IMG/VR virus record: IMGVR_UViG_3300037264_000516 | Coordinates: 1-46,938 of that record | Source of the DNA: a virus | Direction: 5' to 3' (one strand) | DNA length: 46,938 nt | Shown: positions 1 through 46,938 of the stretch, piece after piece | Position numbering within the stretch: position 1 is the stretch's first letter | Layout of the letters: every line of letters starts with the position of its first letter | Notes under the pieces: generated by a model | Told to the model about the DNA's origin: nothing | Seen by the model: the letters and a program-made list of their open reading frames with translations, nothing else | Database searches by the model: none | Program-made: the position numbers and the translations under genes

Positions 1-175
1 GCCCGAGTTCCCGGCCCCGTTGAGACCGCCGGTTGAGATGCCCATGATGGGCGCGAAGTTCGTCCGGTCGAAGCTGCGCTCCAGAACCGCTTTGCCGACC
101 CACGTTCCCGCCACGCTGTAGTTCAAAGTCTCGTTGGCGTTGACGGTGATCTCGCGGCTCGGGTTGTCGTTGTAC
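1..175. repeat. Left copy of terminal near-identical repeat (contig overlap)
   Basis: This segment matches 46764-46938 over 175 bp without gaps. I count five mismatches, all between about positions 28 and 50; the remaining 120+ bp are identical. Both copies lie in the same reading frame of the signal-peptide fibre gene. The simplest reading is a circular or terminally redundant genome whose ends were not collapsed because two variants were sampled; one mismatch group changes Met to Leu. The alternative is two tandem paralogous fibre genes. Confidence 0.85.
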
Positions 176-270
176 TGCGTGGAGCTGATGCTCACGCCGC
201 CTATGGCCTGAGCGCCCACCGCGAATAGAGCCAGGACTGCTGCCGTCAGAAACGACTTGATCGTGTTCAT
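1..270 (-). CDS. YadA-like phage fibre, N-terminal part with Sec signal peptide (partial, runs off left edge)
   Basis: This is the first 90 codons of the fibre gene whose remainder is at 45198-46938. The start is ATG at 270, with a clear GAGGAAG ribosome site 5-11 bases upstream and 13 bp after the portal stop. The protein begins with a classical signal peptide: Lys at residue 5, a hydrophobic core over roughly residues 6-19, and an AQA cleavage motif at 20-22. After it comes a beta-rich, probably Ig-like domain that continues into the other segment. Joined across the ends, the full protein would be 611 residues. A Sec signal on a virion fibre is unusual. It may mean the gene derives from a bacterial surface adhesin, or that the product is displayed on the infected cell. 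Confidence 0.8.
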   Translation of the reverse strand, partial: MNTIKSFLTAAVLALFAVGAQAIGGVSISSTQYNDNPSREITVNANETLNYSVAGTWVGKAVLERSFDRTNFAPIMGISTGGLNGAGNSG

Positions 271-283
271 TTTCTTCCTCTCT

Positions 284-2053
284 CTATTGCGGCGGTATGA
301 TCGAACCTGCGTTGCCTTGATCGACCAGGCGCGTAAGAGCGTTATCTCCGCCCATATCCGCGCCTGCTAATTTGTTCGCGGCCGTGGCCGCTTGCTCAGC
401 GATAGCCGCAGTCTGTTGCGCCTGCGCCGCCTGCTCGTCTGCTCGCGTCATCGCCGCCACATCTTCGTCGCTCCGGATGACGCGCGGCGCGACGCCGGAG
501 GCATTCCCGTACTCGTCCACGAGCTGGTCCCAGTCCACCTTGCGAAGAACGCTGGGGTCCTTGGTCTGATTGGCAATGTTCGTGACGTAGCCAGTGAAGC
601 GCTCCAGCGAGGCGAGCCCGAGGGCCTTCTGCGCCTGCGCCATGATCGAGACATACTCGACCTTCAGCTTTATGCCCTGGAGTTCTTCGGGCGGTTCGGG
701 GATTTCACCGCGCCGCAGCATCACATCGAAGGCGATGTCGATGAGGGGATCGAGCAAGTCCTGGTTGGTCTGCTCCAGCGTCGGCCCGAGCGCGACCATC
801 TTCTCTTCGTGGCGCTCTTCGATCTCGCGCGCTGTCACGTCGCGGCGGTCACTCTGCGCGGTGAGCAGGAACAGGTCCTCGAAGAATCCACGACGCACTC
901 GGAGCTGGTGATCCTGGATGTCCAGGACGAGTTCGTTTATGCGCGGCTCGATCTGGAAGGCGGGTTTGAATCCCTGCATCCCCTCGCGCGCGTCCACATA
1001 AGTCAGATCGCCGGGTAGGATCGACGCTTTCTGATTGCGCAGAGACGTGGGCGCGACCATGGGGGGATTGACCATCTTCTCGATGGCCTGCGCCTTGCGT
1101 TTGTGCATGAGCTGGAGCGCCTTGGCGTCGCCGAGCGTGGTCATGCCGGGGCAATCGGTCCCATAGGCGTCCTCGCCGACAACTTCCCATCGCGGGCAGA
1201 GAACCGGGAAGCGGTCATATCCCATCTGGCTCAGCAGCCGATCATCGTCCTCGCTCGTCATATAGCCGCTGCCGCCGGAACTGTAGCCGGAGCCGGAGCC
1301 AGTGCCGCGCTCGTAATAACACGAGGCGAACTTCTTGCTGTACTGGGATTGGAGCTTGCCCGGATCGTAGTCGGCGTTCGGCTCGATGACGTGGCAAATA
1401 TCGACCCACTCTTCGAGCTGATTCAGCTCGTACATCCGCCGGACATGGATCGAGAGATTCGACCAGTCGTTGACGCGGCCACGCTCATCTTTGTGGCCGA
1501 ACTTCTGGATCACCTGGCGAACGGTGAGGCGGAACTCGCGGACGAAGACGTTGATCTGGAGGCGCTCGTTATTGGCGATGAAATACGAACCGATGGGGAA
1601 CGGGTAAAAGCGCAGCACGTCTTCGAAGTCTTCCTCGACCATCATCGCGGCCGTCCCGAACGTGGCCATGTCGCCGTACACCGTGGGCAGGGCGTTGTAG
1701 AGATTCGATCTCAGAAACGCAGCCTGCATCCGACGAGTCGTGTCATCGAGCCAGAACTTCACGGACTCGATCTCGGCCGTCTCGGGGTCCGGCGTGGTGA
1801 GGCGAAACCAGGGCCGCGCAGGTGACGTGAGTCCGCCCATCATACCGGACCGGATCGTGCGCGCAGCAAGCGTGGCCGTAGAGTCGATGATCTTCAGGTT
1901 CCGGCGGTCGCCCTTGTTCACGTCCTGGACGGTCCACCTCGGTCGGCGCGGCAGGATGTAATCCCCGAGATCGCGCCAGTGGGGTTCGAAGGTCGAGCGC
2001 TCGTTGGCGAGCTGGGCGCGCAGCTTCTCGAAGCGCTCGCGCTTCTTCTCCAC
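284..2053 (-). CDS. Portal (head-to-tail connector) protein, T7/BPP-1 type
   Basis: 589 residues, matching the bacteriophage head-to-tail connecting protein family (T7 gp8-like, Pfam PF12236). The N-terminal helix is followed by the PHWRDLGDYILPRRPRW motif typical of these portals, and a Gly-Met-Met-Gly-Gly-Leu-Thr-Ser-Pro segment near residue 70. Portals form the dodecameric ring at one capsid vertex through which DNA is packaged and ejected. The start taken is GTG at 2053, which has no strong ribosome site; an in-frame CTG 36 bases further upstream is possible. The C-terminus is Ala/Gln rich (about residues 530-560), as in homologues. It lies between a small virion-type gene and the secreted fibre. 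Confidence 0.93.
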   Translation of the reverse strand: MEKKRERFEKLRAQLANERSTFEPHWRDLGDYILPRRPRWTVQDVNKGDRRNLKIIDSTATLAARTIRSGMMGGLTSPARPWFRLTTPDPETAEIESVKFWLDDTTRRMQAAFLRSNLYNALPTVYGDMATFGTAAMMVEEDFEDVLRFYPFPIGSYFIANNERLQINVFVREFRLTVRQVIQKFGHKDERGRVNDWSNLSIHVRRMYELNQLEEWVDICHVIEPNADYDPGKLQSQYSKKFASCYYERGTGSGSGYSSGGSGYMTSEDDDRLLSQMGYDRFPVLCPRWEVVGEDAYGTDCPGMTTLGDAKALQLMHKRKAQAIEKMVNPPMVAPTSLRNQKASILPGDLTYVDAREGMQGFKPAFQIEPRINELVLDIQDHQLRVRRGFFEDLFLLTAQSDRRDVTAREIEERHEEKMVALGPTLEQTNQDLLDPLIDIAFDVMLRRGEIPEPPEELQGIKLKVEYVSIMAQAQKALGLASLERFTGYVTNIANQTKDPSVLRKVDWDQLVDEYGNASGVAPRVIRSDEDVAAMTRADEQAAQAQQTAAIAEQAATAANKLAGADMGGDNALTRLVDQGNAGSIIPPQ

Positions 2054-2091
2054 TCGGAGAGGGCTGGTGTAGCCGCTATTCTCGGGCAGGG

Positions 2092-2478
2092 CTATTGGCC
2101 GAGCAGCGTCTTGGTCGCGGTGTTGGGCGCTCCGGACACGCCATACGAGCCGGTGAGAATGGTTGAGCCTCTGCCTTGACCGCCCATCGAGAGCGCGCGG
2201 CTGCGAGCGCGGGCGGCGTTGCGCGTTGCTATCTTGGCGGCATCACTCTCTTCGAGGGCCTGTCTGCGGGTGAGATCGGCCTGGAGCCCCCGCTGCACCG
2301 TGGCCGCGCTCTCGGCCGCTTCGCCAGCCTCGCGGCGCGCACGACCGCCGCTCAGGGTGTCGATCAGCCCGCCGCGCTTGTTGATAGCGCCCTTGCCTTC
2401 CGCTGTCCTGATCGCTTCCTGCGTGACGGTCACGGGGAACAGAGCTGCTTGAACAAGGCTGCTCGCTGATCCGCCCAT
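2092..2478 (-). CDS. Small virion-associated protein candidate upstream of portal
   Basis: 128 residues. The ATG at 2478 overlaps the preceding stop as TAATG and has GGAGG nine bases upstream. The sequence is Ala/Arg rich with a helical middle (about residues 50-95) and a Gly/Ser tail carrying an RGSTILTG motif. Short proteins with such a tail are common beside portal genes in T7-like and BPP-1-like phages and are usually virion or tail-assembly components. I cannot name the family with confidence. Its position between the acetyltransferase and the portal supports a structural role. Confidence 0.6.
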   Translation of the reverse strand: MGGSASSLVQAALFPVTVTQEAIRTAEGKGAINKRGGLIDTLSGGRARREAGEAAESAATVQRGLQADLTRRQALEESDAAKIATRNAARARSRALSMGGQGRGSTILTGSYGVSGAPNTATKTLLGQ

Positions 2479-2927
2479 TATGCGACCTCCATCAGGTAGG
2501 TTAGCTCTTGGGCGCGGAAGCCGTAGCGCTCCAGTGTTCGCGGTTTGATGAGCGTGTGAAGCTGGATGTTCATGGTGATCCAGTCGGCATGGGTGCGGCC
2601 GTAGGTGACGAAGGCTTTCAAGAGCATGAGCCCGGCGCGCGTCCTGCGGTGAATCTCCGGCACCCACCAGAAGACTTGCGTGAGGGACTTGATGCTCGGG
2701 TTCATAAAGTGCGGCGTGAGAAACCCGGCGATGAAGCCGAGCAGCTCACCGGCGCGCTCGCACACGAAGACGACATGGCGCTCTAAAAACTCGGCGAAGC
2801 GCGCGGTCACTATCTCTTCGGTGGAGAAGAGCGGGCGCATGGAGCCGAAGAACTTATCGAACTCGCGGAGCTGCCCAACGATCCACGGGACATCCGCCTG
2901 CGTCGCTTGCCGAACAGTGATCGTCAC
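2478..2927 (-). CDS. GNAT-family acetyltransferase-like protein
   Basis: 149 residues with the layout of a GNAT N-acetyltransferase: strand 1 (TITVRQATQADVPWIV), a central hydrophobic strand ending in LLGFIAGF, a VFWWVPEIHRRTRAG segment in the place of the acetyl-CoA loop, and a C-terminal ERYGF motif. GNAT-like proteins next to terminase or portal genes are common in BPP-1-like and T7-like phages; their substrate is unknown. The start codon is GTG at 2927, exactly six bases after a -10 box, so translation is predicted to be leaderless. The stop overlaps the next start (TAATG). Confidence 0.75.
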   Translation of the reverse strand: MTITVRQATQADVPWIVGQLREFDKFFGSMRPLFSTEEIVTARFAEFLERHVVFVCERAGELLGFIAGFLTPHFMNPSIKSLTQVFWWVPEIHRRTRAGLMLLKAFVTYGRTHADWITMNIQLHTLIKPRTLERYGFRAQELTYLMEVA

Positions 2928-2933
2928 GCGAAA

Positions 2934-2962
2934 ACCTTACGGTATCCCGAAAGATAAGTCAA
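2934..2962 (-). promoter_or_regulatory. Sigma70-like promoter giving a leaderless GTG start
   Basis: The -35 box TTGACT (2957-2962) and -10 box TAAGGT (2934-2939) are separated by exactly 17 bp. The GTG of the acetyltransferase gene begins six bases past the -10 box, where transcription would be expected to start. The -35 box overlaps the stop of the preceding gene. Confidence 0.65.
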
Positions 2963-3147
2963 GACCTACGAACGGTACGCGATGGCGCTCGATGGATTCT
3001 CTTCAGCGGGCCGCGTCGCTTTTCTCGACGCACCATGTAGCCGTGCAGGGCGTAGAGCGTGGAGAATGCACGTTCGATTTCCTCTTCGGATAATGGGTTG
3101 AACTTGCCGTGACGCTTTTTTATGATGGCGCTGTAGCCAACGGTCAC
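2959..3147 (-). CDS. Small basic protein of unknown function after large terminase
   Basis: 62 residues, strongly basic, especially the last 25 (many Arg/Lys). It starts at GTG 3147, which overlaps the terminase stop as GTGA, and the ribosome site (GGGAG) lies in the terminase 3' end, so translational coupling is likely. The middle (SEEEIERAFSTLYALHG) should be helical. I do not recognise the family. It could bind nucleic acid, but nothing beyond charge supports this. Confidence 0.6.
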   Translation of the reverse strand: MTVGYSAIIKKRHGKFNPLSEEEIERAFSTLYALHGYMVRREKRRGPLKRIHRAPSRTVRRS

Positions 3148-4610
3148 AGCCGCTCCCTGGCGAACGGATCATACTCCGACACCGTGGCCTGCTTCCTCGC
3201 GCCGAAATTCGGGATGTTCATCGGATTCGCAGCGGGCATATCCGGCAGTCCGAACGTGATCGCAAGAGCATCGGCCATGTCCGGCGAGAACTGCAAGCGC
3301 TTCTTGATCTGATCCTTGGGCTCGATGATGAGCTTGCCGTTCTTGTCGAATGTGTACGTCGGCGTGGTCAGCTCCGTGATCAGCTCGCGCATCTTCGGCA
3401 GAGCGCCGCCGCGCTTGACCCAGTTCGCCATCCTGAACCACATCTCGGCGCGCTTGTTCGCGTAGCGCGGATCATCGGCCTTGCCGGAGAAATTGATGGC
3501 GACGGGATTCTCTCCGGCTTGCAGCAAGAGATCAATCACGCCAGCGCCGTAGCCGCCGGTGTCGTCGCACAGTTCGCACTCGGAGCCCCAGTTGACCTTG
3601 GCGAGCATGATGCGCGATGCGATCTCACCGGAGCGCGAGTTGCGCATGATGATCGGGTTGAGCGCTGCGAGACCTTGGCGCGGGAAGATCACGGTGCGGT
3701 CATCACCGAAGCGCGCGAAGTCGCAGCCGAGGCGCTTCTGCGAGTAGACGTACTGATCCTCGGTGAGCGTCTTGTTCATCGCGGCCTCGACCTCTTCAAT
3801 GCCGAGCAGCGTGTTCAGAGATGAAGGCGGGAACTGGCCCAGGATGTACGCCATCACCCACGGGTTGTCTCGTCCGAAGTTCTCGATCTGCTCCTTGGCC
3901 CAGGCGATGTCGATGCGTGGTGAGCGCCGTGGATCGTCCGGATCGCCGGTGATGCGGATAACGTGCCACTGCTTGCGCAGGCGCACCGCAGCTTCGTAGA
4001 GCATCCCATCGAGGGAGATCGGGTTGCCTGCCTGCACGATCTTCCCGAACTTCGGGCCGGTCGAGAGCGCCTGCTCTGCGGCCTTCAGCACCGATGGGGG
4101 AACGCCGCCTGACTCGTCGATGACTGCGAGAACGTAATCCGAGTGCAGGCCCGAGAGTGTGCGCCCCTGCTCGTCAGCGTTCGCGGTCTTCGGCCATGTG
4201 CGCGCTGCGACGAACCAAGTCTCGGGGTGATCGTTGGCGAAGATGCGCGTCTTCGTCCAGGTGAACGCCTGCTTCAAGAATGCGCTGCGGGACTGCCACT
4301 TGAACAGCTCGGGCCAAAGGTTATCGTCGAGGTTCGGTCCAGTGATGCTCGTGGCCGCGCCCTTTGGGTGATTGCCCTTGATGCCTTGCGTAGCCAGGAA
4401 GTGCCAGATCAGGATGGCCAGCACGGCCGTCTTGCCGGGGCCTGCGCAGGCTTGGAGCGAGATGCGCTGCTTGTCGGGGTCTTTCGAATCCCATGCGTCA
4501 AAAGCCTCGCGCTGCCAAACGTCCGGCTTGAACTGGAAATGATCCCAGGCGAATCGCTCGATCTTCTCGCGCCATCCGCGCATCTTGTCGAAGGCGGCGC
4601 GGTTGCTCAC
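3144..4610 (-). CDS. Terminase large subunit (packaging ATPase and nuclease)
   Basis: 488 residues. The N-terminal ATPase has a Walker A motif (CAGPGKTA, about residue 55) and a Walker B motif followed by catalytic Glu (VLAVIDESGG, about residue 155). The C-terminal RNase H-like nuclease begins with GCDFARFGDDRTV near residue 300 and has a second acidic cluster at CDDTGGYG. It drives DNA into the prohead through the portal and cuts concatemers. I chose GTG at 4610, which overlaps the upstream stop (GTGA) and makes a normal-length terminase; an upstream ATG-like start would extend into the neighbour by 12 codons. Confidence 0.93.
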   Translation of the reverse strand: MSNRAAFDKMRGWREKIERFAWDHFQFKPDVWQREAFDAWDSKDPDKQRISLQACAGPGKTAVLAILIWHFLATQGIKGNHPKGAATSITGPNLDDNLWPELFKWQSRSAFLKQAFTWTKTRIFANDHPETWFVAARTWPKTANADEQGRTLSGLHSDYVLAVIDESGGVPPSVLKAAEQALSTGPKFGKIVQAGNPISLDGMLYEAAVRLRKQWHVIRITGDPDDPRRSPRIDIAWAKEQIENFGRDNPWVMAYILGQFPPSSLNTLLGIEEVEAAMNKTLTEDQYVYSQKRLGCDFARFGDDRTVIFPRQGLAALNPIIMRNSRSGEIASRIMLAKVNWGSECELCDDTGGYGAGVIDLLLQAGENPVAINFSGKADDPRYANKRAEMWFRMANWVKRGGALPKMRELITELTTPTYTFDKNGKLIIEPKDQIKKRLQFSPDMADALAITFGLPDMPAANPMNIPNFGARKQATVSEYDPFARERL

Positions 4611-4858
4611 GGATATACCGCCTTGCCCGGATTGCAGATTGCGCACCCAGCTTGGCCAGGCAAGCGCGGGATCGAAGAGCCGCAGTTGCGGCAGAAGTCT
4701 TTGGCGGGGATGATCGCCGGTAGCTTAACGCGCGGCGGCTTGGGCTCCGCGTACATCTTGCACTTGCAGCCTTTGTGTGAGCAGTGGCGCTCGCCGAGGT
4801 GAACACCATCGGGCCATTTGTGCGAGAATTCCGAGTGGCCGCAGTTGCACCAGTTCAA
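4607..4858 (-). CDS. Cysteine-rich zinc-binding small protein
   Basis: 83 residues with about ten cysteines: WCNCGH and HCSHKGCKC near the N-terminus, and CRNCGSS plus CAICN near the C-terminus, suggesting two small zinc-binding knuckles. It starts at TTG 4858, overlapping the previous stop (TTGA), and ends overlapping the terminase start (GTGA). No enzyme motif is visible. Zinc ribbons of this kind are frequent in short phage proteins of unknown role. Confidence 0.6.
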   Translation of the reverse strand: MNWCNCGHSEFSHKWPDGVHLGERHCSHKGCKCKMYAEPKPPRVKLPAIIPAKDFCRNCGSSIPRLPGQAGCAICNPGKAVYP

Positions 4859-4992
4859 CGCACGGGCTTTAGGTCTGCGATGTTGTAGAACATCCCGACT
4901 TCGTGGCTCTCGTGCGCGGCGAAGTGGCCGTCATCGCTCTTGAAGATTGGTTCGCCGGTCCTGATCGGCTTCTCGCAAATCCAGCAGATCAT
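4855..4992 (-). CDS. Small protein with CxxC motif
   Basis: 45 residues beginning with an ICWIC pair and ending in a mixed polar segment with several His (HFAAHESHE). The ATG at 4992 overlaps the preceding stop (ATGA), and its own stop overlaps the TTG start of the next gene. The cysteines may be one half of a metal site. The family is not recognised. Confidence 0.55.
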   Translation of the reverse strand: MICWICEKPIRTGEPIFKSDDGHFAAHESHEVGMFYNIADLKPVR

Positions 4993-5111
4993 ATCCACCC
5001 GGCCTCACGACACGCGAAGAGAAAGGAAACCACCGCGCCAAAGAACAGCGCATAGATAATCGCGGTCTCGACGCGATGAGTCCACGGAACTATGCGGTCA
5101 CGATCTTTCAC
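4989..5111 (-). CDS. Tiny single-pass membrane protein, predicted leaderless
   Basis: 40 residues: a polar N-terminus (KDRDRIVPWTHRVE), then one hydrophobic helix of about 18 residues (IIYALFFGAVVSFLF) and a short charged tail. Start GTG at 5111 lies six bases after a good -10 box and has no ribosome site, so the mRNA should be leaderless. It begins the short run that leads into the large terminase. The function is unknown. Confidence 0.55.
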   Translation of the reverse strand: MKDRDRIVPWTHRVETAIIYALFFGAVVSFLFACREAGWI

Positions 5112-5117
5112 GCGCTC

Positions 5118-5146
5118 ATCTTAGCTCGATTGATGCGCGGAGTCAA
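5118..5146 (-). promoter_or_regulatory. Strong sigma70-like promoter giving a leaderless GTG start
   Basis: The -35 box TTGACT (5141-5146) and -10 box TAAGAT (5118-5123) are 17 bp apart. GTG at 5111 follows the -10 box after exactly six bases. This promoter would drive the 40-, 45- and 83-residue genes and the large terminase. Confidence 0.7.
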
Positions 5147-5172
5147 GACAAGACCGCGAGACTCGGTGGGAT

Positions 5173-5367
5173 TTACGACGAGCGGCGGAATCTACCGGCC
5201 GGGGAGACCGCGCAGAATTTGTGCTTCATGCCCACGTTCATGCGCTCGCTGGAATACATAGCGTTGCAGGCGTCGCAGATGCCGTACCTGATGCGCGTGT
5301 TGATCATGCGTCGATCCGGCCGATCTTCTTTCGGGTTCACTAAGCGGGGGGCGGGCATGATCGACAT
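5173..5367 (-). CDS. Small protein with Cys motif, downstream of small terminase
   Basis: 64 residues. The ATG at 5367 overlaps the small terminase stop (TAATG) and an AGGAG ribosome site sits eight bases upstream; a second in-frame ATG is at 5358. The middle has a CDAC pair and a further Cys about 24 residues on (KHKFC), compatible with a partial zinc knuckle. The family is not recognised. Confidence 0.55.
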   Translation of the reverse strand: MSIMPAPRLVNPKEDRPDRRMINTRIRYGICDACNAMYSSERMNVGMKHKFCAVSPAGRFRRSS

Positions 5368-5876
5368 TATTCTGGCTCCTGTTGCGACCCGGTGATTAAA
5401 TCTTCGAGCGTGAGACTGCCGGTGATGTTGACAGTATCGCTCGTGAGCTTGTAGTGCTTGGCGAGAAGCGCCAGCGCCGCCGATTTCGTGGCGAACTTGT
5501 ATTTCACGTTTCCCTTGCGGTCGCGCTCGTATCCTTCGGCCGCGCGGCGCAAGTTCTCCGGCATCTGTCGAAGAGTCCTGGGCGCTCCGTTCTCATCGGT
5601 GCTGTCGCCGAGGTCGTATCCAGCCAGGCGGGAGAGTTCGGCTACGACTTCTTGCGCGGACATGATCGCAGCCTTCGCTTTTCTATCGCGGGCTTCATCG
5701 AGATATGCGATTACTTCCGCTTTTTTCAGCAGCCGCCACGCCGTCGTGCCAACGACTGCATCTGAGCCGCTGTACCCAGCGGCGCGAGCAGCGCGCGATC
5801 CATTCGGGTCTCTCATATATTCGAGACAGAAGCTAATCTGGCGGTCCGTCAACGTCCGACCTTTTTTCTTCGCCAC
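5367..5876 (-). CDS. Terminase small subunit
   Basis: 169 residues, resembling the Terminase_2 family (PF03592). The N-terminus reads LTDRQISFCLEYMRDPNGSRAA, followed by AAGYSGSDAVVGTTAWRLLKK and IAYLDEARDRK, the usual helix-turn-helix DNA-recognition part of small terminases. Residues 60-140 form the oligomerisation region. It recognises phage DNA and hands it to the large subunit. The start is GTG at 5876, exactly six bases after a TATAAT box, so a leaderless message is predicted. The large terminase follows after four tiny genes. Confidence 0.88.
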   Translation of the reverse strand: MAKKKGRTLTDRQISFCLEYMRDPNGSRAARAAGYSGSDAVVGTTAWRLLKKAEVIAYLDEARDRKAKAAIMSAQEVVAELSRLAGYDLGDSTDENGAPRTLRQMPENLRRAAEGYERDRKGNVKYKFATKSAALALLAKHYKLTSDTVNITGSLTLEDLITGSQQEPE

Positions 5877-5882
5877 GATTTG

Positions 5883-5911
5883 ATTATAGCTCGCTTGGTG
5901 AGTGCCGACCA
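5883..5911 (-). promoter_or_regulatory. Promoter of small terminase gene, -10 box six bases from GTG
   Basis: A perfect TATAAT (5883-5888) lies six bases before the GTG at 5876. A weak -35 box (TGGTCG, 5906-5911) sits 17 bp upstream. The -10 box overlaps the stop codon of the 58-residue gene. Confidence 0.6.
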
Positions 5912-6060
5912 GTGTTATCTTTTTGCTGGTGATGCTGCGACCAGTACGCCTTCGCCTGCTTCTTGGTCACGGTCTCGATCACCACCATGATCCAGAGGCC
6001 ACAAGCGCACCAGGCTTTGGGCTTGCCGACGCCCTTGAAAACAAAAGCGCACCGCTTCAG
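5884..6060 (-). CDS. Small CxC-containing protein with a possible CTG start
   Basis: This frame is open for 58 codons and reads like real protein (VFKGVGKPKAWCACGLW, then a Lys/Gln/His-rich tail). An in-frame TAA just upstream leaves CTG at 6060 as the only early start; it would overlap the previous stop as CTGA. The next in-frame start is an ATG at about codon 25. No clear ribosome site is visible, so the start is uncertain. The function is unknown. Confidence 0.4.
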   Translation of the reverse strand: MKRCAFVFKGVGKPKAWCACGLWIMVVIETVTKKQAKAYWSQHHQQKDNTGRHSPSEL

Positions 6061-6272
6061 GACGGCTTACCGAACACCGGCAGTTCACCGCGCCCCTGCT
6101 TGATCTTGCGTGATGCCGCGCGCGCTGCGTTCATCAGGTGCAGGGCATATCCGGCCGCGCTGCTGTCGATCACTCCGCCCGAGATACCGTTGGCCAACTG
6201 CTCGAAGGTCGGGTCTGATTTAAGACTGACGCCGCCGCCGAGCTTGTCCTCGATGATGAGAGTTATGCGCAT
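6057..6272 (-). CDS. Small protein of unknown function under a palindromic site
   Basis: 71 residues. ATG at 6272 has AGGAG eight bases upstream. It begins with a short beta strand (RITLIIED) and then predicted helices, with a basic end. It overlaps no larger gene. The upstream 50 bp contain the perfect palindrome AGGAACGTTCCT found at other phage promoters. The family is not recognised. Confidence 0.6.
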   Translation of the reverse strand: MRITLIIEDKLGGGVSLKSDPTFEQLANGISGGVIDSSAAGYALHLMNAARAASRKIKQGRGELPVFGKPS

Positions 6273-6288
6273 ATTTTATCTCCTGGGT

Positions 6289-6300
6289 AGGAACGTTCCT
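6289..6300. promoter_or_regulatory. Palindromic operator-like site (isolated copy)
   Basis: The 12-bp perfect palindrome AGGAACGTTCCT matches the sites inside the promoters at 16565, 19751 and 21970. No good -10/-35 pair surrounds it. It lies just upstream of the ribosome site of the 71-residue gene. Confidence 0.6.
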
Positions 6301-6322
6301 GACCGTGCTTTTCAAAAGCTAA

Positions 6323-6454
6323 TCACGAAATCATCAGCGCAAGACAAAAGCCGATGACGAAAGAGGCGACCGCGACCAGGGCGACACTGGTGCGGCGCGG
6401 TGCCGGATGCAGTTCCAGATGGCGTAGGATCAGGCGAGATTCTCGCTTGGTCAT
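6323..6454 (-). CDS. Tiny single-pass membrane protein
   Basis: 43 residues: a basic N-terminal half (TKRESRLILRHLELH) followed by one C-terminal transmembrane helix (VALVAVASFVIGFCLALMI). The ATG at 6454 overlaps the upstream stop (ATGA), so it is probably translationally coupled. The function is unknown. Confidence 0.55.
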   Translation of the reverse strand: MTKRESRLILRHLELHPAPRRTSVALVAVASFVIGFCLALMIS

Positions 6455-6747
6455 GTCGTGCCTCCGAGAGCCGCGAACGCGGCCATGCCGTCGGGGCTCG
6501 CGGCCCACTCATCAGAATCGGCCTTGGTCCCGTCGAACTCCCCGTCAATGGCGCGCTGGGCTATCGCTTCGAGATCGGCCGCGCGCGCATCCCGGACGAG
6601 CTGGCCGATGTTGTCGCCGACATCGCTGCGGTAGTCGTCGTAGCGGCCGTCCAGGGCGGCGTTGATCATATCCGGCGGGGCCTTGGCCACCACCAGGGCG
6701 TCTACGAGTTTTGCTTGGGCCTCTCCGATGGCTCTCTTTGCGATCAT
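6451..6747 (-). CDS. Helical acidic protein of unknown function
   Basis: 98 residues, largely helical and acidic, with Asp/Tyr-rich and Ala-rich segments and no cysteine. The ATG at 6747 overlaps the NinG-like stop (ATGA) and its stop overlaps the next start. It lies in the replication/recombination run between the NinG-like gene and a tiny membrane protein. The family is not recognised. Confidence 0.55.
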   Translation of the reverse strand: MIAKRAIGEAQAKLVDALVVAKAPPDMINAALDGRYDDYRSDVGDNIGQLVRDARAADLEAIAQRAIDGEFDGTKADSDEWAASPDGMAAFAALGGTT

Positions 6748-7265
6748 GCTTTTGGCTCCGGCGTATCGAGTTGTGCCCGTGCCATCCAGGACCTCGTTTC
6801 GATTCGCTTCTTGAACGTCCCGATCATCTCCAGCAGATCGGCCCGGCTGTACTGGTGCGCCTTCGATGCTTTGGCTTCCAAATGCTCGATCCATTCTTTA
6901 CCGAAAATATCAATATGTTTCAAGCGATATTTGAAGCGGTGCAGGCGCTCGCCGTTGTTGCACGGATTACAGGCCCCCACGATGTTGTCCAGATCGTACC
7001 GCGTCGCCGCGCCGTCGTTGCTCGGGATCAGGTGGTAGGCGCACTGGATCGGGCGGCGGCGGCAGATGCGGCAGGTTATGAACCATTCACGATCCCGCAG
7101 CCGGGCGTATTCGCTCACCAAGGCCCACAGGCGCGCTTTTATGACGCTCTTCGTCAAAAGGCGCGACACCCCGCCCAAAAGTCGAGCCTTCGCGTTCCTG
7201 CGCGTCCGGCGGGCCTTTGTGGCTACCTGTTGCTTCTTTGCTTCGGCATAAGTCCTGGGGATCAT
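6744..7265 (-). CDS. NinG/Rap-like recombination nuclease
   Basis: 173 residues. The basic N-terminal half (ARRTRRNAKARLL) is followed by a CRIC motif near residue 70, then AYHLIPSNDGAATRYDLDN and a second ACNPCNN motif near residue 105. This two-CxxC plus His arrangement is the core of NinG (lambda Rap) proteins, which cut Holliday junctions and D-loops and bear an HNH-like zinc fold. The ATG at 7265 overlaps the preceding stop (ATGA). It lies downstream of the O-like initiator, as in lambdoid phages. Confidence 0.7.
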   Translation of the reverse strand: MIPRTYAEAKKQQVATKARRTRRNAKARLLGGVSRLLTKSVIKARLWALVSEYARLRDREWFITCRICRRRPIQCAYHLIPSNDGAATRYDLDNIVGACNPCNNGERLHRFKYRLKHIDIFGKEWIEHLEAKASKAHQYSRADLLEMIGTFKKRIETRSWMARAQLDTPEPKA

Positions 7266-7414
7266 AGCCTGGTGATCTCGCCGGTCGCGGTGTCCACGCG
7301 GTAGAGCGGGTATTTCGCGGCCTCTGCGGCGCAGGAGCAGGGGGCTTCCCGGCCGTCGCCGTCCAGGCCGTGCCCAGGACAGCCGGGAGTGGCCACCGGG
7401 CAGGGAGAACTCAC
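7262..7414 (-). CDS. Small Cys-containing protein
   Basis: 50 residues. GTG at 7414 overlaps the upstream stop (GTGA) and its own stop overlaps the NinG-like start (ATGA). Four cysteines occur in the first 33 residues (CPVATPGC, CSC), and the end (YPLYRVDTATGEI) looks like a beta hairpin. It is likely a small metal-binding protein, but the family is unknown. Confidence 0.5.
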   Translation of the reverse strand: MSSPCPVATPGCPGHGLDGDGREAPCSCAAEAAKYPLYRVDTATGEITRL

Positions 7415-7899
7415 CCTTTCCACGAGCTGTACCTGTCAGAAACCGCCGCCTTCTTGCGGAGCGCGGCCGTCGGCACCAGCTCGCCGTCCGGCTTCTTGCC
7501 GCTCTCGTGGATGGCGATGTCCTGGCGATGCACAGTTGACACTTCAAACATAACCTGTCCTGGAGCGTGTACTTGGGCACTGGTCAGCTTCTCTTCCGCC
7601 ACCCTGTCTTTCTCGGCGACGCTGCACCAGATCGGGTAGATCGAGCGCTCGAAGTCCTTCATTCGCTGATCCTGCACGGCCGCTTCTACGCCGCCCCAGT
7701 AGCCGTCAGGGCGCATAATCCTCATCGCCTGAGAAATCAGGTCGTTGCCCTCCCACGTCGCCATCCCCCGGCGCACGAACAGCGGAATGTTCGATGGCCC
7801 TGAGCGCGTCCCCAACAATCTCTCGTGATGGTGTAGTCCGTCGAGTTGATCTCTGTCCATCCAGACGATCTGCGCCCACCGCGCCGTTTTCGTGTCCAT
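7411..7899 (-). CDS. Unknown protein overlapping the replication gene by 194 bp
   Basis: 162 residues. The ATG at 7899 has a strong GAGGGGAG ribosome site directly upstream, yet it lies well inside the 3' end of the O-like gene in another frame. The N-terminus is rich in Trp and His (WAQIVWMDRDQLDGLHHHE) and the rest looks soluble. I see no known motif. A later in-frame ATG at 7764 would shorten the overlap but has a poor ribosome site. Confidence 0.55.
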   Translation of the reverse strand: MDTKTARWAQIVWMDRDQLDGLHHHERLLGTRSGPSNIPLFVRRGMATWEGNDLISQAMRIMRPDGYWGGVEAAVQDQRMKDFERSIYPIWCSVAEKDRVAEEKLTSAQVHAPGQVMFEVSTVHRQDIAIHESGKKPDGELVPTAALRKKAAVSDRYSSWKG

Positions 7900-8641
7900 T
7901 CTCCCCTCTCGGTGTCATCCCCATGCCGTCGAATGCGTGACGGCTTATCGTCTCCAGCGTCCACTCCAGGCCCTTCTCGTTGAGGTCTTCGGCCCGCTTG
8001 AAAATATAGACGGCGCACTTGTCCACGTTGCCGTCAAAGCAGGCCAAGAGATTCTGAGCTGCCTTAGCTGCCCGCCCGAAGTTGGACTTGTCCCACGCCT
8101 TGTTTCCTTTCGCCACGCCCTTTGAATGCTTGTAGGCCCGGACGACAGCCTGGATCGGGGTTTCGGGCTTAACTTTCGCCGCGACAGGCGGCGCAGCCGC
8201 TATATCTTCCTCTTCCCCAGTCCCCAGTCCCTCTTCCCCCTTTATAACGAAACTAGCCGTTAAATTTAATTTCTTGTCGTGTAAATTACACGACTTGGAA
8301 TTTAATTTAATTTTTACCGTCGGGGGAGCGGGGATTTTGGAAGAAAACTCGTTCGGATGGGGGCGCTGGTGGCGCTTAAACCCGATGACCTCCAAAAACC
8401 GCTTCCCGGAGACCTCGTAACGGACTATGAAGCGCGGGGCAAGCTCGGAAAGCAGGGCATCGACATCAACATCATCCCAGGGAAACGTCACCAGCTTTAG
8501 GCGCTTTGGGCTGTCTTCCAGGCGACCGTCCCGGTCGCAGTGGGTGGGTAGCATGGCGAACAAATACCGGGCCGCGATGCTCACTTCCGCGAGACCTTCA
8601 TCCGTACCGATCTCGGGCTTGATATAGCGGATGCGGGCCAT
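7706..8641 (-). CDS. O-like replication initiator / replisome organiser
   Basis: 311 residues. The N-terminal ~100 residues carry the signature of phage replication proteins with a winged-helix domain: RYIKPEIGTDEGLAEVSI, then THCDRDGRLEDSPKRLKL and GFKRHQ. This family binds the phage origin and recruits the host helicase. A low-complexity acidic/Ala-Pro linker (about residues 130-165) precedes a helical C-terminal part that may contact the helicase. The ATG at 8641 has GGAG seven bases upstream and overlaps a possible leader-peptide stop (TGATG). It is transcribed from the promoter at 8778. The last ~64 codons overlap the next gene. Confidence 0.8.
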   Translation of the reverse strand: MARIRYIKPEIGTDEGLAEVSIAARYLFAMLPTHCDRDGRLEDSPKRLKLVTFPWDDVDVDALLSELAPRFIVRYEVSGKRFLEVIGFKRHQRPHPNEFSSKIPAPPTVKIKLNSKSCNLHDKKLNLTASFVIKGEEGLGTGEEEDIAAAPPVAAKVKPETPIQAVVRAYKHSKGVAKGNKAWDKSNFGRAAKAAQNLLACFDGNVDKCAVYIFKRAEDLNEKGLEWTLETISRHAFDGMGMTPRGENGHENGAVGADRLDGQRSTRRTTPSREIVGDALRAIEHSAVRAPGDGDVGGQRPDFSGDEDYAP

Positions 8642-8742
8642 CAGGTTCTCCGCGAAAACGGACCCGCCGCCCCGCGCAGGTGGGAGCCCCTGGGAAGGAG
8701 ACCGCTGGCGCGAAGGATGGGCGGCGGGTTAAATTTTTTCAT
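8641..8742 (-). CDS. Possible leader peptide of the replication operon
   Basis: A 33-codon frame starting MKKFNPP and ending TGATG, so its stop overlaps the initiator start. It lies wholly within the mRNA leader and reads through the long hairpin at 8662-8729. Its ribosome site is weak. Ribosome passage would melt the hairpin, which would suit coupling or attenuation. The peptide has no recognisable function. Confidence 0.3.
   Translation of the reverse strand: MKKFNPPPILRASGLLPRGSHLRGAAGPFSRRT
8662..8729 (-). promoter_or_regulatory. Long inverted repeat in the replication mRNA leader
   Basis: The arms 8662-8672 and 8719-8729 are an exact 11-bp inverted repeat (ACCCGCCGCCC on the mRNA). Inside them a second pairing is possible (CGCG plus CAG with CTG plus CGCG), giving a GC-rich stem of about 18 bp. 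It lies between the promoter and the initiator start. It could act as an attenuator, a protein-binding leader or a stability element. There is no U-tract after it on the coding strand. Confidence 0.5.
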
Positions 8743-8777
8743 GGCGATCTCGTGCGCGGGTTTCCCAGGGCATCACG

Positions 8778-8806
8778 ATTCTACATCGTGACATTTTTTA
8801 AGTCAA
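8778..8806 (-). promoter_or_regulatory. Strong sigma70-like promoter of the replication operon
   Basis: TTGACT (8801-8806), a 17-bp spacer, then TAGAAT (8778-8783). It drives the O-like initiator after a leader of about 130 bases with a strong hairpin. It lies just after the stop of the 66-residue gene. Confidence 0.75.
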
Positions 8807-8807
8807 G

Positions 8808-9008
8808 TCAAATCTGCGGCTGGTTGGAAATGTCGTCGGGCGTGAACGTCACCGTGAAAATAATGTCGTCGTAGATCGAGAGCTGCGCAACTCTGCCCGC
8901 CTCGGACTTCGGCACGGACAACGTGATCGTGCGCTCGCCGGTGTCCGCGTTCGTGCGCGTGGACTTGACGGCGCAGCGGATCGTCAGCGGGAAAATTTCT
9001 GTCGTCAT
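8808..9008 (-). CDS. Small beta-rich protein of unknown function
   Basis: 66 residues with alternating hydrophobic strands (IFPLTIRCAVKS, RTITLSVPKSE, AQLSIYDDIIFTVTF), suggesting a small beta barrel. The ATG at 9008 overlaps the previous stop (ATGA). It is the last gene of the long early run and ends immediately before the replication promoter. The family is not recognised. Confidence 0.55.
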   Translation of the reverse strand: MTTEIFPLTIRCAVKSTRTNADTGERTITLSVPKSEAGRVAQLSIYDDIIFTVTFTPDDISNQPQI

Positions 9009-9130
9009 CTGCGCCCCCGGTCGGTCAACTTTCTGGTGATGACCTTCAGCGTTTCTCGAAATCGGAAGTAGAGTGTCCAGAAGTACCGCGACAGGAGCCA
9101 ACGAAAAGGCATATGACACGAGCAGATCAT
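9005..9130 (-). CDS. Tiny basic amphipathic protein
   Basis: 41 residues with aromatic and arginine-rich sequence (FRWLLSRYFWTLYFRFRE) that could lie on a membrane. The ATG at 9130 overlaps the previous stop (ATGA) and its stop overlaps the next start. It follows two tiny membrane-protein genes. The function is unknown. Confidence 0.45.
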   Translation of the reverse strand: MICSCHMPFRWLLSRYFWTLYFRFRETLKVITRKLTDRGRR

Positions 9131-9270
9131 TTGAGCCCCATCCTGTCCACCACCATGGACGTGAATATCGCAATCGCAACAGTGGTGATGGCAAGCAGAG
9201 TTCCAATCGCCACCATCTCTCCGAGCATGGTTGAGTTAAACACCCCGACGAATCCGTTGATGAAGTTCAT
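9127..9270 (-). CDS. Tiny membrane protein, paralogue of its upstream neighbour
   Basis: 47 residues: an amphipathic start (MNFINGFVGVFNS) then one transmembrane helix (IGTLLAITTVAIAIFTSMVV). The first residues and layout match the adjacent 45-residue gene (MNFIRGFIEVLDS), pointing to tandem duplication. The ATG at 9270 overlaps the preceding stop (ATGA). The function is unknown; membrane anchoring or superinfection exclusion are possibilities only. Confidence 0.55.
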   Translation of the reverse strand: MNFINGFVGVFNSTMLGEMVAIGTLLAITTVAIAIFTSMVVDRMGLK

Positions 9271-9404
9271 TGGAGTACCCGCGCAAAAAACAACACGATG
9301 GTGTAGCCGACGAATATCATGGCACAGACCACCGTCGTGTGCGCCATCGCTCTGCCCATCTCTCTTGAATCCAATACTTCGATAAATCCCCTGATGAAGT
9401 TCAT
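9267..9404 (-). CDS. Tiny membrane protein (first of a tandem pair)
   Basis: 45 residues: an amphipathic N-terminus (MNFIRGFIEVLDSREMG), then a transmembrane helix (TTVVCAMIFVGYTIVLFFA). AAGGAG lies just upstream of the ATG at 9404, which overlaps the previous stop (ATGA). The sequence is similar to the following gene, and duplication is likely. Confidence 0.55.
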   Translation of the reverse strand: MNFIRGFIEVLDSREMGRAMAHTTVVCAMIFVGYTIVLFFARVLQ

Positions 9405-9655
9405 TTTATCTCCTTCCCCTCCGCCGTGGCTTGGGGCGTGGCGGCGAGGCGGTCGAGGGCTTGGCCCAAGGTCACCAATCTACCCAAGTATAGCCCAGCA
9501 TCAGCTATCGGCCACTTGCCGACCTCGGTTAATCTTTCTGCCGCCTCTATCACGCGCTCTTTCGCCTCGCTCAACGCTGACGGGCTGGCAGGGGCGCGGC
9601 TAGGTGTGCAGTCCGCGCAGATCAGTACGCCGCCGCAATATTCGCAGTTTTTCAT
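9401..9655 (-). CDS. Zinc-knuckle small helical protein
   Basis: 84 residues. The N-terminus has CEYCGGVLICADC, a compact four-Cys site, followed by a Ser/Ala/Pro linker and a helical segment (SEAKERVIEAAERL and beyond). The ATG at 9655 overlaps the HNH stop (ATGA). The family is unknown; zinc binding is inferred from cysteine spacing alone. Confidence 0.55.
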   Translation of the reverse strand: MKNCEYCGGVLICADCTPSRAPASPSALSEAKERVIEAAERLTEVGKWPIADAGLYLGRLVTLGQALDRLAATPQATAEGKEIK

Positions 9656-10059
9656 GATACTCTCGTTTTTTTGTGACGACACGGGCGGCAATAACGTTTG
9701 CCTTTAAAAAAGCGCGTATAGACGTGTCCGTTTGGGCAACAGATTTTGCGCGCATTTACTGCCGTCGGTCCGATGCCTCGCATTGTATTTTCTTTCGTGG
9801 TAACAAGGTCCATATGGGCTGGGTTGACGCACCGCCGCACTCGACACCTATGGTCGATAACAATGGCGCTGGGAATCGGCCCATTGGTGGTTGCCCAGGC
9901 ATATCGGTGGGCGAGAATGTTCTTCCCGCCGATGACGAAATGACCATACCCACGGCTCTGGACTGCCCCATCCCATATCCAGCAAGAACCAGACTTGTCT
10001 ACGCGGCTCCAAAAACGGTTGAGCTTATCAGTGGTCACAGTGGGCTTCAATTCATCCAT
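9652..10059 (-). CDS. HNH endonuclease with C-terminal zinc motif
   Basis: 135 residues. The CWIWDG start, LAHRYAW, the PSAIVIDHRCRVRRCVNPAH core and the DLVTTKENTMRG tail are typical of phage HNH_3 nucleases (PF13392). A CxxC pair follows near the end (YCRPC). Such enzymes cut DNA and often behave as free-standing homing endonucleases. The ATG at 10059 has GGGAGG upstream and overlaps the previous gene by 8 bp. A second HNH gene of the same type is at 15772. Confidence 0.85.
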   Translation of the reverse strand: MDELKPTVTTDKLNRFWSRVDKSGSCWIWDGAVQSRGYGHFVIGGKNILAHRYAWATTNGPIPSAIVIDHRCRVRRCVNPAHMDLVTTKENTMRGIGPTAVNARKICCPNGHVYTRFFKGKRYCRPCRHKKTRVS

Positions 10060-10204
10060 TGGTTCCTCCCAGTTCCAGAAAGTCAATCACGAACATGACG
10101 ACATTCCCGACAAGGCACACCGTCATGAGAGCGGGGTTGTATTCCAGGCATTCGGCGGAGACAACCGCTGACAGGAAATATAGACCGGCCCAACCACGCC
10201 TCAT
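10052..10204 (-). CDS. Tiny membrane protein
   Basis: 50 residues with two hydrophobic stretches (AGLYFLSAVVSA and MTVCLVGNVVMFVIDFL). The ATG at 10204 overlaps the upstream stop (ATGA) and the 3' end overlaps the HNH start. The function is unknown. Confidence 0.5.
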   Translation of the reverse strand: MRRGWAGLYFLSAVVSAECLEYNPALMTVCLVGNVVMFVIDFLELGGTNG

Positions 10205-10746
10205 GGCCCGGCCTCGGCACAATCCGAATCATGTCCAATGGCTCCGTCGCCACCGTTGCATCGGCAATCGTTCTTGGCCTCGGGCTCTTGCGGGAGGGCG
10301 GCGAGAACGACAGAAAACTTCATGAAGGCTTGGAAGTGTTCTTGCGAAATGTGGCCACAAGCCTCGCACTCGGGAACATCGAAGGTGTTGTTGTGCTTAA
10401 ACCATGCTTCCCACTGAGGCGACTGAATAACCGTCAGCCAAAACGTATCATGACCTCCGGGGCATCCAGCGCAGGGATTATTCTTTTGGTGTCCCTGCCA
10501 CTTGGTTAGGGCGGCATCGCGGGCTTTGTATGCCTCCTGCCTCTCTGACTTCAACACCGCCCCCTCCCCCTCGGACTTGGCGAGGGCGGCTTCGGCCTTC
10601 TCGGCCCTGGTAGTAAGTAGTTCTATCTGAACACCATAGTTGTCGCCAATTGGGGCACTCTTCAGAACATTCTTGTAGTAGCTTTCACTCCCGCAATAGT
10701 GCGTTCCACCTCCACCGCATTGTGGGCACTTCCATGTGTTGCTCAT
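10201..10746 (-). CDS. Cysteine-rich protein with central coiled coil
   Basis: 181 residues. The N-terminal CPQCGGGGTHYCG zinc motif is followed by a helical heptad-like section (about residues 38-85; TTRAEKAEAALAKSEGEGAV). Then come CAGCPGGHDTF, CEACGHISQEH and a C-terminal CRCN...C cluster. This pattern suggests several zinc knuckles on a coiled-coil scaffold. The ATG at 10746 has GGGGAGG upstream. The family and role are unknown; nucleic acid or protein binding is plausible. Confidence 0.6.
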   Translation of the reverse strand: MSNTWKCPQCGGGGTHYCGSESYYKNVLKSAPIGDNYGVQIELLTTRAEKAEAALAKSEGEGAVLKSERQEAYKARDAALTKWQGHQKNNPCAGCPGGHDTFWLTVIQSPQWEAWFKHNNTFDVPECEACGHISQEHFQAFMKFSVVLAALPQEPEAKNDCRCNGGDGAIGHDSDCAEAGP

Positions 10747-10786
10747 CCTCGCCTCCCCGCCATCTCCTCGGCTGTTGGTCCCATGG

Positions 10787-10945
10787 TTATTTGCTCGACT
10801 CTGAAAGCATATCTCTGAGATCAGTGGCTTGCACCTTAACGATTTGGAAGAACGGATTCGCATCAAGCCCCGGCGTCATCTCGGCAAGGTTATCCAAGTT
10901 GATAAGAACGCACTCGCTCATTTCCCACGGCGTTATTTTGTTCAT
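10787..10945 (-). CDS. Small acidic protein of unknown function
   Basis: 52 residues with a good ribosome site (GGGAGGGG) before the ATG at 10945, which overlaps the preceding stop (ATGA). The sequence is acidic and probably helical. A 13-codon frame (10743-10784) bridges it to the next gene. The family is not recognised. Confidence 0.5.
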   Translation of the reverse strand: MNKITPWEMSECVLINLDNLAEMTPGLDANPFFQIVKVQATDLRDMLSESSK

Positions 10946-11127
10946 CTCCCCTCCCTTTGGTGTCTATCTTCGTTTGGATCAAGCGGGCATATCCCGCCAA
11001 TCATCCTCTCTCCGCATGGGCACCACTCAGGCCAAATAAGATCGTGGAGCCAGATTAACGGGTTCGTCTCTCCCCCTTCAGCTTCTTGAACGACGGCTTC
11101 TTCATCTCGGCAATGATGAGGGCGCAC
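10942..11127 (-). CDS. Small Cys-containing protein overlapping the Ala-rich gene
   Basis: A frame of up to 61 codons from GTG 11127, overlapping the end of the upstream gene by 73 bp. Its stop overlaps the next start as ATGA, which favours a real gene. The part outside the overlap (WLHDLIWPEWCPCGERMIGG) has a CPC...C cluster and several Trp. The start is uncertain and the true gene may be shorter. Confidence 0.4.
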   Translation of the reverse strand: MRPHHCRDEEAVVQEAEGGETNPLIWLHDLIWPEWCPCGERMIGGICPLDPNEDRHQREGR

Positions 11128-11564
11128 ATCTTCCGGTGTTCGGCGGCCCAGGCGGCGGCCCAGGCGGCGTCCCCGGCGGCCCAGGCGGCGGCCCCGGCGG
11201 CCCAGGCGGCGGCCCTGGCGGCCCCGGCGGCGTCCCCGGCGGCCCTGGCGGCCCCGGCGGCGTCCCCGGCGGCCCCACTCGGATTCAACAGATACGCCTC
11301 TGCCGCCTCATAGGCAAGCCTTGGGCTGTCCTCTCCTTTTGGAACGTGCCGCAATGACACTCTACCGCAGACACACGCAAGCCAGCAGAGTTGACGAATA
11401 GATACGCTCTTGCTGTGCCATAAAAGCCAGAGCATCCAGTCGGCGCGATTGAATTTCGGGAGCATAGTCTTAACGGCCATGCCCTTGCCGATGACACTGA
11501 CGGCCCACGCCTTGCCATTTGAACATGCGTCCTGATCGGTCAGCCATTTCTTGGTGATCTTCAT
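11055..11564 (-). CDS. Imm5-like phage protein with Ala/Trp-rich repeat tail
   Basis: 169 residues. The N-terminal half (NGKAWAVS, NRADWMLWLLWHS, QLCWLACVCGRV, AYEAAEAYL) matches a family common in phages and annotated as putative immunity protein (Imm5-like), whose role is unproven. The second half is a run of AAGAARAAGDAA and AAWAAG units (about residues 99-145), probably a long helix, encoded by GC-rich tandem DNA repeats. The ATG at 11564 has AAGGAG eight bases upstream and overlaps a micro-ORF stop. Confidence 0.6.
   Translation of the reverse strand: MKITKKWLTDQDACSNGKAWAVSVIGKGMAVKTMLPKFNRADWMLWLLWHSKSVSIRQLCWLACVCGRVSLRHVPKGEDSPRLAYEAAEAYLLNPSGAAGDAAGAARAAGDAAGAARAAAWAAGAAAWAAGDAAWAAAWAAEHRKMCALIIAEMKKPSFKKLKGERRTR
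11146..11275. repeat. GC-rich tandem repeats inside the Ala-rich gene
   Basis: Imperfect tandem units built on ggcggcccaggcggc and ggcggcgtccccggc, mostly 9 to 15 bp long, fill about 130 bp and keep the reading frame. They encode Ala/Trp/Gly/Asp repeats. Repeat-number change by slippage is likely. Confidence 0.8.
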
Positions 11565-11593
11565 TGTGCGGGCTCCTTGCTTGGGGCGGTCAT
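11561..11593 (-). other. Ten-codon micro-ORF bridging two genes
   Basis: MTAPSKEPAQ. Its ATG overlaps the stop of the 39-residue gene (ATGA) and its stop overlaps the start of the Ala-rich gene (ATGA). The ribosome site of the downstream gene lies inside it. It may serve only to couple translation. Confidence 0.3.
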
Positions 11594-11709
11594 TTTCTTG
11601 ACTCCCTGATAGCGGATAATATCTTTGTGCAGCAACCATAAAATACGAGACTGAATCCAACACTGCACATAGATATGACTTCACATAAACGGTCGATATT
11701 TTCATTCAT
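11590..11709 (-). CDS. Tiny protein with hydrophobic centre
   Basis: 39 residues. The ATG at 11709 overlaps the previous stop (ATGA). A hydrophobic Cys-containing stretch (MCSVGFSLVFYGCC) could be a short membrane segment. The function is unknown. Confidence 0.4.
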   Translation of the reverse strand: MNENIDRLCEVISMCSVGFSLVFYGCCTKILSAIRESRK

Positions 11710-11861
11710 AGCCTCAAATCCTGCTCAATCTTCTCCACGGCCTCTCGCGTCAGGCTGTCCTCGCCGAAAATCAGGACCCGGACTGGCGCAGTCACGATGT
11801 CTCCCACCACGGCGATTGGCAGATTCACGACGGTATCGAATAGGGCGGATAGCAGTTTCAT
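11706..11861 (-). CDS. Small phage protein with hydrophobic N-terminus
   Basis: 51 residues. It starts at ATG 11861 (overlap ATGA with the SprT-like stop) with AGGAG upstream. The layout is a hydrophobic N-terminal half (MKLLSALFDTVVNLPIAVVG) and a charged C-terminal helix ending EKIEQDL. Many phages carry one gene of this shape; its role is unknown. Confidence 0.6.
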   Translation of the reverse strand: MKLLSALFDTVVNLPIAVVGDIVTAPVRVLIFGEDSLTREAVEKIEQDLRL

Positions 11862-12220
11862 AAATATCTCCTGGACATCCTGAAATCACGTCGGAACTCG
11901 TTCGAGTAGTCGGCCAGGTTGAGCTTCGCCAGGTAGCCAATCCAGCGCGCCACAAATTCCTCCTTGTCGCCCTGTTTCTCGACCCCGCCGATCATGTGAA
12001 GAAAGACGTGCGTCATCTCGTGGAAGAACGTGTCAGCCAGTTCTCGCTTGCTCTGCCGGGAATAAATCCAGACCTTGCAGCCTGTCGTCTTGTTGTGGCG
12101 CGGGCCGTAATACTCCGTCAGGCCGAAGATCGTACCCTTCGCGTAGGTGATCTTTCGAGCCGAGTCCTTCACGCGCCGAGAACGCCCGCCGAGATTAACG
12201 ACGATACCGAAGGACTTCAC
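11858..12220 (-). CDS. SprT-like zinc metalloprotein
   Basis: 120 residues. The sequence FFHEMTHVFLH has a full HExxH zinc site (HEMTH, residues 67-71) in a helix, preceded by a beta-rich N-terminal half. The size and motif fit small SprT/ImmA-type metallopeptidases found in phages. The substrate is unknown. The GTG at 12220 overlaps the DUF5131 stop (GTGA), so the two genes are coupled. No membrane or secretion signal is seen, so it should act in the cytoplasm. Confidence 0.65.
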   Translation of the reverse strand: MKSFGIVVNLGGRSRRVKDSARKITYAKGTIFGLTEYYGPRHNKTTGCKVWIYSRQSKRELADTFFHEMTHVFLHMIGGVEKQGDKEEFVARWIGYLAKLNLADYSNEFRRDFRMSRRYL

Positions 12221-13005
12221 GCGCGCCTCTCGAACTGCTCGGCAGGAATCGTGGCGGCGCTTCGCGGAAACTCCCTGATCTGAAGGTCGGCTGGGAAGTC
12301 CTCCATCTGGTCTTTCTTGTCCCGGAATCCGCCGAGTTGCTTCATAAAGAACGCGATGTGATCACGGCGACACTGGTCACGGACCGAGCGCGCCCATTCT
12401 GGGTTCATCGGGCGGGCATTGACGCCGCTCTCGCCGCCGCAGATCACCCAGTCGATGTAGGCCGGTGAGAGACCGAGATCGAGCGGCCCGAGAGCTGGTT
12501 CATAGCTGATCCCGCGCACCGTCGCGGCCACCTTCCAGAGATGCCCTATGCGCTTCTCCGCCTGCTCCTGGTTCTCGACCGTCGCCATCGCCCAAGCGTT
12601 GTCCGGCCAGCGCCGGGTCCACGATTCAGGAGCAAGACGCAACATATTCTCCGGGCGCTTGGTCAGCAACAGCCATGTCAGCGCTGGCGTCATGCCGATG
12701 AGTTTGAATAGGCGCTCGCGGTGGGTGTCCAGATCGCGCCGATCTTCGAACACGTCAGCCATGCTCGCGCAGAAGACGCGGAACGGCTTCCCGCTCGTGA
12801 GGGCAGACTTGTTCCATTTCAGGGGCTCGTTCCAGTGCTTGTCTCCGAAGAATCGGCGCTCAGCCATCGGACCCCATACCTTCAAGCCGAGGCGCTTGCT
12901 GAACGTCTCTGCGTAGCAGCTCTCGCAGCCGGGGCTCACTTTCACGCAGCCCCACCACGGATTAAATGTCGCGTCCGTCCAGGCGATCTTCGATTCTTGC
13001 CCCAC
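12217..13005 (-). CDS. DUF5131 (Gp37/Gp68 family) phage protein
   Basis: 262 residues. The family hallmark is present at the N-terminus: IAWTDATFNPWWGCVKVSPG followed by CESCYAE, with cysteines at 20, 27 and 30. Later blocks also match DUF5131 (PF07505): WLLLTKRPENM, ATVENQEQAEKRI, PALGPLDL and DWVICGGESG. The biochemical role is unproven; the cysteine cluster suggests a metal or Fe-S centre. GTG at 13005 is chosen because it begins just before the conserved motif and has GGAGG eight bases upstream. Confidence 0.88.
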   Translation of the reverse strand: MGQESKIAWTDATFNPWWGCVKVSPGCESCYAETFSKRLGLKVWGPMAERRFFGDKHWNEPLKWNKSALTSGKPFRVFCASMADVFEDRRDLDTHRERLFKLIGMTPALTWLLLTKRPENMLRLAPESWTRRWPDNAWAMATVENQEQAEKRIGHLWKVAATVRGISYEPALGPLDLGLSPAYIDWVICGGESGVNARPMNPEWARSVRDQCRRDHIAFFMKQLGGFRDKKDQMEDFPADLQIREFPRSAATIPAEQFERRA

Positions 13006-13044
13006 TATGCTTTCCTCCGTCGTCTCTGCCGATCTCGATGTCAG

Positions 13045-13092
13045 GTGGACCTCGCATCCACTACGCCTACCATGTGGGACTCGCACCCACAT
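13045..13092 (-). other. Two adjacent hairpins with near-identical loops
   Basis: On the minus strand a 7-bp stem with loop TGCGAGT (13072-13092) is followed 10 bases later by a 5-bp stem with loop TGCGAGG (13045-13061). Both resemble tRNA T-arms, but no cloverleaf can be built around them. They overlap the end of a small ORF and precede the ribosome site of the DUF5131 gene. Confidence 0.4.
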
Positions 13093-13192
13093 CTCCCCGC
13101 TCGACGCCGGGATTCTGCGCGGCTCTGCTGGGCTCCGTAGCCCCTTGAAATAATGGCAAGCTGTCGGCCCGTTGTGTAGGGCTAGGTGTCAT
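13067..13192 (-). CDS. Small polar protein of unknown function
   Basis: 41 residues, rich in Pro, Ser and Arg (TPSPTQRADSLPLFQG). The ATG at 13192 lies 18 bp after the previous stop and has AGGTGG close upstream. Its 3' end encodes the first of two hairpins. Composition suggests a disordered peptide, and it could be non-coding. Confidence 0.4.
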   Translation of the reverse strand: MTPSPTQRADSLPLFQGATEPSRAAQNPGVERGDVGASPTW

Positions 13193-13212
13193 TTTCCACC
13201 TCGCTGACAAAA

Positions 13213-13416
13213 TCATCGCCTTGTTCTCTTAACTCTTATCGGGATCAATCCGTCGCACCTGCCGCCCCTCTCCATCCACGATCCCCACTCCTGCCCGAAT
13301 ACCGGAGCTGCCATGAAGCGCTTGCAGGACTTTCGCAGCGGGCAACCAATGGTGTCGCACATGACGAGACGCTCGACATCCTGGGGCCTGGTGTCAATCT
13401 TAGAGGGCGGCGGCAC
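13213..13416 (-). CDS. Small four-cysteine protein
   Basis: 67 residues. GTG at 13416 has GAGAGG upstream and overlaps the previous gene by 17 bp. The centre reads CDTIGCPLRKSCKRF and later CDG, a likely zinc-binding set of four cysteines. Short proteins of this shape are frequent in phage early regions. The role is unknown. Confidence 0.5.
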   Translation of the reverse strand: MPPPSKIDTRPQDVERLVMCDTIGCPLRKSCKRFMAAPVFGQEWGSWMERGGRCDGLIPIRVKRTRR

Positions 13417-13654
13417 AGACCTCTCGCACGGCGAGCGCGAACTCCTTGAAATTTTTTCCCTCGCGCCTACGAGACGTAAGTCTGCCCATCACGACCAGCT
13501 CGCGCATCCGGCGTCCGATGGTCGCTTCGGATTGGCCGATGTACTCGCGTCCGTTGAGATCGCCTATCCGCACCTGCTCCAGTTCGTGCGGGGCCATCGC
13601 GCGCCCAGCCGATTTCAGCACGATCTCGATTCTCATGTAGGTCAGTCTGCTCAT
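13400..13654 (-). CDS. Winged-helix-like small DNA-binding protein candidate
   Basis: 84 residues. The layout resembles a winged helix: MRIEIVLKSAGRAMAPHELE, then SEATIGRRMRELVVMGRLTS as the recognition helix, then RRREGKNFKEFAL as the wing. ATG at 13654 has GGAGG 12 bases upstream. It follows directly on the Cas4-like nuclease gene. It could be a regulator of the early region or a replication accessory factor. Confidence 0.55.
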   Translation of the reverse strand: MSRLTYMRIEIVLKSAGRAMAPHELEQVRIGDLNGREYIGQSEATIGRRMRELVVMGRLTSRRREGKNFKEFALAVREVCAAAL

Positions 13655-13655
13655 C

Positions 13656-14795
13656 CTAGTCTTCCTCCCCGAAGTCGAAATTGCGCTTCTTGGGCTCCAG
13701 ATAGATCGAGGTCGGATCAGGCTGCGCGAACCGCTCGATCTTGTTCTTGAACATCGGCTTCTTCACGGCGTACTTCGCCTTGATATCATCGGGCAGCTCG
13801 TAGCGCGTGGTTTCCGAGCCCTTGCGCGTGATGACGAAGTTCCCCGACGTGAACACGCCGTCCTTCACGTCCTCGAACAGAGCCTTGATGCCCTTGTCGA
13901 TCTTCTCGACCTCGCGCCAGCGGTCAACGATCTGGTCGCGGCGCTCCAGCATCTCGGCCAGCATCTCGTTCCCTTCGATCTTCTGAGAGGGCACGGCCTT
14001 AATGTCCGGGATGCAGACGTGCTGGAATGCGCACCTCCCGCACATCGACGTGTCATACGGGATGCGATCCGGGAGCGTCTTGGCCGCGACGTTCATGTTG
14101 ACGCGAGTTGCTACGGCGAGCAGCCGGTCGATCTCTTTCTGGTCGCGCTCCAGGATCACGAACTTCCACCGGCCGCGCCCGTCGGTGAGCGCGAAGATCA
14201 GCACCGGATCGCCGCCAGCAGCCATATACATCTGCCCCTGGCGAAGATACTTCCGGTAGAAGAGATTGCGCGCCAGGTCCTCGACACCAGCGACTCCTGG
14301 GCGGATCGCGTCGAAGCCGTGCTGGTTCATTAACTTCATTTCGCACAGAATCCGCTTGCCCTCGAACTTGAACTTCGTGTCGAGGTAGCCGTGGATGCCG
14401 TACTTCTCGGAGAGTTCGCGCGCCGGTGCGTTGGCTTCCATTGACGCGCCGCCTTCGACCAGCTCGAATGAAGGCGACGCCCTGCGGCCGATGTCCGAGA
14501 GCTGCGCTTTGAATGAAAGTTCCTCTTCTCGACCGGCCTCGAATAGAGCTTCGAGTTCCCAGGTGTGGAGCTTTTTATCCTGCCAGTTCAAAAACTCATA
14601 CGTCATCTGCCGTTCGCAATCCGTGAATTGCGAAGCCCAAATGCTGGCGCGCGGCTTCGCCTTGATGTTGGATCGGAACTTCTTCTCGCGCGTGGTCTCG
14701 ATGGTTGAGATCAGGTTCATGGCGAGTGCGACATCCGCCGACACGGGCGGAGCCTTGACGACAGGCTCCGCCCCCTCGACCGCTTGTTCGCTCAT
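13656..14795 (-). CDS. Cas4/RecB-like exonuclease with Fe-S cluster cysteines
   Basis: 379 residues. It has the PD-(D/E)xK core: Asp139 in GIHGYLDTKF and CEMK at 151-154 (Glu152, Lys154), plus the RQGQMY motif near 188. One cysteine before the core (Cys60, TDCERQMTYEF) and three after it (252, 255 and 261) reproduce the four-Cys iron-sulphur arrangement of Cas4 and AddB nucleases. The gene start overlaps the annealing-like gene stop (ATGA). It likely acts as the 5'-end-resecting partner of that protein in phage recombination, as in lambda Exo/Beta. Confidence 0.8.
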   Translation of the reverse strand: MSEQAVEGAEPVVKAPPVSADVALAMNLISTIETTREKKFRSNIKAKPRASIWASQFTDCERQMTYEFLNWQDKKLHTWELEALFEAGREEELSFKAQLSDIGRRASPSFELVEGGASMEANAPARELSEKYGIHGYLDTKFKFEGKRILCEMKLMNQHGFDAIRPGVAGVEDLARNLFYRKYLRQGQMYMAAGGDPVLIFALTDGRGRWKFVILERDQKEIDRLLAVATRVNMNVAAKTLPDRIPYDTSMCGRCAFQHVCIPDIKAVPSQKIEGNEMLAEMLERRDQIVDRWREVEKIDKGIKALFEDVKDGVFTSGNFVITRKGSETTRYELPDDIKAKYAVKKPMFKNKIERFAQPDPTSIYLEPKKRNFDFGEED

Positions 14796-15715
14796 CCAAC
14801 GGGCTCCATCTCGGACGGATCGCGCTCCGGCTCGGGCGCTTTCGCGTCGGCCGATGCTTCGATGATGGCCTTCAGTTCGTTCCCGAATTTAGACACGGTG
14901 AAGTCGAAGATCACTTTCTTGCCCGCGTCCTGGAGTTTCTTCGCCTGCGTGGCGAGAGTCTCGGAGAACGTCGTATAGACCGCCTTCTTCTCGTCGGTGA
15001 TCAGGAACTTGATCCACGGCTTCCCGCTTTCCTTGTTGGTCCCCTTCTGCTGTTTTATATCCACTATCAGCAGCGGTGTCCCAGCTTTTGCCGCTGCCGG
15101 AGCCTTCGCGCCAGCCGCGTAATCGACGGTCTTGATCTTCTTCGGGTCGAGACCGAGCGACTCCGCCGCGTCCACTGGGATCGAGCGCAAGCCGAGCGCG
15201 ACCTTCACACCCTCCTTGATCACTCCCCGTCGAGCCGCCATCCGGATATCGGACTCTTTCACGTCTGCCAGGTCCTTCCATGCCCCGTGAGCGTAGCCAA
15301 AGAATTGGTCACGCGAACCGGCCCGCCCCTGCACCTTTTCAAGCAGGAGACCGCCGATCTGAACGTCTGCCTCATAGAACCAGACGAACCACTCACCGTT
15401 CTTGTCGGTTCCCGTGTCCTTCCAGTACCGCCAGTTGGTGAAGCTGGCCGACACGCCCATGAGCGCCAAAGCCGAGATAACGCGCTCGGCCGCAGGCCCC
15501 GACAGGTTCAGGTTGTCACCGTGGCGAACCCAGTCGCCGGGGAGCGCACGGTTCAGCGTGAACTTGCGGATGCTGTCCAATGCGCGCCCGATCTTTTCCG
15601 TCTGTTCGGCGAACTGCATGATCGCCTGGAATTTATTCTGGTTCAGCTCGACGCCGGTCGGCGTTACGATGTCGAGTTCCGTCTCCGCAAGTTCCGGCAG
15701 GTTCTCTTTGCTCAT
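14792..15715 (-). CDS. Putative single-strand annealing protein with C-terminal OB-like domain
   Basis: 307 residues. The N-terminal two-thirds contain SGPAAERVISALALMGVSAS, a beta-rich WRYWKD...WFVWFYEADV stretch and FFGYAHGAWKDL, resembling Rad52/Erf-type recombinases, but no exact family could be assigned. An Ala/Lys-rich linker (about 200-212) leads to a region (about 213-290) of OB-fold type: LIVDIKQQKG, KPWIKFLITDEKKAVYTTF, VIFDFTV. AGGAG precedes the ATG at 15715. Coupling to a Cas4-like nuclease supports a recombination function. It could instead be a plain ssDNA-binding protein. Confidence 0.55.
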   Translation of the reverse strand: MSKENLPELAETELDIVTPTGVELNQNKFQAIMQFAEQTEKIGRALDSIRKFTLNRALPGDWVRHGDNLNLSGPAAERVISALALMGVSASFTNWRYWKDTGTDKNGEWFVWFYEADVQIGGLLLEKVQGRAGSRDQFFGYAHGAWKDLADVKESDIRMAARRGVIKEGVKVALGLRSIPVDAAESLGLDPKKIKTVDYAAGAKAPAAAKAGTPLLIVDIKQQKGTNKESGKPWIKFLITDEKKAVYTTFSETLATQAKKLQDAGKKVIFDFTVSKFGNELKAIIEASADAKAPEPERDPSEMEPVG

Positions 15716-15771
15716 ATACTCTCCTGCGCTCCATCTGGAGCTGGTCAGTCTTCCGCCCGGAGGCGGTCACA

Positions 15772-16236
15772 TTAGATGTGAGTCCACGACTTTCTTCGCA
15801 CGACATGGATCAGAGTGGTATGCGACACTCCGAGTTTTCTGGCGGTTTCTCGGAAACAGAACTTTGGCAACCGAGCCAGAAGGCGCACTGTGTTCACAAT
15901 GGCATTCGTCAACACAGCCGAGCCACTTCTCTCTCCAACTGCCGAGCGCCCCTTCTCCATGCGATCTATGTTGTTATCAGCCGAAGTGCCGAGATATAGG
16001 TGACTCGGACGAACACAGGGCGGATTGTCGCATTCGTGGAGTACATTCATCCCGCGAGGAATGGGGCCAAAGGAAATAATCCACGAGAACCTGTGCGCCA
16101 AAATCATCACTCCATTTGCGCGCAGATTCCCGTATGTCCATGCGCCGTTCTTCCGCAGGCGCGATCCTATCCAAATCCAGCAGGATCGTCCCTTTTTTAC
16201 GCGGGACCAGAAACGGCGCTCGGACGATATTTTCAT
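15772..16236 (-). CDS. HNH endonuclease with C-terminal helix-turn-helix
   Basis: 154 residues. The CWIWIG start, LAHRFSW, MNVLHECDNPPCVRPSHL core and GTSADNNIDRMEKGR tail are the HNH_3 homing-type nuclease pattern. The last 45 residues (AIVNTVRLLARL, TARKLGVSHTTLIHVV) form a helix-turn-helix like those in homing enzymes. The ATG at 16236 overlaps the previous stop (ATGA). It sits just upstream of the recombination genes as a probable selfish insertion. Confidence 0.87.
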   Translation of the reverse strand: MKISSERRFWSRVKKGRSCWIWIGSRLRKNGAWTYGNLRANGVMILAHRFSWIISFGPIPRGMNVLHECDNPPCVRPSHLYLGTSADNNIDRMEKGRSAVGERSGSAVLTNAIVNTVRLLARLPKFCFRETARKLGVSHTTLIHVVRRKSWTHI

Positions 16237-16538
16237 TCAAACCTGATTGTCGGGAACGCGCGCTTCAGGGCATGGAGGGACTCAGAATTTGGGACACTCC
16301 CTGCGGAGCGGCGCTTGAAGATCGTTTGACAACGGACCCCCTTTACCCCGCGTTTCGCCGCCTCGTACACCATATCCTCGGCAGACCAGCCGATCCCTTC
16401 GGGATTCGGAAGATCGTCGTCATACGTCAGCTCGGAACGCTTCTGCGTATCGAGCCATTGTGCGAATGGTGCCTTCTTCTTGAAGACGGCCGCGCCAATC
16501 ATCGGCCGCGCCCGCCCGACCTTTGTGATTCTTGTCAT
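16233..16538 (-). CDS. Small protein with possible XRE-type helix-turn-helix (candidate regulator)
   Basis: 101 residues; ATG at 16538 with AGGAG upstream. The C-terminal half (MVYEAAKRGVKGVRCQTIFK, RRSAGSVPNSESLHALKRAF) loosely matches the helix-turn-helix pattern of Cro/CI-type repressors; the N-terminus is basic. It is the first gene behind an operator-bearing promoter, the usual place of an autoregulated repressor. This assignment is inference from pattern and position, and the family is not certain. Confidence 0.45.
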   Translation of the reverse strand: MTRITKVGRARPMIGAAVFKKKAPFAQWLDTQKRSELTYDDDLPNPEGIGWSAEDMVYEAAKRGVKGVRCQTIFKRRSAGSVPNSESLHALKRAFPTIRFE

Positions 16539-16539
16539 G

Positions 16540-17109
16540 TTATTTCTCCTGAGTCTGAATCGACATAGTAGCAGGAACATTCCTACTAGTCAATAGCTCT
16601 GTGAACTTCGGCCAGTCGCGCGCAAAGCGCGGATCGAAAAGCGGCGACCAACGTTTTTGTTTTATGAAATGAAGACGCGCCGCTTCAGTTGGAATCTCGA
16701 CGCCGAAATACGAGCAGTGCTTTAGATTGTGTTCCACGCGGCGCATGATGTCTTCGGCCCGCGCCGTAGCCTTGAAATAAGGCTTCCCCCAGTTCTGCGG
16801 CCACGTCACGTCGATTGCGCGGTCCTTGTACGACACCCAGGCGTGAGCCACCGGCCATAAGCCAGCAGCGAACCCCTCGCAGAATATAAGCCCATCGCGC
16901 TCCATGGCCAATTTCCCTGCGTTCATGTAGCACTCGCCGACCTTGAAGGCATGGACATAGGCGAGTTTGAACCCGAGGTCTTCGCGCTCGGACGCCGACA
17001 GTGGTTCTTTTGAGAACCACTTCCCGATCTTCAGGTACATCGCCTCCTGCGATTTTGGGAAATTCGTGGCCGTGAACTCCAACATCTTCAGGGCGGATTC
17101 TTGCTCCAT
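16540..17109 (-). CDS. Unknown protein with Cys-His-Asp arrangement (transglutaminase-like?)
   Basis: 189 residues from ATG 17109. Three blocks stand out: GECYMNAGKLAM, ICEGFAAG-like WPVAHAWVSYKD, and AIDVTWPQN, followed by YFGVEIP. Proteins with CYxNA, then HAW, then IDxTW occur in phages and bacteria. The Cys, His and Asp are spaced as in transglutaminase-like or papain-like catalytic sites. I infer a possible amidase or peptidase but cannot prove it. The start is uncertain because no strong ribosome site is visible. Its 3' end holds the promoter for the next gene. Confidence 0.5.
   Translation of the reverse strand: MEQESALKMLEFTATNFPKSQEAMYLKIGKWFSKEPLSASEREDLGFKLAYVHAFKVGECYMNAGKLAMERDGLIFCEGFAAGLWPVAHAWVSYKDRAIDVTWPQNWGKPYFKATARAEDIMRRVEHNLKHCSYFGVEIPTEAARLHFIKQKRWSPLFDPRFARDWPKFTELLTSRNVPATMSIQTQEK
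16565..16593 (-). promoter_or_regulatory. Promoter with embedded palindromic operator
   Basis: TTGACT (16588-16593), 17-bp spacer, TACTAT (16565-16570). The palindrome AGGAACATTCCT at 16573-16584 fills the spacer. It lies in the 3' end of the preceding gene and drives the candidate regulator gene. Confidence 0.75.
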
Positions 17110-17114
17110 GTCGG

Positions 17115-17846
17115 TCACAGGCCAGCCAGTGATATCGCGTTCGACCACGAGCCGAAGCGTCCATAATACGTCGTGTACTGCGGATACTCGCCGGTCGCTT
17201 TCTTGAAGTCGGCGGCGCGCGGAACGCGGCCATTCTCCTTCGCCCACTTGCGGAGAAGCGCCATTAGGTCTGCCTCGGACACCATCTGATGTTCCTGCGC
17301 CGTCATCGGTCGGTCTCCGATGCTCTCGCGGAATTTATTCAAGGTTCCAGATCGCCGCTCGATTGCCGACAGCAGAGCCGGATCGTGCTTCTTTAATTCC
17401 TGCGTCGTCGGTTGGTGCCCGACTTCCGCCTTCACGAACTCGTATCGCGTCTTCATCTGGAGATCACAGAGGCCGTAGCGGTTCTTGGATGCCTCAGTCG
17501 CGTTACCGTTCTGGCGCTTCTTCTTCGATACCGCCCGACGGGAGCGGCGCTTTATTTTTTTCCAGCCCTCCATCTTGTTCTGCTCGGTCAACTGATTCCG
17601 GCGCTGCTCAGAGAGCCGCTTCCCGCACAGCGGCATATTCAGATTCAGGCCGAACTTTATTTTGTGAGCGGAGGTCGTCGTCTTATGGATCGCGCGCAGG
17701 TGCGGGCCGAGGTAGTGGAACCACTTGCCGCATTCGTGACAGCGAATCGTGTCGTTCGTCTCGTCGTATTCGACGACGCCGGAGTAGCCGAAGTCGGTCT
17801 TCGTTTTGACGAACGGACCTTGCGCGGGGAACATTGGTCTTATCAT
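17115..17846 (-). CDS. MucR-like zinc finger protein with HNH-associated repeats
   Basis: 243 residues. The N-terminal part has a C2H2 finger like Ros/MucR regulators (IRCHECGKWFHYLGPHLRAIH) followed by AHKIKFGLN. A basic patch follows (KKIKRRSRRAVSKKKRQ), then two C-terminal repeats ending in FGSWSNAISLAGL and a related earlier copy; this is the homing endonuclease-associated repeat (HNH_repeat) that binds DNA. No HNH catalytic motif is visible, so it may be a DNA-binding regulator built from homing parts. ATG at 17846 follows the previous stop by 5 bp. Confidence 0.75.
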   Translation of the reverse strand: MIRPMFPAQGPFVKTKTDFGYSGVVEYDETNDTIRCHECGKWFHYLGPHLRAIHKTTTSAHKIKFGLNLNMPLCGKRLSEQRRNQLTEQNKMEGWKKIKRRSRRAVSKKKRQNGNATEASKNRYGLCDLQMKTRYEFVKAEVGHQPTTQELKKHDPALLSAIERRSGTLNKFRESIGDRPMTAQEHQMVSEADLMALLRKWAKENGRVPRAADFKKATGEYPQYTTYYGRFGSWSNAISLAGL

Positions 17847-17851
17847 AGAGT

Positions 17852-18160
17852 TCAGCCCTGGCTCGGTGCAGCGGCGCGTTTATCGGCATGAGCCTTCAAC
17901 CACGCCTTCACTTTGTCCCGGCTCCCGTGGCAGGCGTTCGGCGTGTAGTTGTATATGAACCCGCAGATGCCTTTCATGCTAAGCGCTGTCTCGATGTCGG
18001 CTCTACCGAATGCTTCCATCAGATTGTTCTCGAACACGGCCGTCAGGCAGGAGCCCATCTCAATCCCGCTGAACAGGTACAGAATGATCCCGTCGTGAAG
18101 GTGCGGCGGAACGAACATCTCGACCAGCTTCGCCCGTGTCTCCGCCTCGTTAAACTCCAT
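17852..18160 (-). CDS. Small protein of unknown function
   Basis: 102 residues, mixed helix, with a His pair (PPHLHDGIILYLF) and two later cysteines. The ATG at 18160 overlaps the previous gene by 11 bp and has GGGAG upstream. The C-terminus (DKVKAWLKAHADKRAAAP) is basic. No family is recognised. Confidence 0.55.
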   Translation of the reverse strand: MEFNEAETRAKLVEMFVPPHLHDGIILYLFSGIEMGSCLTAVFENNLMEAFGRADIETALSMKGICGFIYNYTPNACHGSRDKVKAWLKAHADKRAAAPSQG

Positions 18161-18350
18161 TCTTGCGCTCCCTATCCTGCGCCTTCACCTTAGCGAAGTG
18201 CGCCTCCAGATGCGTCACCGCCTCCGGCCAGAACTCGAAGACGTACCACTTGTCGGTCTTGACGACGTAGCCATTGGCCACGAGCTTGACCTTGGCTTCG
18301 TTCTTGTCGGTGCGGCTCTGCCTCTCTTCGGGCTTAATGCTTGCGGCCAT
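18150..18350 (-). CDS. Small basic protein of unknown function
   Basis: 66 residues from ATG 18350; a GTG at 18377 would add nine residues. Sequence: KPEERQSRTDKNEAKVKL, then WYVFEFWPEAVTHLEAHF, suggesting a strand-helix fold. A 15-codon micro-ORF (18334-18381) bridges it to the upstream gene by an ATGA overlap. The function is unknown. Confidence 0.5.
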   Translation of the reverse strand: MAASIKPEERQSRTDKNEAKVKLVANGYVVKTDKWYVFEFWPEAVTHLEAHFAKVKAQDRERKNGV

Positions 18351-18377
18351 AGAACCCCCAGCGCTTGATTTCCTCAC

Positions 18378-18860
18378 TCATTTGAACGCATCGTCCAGCC
18401 ACGACTCGATCTTGTCGTACTTCTCGCCGCCATCAATCTCCGCGCCGCACCGAACTTTCCCGCCCTCGCGGATCATCGGCCACATGGCGGTATGCTTGCC
18501 GCCATCGAAGGCAACGACCAGGGCCGTCACGATCTCGATGCGATCAGGGTCCAGCGACGGCGGAATCAGGCCAACAAGCGGAGAAGACACTGGCGCTTTC
18601 ACCATCCACGCCTCGGCCACCAAGACGGCCCCGGCGAAGAGCCCCTGTGATTTCATCGACCTGATCACCTCGCAGATCGCGGCCTGCTCCACCGCGAGCG
18701 GGATGGACTTGTCTGATTTATACGGGATGTGAGCCACTTCTCCGTCTGTCCTGTGGAGGAAGATCACCCCGTGAACGCAGCCATCGTTCTTCAGGCAGTG
18801 GTCGATGTAGCCTTTGGTGAACGCCACGATCTCCGACGACGGCATGGCTTTTATTTGCAC
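18378..18860 (-). CDS. Unknown soluble protein in the early operon
   Basis: 160 residues from GTG 18860, chosen because AGGAGG lies four bases upstream; ATG at 18845 is too far from it. Beta strands (GVIFLHRTDGEVAHI, GAVLVAEAWMV, IVTALVVAFDG) alternate with helices, compatible with a mixed alpha/beta enzyme or binding domain. I see no catalytic motif. It follows the His-rich signal-peptide gene with a short overlap. Confidence 0.55.
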   Translation of the reverse strand: MQIKAMPSSEIVAFTKGYIDHCLKNDGCVHGVIFLHRTDGEVAHIPYKSDKSIPLAVEQAAICEVIRSMKSQGLFAGAVLVAEAWMVKAPVSSPLVGLIPPSLDPDRIEIVTALVVAFDGGKHTAMWPMIREGGKVRCGAEIDGGEKYDKIESWLDDAFK

Positions 18861-19054
18861 GGGACCTCCTGCGGCCTGCGCGCGCGGACTGTGGCCCCGA
18901 CGGCCCCCACCGCAACGCCTATGGCGAACCATAGGACGTGGTGAGCGGCCGTGAAGAGCTGGAACTCATGGCCATCGAGTTCGACCTCGTGATGGCCATG
19001 GGCGCGGGCAGCGGTCGCGGCGACGACGAGAGCGACGGTGATGATCGTTTTCAT
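18851..19054 (-). CDS. Small His-rich exported membrane protein
   Basis: 67 residues. A clear signal peptide or anchor (MKTIITVALVVAATAARA) is followed by HGHHEVELDGHEFQLF, a transmembrane helix (VLWFAIGVAVGAVGATV) and a basic tail. Five His residues in 14 positions suggest metal binding in the periplasm. ATG at 19054 has GGAGG upstream; the stop of the 216-residue gene lies one base away. It is in the second operator-controlled operon. Confidence 0.6.
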   Translation of the reverse strand: MKTIITVALVVAATAARAHGHHEVELDGHEFQLFTAAHHVLWFAIGVAVGAVGATVRARRPQEVPCK

Positions 19055-19055
19055 G

Positions 19056-19706
19056 TTAGGCCACCTCCGAGGGGGTAAGCGCCGGACCGCGACGCGGCGA
19101 CAAAGCGCCGGTCTCGATCTCGACATCGAGAGTGCTGATCTTGCGCTTCAGCTCCACGCGGTCGAGCTTCTGCGCGCGGACGCCAGCGACAAGCTCCTTG
19201 ATGCGGGTCTGCGTCTCGGCCGACAGCACCGGGCATGAGGCCAGCGTCTCCAGCGAGCGGAGGCCCTCTTCGTCGGCTTCCTTGGAGCGGCCGAGCGACA
19301 CGGCCCCGAGCTGGTTCTTGATGCGCGTGGCCCACTCGCCGAGTTCAGCGTCGCCGAGTCCTCCAGGCGAAGCCAGCTCGAACTCCGTAACGCGAACGTC
19401 GATGTCTGAGCGGTAGCCGAGGCCGCTCAGGAACGCGCGGGCTGATCCAGCCTTCGGCACGACGTAGAGGCCGTCGATGGGCGTCGCCAGGAAGCGCTTC
19501 CTGAACTCGGTGTAGATGCGCTTGGCTTCGCGGTCCTTCTCGGCGACGATCACGGCTTCCGCTTCGGAGCGGTAGTGCGTCCCGAGTCCGCGCACGATCT
19601 TCCCGTCAGCCGTCTTGAACCCGCGCCCGGCATTCGTGCCGAGGTCCTGCTGATCGTTGTGCGCGAGTCCTCGGTCGTAACTGATCGTCAGCTTGGCTAT
19701 GAGCAT
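19056..19706 (-). CDS. Unknown 216-residue protein, first gene behind operator promoter
   Basis: 216 residues. The N-terminus (LIAKLTISYDRGLAHNDQQD) is beta-like. A mixed central region follows, and residues about 145-200 form a long charged helix (RIKELVAGVRAQKLDRVELK). Conserved-looking pieces such as RGFKTADGKIVRGLGTHY and GLYVVPKAGSARAFLSGLGY do not match a family I know. AGGAG precedes the ATG at 19706. It directly follows the AAA+ module and shares its regulatory palindrome, so a functional link is likely. Confidence 0.55.
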   Translation of the reverse strand: MLIAKLTISYDRGLAHNDQQDLGTNAGRGFKTADGKIVRGLGTHYRSEAEAVIVAEKDREAKRIYTEFRKRFLATPIDGLYVVPKAGSARAFLSGLGYRSDIDVRVTEFELASPGGLGDAELGEWATRIKNQLGAVSLGRSKEADEEGLRSLETLASCPVLSAETQTRIKELVAGVRAQKLDRVELKRKISTLDVEIETGALSPRRGPALTPSEVA

Positions 19707-19750
19707 TTGATTTCTCCTGCGGTCAGGGTCTCTGCCCTCGACAGCGCTAT

Positions 19751-19779
19751 ATTGTGAGTCATGGGAACGTTCCTGTCAA
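19751..19779 (-). promoter_or_regulatory. Promoter with embedded palindromic operator
   Basis: TTGACA (19774-19779), 17-bp spacer, CACAAT (19751-19756). The palindrome GGAACGTTCC at 19764-19773 starts directly after the -35 box. It overlaps the end of the DUF2997-like gene and drives the 216-residue gene. Confidence 0.75.
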
Positions 19780-19997
19780 GTGTTATTTTCTTGATGCGTG
19801 TGCTGTCCGACGCCTTCGCCGTGTTCGTGGTGGTGATCGCCGATATGTCGCTCGCGTACTTTGCCTAGAGCCTTGGAGAGCGCGTCGGTCAGAGCCGCTG
19901 CCTTGGCTGCATCGACCTTCTGATTCCGGCCGTGCGGGATGCGGATGATCGCTTGGCCGAAGTCGTCGAACTCCACTTCGATATTTATTTGGGCCAT
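19776..19997 (-). CDS. DUF2997-like small protein with His-rich tail
   Basis: 73 residues. The first half (AQINIEVEFDDFGQAIIRIP, then LTDALSKALGKVRERH) resembles DUF2997, a family found beside Ycf46-type ATPases. The tail (GDHHHEHGEGVGQHTHQ) is rich in His and may bind metal. AAGGAG precedes the ATG at 19997. It is the last gene of the ATPase operon. The match to DUF2997 is by eye and of medium strength. Confidence 0.5.
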   Translation of the reverse strand: MAQINIEVEFDDFGQAIIRIPHGRNQKVDAAKAAALTDALSKALGKVRERHIGDHHHEHGEGVGQHTHQENNT

Positions 19998-20007
19998 GTG
20001 ATTCTCC

Positions 20008-20238
20008 TTAACCGATGTTGACCTGGATCGTGAGCTTGTCGCCGACGCGCCGGATGACGGCGCTCGGGTTCAGCCTGCGCATGATGGCCTGGGTCTTGAT
20101 GATCCCGGCCTCTTTCTTCACGCGCGCCGCGTCAGCCGCAGAGAGCAGGCCCTTCTCGGGGAGTCCAAGAAGAGCGCGCGCCTTGCGGTTGTGTTCGTTG
20201 TCCTCGACTTCGACACCGACTACCGTGTAGCAAGCCAT
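20008..20238 (-). CDS. Small partner gene of the Ycf46-like ATPase, unknown
   Basis: 76 residues; the ATG at 20238 has AAGGAGG upstream, overlapping the ATPase stop. It begins with a beta strand (ACYTVVGVEVEDNEH), has a helical centre (LSAADAARVKKEAGIIKTQ) and ends in a beta hairpin (AVIRRVGDKLTIQVNIG). I do not recognise the family. Its place between the ATPase and the DUF2997-like gene suggests a shared complex. Confidence 0.55.
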   Translation of the reverse strand: MACYTVVGVEVEDNEHNRKARALLGLPEKGLLSAADAARVKKEAGIIKTQAIMRRLNPSAVIRRVGDKLTIQVNIG

Positions 20239-20252
20239 GTTCTCATGCCTCC

Positions 20253-21737
20253 TTAAACAGCCATCGTGCGGCGCGGCCGGATTTCCGGACCGCTCCCGGT
20301 TTCGACCGCCGTCACCGACGCGGACTTCGCGCGGCCGGTTGCCCAAGCCCGCAGCTCCTTGATCTGGTCGGCCATGGTCTTCGACAGCGGCACCGTGCCC
20401 CTGACGGCCGCAAGGATGTCCTCGGTCTTGATCTCGCGCTTCTGCGAGTAGGACGTGAACAGGCCCTCGATAACACCCTGCTCCAGCTCGGCACCCGTGA
20501 AGCCCTCGCTGGCATCGGCGATTTCCTGCGCCTTGATCTTGGCTTCGGCCCGGCCGTGGCGCGCGAGGTGAATCTTGACGATCTCCAGGCGCTCTTCCCT
20601 GGTCGGCAGATCGACGAAGAAAATCTCGTCGAAGCGCCCCTTGCGAAGAAGCTCCGGCGGCAGGCCGGAGATGCGGTTTGCCGTGGCCACCACGAACACG
20701 GGCGAGGTCTTCTCCTGGAGCCACGTCAGGAGGGTGCCGAATACGCGCTGGGAGGTGCCGCCGTCGAGCCCGCCGCCCCCACCCAGCCCCTTCTCGATCT
20801 CGTCGATCCAGAGAATGCAGGGGGCGCAGGCTTCCGCCGCCTCGATTGCCTGGCGCGTCTGAGCCTCGGACTGGCCCACCAGGGAGCCGAACAGCTTCCC
20901 GGCGTCCAGACGCAGCGTGGGAAGGCCCCAGCCACGTCCTACGGTCTTCACGGTCAGGCTCTTGCCGCCGCCAGGGACGCCGAGCAGGAGCAGCCCCTTG
21001 GGCTCAGGAAGGCCGTATTGCTTGGCCTTCTCGCTCCCGAACGCATCCTTGCGGATGCTCAGCCAGCTCTTCAGGTTGCCGAGCCCGCCGACTTCCGGGC
21101 TGTCCTCGGTGTTGACGAACGTCAGAGCCCCGCCAAGGCGCTCAGCCACGCGCGCCGCCTTCTCCTTGCGCAGCCACGCCGGGTCGAGCTTCTGGTTCTT
21201 CTCGATGTAGCACCGGGCGAACAGCCGTGCCGCCTCGTGCCGGGCCATCCCGGATACCGCAGAGGCGATGGCGTACTTGACCTCGCCGTTGCCCTCCAGC
21301 TTCACATCATGGCTCTCGATGAAGTCCTGAAGCTCCTGGAGCAGTTCCTTGATGTCGGGGAGCTTGTTGACGACGTACTCGATGTCTGAGCGCAGGACGC
21401 CGGGGACCTCGACGCCGGGGACCTCGATCAGGATGAGCCGGGAGTACGCGCCATTCTCGCGGCGCTGGAGCGCCACTTCCCTAATGAGCCGGATTGCAAC
21501 CGGGTTGCCGCCGAACACGCGCAGGAAATCGCTGATGATCAGCGTCCCTTGGCCTGTCTTCTGGTTCTCCAACTTCTGGATCGCATCCGGATCGGCCGCG
21601 CTGATCGAGACTACGGGGGCGAACATCTTCGCGGCGTTCTTGGCCGCGTCGAGCGCGAGCTGCTCATCAGACTCTTCGACAAGAACGACGAGCGACCCGG
21701 CGCGCAAACGATTGGTGAGAGTCTTGGCAAGGGACAT
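20253..21737 (-). CDS. Ycf46-like AAA+ ATPase
   Basis: 494 residues. Walker A GVPGGGKS (253-260), Walker [11 protein letters not shown] (307-316), sensor VFVVATANR (347-355) and an arginine finger region [14 protein letters not shown] (365-378). The [20 protein letters not shown] block and the C-terminal [17 protein letters not shown] block are those of cyanobacterial/plastid Ycf46 ATPases, and the ~240-residue N-terminal domain also fits. Ycf46 proteins are AAA+ machines of poorly known function. ATG at 21737 has AGGAGG upstream. A 15-bp tandem repeat (VPGVE twice) lies at residues about 107-114. Confidence 0.85.
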
Positions 21738-21739
21738 GA

Positions 21740-21922
21740 TTATTTCGCCTCCTGTGTCTGGTGTTGGTCGTGCGTGAGATTGTCCGGCCAGAGCGGTAGG
21801 CGCTTGCGGCATTCCGCGCACCAGTTCAGGTCGTTTGGTTTGGATATCGGGCGAGCGCAGAACTTCGGCTCAGCACCAGTTTCGGAAGAATCACGGCGGC
21901 ACAGCACGAACTCGTGTCCCAT
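21740..21922 (-). CDS. Small Cys-containing protein opening the ATPase operon
   Basis: 60 residues with FVLCRRD, FCARP and WCAECRKRLPLWPD; the four cysteines suggest a zinc site. The ATG at 21922 has GAGAGG upstream. Its last codons contain the ribosome site of the ATPase, whose ATG follows two bases after the stop, so the two are coupled. It is the first gene after the operator promoter. The role is unknown. Confidence 0.6.
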   Translation of the reverse strand: MGHEFVLCRRDSSETGAEPKFCARPISKPNDLNWCAECRKRLPLWPDNLTHDQHQTQEAK

Positions 21923-21969
21923 CGGCTACCTCTCAGGGGGCCAGGCTCTATGTCCTCGGCCGCAGAGAG

Positions 21970-21998
21970 AGTATAGGTGATGGGAAGGTTCCTGTCAA
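21970..21998 (-). promoter_or_regulatory. Strong promoter with embedded palindromic operator
   Basis: TTGACA (21993-21998), 17-bp spacer, TATACT (21970-21975). The near-palindrome GGAACCTTCC follows the -35 box directly. It drives the 60-residue gene and the Ycf46-like ATPase. The surrounding 21923-22060 gap holds nothing else I can support. Confidence 0.8.
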
Positions 21999-22060
21999 GA
22001 CCTATTTATTTAATTTAACAAGAATCACGATACGCATTTCCAGCAATCCCGGCACAGATT

Positions 22061-22819
22061 TCAGGACCTCATCACGAGTCCCTTCTTGGTCATCAGGCCG
22101 ATGAACCAGGCCCCACAGTCCTTGCAGGTGAACCGGATGTTCCTTCCAGACTGACTGTAGAAGGTCCCCCGAGTGCAGAGGTTCTTTGACCGACAGGTTG
22201 GGCAAGCCCTGGCCTGATCATCAGCGGTCAGGTTTGGATGCCTCTTGATCCAAGGTCTAAGGTGTTCATACAGACCACGCAGGAGCGGGCTCACGTCATG
22301 CAGGTTGTACCGCTTCATCATCTGCCAAGCCTCGGGCCTGCCCGCCATGCACTCCTTCCACATTCGGAAACCGGGATGCGGCATTTTCTTGCCAATCCCA
22401 AGCTCTTCGCACACGTCCCCGAGCCTGTTGCTGTTGAGATCGAAGTTTCGGCGCAGAACCTTCAGGGTGTCAATGGAGCGGTGGGGCGGGGGCCTGACGA
22501 TCTTGTTAAGGAAGATGTCTGAGTTCACTCGCTTGTCGTCGAACTCATCGACATTGTGGCCGACGACTATATCCGCCTTGTCCATCACGTCACGAGTGAA
22601 CTTCTTGATCAGCGCGACATTCGTTCTCTTGCGGCGGTCATAACCGGGCAGGTCTGGAAGAGCTAGGACGTGCCGCTCCCTTTGGGGATACCACTGCCAC
22701 GAGATCGAGCAGACCATCCGGCGCTCGATAACCTCGATGACCTTCTGCTCCCACGTCCCCCAGGTCCAGCCCTCATTCGGAAACGACTCGACATCGTAGA
22801 GCAGAAGTGAGATCGGCAT
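22061..22819 (-). CDS. DEDD-type 3'-5' exonuclease with zinc ribbon
   Basis: 252 residues. An RNase H-like exonuclease fold is indicated by LLYDVES (Asp9, Glu11), VGHNVDEFDDKRVN (about residue 90) and YNLHD (about 165), a DEDDy set. The C-terminal 50 residues add a zinc ribbon (CPTCRSKNLC and CKDCGAW). Similar phage proteins act as 3'-5' exonucleases, perhaps in replication fidelity or host DNA degradation. The ATG at 22819 has GGGGAG upstream. It separates the lysis genes from the ATPase operon. Confidence 0.78.
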   Translation of the reverse strand: MPISLLLYDVESFPNEGWTWGTWEQKVIEVIERRMVCSISWQWYPQRERHVLALPDLPGYDRRKRTNVALIKKFTRDVMDKADIVVGHNVDEFDDKRVNSDIFLNKIVRPPPHRSIDTLKVLRRNFDLNSNRLGDVCEELGIGKKMPHPGFRMWKECMAGRPEAWQMMKRYNLHDVSPLLRGLYEHLRPWIKRHPNLTADDQARACPTCRSKNLCTRGTFYSQSGRNIRFTCKDCGAWFIGLMTKKGLVMRS

Positions 22820-22865
22820 TCGCAGTCTCCCCGCTGATGCGGTTCGTTTTATTTGCGAACTTTAA

Positions 22866-23366
22866 TCAGAACCGGAAATTCAGGTCTCCGCCGATAGACG
22901 GCTTCTCGTTGACGACACGAACACTTGCTGCGGCATCGAATGTCCCGAGCAGCGTAAGCCCGCCGCGCAGGCCGTTGAATTTCGTCGGAGCATCCGCGCT
23001 GAATAGCACCCCGACGAAGCGATTCTTCGCGGGCAATGGCGCGGGCGCTTCTTTCCGTTCGCTCTCGCTTTCCTTGGCGGTCGTGGTCACGACGGGATCG
23101 CGCTCGATGCGCTCTTCGAGAAGCTGCGGCTTGGCATCCGGGCACGAGCCGGGCGGCGCTGGCAAATACTTCTTGACGATCACGACGCGCCCTTCTTCCT
23201 TGCGCTTTTCTTCCTTGGTCTCGCTGCGCGCTTCGACTTTAGGACGCGCGGCGATGGCCCCGCGAAGCCTGGTGATCTCATGGAAAGACCAGGCCAGAAG
23301 CGCCACCAGTACCAACAGGACCGTCAGGTTCGAACCGTCTTTACGCGACAGGGGGAACGTTGGCAC
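22866..23366 (-). CDS. Membrane-anchored protein next to holin (spanin candidate)
   Basis: 166 residues from GTG 23366 with AGGAGG nine bases upstream; it overlaps the holin candidate by 26 bp. One transmembrane helix (LTVLLVLVALLAWSFHEI, about 14-31) is followed by a highly charged stalk (EARSETKEEKRKEEGR) and Pro/Lys-rich regions. The C-terminus (FNGLRGGLTLLGTF, GGDLNFRF) looks beta-like. An inner-membrane spanin is possible from order and topology, but no spanin motif is clear. Confidence 0.45.
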   Translation of the reverse strand: MPTFPLSRKDGSNLTVLLVLVALLAWSFHEITRLRGAIAARPKVEARSETKEEKRKEEGRVVIVKKYLPAPPGSCPDAKPQLLEERIERDPVVTTTAKESESERKEAPAPLPAKNRFVGVLFSADAPTKFNGLRGGLTLLGTFDAAASVRVVNEKPSIGGDLNFRF

Positions 23367-23568
23367 TGGATTTGGCCTCCTGTTTGGATTTATGCTCGAA
23401 TCCGTTTGCGGCCATCACCGATCCGACGAGTACGGAAAAGCAGGTGACGAACTCCCCACCGGCCAGGCGTCGGCCGAAGCATAGAACGGAAATCGACAGG
23501 AGCGCGACCAGCCCCCAAACGATCTTGCGCATCCCGGCGTTCTTGATTGCGGCTAGAGTTTTTTCCAT
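23341..23568 (-). CDS. Holin candidate (two transmembrane helices)
   Basis: 75 residues; the ATG at 23568 has AGGAGG right upstream. Two hydrophobic helices (IVWGLVALLSISVLCF and EFVTCFSVLVGSVMAA) are separated by a short turn with Arg-Arg, and both ends are charged. Class II holins look like this. It lies directly after the endolysin gene. Holin function is inferred from size, topology and position. Confidence 0.6.
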   Translation of the reverse strand: MEKTLAAIKNAGMRKIVWGLVALLSISVLCFGRRLAGGEFVTCFSVLVGSVMAANGFEHKSKQEAKSSANVPPVA

Positions 23569-23576
23569 GACCCCTC

Positions 23577-24083
23577 CTACGATATTCTCTCGACGACGGT
23601 GTACTTCCCATCGACCATCTTTAGAACTTCGCCGCATCTCGCCTTGTCGCGGTACGGCTCGCCGAGGCTAATGTGAAACCAGCACTTGCGCCCCTCGCGC
23701 CCGCGCGCGTCGGACTCTGAGATGAGCTGCCCGAACTTGATCTTCCCGGCCTTCGCCGCCGCCACGATCTTCACCACGGCCGCGTCGATTGTCTCCTGAG
23801 TATCCGGACCTACGGGAGAACCATCCGCAGCGGTACACTTCAGATGCTCCGAGCGTTCGGTCCCGCCCACGCGCTTGTTGAGCGCCAGATATCGACGGGC
23901 AGAATGGATGTCGAGATCGCATCCGAGAATGACCATGACCGTCTCCAGGAGATTTGCGAGCGCCGTAAGACGCAGCTCTTCGTCAGGCGCGACGTGGCGA
24001 TTCTCTTCCTGTAGATCGGCGTGATCCGTGCGCGTGAGGATGTGCAGTGTAAAATGCGGCGATAGATGGCGATAATGCGTCAT
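23577..24083 (-). CDS. Endolysin, M15-type peptidase
   Basis: 168 residues. The opening SPHFTLHILTRTDHADLQ is that of phage Peptidase_M15_3 proteins (PF08291). Zinc ligands are His80 and Asp87 in SEHLKCTAAD and probably His137 in CWFHISLG. These enzymes cut peptide cross-bridges of peptidoglycan. It has no signal peptide, so release should need the holin. The ATG at 24083 overlaps the previous gene stop (ATGA). Confidence 0.87.
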   Translation of the reverse strand: MTHYRHLSPHFTLHILTRTDHADLQEENRHVAPDEELRLTALANLLETVMVILGCDLDIHSARRYLALNKRVGGTERSEHLKCTAADGSPVGPDTQETIDAAVVKIVAAAKAGKIKFGQLISESDARGREGRKCWFHISLGEPYRDKARCGEVLKMVDGKYTVVERIS

Positions 24084-24376
24084 TTCGCATTGTCCCGCAA
24101 GTCTTCCTCGATGCTGCCCAAGCGGCGCTCAATCGGCAAGAGAAGTTTTTCAAGCGCGGCCTGGTTGACGTATGACTCGGCGACGTGCAATTTATACGCC
24201 TGGAGATCAGCCGCCAATTTGTCATGTTTGTCGAAGAGAGTCTTCTGAGTGTTTTTAACCTCAGTGATGCGCGCCTCCTGCGCGGCATCCACGCTCCGCA
24301 ACCATGCGAAAAGGCCGCTGCCGATTAAGCCGAGGACCGTCGCCGCAGCGCTTACCCACCCTGGACTGATGTTCAT
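24080..24376 (-). CDS. Membrane protein with coiled coil, lysis region
   Basis: 98 residues: an N-terminal transmembrane helix (SAAATVLGLIGSGLFAWL) then a long coiled coil (AQEARITEVKNTQKTLFD...ERRLGSIEEDLRD). It sits immediately before the endolysin and overlaps it. The shape fits a lysis regulator or inner-membrane spanin. Without a family match the role is open. Confidence 0.5.
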   Translation of the reverse strand: MNISPGWVSAAATVLGLIGSGLFAWLRSVDAAQEARITEVKNTQKTLFDKHDKLAADLQAYKLHVAESYVNQAALEKLLLPIERRLGSIEEDLRDNAK

Positions 24377-24392
24377 ATGATTATTGTCCTGG

Positions 24393-24581
24393 CTAGGCCG
24401 GTGGAGCGAATGTTTCCCCGTCGTAGATGTAGCCGATGCCGACTTTCCCTTCCCCGGTCTCTAAATTGAACGGAGTCAGCACATAGGTCCCCGCCAGAGA
24501 CGCGGCGAACGCGGCGTCTGCCACGATGACATTGGTCACTACCCCGTTCTCGATGAGAGCGTACTCAGTCGTGATTGGCAT
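24393..24581 (-). CDS. Small tail-fibre-associated protein
   Basis: 62 residues. The pattern YALIENGVVTNVIVADAAFA, then a linker and GIGYIYDGETFAPP is seen in many phage genes just downstream of tail fibres, often annotated as fibre or assembly-associated. It follows the Gly-rich adhesin gene. Its function is unproven. Confidence 0.6.
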   Translation of the reverse strand: MPITTEYALIENGVVTNVIVADAAFAASLAGTYVLTPFNLETGEGKVGIGYIYDGETFAPPA

Positions 24582-24589
24582 ATTCCCTC

Positions 24590-25474
24590 CTAGTTATTCG
24601 GTTCCGAGTAAATCACGACGCAAGCGCCCGAGCCGCCAGCCCCGCCCGCGCTGCCCGTGGCGGTCCCCTTCCCTCCGCCGCCGCCTCCGGTGTTGGCCAC
24701 ACCGGCCCCGCCCGCGCCGCTTGATACGCCGGACCCGCCGCCGCAGACGCCTGGGCCTGGGACGTTGAGTACGTTGTCGCTGCCACCACCACCACCACCA
24801 CCTCCCACACACCCGAGATTCGGAAGGAATAAGCCCATTCCGCCCGCTCCACCCCAAGAATGGGCTATAGTGGTAGCCCCCGCACCGCCGCCGCCAGCCC
24901 CGCCGAAGCCACTCGCGCAACCGGAGGATATTTCAGGTGACGCTCCTATCGCACCGATGCTGGCGGTCTGTCCATTGCCGAATGCGCCCCCACCACCGCC
25001 GCCCGCAGCTATCGTGCTGTTCCCGGAACCCTCGCCGCCTCCGCGATTGGTTATGCAGAATGTTGAATTGCCGGAGCCACCGCCTCCGCCGCCAAGGGCT
25101 GTCAGATGAGAGCCGAACGAAGAATCACCCCCGTTCGATCCCGCTGTCCCCGATCCGGGAGTGCTTGATGCGCCACCAGCGCCACCGGCTCCAATCGTGA
25201 CGGCCTCAGATGCGCCGCTCAGATTGAACCATCCCTGAGAGACTCTTCCGCCGCCGCCGCCGCCGCCAGCCCGCGCGGTTCCGCCGCCTCCGGCCCCGCC
25301 GCCTCCGCCTACGCAGGCGACATAGACGCGACGGACGCTCGGCGCAGGGGTGAAGGACCCCGAGGCCGTGAACGAAGAAAACTTAATCTTCGTCCCGAGC
25401 AGGGATTCAATCGTCGCCGCTTTGCCGCCCACCGCCAGTCCGAGAAAAAGAACCAGGCTTGCTGTTCGTTTCAT
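24590..25474 (-). CDS. Glycine-rich receptor-binding adhesin with N-terminal signal peptide
   Basis: 294 residues. After a signal-peptide-like start (MKRTASLVLFLGLAVGGKAA) comes an SGSFTPAPSVRRVYVACVGG strand and a domain dominated by runs of 5-9 Gly broken by short loops, then ACVVIYSEP. This is the polyglycine-sandwich architecture of phage tip adhesins. Loop residues give receptor specificity. A secretory leader is unusual for a virion protein. It follows the T7-like tail fibre after 7 bp. Confidence 0.75.
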   Translation of the reverse strand: MKRTASLVLFLGLAVGGKAATIESLLGTKIKFSSFTASGSFTPAPSVRRVYVACVGGGGGAGGGGTARAGGGGGGGRVSQGWFNLSGASEAVTIGAGGAGGASSTPGSGTAGSNGGDSSFGSHLTALGGGGGGSGNSTFCITNRGGGEGSGNSTIAAGGGGGGAFGNGQTASIGAIGASPEISSGCASGFGGAGGGGAGATTIAHSWGGAGGMGLFLPNLGCVGGGGGGGGSDNVLNVPGPGVCGGGSGVSSGAGGAGVANTGGGGGGKGTATGSAGGAGGSGACVVIYSEPNN

Positions 25475-25481
25475 TTTATCC

Positions 25482-26711
25482 TCACAGAACGACTGATATT
25501 AAGACCCAAATATCGACGCTGCCGGTGCCGGAGGCGGCGTCAAGATTCGCGCCGACAGATGTCGCCGTTGCTTTTACGTCCCAGGTTCCCCCGTGATCTT
25601 CGGACGCCAAGATATTCGAGAGCTGGAACTGCGTCGATGTCACGGCCTGAAACACATTGAAGTCCGTGGCATAGCCTTGAAGGGCTCCAGCGATCCCGAG
25701 TCCAACTCTGTAGGCGGTGATGCCAGTGCCGGAGAATGCGGTCGAGTGTTTGATCTTCACGCTATGGATGACCGCCCCGGCCGGGGCCGTGAAGAGCGTG
25801 ATGCTGTTGGTCAACGCGGCGGCGGAAAAGTCCGCGTAAGCCTTCGTGTATTTCGTCCAGCGCGGGATGGATATCGGGGCAACGCTCGCAGCGAGATCAG
25901 AGAGCGTGACTTTCTTTACATCGCCAGCGCTCGTGTCGTAAAGAACCAGCTCATCGCCGCTCGCAGGAGACGGCTCGGCCGTCAAGCCGTTTATGACTTT
26001 GAGCAAGTTGGCGAGAGTGATCTTGTCCATCGTCGTCGTGGACAGATCGTAGAGAATCACCTCGTCGCCAATGGCTGGAGATGCTTCATTGGCCAGGGTG
26101 TCCCGGAGAGTTTCCAGCACAGCCGGACCAGTGGTATCGTCAAGAACCGTCTCCATGAAGGGCGAGACGAAAGCCGTGCCCACCGTCGCTGCCACGGCGA
26201 TCAGATTTCCAGAGCCATCGAAGCCAAGGAAGTTCCCCGAACGATCTTCGATTGAGGGTAGGAGCGTCGCGGCTTCCGTGCCGATCTCAGTCTCGGGAAG
26301 ACGGATTGATCGGTCGATCTCGTCTTGCTGCTGCTGATCGGCCATCACGAAACGGTCGAAAGCATTCTCGTGCGTCTCAGGGAGGAAGGACCCCTGGTTT
26401 CGGATATCGGTCGGCTGGGTGAGCGGGACCACGCGCCGGATCGTGAGCTTGTATCCGGTCGTCAGATTCCCGCCGGTGAGCCACACCTGCCCCGAATCGA
26501 CGAGCGTTATGTTGCCGCCGGACCCGTTGTTGACTCCAGACACGGTGTAATCCACTCCGATCACGAGAGTCGTTTCGGCCGGGGAGACTGCTGTATTGCG
26601 AACAGTTACCAGTAGATGATCCTCATTGGTAATCCGAAAGCCATAGGCATAGACGCTGGCCGCGCCGTTGCCGGTGTAGTCGTTGCGGTTCGTCGTCGAT
26701 CCGATGGACAT
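25482..26711 (-). CDS. Tail fibre with T7-like N-terminal domain
   Basis: 409 residues. The first ~130 residues (NRNDYTGNGAASVYAYGFRI, VIGVDYTVSGV, LTIRRVVPLTQPTDIRNQG, FDRFVMADQQQQDEIDRSI) are those of the T7 gp17 fibre attachment domain (PF03906). Two repeated blocks with DEVILYDLS and DELVLYDTS (about 220-270) follow. The C-terminal ~125 residues are a beta-rich domain. It attaches to the tail and supports the neighbouring Gly-rich adhesin. Confidence 0.87.
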   Translation of the reverse strand: MSIGSTTNRNDYTGNGAASVYAYGFRITNEDHLLVTVRNTAVSPAETTLVIGVDYTVSGVNNGSGGNITLVDSGQVWLTGGNLTTGYKLTIRRVVPLTQPTDIRNQGSFLPETHENAFDRFVMADQQQQDEIDRSIRLPETEIGTEAATLLPSIEDRSGNFLGFDGSGNLIAVAATVGTAFVSPFMETVLDDTTGPAVLETLRDTLANEASPAIGDEVILYDLSTTTMDKITLANLLKVINGLTAEPSPASGDELVLYDTSAGDVKKVTLSDLAASVAPISIPRWTKYTKAYADFSAAALTNSITLFTAPAGAVIHSVKIKHSTAFSGTGITAYRVGLGIAGALQGYATDFNVFQAVTSTQFQLSNILASEDHGGTWDVKATATSVGANLDAASGTGSVDIWVLISVVL

Positions 26712-26726
26712 TTCCTGTCCTCCCCT

Positions 26727-29700
26727 TTACTTCTTCGTTCGGCGCGAGAGCGCGTCGCGCCATGTCAGTTCGCCGTTGTCCTCGATCCAGTCGAGCATAT
26801 TAAATATGAGGTTGTTGAACGACACCGGGATTCCGACCATGTACGACCCGGCCCGCGCCCCTTCTTCCAGGTATTTCCTGTCGAGAGGCTTGTCACCGAA
26901 CGGAAGATCAATGCCGACAGCTCCGGCCGTTTTGCTGGCCGCGCGAGCCCCGCCCCTGGCGACCGTAGTGAGAATCGACTCCATGGCCGATTCCATCGGC
27001 GAGAAGCGGTAATTCGTCTGCTTGCCGATGGCCTTGTCCACGACGAACCCGGCGATGTCGCGGCCGATCCAGACGTAGCCGAAAGGCTGGGAGAGCGTCC
27101 TGGCGATCATGCGCTTTCTGCGCTCCTTCTCGTCGTCGCGCTTGGCATTGCGGAAGAACTCGCGCCAGAAGTTCTCATTGAGCGCTTGAAGAACCCACAT
27201 GAACAGGGCTGCTTTCGCCAGCATGGCTACGGCCGCGCCGGTGTTCCCGGCGTTATATTCCAGACCGGCGAGCTTGCCCGAGAGCCACATCCGATTGAAC
27301 ATCATCGAGGACCATGTGAAGAACATAGTGAAGATTTTCTTGTACTCGCTACCGCGTTGAGCGCCGACCTGATCCAGAACGGAGCCAGAGCCGAGAGTCC
27401 GCGTAACAACTTCATCGGCGATATCGCGCGCGGTCTCTTCGCCGTGCTTGTCCAGGGCATTCTTGTAGACCTCAGACCATAGCGGGTAGGCCACGGCCTC
27501 GTCGGCGAGAATCTGGACTATGAACCCGTACTGCAAGAGAGCTGAATCCTTCCCGGCCCAGTGCTTCGACATATCCATCATGTCCCGGTCCTTCGTAGAG
27601 GCGCGCTTGCGCATCCGCTCGGACTTGGTATTCACGAACGCGACCACGGGGGCGGGGTCCATCACGAAGTCTTTCATCGCCGCGAGCATCCTCGCCGGGC
27701 CGAGTTCGTCGATGCTGTTGATGACGTTGCCGCTCAGGTCGATCAAGAACGTGAACGGCCGGATCGCCAGCAAGGAGAAAGTGGCGCGGAATCGGAACCA
27801 GCGCGCGGCCTTTTCCCAAAAGCCCATGAACTCGCCCTGATCGGAAGCGACAGCCTTCAGGGCCTCGTTGAAAGTGAGTAGGCCCTTTGGCCCAAGGGCT
27901 CCCTCGATTGCGGTCTTTACGTCCGGCTGATTCAAGAACCTGGCCACGTCGATCACGGCTTTGCGGAACTCCAGATCGTGGACGACATTATCCAAATGGT
28001 TGAACAGAGTCGTCATCGTCAGCCGCACCGGCCGCTTCACATTCGCAACGCGCTCCTGCGTGTGCCCGCTGTCCGTATGCGCAGAGGACGCGCTGTACTG
28101 CTTGTAGAGTGCGTTCTTCTGCTCGGCGTTCTTGTAGGCGTCCGAGCTGCGCTCGAAATCGTAGACGATGGGGAAGTAGCCGCCCTTGAATTTCCCGAAG
28201 GTTGTCTCGATCTCCGCAGGTTCTACGGACTTCGGCTGGACGCCGCGCACAGCCATCTCCTGCGCCACGATGTCGGGCCAGAAAGTCTGGAGATAATTGA
28301 ACGTGTCCTGGACGAAGTTCATCTCCTTTTCGGTCAGCGCGTCGATGATCGGCTTGATCTGAACATCGTCCACTCCGAAGCCCGCGCGGATGCGGTCGCG
28401 GTTGCCTTCGTTGCCCCAGTTCAAAGCGACGCCGAGAACCTGCTCGCGCGTGAGGTAGCGGCCGATGGATTCGAAATAGATGCGCTGGTTCGGATAGTCG
28501 GCCAGCTCTGCGGGAGTGAAGGCGCGCTCCATGATCGCGTTCAGCTCTTTGGTCATCTTCTCGAAGCGGCGGAACTTGCTGTCCTCGGCCCGCTTCAGGA
28601 TGCGGTAGGTGTAGCGCTTGGCCGGGCCGTCAGCCTCGCCGCCATCCAGGTAGTGCGCCAGCGTGAGCAAGTTGACCATCGACGGGATCACGGCGTCGGG
28701 GATGCTCAGCGTCGCCTCGGCATTGTCCTTCCAGGCGGAGTCGTACTGCGATCCGATCATCAGCCTGCTTTCGTAGGGACGGCCGATCTTGTCTTCGACG
28801 GAGGCGCGGAACTGGCGCGCGGCCTCTTTGATGTCAACCTTGATGAAGCCGGACAGAAAGCGATTGAAGGTCTTGCCGACCTCGGCGAGAGCCTTGACCG
28901 TCGCGGCGATGTCCCGCAGCTCGCCCATCGTCAGCTCTGAATACTTCTTGCCCTGCGCGCGGGTGACTGATGTCGGGACGATCATCGCGTAGTAGTTTTC
29001 GTTGACGCGCTGGACGAGCTGCTCCAGGGTCTCAACGGCCCATTTGCCGTTCTCATCGCGCACGAGGCCGGTCGCGTTTGCCGTCTCGGTCGCCGGAGAG
29101 CCGTCCTTCTCCATTTTCTCTGCGATGGCCTCCATGGTCCCGGACTCTTCGGCGCGCGGCGTCATCAGGCCGAAGCGGCCGAGCAGGCCGTCAATCTGGC
29201 GGATGAATCCGTAGGGCATCCCGAGCAGGTCCCGGCCGCGCTTCTCGAACTTGGCCAGGTTCCGGCTCATGCGCTCGACTTCTTTCTTGTTGCGCAGGGC
29301 CTCGGCCGCGAGGGCATGGTTGACGAGCTGCTGGCGCTTGAACTTGGCCGCTTCTGCGAATTTCTTCGCCAGCGTGGCCTTGGCTGCTTTGACCGCCGCC
29401 TGGCGCTCAGCGGTGACGTAGGGACGCCAGGACGTGGCCTGGTTGATCGGGAGGGCCGATAGCGTGGCCCGAGCCTCTTCCTTGACCGCCTGGGCCGTGA
29501 CCTTGGCCTCAGATCGGCGTCGGCGGGCAACCTCGACCCGGACCTCGGCCCCCTGGATCATATCCGCGAGAGCTTCGCGCTCCAGGGCGATCAGTTCCAG
29601 GGAAGAGGTCTCGTCCGCGTAGATCGCCTCGCGGGCCATCTCGCGCATCAGTTCACGATCCACGGTGCCGAACTTCGCCATCTGCGCTTCGACGATATCA

Positions 29701-32700
29701 GATACCGCCGTTTCGAGCGGCTTGGCGCTGGCGAGCTTGCGCGCGAGATCGGTCCCATCGGCAAAGCCATTCAGCTCGGCGGCTTCTTCGAATGCGGCCA
29801 CCTTCTCAGGCTCCAGAGTTCCGCCCAAGAACTTCGCTGCCGCGTTCTTGACCGGCTTCGCTGTGAATTGAATCTCCCTATCGCCGCCGCCAGCCTGGAT
29901 TCCGATAGCGCGTCGTAGGAAGTCCTGAGCCTCGTAGAGGGGTTCTCGGCCGAGCGCGTTTGTCCAGACGCCAGTCAGGCGCTCGCGCTCCCTGGCCATG
30001 AAGTTCTTGTCTTCGGCCTTGAAGTCGGACAGCACCTCTCGCAGGAGAATATCCTCGGCGGTCTCGCGCGCCTTGATCTGGAGGTCCTTGATCTTCGCGG
30101 CCACGACCGGATCGAGCCCTTCGATCTCGACGGGCAAGTAGCCGCTCTCGCGCTGCGCCTCTGCGATCTCTTCTTCCGTGGCGAGCATCCGGTCGAAGAT
30201 CGCCTTCATCTCAGGGGAGACCTGAAGATTCGGATTGTCCATGCCCGCGCGCTTGTACGCCGCCGTCATCCACTTGCGCTGGCGCGTGAAGACGCCCTTC
30301 AGGCGCGGCACCGGAGCCGCCGCAGCGCCGCCGAAGAAATTGGCTTCCCAGGCATCGGCCCATTTCTCCTGCTGCTCGTCGGTGAGCTTGGTCTGATCGG
30401 TCTTGACGCCAAGTTCCTTGGCGATCTTCTCCCACTCGTTTAGGTAGGATTCAGTCGCCTGGCCGCTCTTGACGTACAGGAACATATTCCGGAGCCAAGC
30501 GTGGCTGTACTCGTGCAGTGCGGTCGTCTCGTCGGCGCTCGCCAGGAGCGCGATCAAGTTCTGGCCAGCATCGAAGAAACCGCGCGGCGGCTGGCCTGGT
30601 TCGGCCTGGTATAGCGGGAAGCCTTCGGTCAGCGCGGCGCGGCGGAGTTCTGGCGTGATGGAGATGGAATGAACTCCGGTCCCGGAGTCGATCTGTTTGT
30701 TGAGCGCCTCAATCGCCTCGGATTCCGTGGCATATTCCGAGTTTTTGTAGCCGTCTGCTCCGAATATCGCCCACCGCCCGCTCTCCGCCAGCTTCCCGAC
30801 ACGCAAGCCATCGCCGCTTCGATCAACAACGATGCGCGTTTTCCCGACCTGCGCTCCCCACTTCTTGCCGAACTTGTTACCGAAGCTCACGAGCATCTTG
30901 TCGTAGAACTGCTTCATCCCGCCGCCGCCGAACTTGGCGTCTACGCCGGTAATTGCGAGATCGCCTTCTTCGGCTTGGCGGAAAAATTCGTCATGGGCGA
31001 GGGGACGAGCGACGCTCTCACTTTCCGCCGTTGTTCTATACTGGCGTCCATCCGGAGCCGTGACGACCCAAACGATGTCGCCATTCTCTTTTACCCCGGA
31101 ATCGACGGCCGTGAGTTCGTCAACTGACGGCTGCGGACCCGCTGGCGGCGCTGCCAGAAGTTTCTCGGCAAGATCGCGTCCGACATACTGCGCCAGATTA
31201 TCCGGCGTGACGCCGCTCTGCTCCACTCTGGCGCGACCGCCACGGTACGCGCGCAGAGTCTTTTTCGCAGGGCTGTAAAAGAAACCATCCACGTCCATCG
31301 CCTGGCCCCAGCGGTCGGCCTGCTGCTGGCCGGTCGTCCATGCGATCTTATCGTAGCCATGCTCGGCGGCGAAGCGGATCATGCGCTTCATCACGAACTC
31401 GTGCCAGTTCTTTTTGAAGGGGAAGTCGGGAACTCTCCCCTCTGTCTTGCTCGGACGGACCGGGCGCTGTCCGGCGACAGTCACATTCTCGGCCTCTGCC
31501 TCGCGGAACGTTCTCAGAATATCACGGTAGCTCTCGTCGATTTCGGAGAGGAATCGTCTGCGCGCGTCTGCCCCGCCGTCGTCACCCTCGCTCGGTATTT
31601 TGTCGAGCTGGGATTTATCGACTCTGCTTAAACGTCCGACGGCGGCGGAATAAGCCTTCAGTTCAGCTTCGTAGGCCACACCCTCCGCCTTCCCAGCGGC
31701 TTCTTTGCGCGGCTTCCAGGCTTCGTTCGCTTTCTCGAACTCGGCGAACTGGCGGTTATATTCGGCCTCCGCCTCTGGCGTTTTGTAGCCGCCCTCGCGC
31801 CCGGCCTGGTGGAGGTCGCTCTGAATTTCTTCGATGAAAAGAACGGTCTTGCCGTCGGCGTCAACGCGGTCGTCGAAGCGCGTGTGCGCGATGGTGTTCT
31901 CGGGAGCCTTGCCGCCGAAATGCGCCGACGGGATAAAGTACGCCTGGCCTTCGGCGAAGCGGTTGGCCGGGATCGAGAAGAGCATCTCGCGGTAGTTCGT
32001 CTTCGGGCCTTCGAGCGTGTAGCTGGCGTGGAAGGTTTTATCCTGGCGCTGAACCCTCACTCCTTCCAGGTCGCGGCGACCTTCACGGACATCCTCGACG
32101 ATCTCTTCTGTCGCGGCTCGTCTTGACGAGGTAGAATCCCAACTATCCCAAAGACCTTCCTGAACGTTTTCGAGTTCACGATCAGAGGCCGCTTCCGCAG
32201 CGCTATTGGCTTCGTCCACGTCAGTGAAGAACGTTTCCGTCGGGACTCGTTTTGATTGGCGCGCGTCCCATCTGGTGCCGGAGTAGTCTTCGCCGCCGAG
32301 CGTCAGGCGATAGAATACGCCGCGCTCGATCCGCACATCTTCGTCATTTATCAGTTTTTCGACTTCATCGCGCGCGGCGTCCTCGTCTGCGGCATCGACT
32401 GTCATGGAGTTGGCATTGCTCAGATGAACGATCCACTTCCCCTCTTTGTCAGCGGCCTCGACATCATCAACCGAGATATCGCCCCAGTCCTCTTGGCGCT
32501 CGTCCGCCTCGACCTTCCACTGATCGGGGTTGTCGGAAATGTATACGTCCATCTCGTCTCTGGCGATCTCGTCGGCGCGTTCTTGGATTTCTTCTTCGAG
32601 CTGTTCCGCGATCTCTTCGTCCGTCATGTCCGTGATCTGCGGCTCGGCGGTGACGGCCTGCACCTGCTCGCCGATTGGCGGGCCGAACAATTTCTCCTGA

Positions 32701-35700
32701 ACCTGGAGTTGGTTCCAGCCGAGAAATTCCAGGAGCGCGTCCTTGGCGATCTTGGTCTTGCCCTCTATGAACTTGTCAATCTCAGACCAGCGGCGCTCGT
32801 CTTCCTTCGCGTCGCGCAGAAGAGCATTCACCTGTTCGGCGGTCGCGGTCGGCCCCATCTTCTGAGTGATATCCAGGGCGAGCTTCGAGTAAAACGTCGG
32901 CACAATCGGCCCCGGCACGACGAGTTCGCCTTGCTGGAGTCGTCCTTCCGGCCGGACATCGGGCACCATTCCCTCTGTCATCACCCAGTCCGGCAGAAGA
33001 CCCGCCTTTTGATCGGCGTATTTCGTGTTCGCCGGATCGGATTGATTGGTCTCGCCGAACGGGCCGTAGTTCACCCACGAGTTCTGGCCGCGCGTCTCGC
33101 TGGTCATCGCTCGCGCCGCGATGTCAGAGTACATCCTCATGTGCGACTGCCAGGCGTTCTCTTCGCCGCGCGGCCCGAAGCCGTTGCCTTCTTTGGCATG
33201 GCCGAAGAAGTCGTGGACCACGCGGAAGATGTCGTTGGCGCGTAGGCGCATCCCGCTCGGCAGATATTCGTCGGTGTATGCGAAGAGAGGGTGATCGTTG
33301 AAGCGGGCATCCGGACCGAAGCCTTCCTCAGTCGAGAAGAACCACAGATGCCCGCTGCGCACGTCCTTGATCATGGCGGCAGAACCGGAAGCGTAGGGGC
33401 TGCTGGCACCCTTTGGAATCGGCTCGATTGTCAGACCCATCTGCTTCATCACCTGGTATTGCGCCAGCGTCTCGGTGATGAGCGCGCGGTACGCGGCCTG
33501 GACCAGGGGATCGTTCGGCGCGTGGATCATGGCGTCGAACGCACCGGCGATCATTTTGCCGCGCTGGGGATCGACCTTGGCGTATTCCGCCTGCTGGCGA
33601 ACAGGCAGGCCGTTGAATTGCTCGTAGAGATACGAGGCGAGTCTGATCTCTGGAGAAGGACCTGGGAAGTCCTTAGTCGGGGCTCCGGTTAATGGAGCGT
33701 TGGCCTGGGCTCGTAGCGGGTCTTCGCCCGCGCCTTGTCGAGCCGCGCCTCCTTCTCGTCCTCCGACTCCTGGGCCTTCGGGGGGACCGCCTTGGACGAC
33801 GGGAGCGCCGCCTTCGCCTTCTGGCCCTTTTTCTTCTTTGACATCGCCTGATAGTTTAGGGTACAAAGGCTGCTTTGTCAAGGCGTCGAGTTCGTCGATC
33901 TTCGCCAGGACGGTGCCTTTAAGCGTCTGGTCTCCGGTCGCCAGCCAGTAGCGCCGCGCGGCGCGGATCAGCGAATCGCGCCAGCGCCCGGCCTGCTTCT
34001 TGTTGAACTTAGTGGCGTCGATCTTATCGACACGTTCGAGCTGGGATATGGCCTCTCGTTCGACGCGCTTGACGGCACCGTACCAGTAGTCCCGCCCACG
34101 CATGAAGTCCATTTCGGTGAAGGTCGGCACCTCGACCATCATCGCCTGGCGCAGTTCGGGATGGAAACTCGCCCAGCCGCGCGCCTCCGTGACCGCTTCC
34201 TGGCCGACGTAGGTCTTGACACCTTCAGGTTGGGGGAGTACACTGTCGATATATGGCGACTGATGCCTCCTTTGGAGTTGCTCTGCGGAAAAAGCGCGAC
34301 GAGTTTTTTGCGTCTCCGGAAGCTGAAAGCCTGACTGACGAGCAATTTCACCAACGCTGGGACCAGATGGCGGCTGAGCTTCACCAGCAGATGGTCCCGT
34401 TCCGGCCTCTGATCCGACAATCCTGATGTCTTTTAGCGCCGCGTAAGCCTGCTCGACCGACACGCCGCGCTTCTTCGCGTCCACGACAGCGATTGCCGCC
34501 TCGATCCGCGAAGTGTCTTCGATGACCTGAGCCCAGTTCGCTTCGCCGATTCCGGCCGGGCGACCGCGCGCGAGTAGCTTCGTCTTGATATCCAGAGCGA
34601 CGGCATCGTGCCCGACCTGCATCGCCGCATCGGCTTCGACGAGCGGCTTGGCCTCGGCGACGGCTTCTGCGACTTCCGCCTGAGCTTCCTCGACGCGCTC
34701 CTTGGTTTCGTTGACGGAGAGCTGGTCCTCGCTGAACTTGATGTCGTCGGCCAGCTTCTCGTAGTGGCCATCTTCGATCAGGGAATTGAAGCGCGCGAGC
34801 GGGATCGGGAAAGACGCGCCGCGATCTCTGGCGTCGGCGTAAGCATCCGCAGCTCCAAGGTCGGCCATCTCTTTTAGGGGATCGAGCCCGACCGACTGGA
34901 AGTATTTCTCGACGGCCTCGGCGCTGATATGCACATTCTCGACTGGCCCGTTCTTTGTGACCTGAGTCACGAGCTTGGCGTGGGCGGCTGGCAGGCGCGC
35001 GTACAGTTTGGATTCCTTGGTTTGCTCGCCCATCGCCAGGAACATATCCTTGGCTTTCTCGGCAGACTGCTTTTGCTGGAGCCGGTTCTGGAGAGCGCCG
35101 CCAAAGACAGCGCCCCCGGCCGTGAGCGCCCCGCCGGAGACCGCGCCGACGAGCCCGGCATTGGCGGCGCGTTGGAAGATTCCATCAAGCGCCCTCGGAT
35201 TGACGCCGGTCATGTAATCGCTGAAATCCTGGGTGACGCTGGTCACATACTCTTCGTTCGCTTCTCCGACGATTGAGGTGAGCAAGGTCTTCGCCAAATC
35301 TTTGTAAATCTCGCGCGTGACCTTCTTCCCGAACGAGCGCGCTAGGCGACCTTCCCATTGCTTCAAAATCCCGTAGGTCCCGAGGGTCTCGAATCCAGAC
35401 TCGGCCGCGCCGTGGAGAATGGCGTTGAGCGTTGAAGAGGCCGCATCCGCACCGGCCTTGCGGCTGGCCGCACCAGTCTGCGCCGCCTCGATGACGCCAG
35501 CTCCGACGAGCGCCGGGATGCCGTACCCCGACAGCGTGGCCGCGACGATAGCGGCTTGCGTCGGAGAGTTGGCGACGAATTGAGCGGCGAGCCCGCGCGC
35601 GCCTTGCTTGTAGTCCCCGCGCTTGAATGCTTCGAGATTATCCGTCTGGATGTCGGCGTTCTGAGCGTTGATCTCCAGAGCTGCTTTTTCAAGCGCCATG

Positions 35701-36227
35701 GCGACAGGGTTGTTGACGAGACCTTCCGGCGCGCTCCACTGCGGCAGTCCAGCCGCTTTGGCGATGACGTTGCGCTTCAGGTTCCCGATGTCAACTGCGA
35801 GCGCCGGGATGCGCGCAACGCCAGCGCCGAGATTCGCCACTCCTGAAGCCAGCGAGCGCCCCATCGACTCGCCAAAAGAATAGTGCTTGACCGAGCGCTC
35901 GTACTCCTGCATCGGGTCGAGATCATCTTTCGAGACCGCCATCATCGACGGGTCTTTCAAGAACGTGGCCGTCTCGGGTGCCGCCTTATCAAATGCCCTG
36001 AAATAATTCGAGACAGGCGCGTTCCACGCGGCGTCAACTTTCTTCAGATTCTTTTCGACGAACGAGGCTGGCTGGCCGGTGCGCTCCACGAGATCGACGA
36101 CCTTCGCTGCTTGATCTGGCTCGGCGTCGAAGACGGACTTGTACGAACCCTCCATAGGGCTCGCTTCGTCCGGGAGTTTGACGACTCCGGGACCGTCGCC
36201 GTCGTCGGGGAGAAGGATGTCGGCCAT
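26727..36227 (-). CDS. Giant polyvalent ejection protein (3166 residues)
   Basis: About one fifth of the genome. Visible parts: Gly/Ala-rich hydrophobic segments at about 125-150, 225-255 and 355-380; a NDIFRVVHDFFGHAKEGNGF block near 997, frequent in large polyvalent proteins; an acidic linker near 1190-1360; a KTFHASYTLEGPK to FPLYQ domain (about 1390-1876); a zincin site HEYSH at 1905-1909; long charged helices; LLGRFGL near 2345; and a C-terminal ~700-residue region typical of LPD-type proteins. Such proteins are packaged and injected to counter host defences. It replaces T7 gp16 by position. Confidence 0.85.
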   Translation of the reverse strand: MADILLPDDGDGPGVVKLPDEASPMEGSYKSVFDAEPDQAAKVVDLVERTGQPASFVEKNLKKVDAAWNAPVSNYFRAFDKAAPETATFLKDPSMMAVSKDDLDPMQEYERSVKHYSFGESMGRSLASGVANLGAGVARIPALAVDIGNLKRNVIAKAAGLPQWSAPEGLVNNPVAMALEKAALEINAQNADIQTDNLEAFKRGDYKQGARGLAAQFVANSPTQAAIVAATLSGYGIPALVGAGVIEAAQTGAASRKAGADAASSTLNAILHGAAESGFETLGTYGILKQWEGRLARSFGKKVTREIYKDLAKTLLTSIVGEANEEYVTSVTQDFSDYMTGVNPRALDGIFQRAANAGLVGAVSGGALTAGGAVFGGALQNRLQQKQSAEKAKDMFLAMGEQTKESKLYARLPAAHAKLVTQVTKNGPVENVHISAEAVEKYFQSVGLDPLKEMADLGAADAYADARDRGASFPIPLARFNSLIEDGHYEKLADDIKFSEDQLSVNETKERVEEAQAEVAEAVAEAKPLVEADAAMQVGHDAVALDIKTKLLARGRPAGIGEANWAQVIEDTSRIEAAIAVVDAKKRGVSVEQAYAALKDIRIVGSEAGTGPSAGEAQPPSGPSVGEIARQSGFQLPETQKTRRAFSAEQLQRRHQSPYIDSVLPQPEGVKTYVGQEAVTEARGWASFHPELRQAMMVEVPTFTEMDFMRGRDYWYGAVKRVEREAISQLERVDKIDATKFNKKQAGRWRDSLIRAARRYWLATGDQTLKGTVLAKIDELDALTKQPLYPKLSGDVKEEKGPEGEGGAPVVQGGPPEGPGVGGREGGAARQGAGEDPLRAQANAPLTGAPTKDFPGPSPEIRLASYLYEQFNGLPVRQQAEYAKVDPQRGKMIAGAFDAMIHAPNDPLVQAAYRALITETLAQYQVMKQMGLTIEPIPKGASSPYASGSAAMIKDVRSGHLWFFSTEEGFGPDARFNDHPLFAYTDEYLPSGMRLRANDIFRVVHDFFGHAKEGNGFGPRGEENAWQSHMRMYSDIAARAMTSETRGQNSWVNYGPFGETNQSDPANTKYADQKAGLLPDWVMTEGMVPDVRPEGRLQQGELVVPGPIVPTFYSKLALDITQKMGPTATAEQVNALLRDAKEDERRWSEIDKFIEGKTKIAKDALLEFLGWNQLQVQEKLFGPPIGEQVQAVTAEPQITDMTDEEIAEQLEEEIQERADEIARDEMDVYISDNPDQWKVEADERQEDWGDISVDDVEAADKEGKWIVHLSNANSMTVDAADEDAARDEVEKLINDEDVRIERGVFYRLTLGGEDYSGTRWDARQSKRVPTETFFTDVDEANSAAEAASDRELENVQEGLWDSWDSTSSRRAATEEIVEDVREGRRDLEGVRVQRQDKTFHASYTLEGPKTNYREMLFSIPANRFAEGQAYFIPSAHFGGKAPENTIAHTRFDDRVDADGKTVLFIEEIQSDLHQAGREGGYKTPEAEAEYNRQFAEFEKANEAWKPRKEAAGKAEGVAYEAELKAYSAAVGRLSRVDKSQLDKIPSEGDDGGADARRRFLSEIDESYRDILRTFREAEAENVTVAGQRPVRPSKTEGRVPDFPFKKNWHEFVMKRMIRFAAEHGYDKIAWTTGQQQADRWGQAMDVDGFFYSPAKKTLRAYRGGRARVEQSGVTPDNLAQYVGRDLAEKLLAAPPAGPQPSVDELTAVDSGVKENGDIVWVVTAPDGRQYRTTAESESVARPLAHDEFFRQAEEGDLAITGVDAKFGGGGMKQFYDKMLVSFGNKFGKKWGAQVGKTRIVVDRSGDGLRVGKLAESGRWAIFGADGYKNSEYATESEAIEALNKQIDSGTGVHSISITPELRRAALTEGFPLYQAEPGQPPRGFFDAGQNLIALLASADETTALHEYSHAWLRNMFLYVKSGQATESYLNEWEKIAKELGVKTDQTKLTDEQQEKWADAWEANFFGGAAAAPVPRLKGVFTRQRKWMTAAYKRAGMDNPNLQVSPEMKAIFDRMLATEEEIAEAQRESGYLPVEIEGLDPVVAAKIKDLQIKARETAEDILLREVLSDFKAEDKNFMARERERLTGVWTNALGREPLYEAQDFLRRAIGIQAGGGDREIQFTAKPVKNAAAKFLGGTLEPEKVAAFEEAAELNGFADGTDLARKLASAKPLETAVSDIVEAQMAKFGTVDRELMREMAREAIYADETSSLELIALEREALADMIQGAEVRVEVARRRRSEAKVTAQAVKEEARATLSALPINQATSWRPYVTAERQAAVKAAKATLAKKFAEAAKFKRQQLVNHALAAEALRNKKEVERMSRNLAKFEKRGRDLLGMPYGFIRQIDGLLGRFGLMTPRAEESGTMEAIAEKMEKDGSPATETANATGLVRDENGKWAVETLEQLVQRVNENYYAMIVPTSVTRAQGKKYSELTMGELRDIAATVKALAEVGKTFNRFLSGFIKVDIKEAARQFRASVEDKIGRPYESRLMIGSQYDSAWKDNAEATLSIPDAVIPSMVNLLTLAHYLDGGEADGPAKRYTYRILKRAEDSKFRRFEKMTKELNAIMERAFTPAELADYPNQRIYFESIGRYLTREQVLGVALNWGNEGNRDRIRAGFGVDDVQIKPIIDALTEKEMNFVQDTFNYLQTFWPDIVAQEMAVRGVQPKSVEPAEIETTFGKFKGGYFPIVYDFERSSDAYKNAEQKNALYKQYSASSAHTDSGHTQERVANVKRPVRLTMTTLFNHLDNVVHDLEFRKAVIDVARFLNQPDVKTAIEGALGPKGLLTFNEALKAVASDQGEFMGFWEKAARWFRFRATFSLLAIRPFTFLIDLSGNVINSIDELGPARMLAAMKDFVMDPAPVVAFVNTKSERMRKRASTKDRDMMDMSKHWAGKDSALLQYGFIVQILADEAVAYPLWSEVYKNALDKHGEETARDIADEVVTRTLGSGSVLDQVGAQRGSEYKKIFTMFFTWSSMMFNRMWLSGKLAGLEYNAGNTGAAVAMLAKAALFMWVLQALNENFWREFFRNAKRDDEKERRKRMIARTLSQPFGYVWIGRDIAGFVVDKAIGKQTNYRFSPMESAMESILTTVARGGARAASKTAGAVGIDLPFGDKPLDRKYLEEGARAGSYMVGIPVSFNNLIFNMLDWIEDNGELTWRDALSRRTKK

Positions 36228-37883
36228 TTACCAGTTCCCGTCGGGATTCTGCGCAATGATCGCGCGCACATTCGCGGGAGTGACCGGCTTCCCACGGCGC
36301 ACGAGACTTTTCACCGCGTTATGAACAGGCGTCCCGGCCTTGATATCCCCGATGTCCCAGCCCTGCTGGACCCACTCTCGAACCATTGGCTCGTTGAGTT
36401 CGCCGAGCTGAGACTCCTGGATATCGCGCAGCGCCGCATCGGCCTTCCAGCGCTTGCCGCTTTCGAACCATGCGCCGGGAGTTGCCTCGCCGAGTTTATC
36501 GTTGGCCATCTTCCAAAGCTCTTCGGGCTTCTTGCCCTCGCCGGAGACTTTCATCTCGTACAAGAACTCGGCGCGCGTCTTCTTGTCGTCGCCATAGGTC
36601 TCTTCGGCTAGGAGCTTGATCCGGTCCCACGCTCCCTGCATCGCCGGGTTCTGGCCGGTGACGAAATTGTTGTAGTAGTCCTTGCGCAGTGATTCCCAGT
36701 CGCCAGGAGAGATGAGCCCGGCTTGCGCGGCCTGGTCGATTGATTTCTTGGTGTCGCCTCCGGCCTGAGTCCTCTCCCAAAGATCGACATAGGGACGCTT
36801 GTCAAGAATCTCCGCCGGGGCGTAGAGCTTGCGCGCGAGGTCGGCTTTGAGCGCCCTGTCGTATTCATCGCGGCCGAATCGGACCGCCGCTTTGAGAGCA
36901 TCGTCCACCGGAGCGCCAGCGTTCTTGCCTTGGATGACGGAGTTAAGAAACGCTCGGTCGTTCGCGTTCTGCGCCTTCGTGATGTCCACCGCCTTCTCGC
37001 CAGCTCGCGCCTGGACATATTTCCATGCTTTGTCGCGGTCTGCTTCCGGGACATCCTTCATGCCCAGCACCGCGCTATACATCGCGGCCTCGTCTGGACG
37101 GCCGTCTTCCAGTTCGAGATCGCCGTATTCCTCCCATGCTGTTCTGCCGAGAATAACGGTCCCGATCTTCGCCTTCTCGTCTTCGGTGAGCAGGTCCTTG
37201 TTGTCTTCAAAAAGCGAGCGCGCGTCCTGGAGATTGTTGTCGTCGAGCGTTCGGTCTATGACCGCGCTGATCGTCTTGCTCTGCACGTCTTTGAGCTTCG
37301 TAGCGAGCATTGCCTCATCCCAGCCCTTGCGCGCGCCGAGACCAGACAGGATCATGCGCTGGCGTTCGAGGATGGTGGAGACTTCAGAGGCATCGTTGAA
37401 CTTGGCTGCGCCTTCCTCGATGGAAGCGTTGATCGAGTTCTGCGCGCTCTCGTCGTAGTAGCGCTCGGTCTCGGTGTTCGCATGGCCGCGCACGGAGCGA
37501 TTCATCGAGTCGAACCGCTGGGCCAAAGACCTCTGGAACACGCCCTGGACGCGGCCGGTAGCGCCCTTCATCAATTCGGCCGACTGCTTCTCCCATTCTT
37601 TCTGAGCGAAATCCGTGGCCTGGATCGCGTCCTTGCCCTGCATCTGGCGAGCGCGGCCCTCGATGTCGAGCTGGACCTTGGACGCCTGCGCGTCCAGATC
37701 GAGGAACTGAGCCTCTTCTGCCCGCTGCCTCTCCTGCTCGAAGAAGCCCTGCGCGGCCTGCTGGACGCGCTCAGAGGCCAGCCCGACGGCCGTTGCTGAA
37801 GCTGGGATGTCCGTGGGCACATCCGCAAAGCGGACGCCGCGCTCCTGGACTCGTGGATCGCCGTACCTGGGCACTTCAGGCAT
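36228..37883 (-). CDS. Internal virion protein, T7 gp15-like
   Basis: 551 residues, almost wholly helical with many Gln/Arg/Glu. Blocks such as DLDAQASKVQLDIEGRARQMQGKDA and IDRTLDDNNLQDARSLFEDN fit T7 gp15-type internal core proteins. These are ejected with the DNA and help form a channel across the cell envelope. Its stop touches the start of the giant protein, and it follows the gp14-like gene, giving the usual 14-15-16 order. Confidence 0.75.
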   Translation of the reverse strand: MPEVPRYGDPRVQERGVRFADVPTDIPASATAVGLASERVQQAAQGFFEQERQRAEEAQFLDLDAQASKVQLDIEGRARQMQGKDAIQATDFAQKEWEKQSAELMKGATGRVQGVFQRSLAQRFDSMNRSVRGHANTETERYYDESAQNSINASIEEGAAKFNDASEVSTILERQRMILSGLGARKGWDEAMLATKLKDVQSKTISAVIDRTLDDNNLQDARSLFEDNKDLLTEDEKAKIGTVILGRTAWEEYGDLELEDGRPDEAAMYSAVLGMKDVPEADRDKAWKYVQARAGEKAVDITKAQNANDRAFLNSVIQGKNAGAPVDDALKAAVRFGRDEYDRALKADLARKLYAPAEILDKRPYVDLWERTQAGGDTKKSIDQAAQAGLISPGDWESLRKDYYNNFVTGQNPAMQGAWDRIKLLAEETYGDDKKTRAEFLYEMKVSGEGKKPEELWKMANDKLGEATPGAWFESGKRWKADAALRDIQESQLGELNEPMVREWVQQGWDIGDIKAGTPVHNAVKSLVRRGKPVTPANVRAIIAQNPDGNW

Positions 37884-38351
37884 CTACTTTCTCCCTCTGG
37901 CGTAAGTGGCGAACTGGAGACCGCCGGTGAGCAGCGTGTTCGCCATCTCATTTCGACGAGATAGCCTGGAAAGATTTTGGCGTGTACCCGCCGCTGCTGC
38001 CTCGGACCTGATCCCGAACGCTTCGCGCCATGCGTTATTCTTGATCGTGAGCGCGTCGCGCTCGCCCTGCACCCGTGTGTCCTCCTGGACATCAACGGCA
38101 GAGCCGGAGCCGATATCCACGCCGGATGCGGCCTGCGCCGCGCGCTGAGAACCGATCAGGCGGCGAGTCCTGGTCTTTAGCGCCGTGGCTTCCCTGCCGC
38201 CGCGTTTGATCGCTTCCGACGCCATGACCTCGGCATTGGTGCGGTTGATGTCGAACATCCGCCCTTCGAGATCAGCCTGCGCGCGCTGCCCTTGGTATTG
38301 GCTGTAGGTCGAAGCGGCCGATAAAGCGAGAAGAGGTGCCGTGGCTCCCAT
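37884..38351 (-). CDS. Internal virion protein, T7 gp14-like
   Basis: 155 residues. The MGATAPLLALSAASTYSQYQ start, AEVMASEAIKRGGRE, SQRAAQAASGVDIGSGSAVD and AFGIRSEAAAAG are typical of gp14-type proteins, which are ejected and sit in the outer membrane. A short N-terminal hydrophobic segment is followed by helices and a basic end. It directly follows the tail tubular B gene. Confidence 0.78.
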   Translation of the reverse strand: MGATAPLLALSAASTYSQYQGQRAQADLEGRMFDINRTNAEVMASEAIKRGGREATALKTRTRRLIGSQRAAQAASGVDIGSGSAVDVQEDTRVQGERDALTIKNNAWREAFGIRSEAAAAGTRQNLSRLSRRNEMANTLLTGGLQFATYARGRK

Positions 38352-38353
38352 AA

Positions 38354-41191
38354 TTATCCCCTGTTATTGTACGGAATCATCCCGGCCGGAACCACGGCCA
38401 GCACGGCGAGAGGTAGCGGATCAGTCTGCCGTACGAAGATTCGGCCATTGCTGTTCCACTCGCCCTTGATGTTGATGTCGATAGTGTCCGTCACGGGCTC
38501 TACGGGCTCATCGTAGTCCTCGTCGGACCGCTGCTTGAACTCCGTGAGCTGATCCTCGAAATCGTCGTCTGCTGGCGGCTCAGCTCCGCCGATCCATATT
38601 CCGCGCGCCTTCTCGACAAAGAGCGTGACCCGGTTCACGAGCTTCTTCTTGTCGGAGAGGGTTTCGCCCTGAGCTGTCTCGATGTCGAGCGTCTGTAGGT
38701 CTGAGGTGAACGGGAGACCGACATGGATAACCCCGTAAACCTCGTCGAAGCTGGCGACTCCGTTAGTGACGGTGACGACCGTGTAGGCACCGTTGTTCGG
38801 ATTCGCAGCCACGAAGCCATCGCCGAGAGCCGAGATGGTCTTGCCTTCCAGGTGCCAAAGGCCCGTCACCTGATCGACAGCGCGCACCCACGTCGCCCTG
38901 GCCACTGCCTGAAGATTGGCCGGGACGTTCATGTGCGGCGTCACGGAGACGACGGTCGTGCTGCCGAAGGCGGTGATCACGCAGCGCACGATCTCCCCGG
39001 TCGCGGATTCAATCCTGATCTCGTTGCCCACGTCTGCGGCCGTGAAGAACGGCGCGCTGGCCGTGAGGGTCAGAATCTCTTCTGGAGTCCAGAGCGTTCC
39101 GCCAGTGAGCGTCATCGTGGTTGCAGTCGCGTTGGTCCCGTCATAGGTGAGAGAGCAATCGACGAAGACCGAATCCACGACATCGGTGATGGCGCGCGTC
39201 TTCACCCGCTCGACGTACCGCTTGACCACGCCGTTGATCGTGCGCTTGATGACGATGTAGAGAGCGTCCTCGGTGCCTTCCGGAATCGAGCAGACCTGCT
39301 CCACCTCGCCGTCGAAATCGTGCCGATGCCAGCCAATCATCTCCTGGTCGCGGATGTAGGTGAGGCCCAGGAGCTTGCCGTCACTGCGGACCATCCAGAC
39401 AATCGAGTGCGGGACCTGCTGGTAGGCCCAGTCGCGCATCGTGAAACCATCGAACAGGTGCGCGGAGAAGATCGTCAGGTCGTTGCCCCGGTAGCCGTCC
39501 ACCTGGTAGTCGAACCCGATGTCGCGCACGATGGAGCCCCTGGCCTGGACGTAGAGCGCGGAGCCGTTGATCAGGATGGGTGCCAGGTTCGAAGCCCCGT
39601 TGTAGGACTGCTGCTGGGCATTGATGGCGAACGGGGTCAGGACGCCCGCGCTATCTCCGCCGATGATCCACTCCCCGCCGGAGGTCAGGACGACCAGCTT
39701 AGCCAGCTCGACGAGGTGCTGGACCTCGTTCACCTGCCTGCCTGCCATCTTGAAGGTCACGGCGTCGTCATCCTGGATCGGGTCGGACTTGGTGAAATTG
39801 GTGAACTGCCCAGTCCTGGAACCGAACACCTGTTCGGGCTCTTGGTCGGTGTTCGCAAAGACTCTGCGTTGCTGGTAATACGTCACGCATGATGGGAACT
39901 TTCCCGTCGCGTTAAACGGGTTTCTCGGAATCGGCGGCGTCTGGTCAGTGTCCGGCGTGATGCCCGTATCTGTGAAGGTCGAAGAGCCAGCGACGCCGAT
40001 GAAGCCGAACACGCCGTTGCTGTCCCTGTAGATGTTGTACTCGGACGCCCCGGAGACGAGCGTCCAGCTCAGATTGTTCGGGACAGCGGACGACGGGGCC
40101 GAGGCGGAGACTATCGTGATCGAGCAGATGTTCACCACCCCGTCGCCGGTGTAGGCGCTGTAGCCGGTCGAGTCAATCCCGCGCAGCTCGAAGGTGTTCG
40201 CGCCCACGTTCACGTTTGCGACCTCGAACTCGAAGCCGTTCACCTGCGTCATGCCGAGAACGCCGGTGAGTGTCACGATGTCGCCATTGAGAAAATTGTC
40301 TGCCCCGACATAAGTCAGGACAGCCGGGTTTGCTTGCGTGATATTCGAGATCGTGTTCGAGACCGTACTCTTCCCGGCAAGAGATTCTTCTCGCGTCTCG
40401 GCATCGACGGCCGTGATCTTGTAGCGAGCGTCGCCAGCTCCGGCGGAGCCTGTCCCCGCGCAGCCGGTGGGCCTGGGGATACCGGGCGCGAACGCAATCG
40501 TAGAAAGCGTCCATGCCGCATGGCCGGTGCGCGACAGCTCGCGCGTCTCGTAGCTCGGATGCGTGAGCGTCACCACGTCGGCCGACTGAGCGAACCGGAT
40601 ATCGGGCAGATCGGCTTCGAGATATGGCGTGACGACCGTATAGATGCGCTCGGCCGTGCCGCCGGAAGTGTAGGCCCCGAGCGAAGTCGTGTCGAAGTTG
40701 GCCCCCGTCATATCCTGAAGCTGGAATGTGTTGGCCCCGGCGTTCACGTTGGCGATCTTGAAGTTGCGGCCGTTGATGAAGTTCGCCATCGGGCCGACGA
40801 CGCCGCTGATGAAGACTTCTTCACCGTTCACCGGGTCGGTGCCGACGTAGGTCACGACTCCGGGGCTGGCATTCGAGATCGCCGTGATCGTGAGCGTCAA
40901 GTCGGTGACGTATGCCTGATTGCGGATCACGCGCAGGTAGAGATCGCCGAACTCCAGCGCGTAGGTCTGCTCGGCGTTGAAGACGAACTGGATGAGCCGC
41001 ACCGTCTTCGTCGAGTCCTTGACTTCGCCAGTGAACCCGGTGCCGGGCCTGTTCTGAACGCCGCCGTGGCGCATGACCATGAAATTGCGCAGCGTCCTTG
41101 CGCCGGTCTGGTACTTGACCTGATCAGCTCTGGCGTAGAGCGACGGGGCGATCTCACCCCCGGCGAATGATCTCTGGTTTTGCGAGGACAC
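38354..41191 (-). CDS. Tail tubular protein B (T7 gp12-like) with two inserted FCCH-type domains
   Basis: 945 residues. The opening NQRSFAGGEIAPSLYARADQ and RTLRNFMVMRHGGVQNRPG is the hallmark of gp12-like tail nozzle proteins. Two related beta domains are inserted at about residues 111-185 and 289-355 (VVTYVGTDPVNGEEVFISGV and VLTYVGADNFLNGDIVTLTG), like the FCCH domain often annotated in phage proteins. Central WIIGGDSAGVLTP and LGLTYIRDQEMIGWHRHD also fit. It forms the tail tip and channel with tubular protein A. Confidence 0.9.
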   Translation of the reverse strand: MSSQNQRSFAGGEIAPSLYARADQVKYQTGARTLRNFMVMRHGGVQNRPGTGFTGEVKDSTKTVRLIQFVFNAEQTYALEFGDLYLRVIRNQAYVTDLTLTITAISNASPGVVTYVGTDPVNGEEVFISGVVGPMANFINGRNFKIANVNAGANTFQLQDMTGANFDTTSLGAYTSGGTAERIYTVVTPYLEADLPDIRFAQSADVVTLTHPSYETRELSRTGHAAWTLSTIAFAPGIPRPTGCAGTGSAGAGDARYKITAVDAETREESLAGKSTVSNTISNITQANPAVLTYVGADNFLNGDIVTLTGVLGMTQVNGFEFEVANVNVGANTFELRGIDSTGYSAYTGDGVVNICSITIVSASAPSSAVPNNLSWTLVSGASEYNIYRDSNGVFGFIGVAGSSTFTDTGITPDTDQTPPIPRNPFNATGKFPSCVTYYQQRRVFANTDQEPEQVFGSRTGQFTNFTKSDPIQDDDAVTFKMAGRQVNEVQHLVELAKLVVLTSGGEWIIGGDSAGVLTPFAINAQQQSYNGASNLAPILINGSALYVQARGSIVRDIGFDYQVDGYRGNDLTIFSAHLFDGFTMRDWAYQQVPHSIVWMVRSDGKLLGLTYIRDQEMIGWHRHDFDGEVEQVCSIPEGTEDALYIVIKRTINGVVKRYVERVKTRAITDVVDSVFVDCSLTYDGTNATATTMTLTGGTLWTPEEILTLTASAPFFTAADVGNEIRIESATGEIVRCVITAFGSTTVVSVTPHMNVPANLQAVARATWVRAVDQVTGLWHLEGKTISALGDGFVAANPNNGAYTVVTVTNGVASFDEVYGVIHVGLPFTSDLQTLDIETAQGETLSDKKKLVNRVTLFVEKARGIWIGGAEPPADDDFEDQLTEFKQRSDEDYDEPVEPVTDTIDINIKGEWNSNGRIFVRQTDPLPLAVLAVVPAGMIPYNNRG

Positions 41192-41808
41192 TATTCCCTT
41201 CCACGGATGAACTCAGATTCGACATCCTCGCTCACCTGGCCTTCGTTGATCGCCGTGGCCTTGGCGCGCTCCAGCTCGATTGTGTACATCTGGTAGGCGC
41301 GCGTTGCGAGCTTATACGGGTCTCCGGCCGTGAGGCGCGGTGCCATCATGGACGCGATCCGGAATGAGAGCGCCATCACGAAGTCGGAAGTGAAGCGCTC
41401 GGGGTTGTCTTCGAGGCGGGTGTATTCCAGAGAAGCGTCTTCCTCGTTCGTGTAGATCAGGCGTCCCGTGGCGTCCTGGGCGATCTTGTAGGTGACGCGC
41501 GACTGGCGCGTATCGTCCGCCATCCCGCTCCTGATCCTGATGATCTTCGCGCAGTCGGTCGGATAGCGGTAGCTGAAGTCCCACTCATCCTCGACGGAAT
41601 CTTCAAGCTCGTCCGAGATTAAACCCAGCGCGAGGAACTTCGTGGCGAACGGCCACGGGAAATCGCGCAGGGTGGAGTCTCGGCAGATGTCGTAGAACCG
41701 ACGGCCAGCGCGCGCCTCATCACTTTTCTCGGTGTCGAGATCGGCGATCTCTTTGCTGATTCCAAGATGCGAAAGCGCGAGATTGACGATCTCAACTTCA
41801 GAAGCCAT
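41191..41808 (-). CDS. Tail tubular protein A (T7 gp11-like adaptor)
   Basis: 205 residues. EIVNLALSHLGISKEIADL, CRDSTLRDFPWPFATKFLAL and YPTDCAKIIRIRSG match the gp11 adaptor family that joins portal to tail nozzle. The ATG at 41808 has a GGAGG ribosome site. Its stop touches the start of tubular B. Confidence 0.9.
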   Translation of the reverse strand: MASEVEIVNLALSHLGISKEIADLDTEKSDEARAGRRFYDICRDSTLRDFPWPFATKFLALGLISDELEDSVEDEWDFSYRYPTDCAKIIRIRSGMADDTRQSRVTYKIAQDATGRLIYTNEEDASLEYTRLEDNPERFTSDFVMALSFRIASMMAPRLTAGDPYKLATRAYQMYTIELERAKATAINEGQVSEDVESEFIRGRE

Positions 41809-41820
41809 GAGCGACCTCCG

Positions 41821-41961
41821 TTATCCCCGATAGCCGTGCGCGTAAGCCGCCCGCATTTGTTTGACTGCTTTGGAGTGGCCGCTCTTGCCCGTGTACGTCT
41901 TGCCGCGACTGCCCCACTTGTATCCGGACTTCCCGCCCTTCTTCGCTTTCTTGATCGGCAT
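41821..41961 (-). CDS. Tiny very basic protein
   Basis: 46 residues, MPIKKAKKGGKSGYKWGSRG and on, about one third Lys/Arg. The ATG at 41961 follows the previous stop by one base. Similar tiny Lys/Gly-rich genes occur between capsid and tail genes in related phages. It may bind DNA in the capsid; this is inferred from charge only. Confidence 0.65.
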   Translation of the reverse strand: MPIKKAKKGGKSGYKWGSRGKTYTGKSGHSKAVKQMRAAYAHGYRG

Positions 41962-41962
41962 A

Positions 41963-42289
41963 CTAGATGTTGACGGCCGAGCGGTTTGTGCGCCGCTCTT
42001 GACGAGTGGCCTCTGCCACCTGCGCATTATCATCGACGAGCTTGACCCAGGAGGGAAGGACGACATCGCCGTTCTTGTCGAAGACGAAATTCCCGCTCGC
42101 GTCCTTGCGGAATGCGTCTTTGAACATCCTGAACGGCTGGCCGGATCGGGCATGGCCGATACCGGCCGGATAGTGGCGCTCCAGGCGGTAATAGCCAGTG
42201 CGCATGGCGTAAACCAGAACGCTCTCCGGTGCTGTTTGCGACTGCGGCTGGGCAGGAACCGTCTCCGCCCCCGTGTTCTTGTTCGACAT
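41963..42289 (-). CDS. Small structural-region protein
   Basis: 108 residues. MSNKNTGAETVPAQPQSQ is a polar leader. Then VYAMRTGYYRLERHYPAGIG, MFKDAFRKDASGNFVFDKNG and LPSWVKLVDD suggest beta strands and a short helical domain. It lies between the cement and tail genes and could be a capsid accessory or head-tail joining factor. The family is not named. AGG sits upstream of the ATG. Confidence 0.55.
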   Translation of the reverse strand: MSNKNTGAETVPAQPQSQTAPESVLVYAMRTGYYRLERHYPAGIGHARSGQPFRMFKDAFRKDASGNFVFDKNGDVVLPSWVKLVDDNAQVAEATRQERRTNRSAVNI

Positions 42290-42326
42290 TTTGATTGCCT
42301 CCCGTGTTATTGTTGCGGCAAAGAAT

Positions 42327-42362
42327 GGCGTGAGGCGGGCCGTTTGAGACCCGCCCCACGCC
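42327..42362 (-). terminator. Strong hairpin after the cement gene (terminator or attenuator)
   Basis: A 13-bp GC-rich stem with one G-T pair and a 10-base loop, seven bases after the cement stop, is followed by ATTCTTTG. The T-tract is weak, so partial termination or RNA processing is more likely than full stop. This would give capsid genes more transcript than downstream tail genes. Confidence 0.6.
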
Positions 42363-42368
42363 GGTCCT

Positions 42369-42815
42369 TTAGCTGATGGTGAAGCCGTCAGGGTACGCGG
42401 CGTTCGCCTGCACCATGGACAGCGGCGACAGGAACGTGGACACCGTGATCGAAGGCGTGGTGCCTCCGAGGACGTAGTTCACGCGCAAGTAGCGGTCCAC
42501 AGTCGTTCCGTGCGGAAGCGGGATGACGACCTTGAACCCCGCAGCCAACACGGACGACGCCGGTTCGTTCACCCCGCCGAAGGCGGAGCGAGCGACGATG
42601 GTCACGGGCGTATCGGTCGAACCGGACTGGACCTGGAACTCATAGGTCTCGTCCGCATCCGCCACGTCCGCAGCCACGATCACGTTCACAACGACGGCCA
42701 TGGGCTCGCCGATCCCAATGTCTCGGTCCAAGCTCGTGTCAAGCACGTTCGTCGAAACCGCAGTTGCCGCGAGAACCTGCGTGTCCGAGAACCTCTGGTA
42801 GTTGTCGAGGATCAT
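42369..42815 (-). CDS. Capsid cement protein, Bbp16-like
   Basis: 148 residues, beta-rich: MILDNYQRFSDTQVLAATAV, VVNVIVAADVADADETYEFQ, VIPLPHGTTVDRYLRVNYVL. This is the Bbp16 family, first seen as the cement protein of Bordetella phage BPP-1, which binds outside the capsid lattice. It lies next to the major capsid gene as in that phage. A strong hairpin follows the gene. Confidence 0.85.
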   Translation of the reverse strand: MILDNYQRFSDTQVLAATAVSTNVLDTSLDRDIGIGEPMAVVVNVIVAADVADADETYEFQVQSGSTDTPVTIVARSAFGGVNEPASSVLAAGFKVVIPLPHGTTVDRYLRVNYVLGGTTPSITVSTFLSPLSMVQANAAYPDGFTIS

Positions 42816-42839
42816 TTTCTTGTTCTCCTATGTTGCAGG

Positions 42840-43844
42840 TTAGGCGACCACGGCCTCGGTTTCGAGAAGCTGGTCCACGAGGCGGACCGGGATTCCCCGG
42901 AACGAGGTGATGCGCTTGCCTTCGACCATCTCGTATTTGAGCTGGCCTCCGGTCTGAACGTCGTCGCGCCCCTGGATGTCGAGCATCTGGAAGAGCGTCC
43001 GGTTCATGTAGTACACCGGGCGGCAAGCCGCCAGGCTCGGGATGCGGTGGGTCGCCTTGATCATCAAGTCGAACAAGTCCGCCGCCGAAGTCTTGGCGAC
43101 GAGGTTCGACACGTCGATGTTCGGGATGCGAACCGCGTAGCGCCAGTCCTTCAGCGCGACGCCGCACTTCCACTGCCAGTGGTCCAGGTACGCGCGCATC
43201 CGGTTTCCACCGACGGCGGCGCTGGACGCCTGCACCGTGTCCAAGCCCAGGTCCTCGTGGAAGAGGCCAGCCTTGGAACCCTTCGGGTAGATTCCGAACA
43301 CGCCCTGCTCCGACCAGCCGACGAGCCACAGCGAGGCGTTGTCCGCCCCCGATCCGCCGCCAGAGATCACGTTCTGGCTCGTGATTCCGGACAGGGAGTT
43401 GTAGCGCTGCGCGAGACCCGTGAACTCTTCGGGAGCGGTGCCGCTGTTCCCGTAGAACAAGGTCTGCGCCATCTCCTGGTTCATCGCCTCGATGAAGGCT
43501 TTCGCCTCAGAGAGACGGAACGCGGAGACGTTCCCGTTCAGCTCGGCGAGGTCCTTATCGACCTCGCTGTACGCCTCCAGCATCCCGCACTGCTCGTCCG
43601 ACTGAGCCGTGGTGGACTTGGAGGGCGCGACGCCTGCGTTCAGCAAGCGCCAGCTCGCCGTCGGCAACGACGTACGCATCGTGAGTCTATGTCCCGTCGG
43701 AAGGTTGCCCTCGTACCAGGGCATATCCATCAGGATTTCGTTCGACTGCGACAACAGCTCGGCGACGGCGGCGATTCGACCGTCCGGGTCGAGACGCTTG
43801 GCCACATCGACGAGGGTAGGCAGGGTTGCTCCCAGCGTAGCCAT
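42840..43844 (-). CDS. Major capsid protein, BPP-1 (Bbp17) type
   Basis: 334 residues. LPTLVDVAKRLDPDGRIAAV, PTGHRLTMRTSLPTASWRLL, EAYSEVDKDLAEL and MNQEMAQTLFYGNSGTAPEE are typical of the BPP-1-like capsid protein with a rearranged HK97 fold. It follows the scaffold gene by 5 bp and precedes the cement gene. It builds the icosahedral shell. Confidence 0.9.
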   Translation of the reverse strand: MATLGATLPTLVDVAKRLDPDGRIAAVAELLSQSNEILMDMPWYEGNLPTGHRLTMRTSLPTASWRLLNAGVAPSKSTTAQSDEQCGMLEAYSEVDKDLAELNGNVSAFRLSEAKAFIEAMNQEMAQTLFYGNSGTAPEEFTGLAQRYNSLSGITSQNVISGGGSGADNASLWLVGWSEQGVFGIYPKGSKAGLFHEDLGLDTVQASSAAVGGNRMRAYLDHWQWKCGVALKDWRYAVRIPNIDVSNLVAKTSAADLFDLMIKATHRIPSLAACRPVYYMNRTLFQMLDIQGRDDVQTGGQLKYEMVEGKRITSFRGIPVRLVDQLLETEAVVA

Positions 43845-43849
43845 GTGAG

Positions 43850-44494
43850 TTACTCCTTGGTGCCTCCGTAGAGTCGATCTTCAAAGCTCTTGGTCCCGGT
43901 GGCTCCGGCTCCGCCGTGGATCAGTTTGTCTTCTCCCATCGCTCTACCGATCTTGGCGAATACGCGGAGGGCTTCCGGGTGGCTGCCTAATCCGGTCTCG
44001 TCCAAGAACCTAGAGAAGTCGCCCTTGGTGTCGAATACTTTGAGCGCGCGTTTGGCGAGTTCGGCGTTTTCTTTGAACTTGGCTCCGCCTACCTCCGCGT
44101 CGTTCTCTGAATCCTTCACCCACTGATCGGACTGCTTCTTTAGTTGCGCCTTTTGCCCCTCGACGTAGGACTTCACCGTATCGCTATCGCGTTCGAGTTC
44201 CTTCTGCGCCTCTTCGTTGGTCATCTTCAGCTCTTTTGCGCGAGATGAGTGACGTTCGACGGCGGATGGATCGAGTTGCGACCCCTCGGGGAGCTTCAGG
44301 TCGTACTTATCAGGAACGACCCGAGCATTCTCCTTGGGCTTGTCCTCGGTCTTTGGTGCGTCGGCTTTCTTATCGGTCTCGACTTTCGCTTCGGTCGTTT
44401 TGCCCGTCGCGTCCGTCTTGGCCGCTTCCGTCTTTCCCTGTCCCTCGCCCGCGCCGGTGGTATCCTTGGCGGTCTCGGTTAAAGTCGTGGTCAT
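43850..44494 (-). CDS. Head scaffolding protein
   Basis: 214 residues, highly charged, rich in Lys/Glu/Asp/Thr at the N-terminus (about 1-60), with helical heptads to about 150 (NEEAQKELERDSDTVKSYVE). The C-terminus includes AKIGRAMGEDKLIHGG. These features and the position before the capsid gene identify a scaffolding protein that guides shell assembly and leaves before maturation. Confidence 0.8.
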   Translation of the reverse strand: MTTTLTETAKDTTGAGEGQGKTEAAKTDATGKTTEAKVETDKKADAPKTEDKPKENARVVPDKYDLKLPEGSQLDPSAVERHSSRAKELKMTNEEAQKELERDSDTVKSYVEGQKAQLKKQSDQWVKDSENDAEVGGAKFKENAELAKRALKVFDTKGDFSRFLDETGLGSHPEALRVFAKIGRAMGEDKLIHGGAGATGTKSFEDRLYGGTKE

Positions 44495-44511
44495 TTAATT
44501 CTCCCGCTGAT

Positions 44512-44874
44512 CTAATTTCTGCGCAGCAACATCGTGACGGATAGGCTGGTCGTCCCGTCGCCAGCCGTGACGCGCGGACGGATGAAGCGCACCGGCTCGC
44601 TCACGGCCTCAATCCCGGCCGCGATGAAGTCGAGAGCGTTGCCCTGCGGATCGGTGAGGACGTAGAAGCTCACGCCGTCATTGGAGCCCTCGATGCGCAG
44701 AGTGCCGCCAGCGCCGAACGTGCCGTCAACCTGCACGGAGCGATCCGCGCTCCCCGCCATCTTCACCGCGCGGCCGACATCATCGGTCGTGGTGAGCGGC
44801 GTCCACACCGCGACGTGGACTTTGCGCTCCGCGTGTTCTTGAAGATTCGTGATCACTTCATTTACGGTCGCCAT
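44512..44874 (-). CDS. Small Ig-like virion protein candidate
   Basis: 120 residues. An N-terminal helix (MATVNEVITNLQEHAE) is followed by a beta-sandwich pattern: RSVQVDGTFGAGGTLRIEGS, YVLTDPQGNALDF, VSEPVRFIRPRVTAGDG, LSVTMLLRR. Such proteins are found near capsid genes and may decorate the shell or tail. Exact function is unknown. It lies between Bbp19-like and scaffold genes. Confidence 0.6.
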   Translation of the reverse strand: MATVNEVITNLQEHAERKVHVAVWTPLTTTDDVGRAVKMAGSADRSVQVDGTFGAGGTLRIEGSNDGVSFYVLTDPQGNALDFIAAGIEAVSEPVRFIRPRVTAGDGTTSLSVTMLLRRN

Positions 44875-44883
44875 GGTCGCTCC

Positions 44884-45198
44884 TTATCCCTGCGTCTTCT
44901 CACGCGCCCGCGCTTCGGCGAGCATCGTCTGGTACTGCTCCGGACACGCTTCGTTGATGTCGGCCATGATCTTCAGGCCGATATTGCGCGCGCCTTCGTT
45001 GAAGAACGTGGTGCTGTTGCCAGTGAAGCTCGTCTTGAACACGCCGCACTCCGATATGTACCTGTACACGAACCTGCGCCCGCGCTCGTTCGACATGACC
45101 CACGCGAAATCATCCAGCTCCAGATCGCGCCCACGGAGCGCGCGCTCGACACTCTTTTTGACTTCCTGCGGATCGGCGACGTTTGGTACGGAGGCCAT
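44884..45198 (-). CDS. Bbp19-like head-module protein
   Basis: 104 residues. RFVYRYISECGVFKTSFTGN, TTFFNEGARNIGLKIMADI and the acidic N-terminus correspond to the Bbp19 family, a conserved small protein between portal and scaffold genes in BPP-1-like phages. Its role in virion assembly is not known in detail. The ATG at 45198 overlaps the fibre stop (TAATG). Confidence 0.8.
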   Translation of the reverse strand: MASVPNVADPQEVKKSVERALRGRDLELDDFAWVMSNERGRRFVYRYISECGVFKTSFTGNSTTFFNEGARNIGLKIMADINEACPEQYQTMLAEARAREKTQG

Positions 45199-46938
45199 TA
45201 GTCAACCCTGAGCGAGATCGCAACCCACGTCCCGCCTGAGCAAGCCCCGGCGTTCGCGTTGTTGCGGGCCAGGTTCCCGTCGAAGGTCCCCGCCGTGCTG
45301 CCGGTGCAGTAGTAGAGGATAACCGCTCCCCCGCCGACGCTGACGGTCCCGGTAAAGGTTGAAGCTCCGATAGTAAAATTACCACCGTCGAATCGAGTGT
45401 TTAATGTGTTGACGCCTACAGAAAAAAAGTCGGCGTCGGTTGAGTCGGCTAACACGAAAGAACCGTCCTGGTCTGCGTTGGCTTTCCTTCCCGCCGCGAA
45501 AGAATATGCTCCTTGTGCCGAATTGGCGAACCCGCCAGGAACAACCGAGAAGTCGCCGTTAGCTTGGCTTCCATTTCCGCCGCCGACAAACGAATCCTGC
45601 CCCGCCGCGATTCCGTTTTCGCCGCCGCTGACGGTTGAACCCGGTCCGCTTGCGGTGTTTGTAGTTCCGCCGCCGACTGTTGCAAGAACAGCCGATGCTG
45701 TATTCGACGCGCCTCCTCCGATTACTGCATTGTCAGCAGAAATCGTATTTGATTCCCCGCCACCGATGTTTGACTTAAAGACTGCTCCTGTGATCGTGTT
45801 GCTTAGACCACCGACAATAGATGAATTAGACCCGCTACCTGGGATGGTGTTGGTATTCCCGTTCCCAATAAAATTATTGTCCCCGCCGCCCGTGGAGTTG
45901 TTTTCTCCGCCGACGATGGCGTCGTTATAGCCCCCGGCGGTATTCTGGAATCCAGCCCCGACGAACATTCTAGTTCCGGCCCCCCCGGCGGTATTGCTTT
46001 GACCACCGACAACGGCTCCATGTGATCCGCTGGCTGTATTTGATTGCCCGCCGCTAACGGTCCCGTGAGTCGCGGAAATCAAGTTGCCTTGCCCGCCAGC
46101 GATAGTCCCAGGTCCCGCGTTTATTGTATTCTGATATCCGCCGCTGATCGTTCCGCCGGGGACGCCATTCGCTATCGTGTTGCCGTCTCCGCCGCCGATG
46201 ACGTTCCAATCTCCTTCGACAGTCACGTTTGCATTGCCACCACCAATAACCGCGCCGCCGCCAGCGACGTTATTTCTTCCCGCGCCGATGAAGGACCCGG
46301 CGGACTCGCCAGAGCTAGACAGAATGTTGTTGTGACCGGCGACAATTGCACCCCGAGGGTTCGCGCTTGAAACGGTGTTGTCTATTCCTCCACCGATAAA
46401 GCCCCCCGGCGCATTGTTGATATTGTTCGCCCCGCCCGCCACGGTCGAGCTTGACCCGTTCGCTTCATTCCCGGTCCCTGAACACTTAACCGAGTTGGCC
46501 CCGGCACCGACCTGGCAGGCTCCAGCAGAAATCCCGGTCAGATTCGCGCCATTGCCGACGAACGATGCGGCCGTGATCGTGCTGGGCGTGATGATTGAAT
46601 CGTCGTTGAGCGTGAGGATGGCGAGATTCTTTCTATTGCGGACCTCTTCCACGAAATCGTCGCCGTCGCTGAGCGCGTACTCGAAGCCGCCGCTGGTGTA
46701 GCTCGAAGCGTTCCACCTGAAGATCGTCCGGCGGTCAACCTGCAAGACCCCGCTGTAGGTGCCGCCCGAGTTCCCGGCCCCGTTGAGACCTCCGGTTGAG
46801 ATGCCGAGAATAGGCGCGAAGTTCGTCCGGTCGAAGCTGCGCTCCAGAACCGCTTTGCCGACCCACGTTCCCGCCACGCTGTAGTTCAAAGTCTCGTTGG
46901 CGTTGACGGTGATCTCGCGGCTCGGGTTGTCGTTGTAC
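45198..46938 (-). CDS. YadA-head-like phage fibre, main part (partial, start in left end)
   Basis: 579 residues before the right edge; 32 more, including the signal peptide, are at the left end. After a beta-rich N-terminal domain and the SFVGNGANLTGIS motif comes a long run (about residues 170-515) of ~14-residue repeats of the type VGGGxxNTASG. This is the left-handed beta-roll of trimeric autotransporter heads (YadA/Hia type), here in a phage gene. The C-terminus (VILYYCTGSTAGTFDG) is a separate small domain. Inserted between portal and Bbp19-like genes, it is likely a host-binding or cell-surface adhesin. Confidence 0.82.
   Translation of the reverse strand, partial: YNDNPSREITVNANETLNYSVAGTWVGKAVLERSFDRTNFAPILGISTGGLNGAGNSGGTYSGVLQVDRRTIFRWNASSYTSGGFEYALSDGDDFVEEVRNRKNLAILTLNDDSIITPSTITAASFVGNGANLTGISAGACQVGAGANSVKCSGTGNEANGSSSTVAGGANNINNAPGGFIGGGIDNTVSSANPRGAIVAGHNNILSSSGESAGSFIGAGRNNVAGGGAVIGGGNANVTVEGDWNVIGGGDGNTIANGVPGGTISGGYQNTINAGPGTIAGGQGNLISATHGTVSGGQSNTASGSHGAVVGGQSNTAGGAGTRMFVGAGFQNTAGGYNDAIVGGENNSTGGGDNNFIGNGNTNTIPGSGSNSSIVGGLSNTITGAVFKSNIGGGESNTISADNAVIGGGASNTASAVLATVGGGTTNTASGPGSTVSGGENGIAAGQDSFVGGGNGSQANGDFSVVPGGFANSAQGAYSFAAGRKANADQDGSFVLADSTDADFFSVGVNTLNTRFDGGNFTIGASTFTGTVSVGGGAVILYYCTGSTAGTFDGNLARNNANAGACSGGTWVAISLRVD
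46764..46938. repeat. Right copy of terminal near-identical repeat (contig overlap)
   Basis: This copy aligns with 1-175 at about 97% identity. All mismatches cluster in ~25 bp inside the fibre N-terminal domain. See the left copy for interpretation. Confidence 0.85.

Follow-up and report, generated by a model that had tools for sequence, protein, structure and literature searches.

A Ycf46-Type AAA+ ATPase and Its Small Partner Genes in a Phage Cassette

Introduction

Ycf46, Ycf35 (DUF1257) and DUF2997 have long been carried as "hypothetical" genes of cyanobacteria, the first two also of plastids. A virus record that encodes a Ycf46-like AAA+ ATPase among several small genes raises the question of what kind of machine a phage might carry in this form, and whether the small genes correspond to the known companions of Ycf46. 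We analyzed this locus in a window of 46,938 nucleotides (positions 1 to 46,938 of the IMG/VR virus record IMGVR_UViG_3300037264_000516), to which all coordinates refer. According to the title of their paper, Jiang et al. (2015; cited in PMC12172450) describe Ycf46 as involved in regulation of CO2 utilization; such a role, or one in photosynthesis, is not expected for the ATPase of the present phage. A literature search for phage Ycf46-like ATPases, and for DUF3150 together with AAA in phages, found no paper in the library covered.

Results

Organization of the Locus and Its Promoters

Between 19776 and 21922, the minus strand encodes a 60-aa protein with four Cys (P0004, 21740..21922), a 494-aa AAA+ ATPase (P0001, 20253..21737), and two small proteins of 76 aa (P0002, 20008..20238) and 73 aa (P0003, 19776..19997), which occupy the slots of DUF1257 (Ycf35) and DUF2997, respectively. 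Merely 2 nt lie between the P0004 stop and the P0001 start. A second unit on the same strand, located behind its own promoter, consists of a 216-aa orphan without family match (P0005, 19056..19706) and a His-rich 67-aa protein with a signal-peptide-like N-terminus (P0006, 18851..19054). All six frames are open, each is preceded by an RBS-like sequence, and their sizes agree with those given in the first-pass annotation of this DNA.

Both units share an operator, as had been claimed for the second operon. The whole window has exactly two copies of the pattern TTGACAGGAAC[G/C]TTCCCAT, both on the minus strand and one per unit (21980-21998 and 19761-19779), compared to 0.01 copies expected by chance when up to three mismatches are allowed. 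The two copies are exact operator repeats and fall within the region's best sigma-70-like promoters: GGAACCTTCC lies inside the spacer of TTGACA-17-TATACT (21970..21998, minus strand), and GGAACGTTCC belongs to the second promoter, TTGACA-17-CACAAT (19751..19779, minus strand). Judged from these sequences, the P0001 and P0005 units would be co-expressed, probably early, via two host-type promoters with one operator.

The ATPase Is of the Ycf46 Type

P0001 is composed of a degenerate N-terminal AAA-like domain (residues ~1-205) and a C-terminal AAA+ domain (~215-474) in which Walker A (GVPGGGKS, 253), Walker B (ILWIDE, 308), sensor-1 (ATAN) and the arginine-finger motif (RKGRFD, 365) are all intact; Pfam AAA matches with E 4.6e-28. 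A Ycf46 profile built from seven cyanobacterial rows aligns with residues 56-474 at 391 bits (E ~5e-117), while the other AAA+ families reach 105 bits (FtsH) and 100 bits (CDC48). It is this score gap, 391 versus 105 bits, that supports the placement. The homology extends into the family-specific N-terminal domain, as seen by the profile, an alignment of that domain and its model. On sequence grounds P0001 is thus a true Ycf46-type protein, in line with the first-pass annotation, which had claimed such an ATPase with intact Walker A, Walker B and arginine finger and had named the profile match as the test. FtsH itself was rejected as an assignment: the match stays far below the equivalog cut-off of 600 bits and covers the AAA part only, and the zinc protease domain was not found.

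In a tree built without an FtsH/p97 outgroup, P0001 sits among the Ycf46-type rows. It is located outside the cyanobacterial clade, in a group that also contains two phage loci and a clade of mixed bacterial and archaeal members; the closest phage neighbors, L054 and L079, both show the order ATPase-DUF1257-DUF2997. P0001 resembles the Ycf46 of cyanobacteria and algal plastids in residues 56-474, two-part architecture and motifs, but differs from the cyanobacterial proteins in its clade and in its position within a phage cassette with small partners.

The N-terminal domain was modeled with a pLDDT of 90.5 as an alpha/beta core with a helical lid. GxxGxGK is absent from it, but the S/T-x-EE-x-R motif of the family is present, along with a degenerate hhhhxDF. 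Foldseek relates the model to AAA modules of FtsH, RuvBL, RFC and p97 (best E 3e-7, probability 1.00), where a TM of ~0.5 and a large rmsd back an AAA-like fold but not its fine detail. By this model, P0001 is predicted to contain a further, degenerate AAA+ fold in its N-terminal half, one that has no P-loop.

Processive unfoldases usually have an aromatic residue at pore-loop-1. In P0001, as in most members of the family, this position is Leu (GSLVG), which suggests that a client is remodeled or unfolded locally and not threaded through completely.

A Mobile Four-Gene Cassette

Two other viral contigs (L001 and L002) encode an ATPase that is 53-56% identical to P0001, and behind it, with unchanged gene order, lie homologues of P0002 (52%), P0003 (51%) and P0005 (38%). 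In these contigs the stop of the P0003 homologue and the start of the P0005 homologue share one base. When the ORFs of the window are compared with both loci, the cassette alone matches; the terminase and the tail protein of the window were not found in the L001 record. Four genes are common in order while the tested flanking genes are not, and by this comparison the ATPase, P0002, P0003 and P0005 constitute a mobile four-gene cassette. When viral contigs were searched with P0002, P0003 and P0005, the L001/L002 contigs alone were returned, and tblastn of phage records with the same proteins returned nothing.

P0005 is consequently the fourth conserved cassette gene, though it stands behind the second promoter in the window, whereas P0006, its companion in the proposed second operon, has no counterpart in L001/L002; the same is true of P0004. 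A resemblance of P0005 to DUF3150 (PF11348), noticed by eye, was dismissed, as neither iterated HMM search nor hhalign detects similarity; 12 distinct viral loci do have DUF3150 genes in the vicinity of the ATPase. The best family match of P0006 is DUF6732 with E 0.006, below the cut-off. Family searches with P0004 gave no match, and it is possibly a small zinc-binding protein.

The Small Partners in the DUF1257 and DUF2997 Slots

P0003 had been described as a DUF2997-like, His-tailed protein. Pfam DUF2997 (PF11211, cut-off 24.1 bits) itself does not match. With a custom DUF2997 profile, however, P0003 scores 11.2 bits, more than any other of 722 ORFs and more than any of its own shuffles, hhalign places the pair above 150/150 shuffles, and P0003 is the second gene past the ATPase, i.e., in the DUF2997 slot as in L054 and L079. 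GxxC is present in 56 of the 57 DUF2997 rows collected, and the last row also has Cys at that position. This cysteine is missing from P0003 and its L001 homologue, which contain no Cys anywhere, while P0003 has eight His, including a His tail, compared to a family median of one. Taken together, P0003 is probably a remote, Cys-less and His-tailed relative of DUF2997.

The case of P0002 is less clear. Pfam DUF1257/Ycf35 (PF06868, cut-off 22.2 bits) does not match, and with 76 aa the protein is without the central YDIGF...DWWG block of a family of ~130 residues. An N-terminal hhalign match to DUF1257 exceeds 150/150 shuffles, yet the HMM score ranks 233 of 4910 shuffles. A model of P0002 (pLDDT 76) gave no credible match in a fold search of BFVD and PDB. 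Homology of P0002 to DUF1257 is not reliable on these grounds, and the protein is at most a candidate for a reduced DUF1257.

Distribution of the Ycf46-DUF1257-DUF2997 Neighborhood

The view that Ycf46 is known mostly from cyanobacteria, plastids and some bacteria is outdated: we found more than 580 cellular matches of the Ycf46-type ATPase in many phyla and matches in 823 plasmid records. Its linkage with DUF1257 and DUF2997 in phages, which the first-pass annotation had proposed to survey, is real. Among distinct viral loci, DUF1257 lies within 5 kb of the ATPase in 25/76 and DUF2997 in 22/76; the cellular values are 36/80 and 35/80, and in control genomes each was detected in 1/14. As sequences, the two small partners are not fixed across phages: where other phages have DUF1257 and DUF2997, the window has orphan proteins.

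The best phage family for P0001 is phrog_8638 ("AAA-ATPases", E 6.9e-119), with examples in Rhizobium phage L338C, Corndog-type mycobacteriophages, Pseudomonas phage SM1 and Rhodobacter phage RcMenchie, at 33-47% identity to P0001. In L338C, SM1, RcMenchie and Agrobacterium phage JP1, DUF1257 and then DUF2997 are located downstream of the ATPase. This usual phage order, ATPase-DUF1257-DUF2997, is also that of IncC plasmids, which are conjugative elements; their ATPase is 32-33% identical to P0001, a 130-aa protein encoded there matches DUF1257 with E 1.6e-11, and DUF2997 is annotated. The phrog_8638 phages differ from the window in having recognizable DUF1257 and DUF2997 and at least one extra gene between ATPase and DUF1257 (a 109-aa gene in the IncC plasmids), while the orphans of the window directly adjoin the ATPase.

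Sister cellular operons carry radical-SAM, HEAT or Hsp70 genes. None of these is present in the cassette of the window, and thus the machine of the phage may not be the same as that of cells.

Discussion

Our preferred reading, to which we assign a probability of roughly 60%, is that the cassette is the phage version of an uncharacterized Ycf46-type AAA+ remodeling machine. Classic-clade AAA+ proteins form hexamers, and by analogy P0001 would form a ring, probably a hexamer. ATP would be hydrolyzed by the C-terminal tier only, while the degenerate tier, P0002 and P0003 would recruit or position a client protein, which the ring would remodel or dismantle. As a guess, the client may be a nucleoprotein or replication complex. 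A more specific form of this reading is possible and is put forward tentatively: a streamlined, mobile phage sub-type of Ycf46/Ycf35/DUF2997 in which the DUF1257 partner has been cut to 76 aa, a His-rich tail has replaced the conserved Cys of the DUF2997 partner and so changed its metal or cofactor chemistry, and P0005 is an added, dedicated fourth subunit, together forming a compact multi-subunit remodeler of a defined phage or host complex.

The surroundings of the ATPase would also fit an accessory of replication or recombination whose work is to load, unload or take apart a nucleoprotein complex of the phage, similar to a clamp loader or helicase loader. DnaC-like and DnaB-like genes follow the ATPase in large-phage relatives and lie within 5 kb in 27/76 and 29/76 viral loci, respectively, and in the window the gene upstream encodes a DnaQ-like exonuclease (phrog_403), while genes for a Cas4-like nuclease and for a replication initiator are located downstream. 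The DnaC/DnaB neighborhood is, however, mostly a property of particular viral clades and was not found in any of the 80 cellular loci, and chance alone would bring such genes together among the middle genes of a phage, which leaves this explanation on the unlikely side. A role in cofactor or metal-site maturation, where ring and small proteins would assist the insertion or repair of Fe-S or metal sites, appears doubtful. Radical-SAM/4Fe-4S single-cluster genes within 5 kb of the ATPase (27/80 cellular and 8/76 viral loci), the cyanobacterial cluster g, DUF2997-ycf35-fed7 (PMC4284462), the Cys shared by all DUF2997 rows collected and the His-rich P0003 point in this direction; the cassette of the window, though, is devoid of Fe-S genes, and precisely P0003 has lost the Cys.

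Host takeover, defence or counter-defence had been suggested earlier, and a module for defence, anti-defence or superinfection exclusion would explain why the cassette is an accessory common to otherwise unrelated phages and why related modules reside on conjugative IncC plasmids. PADLOC IetA models do match the AAA domain of P0001 (E 1.5e-17). Yet the defence-library matches, to IetA and TRIP13, concern the generic AAA domain only; P0001 and IetA of the anti-phage system IetAS are alike solely in this classic-clade domain, and with 62.5 bits against an equivalog cut-off of 510 the assignment as IetA was rejected. A search of the six genes for an IetS-type subtilisin-like protease or another effector domain found none, and cyanobacteria carry the same ATPase type as an ordinary chromosomal gene. 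We therefore regard a defence function as quite improbable, and our analysis lends no support to host takeover or counter-defence. Finally, standard family models do not recognize the small partners, as might be expected of decaying or non-functional bacterial cargo, but intact catalytic motifs and frames, the conserved order of four genes at 38-56% identity with L001/L002 and two matched promoters driving the units make decay very improbable indeed.

For the family as a whole, Ycf46, Ycf35/DUF1257 and DUF2997 emerge as one recurrent module across bacteria, archaea, diverse phages and IncC multiresistance plasmids. As the phage and plasmid versions are small, probably dispensable and genetically tractable, the function of this AAA+ machine is now directly testable, and the phage variant defines a minimal set for reconstitution: the ATPase and the proteins of 76, 73 and 216 aa.

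Organization of the Window Module

The six genes of the module lie on the minus strand (18851-21922), each where the first-pass annotation had placed it, and each is preceded by a plausible ribosome-binding site in the window. The ATPase P0001 (494 aa; 20253-21737, minus strand) keeps the Walker A, Walker B and arginine-finger motifs already recognized there, and sensor-1 in addition. The two module promoters, TTGACA-N17-TATACT and TTGACA-N17-CACAAT, have the spacer start GGAAC[G/C]TTCCCAT in common and are the top-scoring sigma-70-like sites of the region. The 19-base promoter element occurs just twice in the window, with 0.01 occurrences expected by chance even at three mismatches.

Directly upstream of the ATPase unit, a DnaQ-like 3'-5' exonuclease (phrog_403) with a zinc-ribbon-like C-terminal stretch is encoded (22061-22819). 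Elsewhere in the window are genes for a phrog_2045 protein with DUF5131 (PF07505) (12217-13092), for a Cas4-domain/CRISPR-associated-like exonuclease (13656-14795; phrog_1990, phrog_1706), and for a 3166-aa polyvalent protein with LPD22 at its N-terminus (26727-36227), which is probably internal to the virion of a podovirus-like phage. The protein encoded at 17115-17846 unusually pairs a ROS/MUCR-type zinc-finger region with a following HNH_repeat (homing endonuclease-associated repeat), which may hint at an alphaproteobacterial host.

Identity, Spread and Architecture of the ATPase

Pfam assigns the ATPase a generic AAA domain only, and scores against the NCBIfam FtsH and CDC48 models end near 100 bits; a profile of seven cyanobacterial Ycf46 sequences matches residues 56-474 with 391 bits. 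The top phage family is phrog_8638 (6.9e-119). The earlier structural description is largely right. Its placing of Ycf46 mostly in cyanobacteria, plastids and some bacteria is outdated: a single scan across bacterial and archaeal genomes yielded at least 581 relatives, and tblastn matches occur in 823 plasmid records, some being remoter AAA proteins such as Haloarcula CDC48. Judged by these sequence relatives, the family is no cyanobacterial speciality.

In a tree of 153 sequences, all Ycf46-type and hence informative on placement within the family rather than on its outer border, the window ATPase pairs with that of the viral contig L001. With support 98, this pair groups with L054/L079, both phage loci, and a clade of mixed bacterial and archaeal membership; cyanobacterial Ycf46 of Prochlorococcus and Nodosilinea forms a clade apart.

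A model of the N-terminal 214 residues built with 60 sequences (pLDDT 90.5) is matched by Foldseek (E about 3e-7, probability 1.00, TM about 0.5) to the AAA+ modules of FtsH, RuvBL, clamp loaders and p97. This region lacks a P-loop; instead, the family has its first strand followed by S/T-x-EE-x-R, together with an hhhhxDF motif in degenerate form. The model suggests a two-tier AAA+ protein whose first tier would be dead. In the active domain, pore loop 1 has Leu or Ile in 46/70 viral and 51/66 non-cyanobacterial cellular rows, aromatics being a minority; ordinary processive threading therefore appears disfavored.

Linkage to DUF1257 and DUF2997

Among 76 distinct viral and 80 cellular ATPase loci, 25 and 36, respectively, have a DUF1257 gene no more than 5 kb from the ATPase, and 22 and 35 have a DUF2997 gene at such a distance; the official Pfam model of each family matches in just one of 14 control genomes. 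The linkage proposed earlier is thus real in phages. The usual phage order is ATPase-DUF1257-DUF2997 (L003, L018, L054, L064, L072, L079), with at least one gene inserted in Rhizobium phage L338C, Pseudomonas phage SM1, Agrobacterium phage JP1 and Rhodobacter phage RcMenchie. IncC plasmids and one Paenarthrobacter plasmid likewise show this order. In the IncC multiresistance plasmid NZ_CP040068.1 (L170), the module spans 5905-8493, and its 130-aa protein, annotated as hypothetical only, nevertheless matches DUF1257.

When DUF1257 served as query (L174-L202), DUF2997 adjoined it in 28 of 29 viral contigs; a Ycf46-type ATPase was present in the fetched stretch of four and absent from that of 25. 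The pair is therefore a tighter unit than pair plus ATPase. A host Ycf46 may receive its partners from those phages whose fetched stretch shows the pair but no such ATPase. In cyanobacteria, the same pair occurs with fed7 (PMC4284462).

Other neighborhoods were also observed. DUF3150 (PF11348), a third partner family missing from the first-pass annotation, lies beside the phage ATPase or close to it in 12 loci (L003, L028, L044, L052, L053, L054, L057, L059, L060, L063, L078, L079). In large-phage relatives (L007-L010, L012-L014, L016 and others), the ATPase is directly followed by DnaC-like, DnaB-like helicase and roughly 210-aa genes, a fixed neighborhood differing from the DUF1257-DUF2997 type. 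In the sister cellular operons L099, L115 and L145, the ATPase stands together with DUF1257 and DUF2997 and with genes for a 4Fe-4S radical-SAM-like, a HEAT-repeat and an Hsp70-like protein.

Altered Partners in a Mobile Cassette

In the window, P0002 (76 aa) occupies the DUF1257 slot and P0003 (73 aa) the DUF2997 slot, neither matching any family model. P0003 ranks top of 722 ORFs against the DUF2997 profile (11.2 bits) and first against its own shuffles; in the expected register, its profile alignment outscores every one of 150 column shuffles. It has eight His and lacks the Cys of all 57 collected DUF2997 rows. P0003 is probably a remote, altered DUF2997 relative. For P0002, an N-terminal DUF1257 profile match lies above all shuffles, yet the HMM lends it no support (rank 233 of 4910), and a fold search with its model (pLDDT 76, beta-alpha-alpha-beta-beta-beta) gave no match; descent from DUF1257 is a possibility at slightly less than even odds.

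Scans of viral contigs located relatives of P0002, P0003 and P0005 (216 aa) only in L001 and L002, in window order after an ATPase 53-56% identical to ours; in L001, P0003 stop and P0005 start share one base. The fetched 5-kb flanks match the window nowhere beyond the cassette, the L001 record has neither the window's terminase nor its tail protein, and the ATPase is missing from six records, several of them fragments, that hold relatives of the window phage's own tail protein. ATPase, P0002, P0003 and P0005 therefore constitute a mobile four-gene cassette occurring in unrelated phages, with P0004 (60-aa Cys protein) and P0006 (67-aa His-rich protein) as local additions. Across the cassette, L001 and L002 hardly differ and may belong to a single virus, which leaves two independent lineages as its basis.

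Functional Interpretation

We read the cassette as a compact phage form of a Ycf46-type remodeling machine. The sequence comparisons establish the homology, the motifs, the order of the genes, their presence in unrelated phages and the repeated promoter; the rest is inference. The ATPase would assemble as a ring and remodel rather than thread its clients, P0002 and P0003 would act as adaptors or structural partners, and the units of the module would be co-expressed early. A role in replication complexes competes with this reading, given DnaC/DnaB neighbors in 27-29 of the 76 viral loci, as does cofactor or metal maturation, to which a 4Fe-4S radical-SAM-like gene in 27/80 cellular loci and HEAT-repeat and Hsp70-like neighbors in sister operons point. 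Host takeover or defence/counter-defence, suggested at first, found no support, and defence or counter-defence is a weak alternative to the remodeling machine.

The literature searched contained no papers on phage Ycf46-like modules and a few naming DUF1257 or DUF2997. The general linkage of Ycf46, DUF1257 and DUF2997 is real and seems under-described; the window ATPase adds a new member to a widespread, little-characterized family, and its cassette, in which the small partners are altered, represents a new variant.
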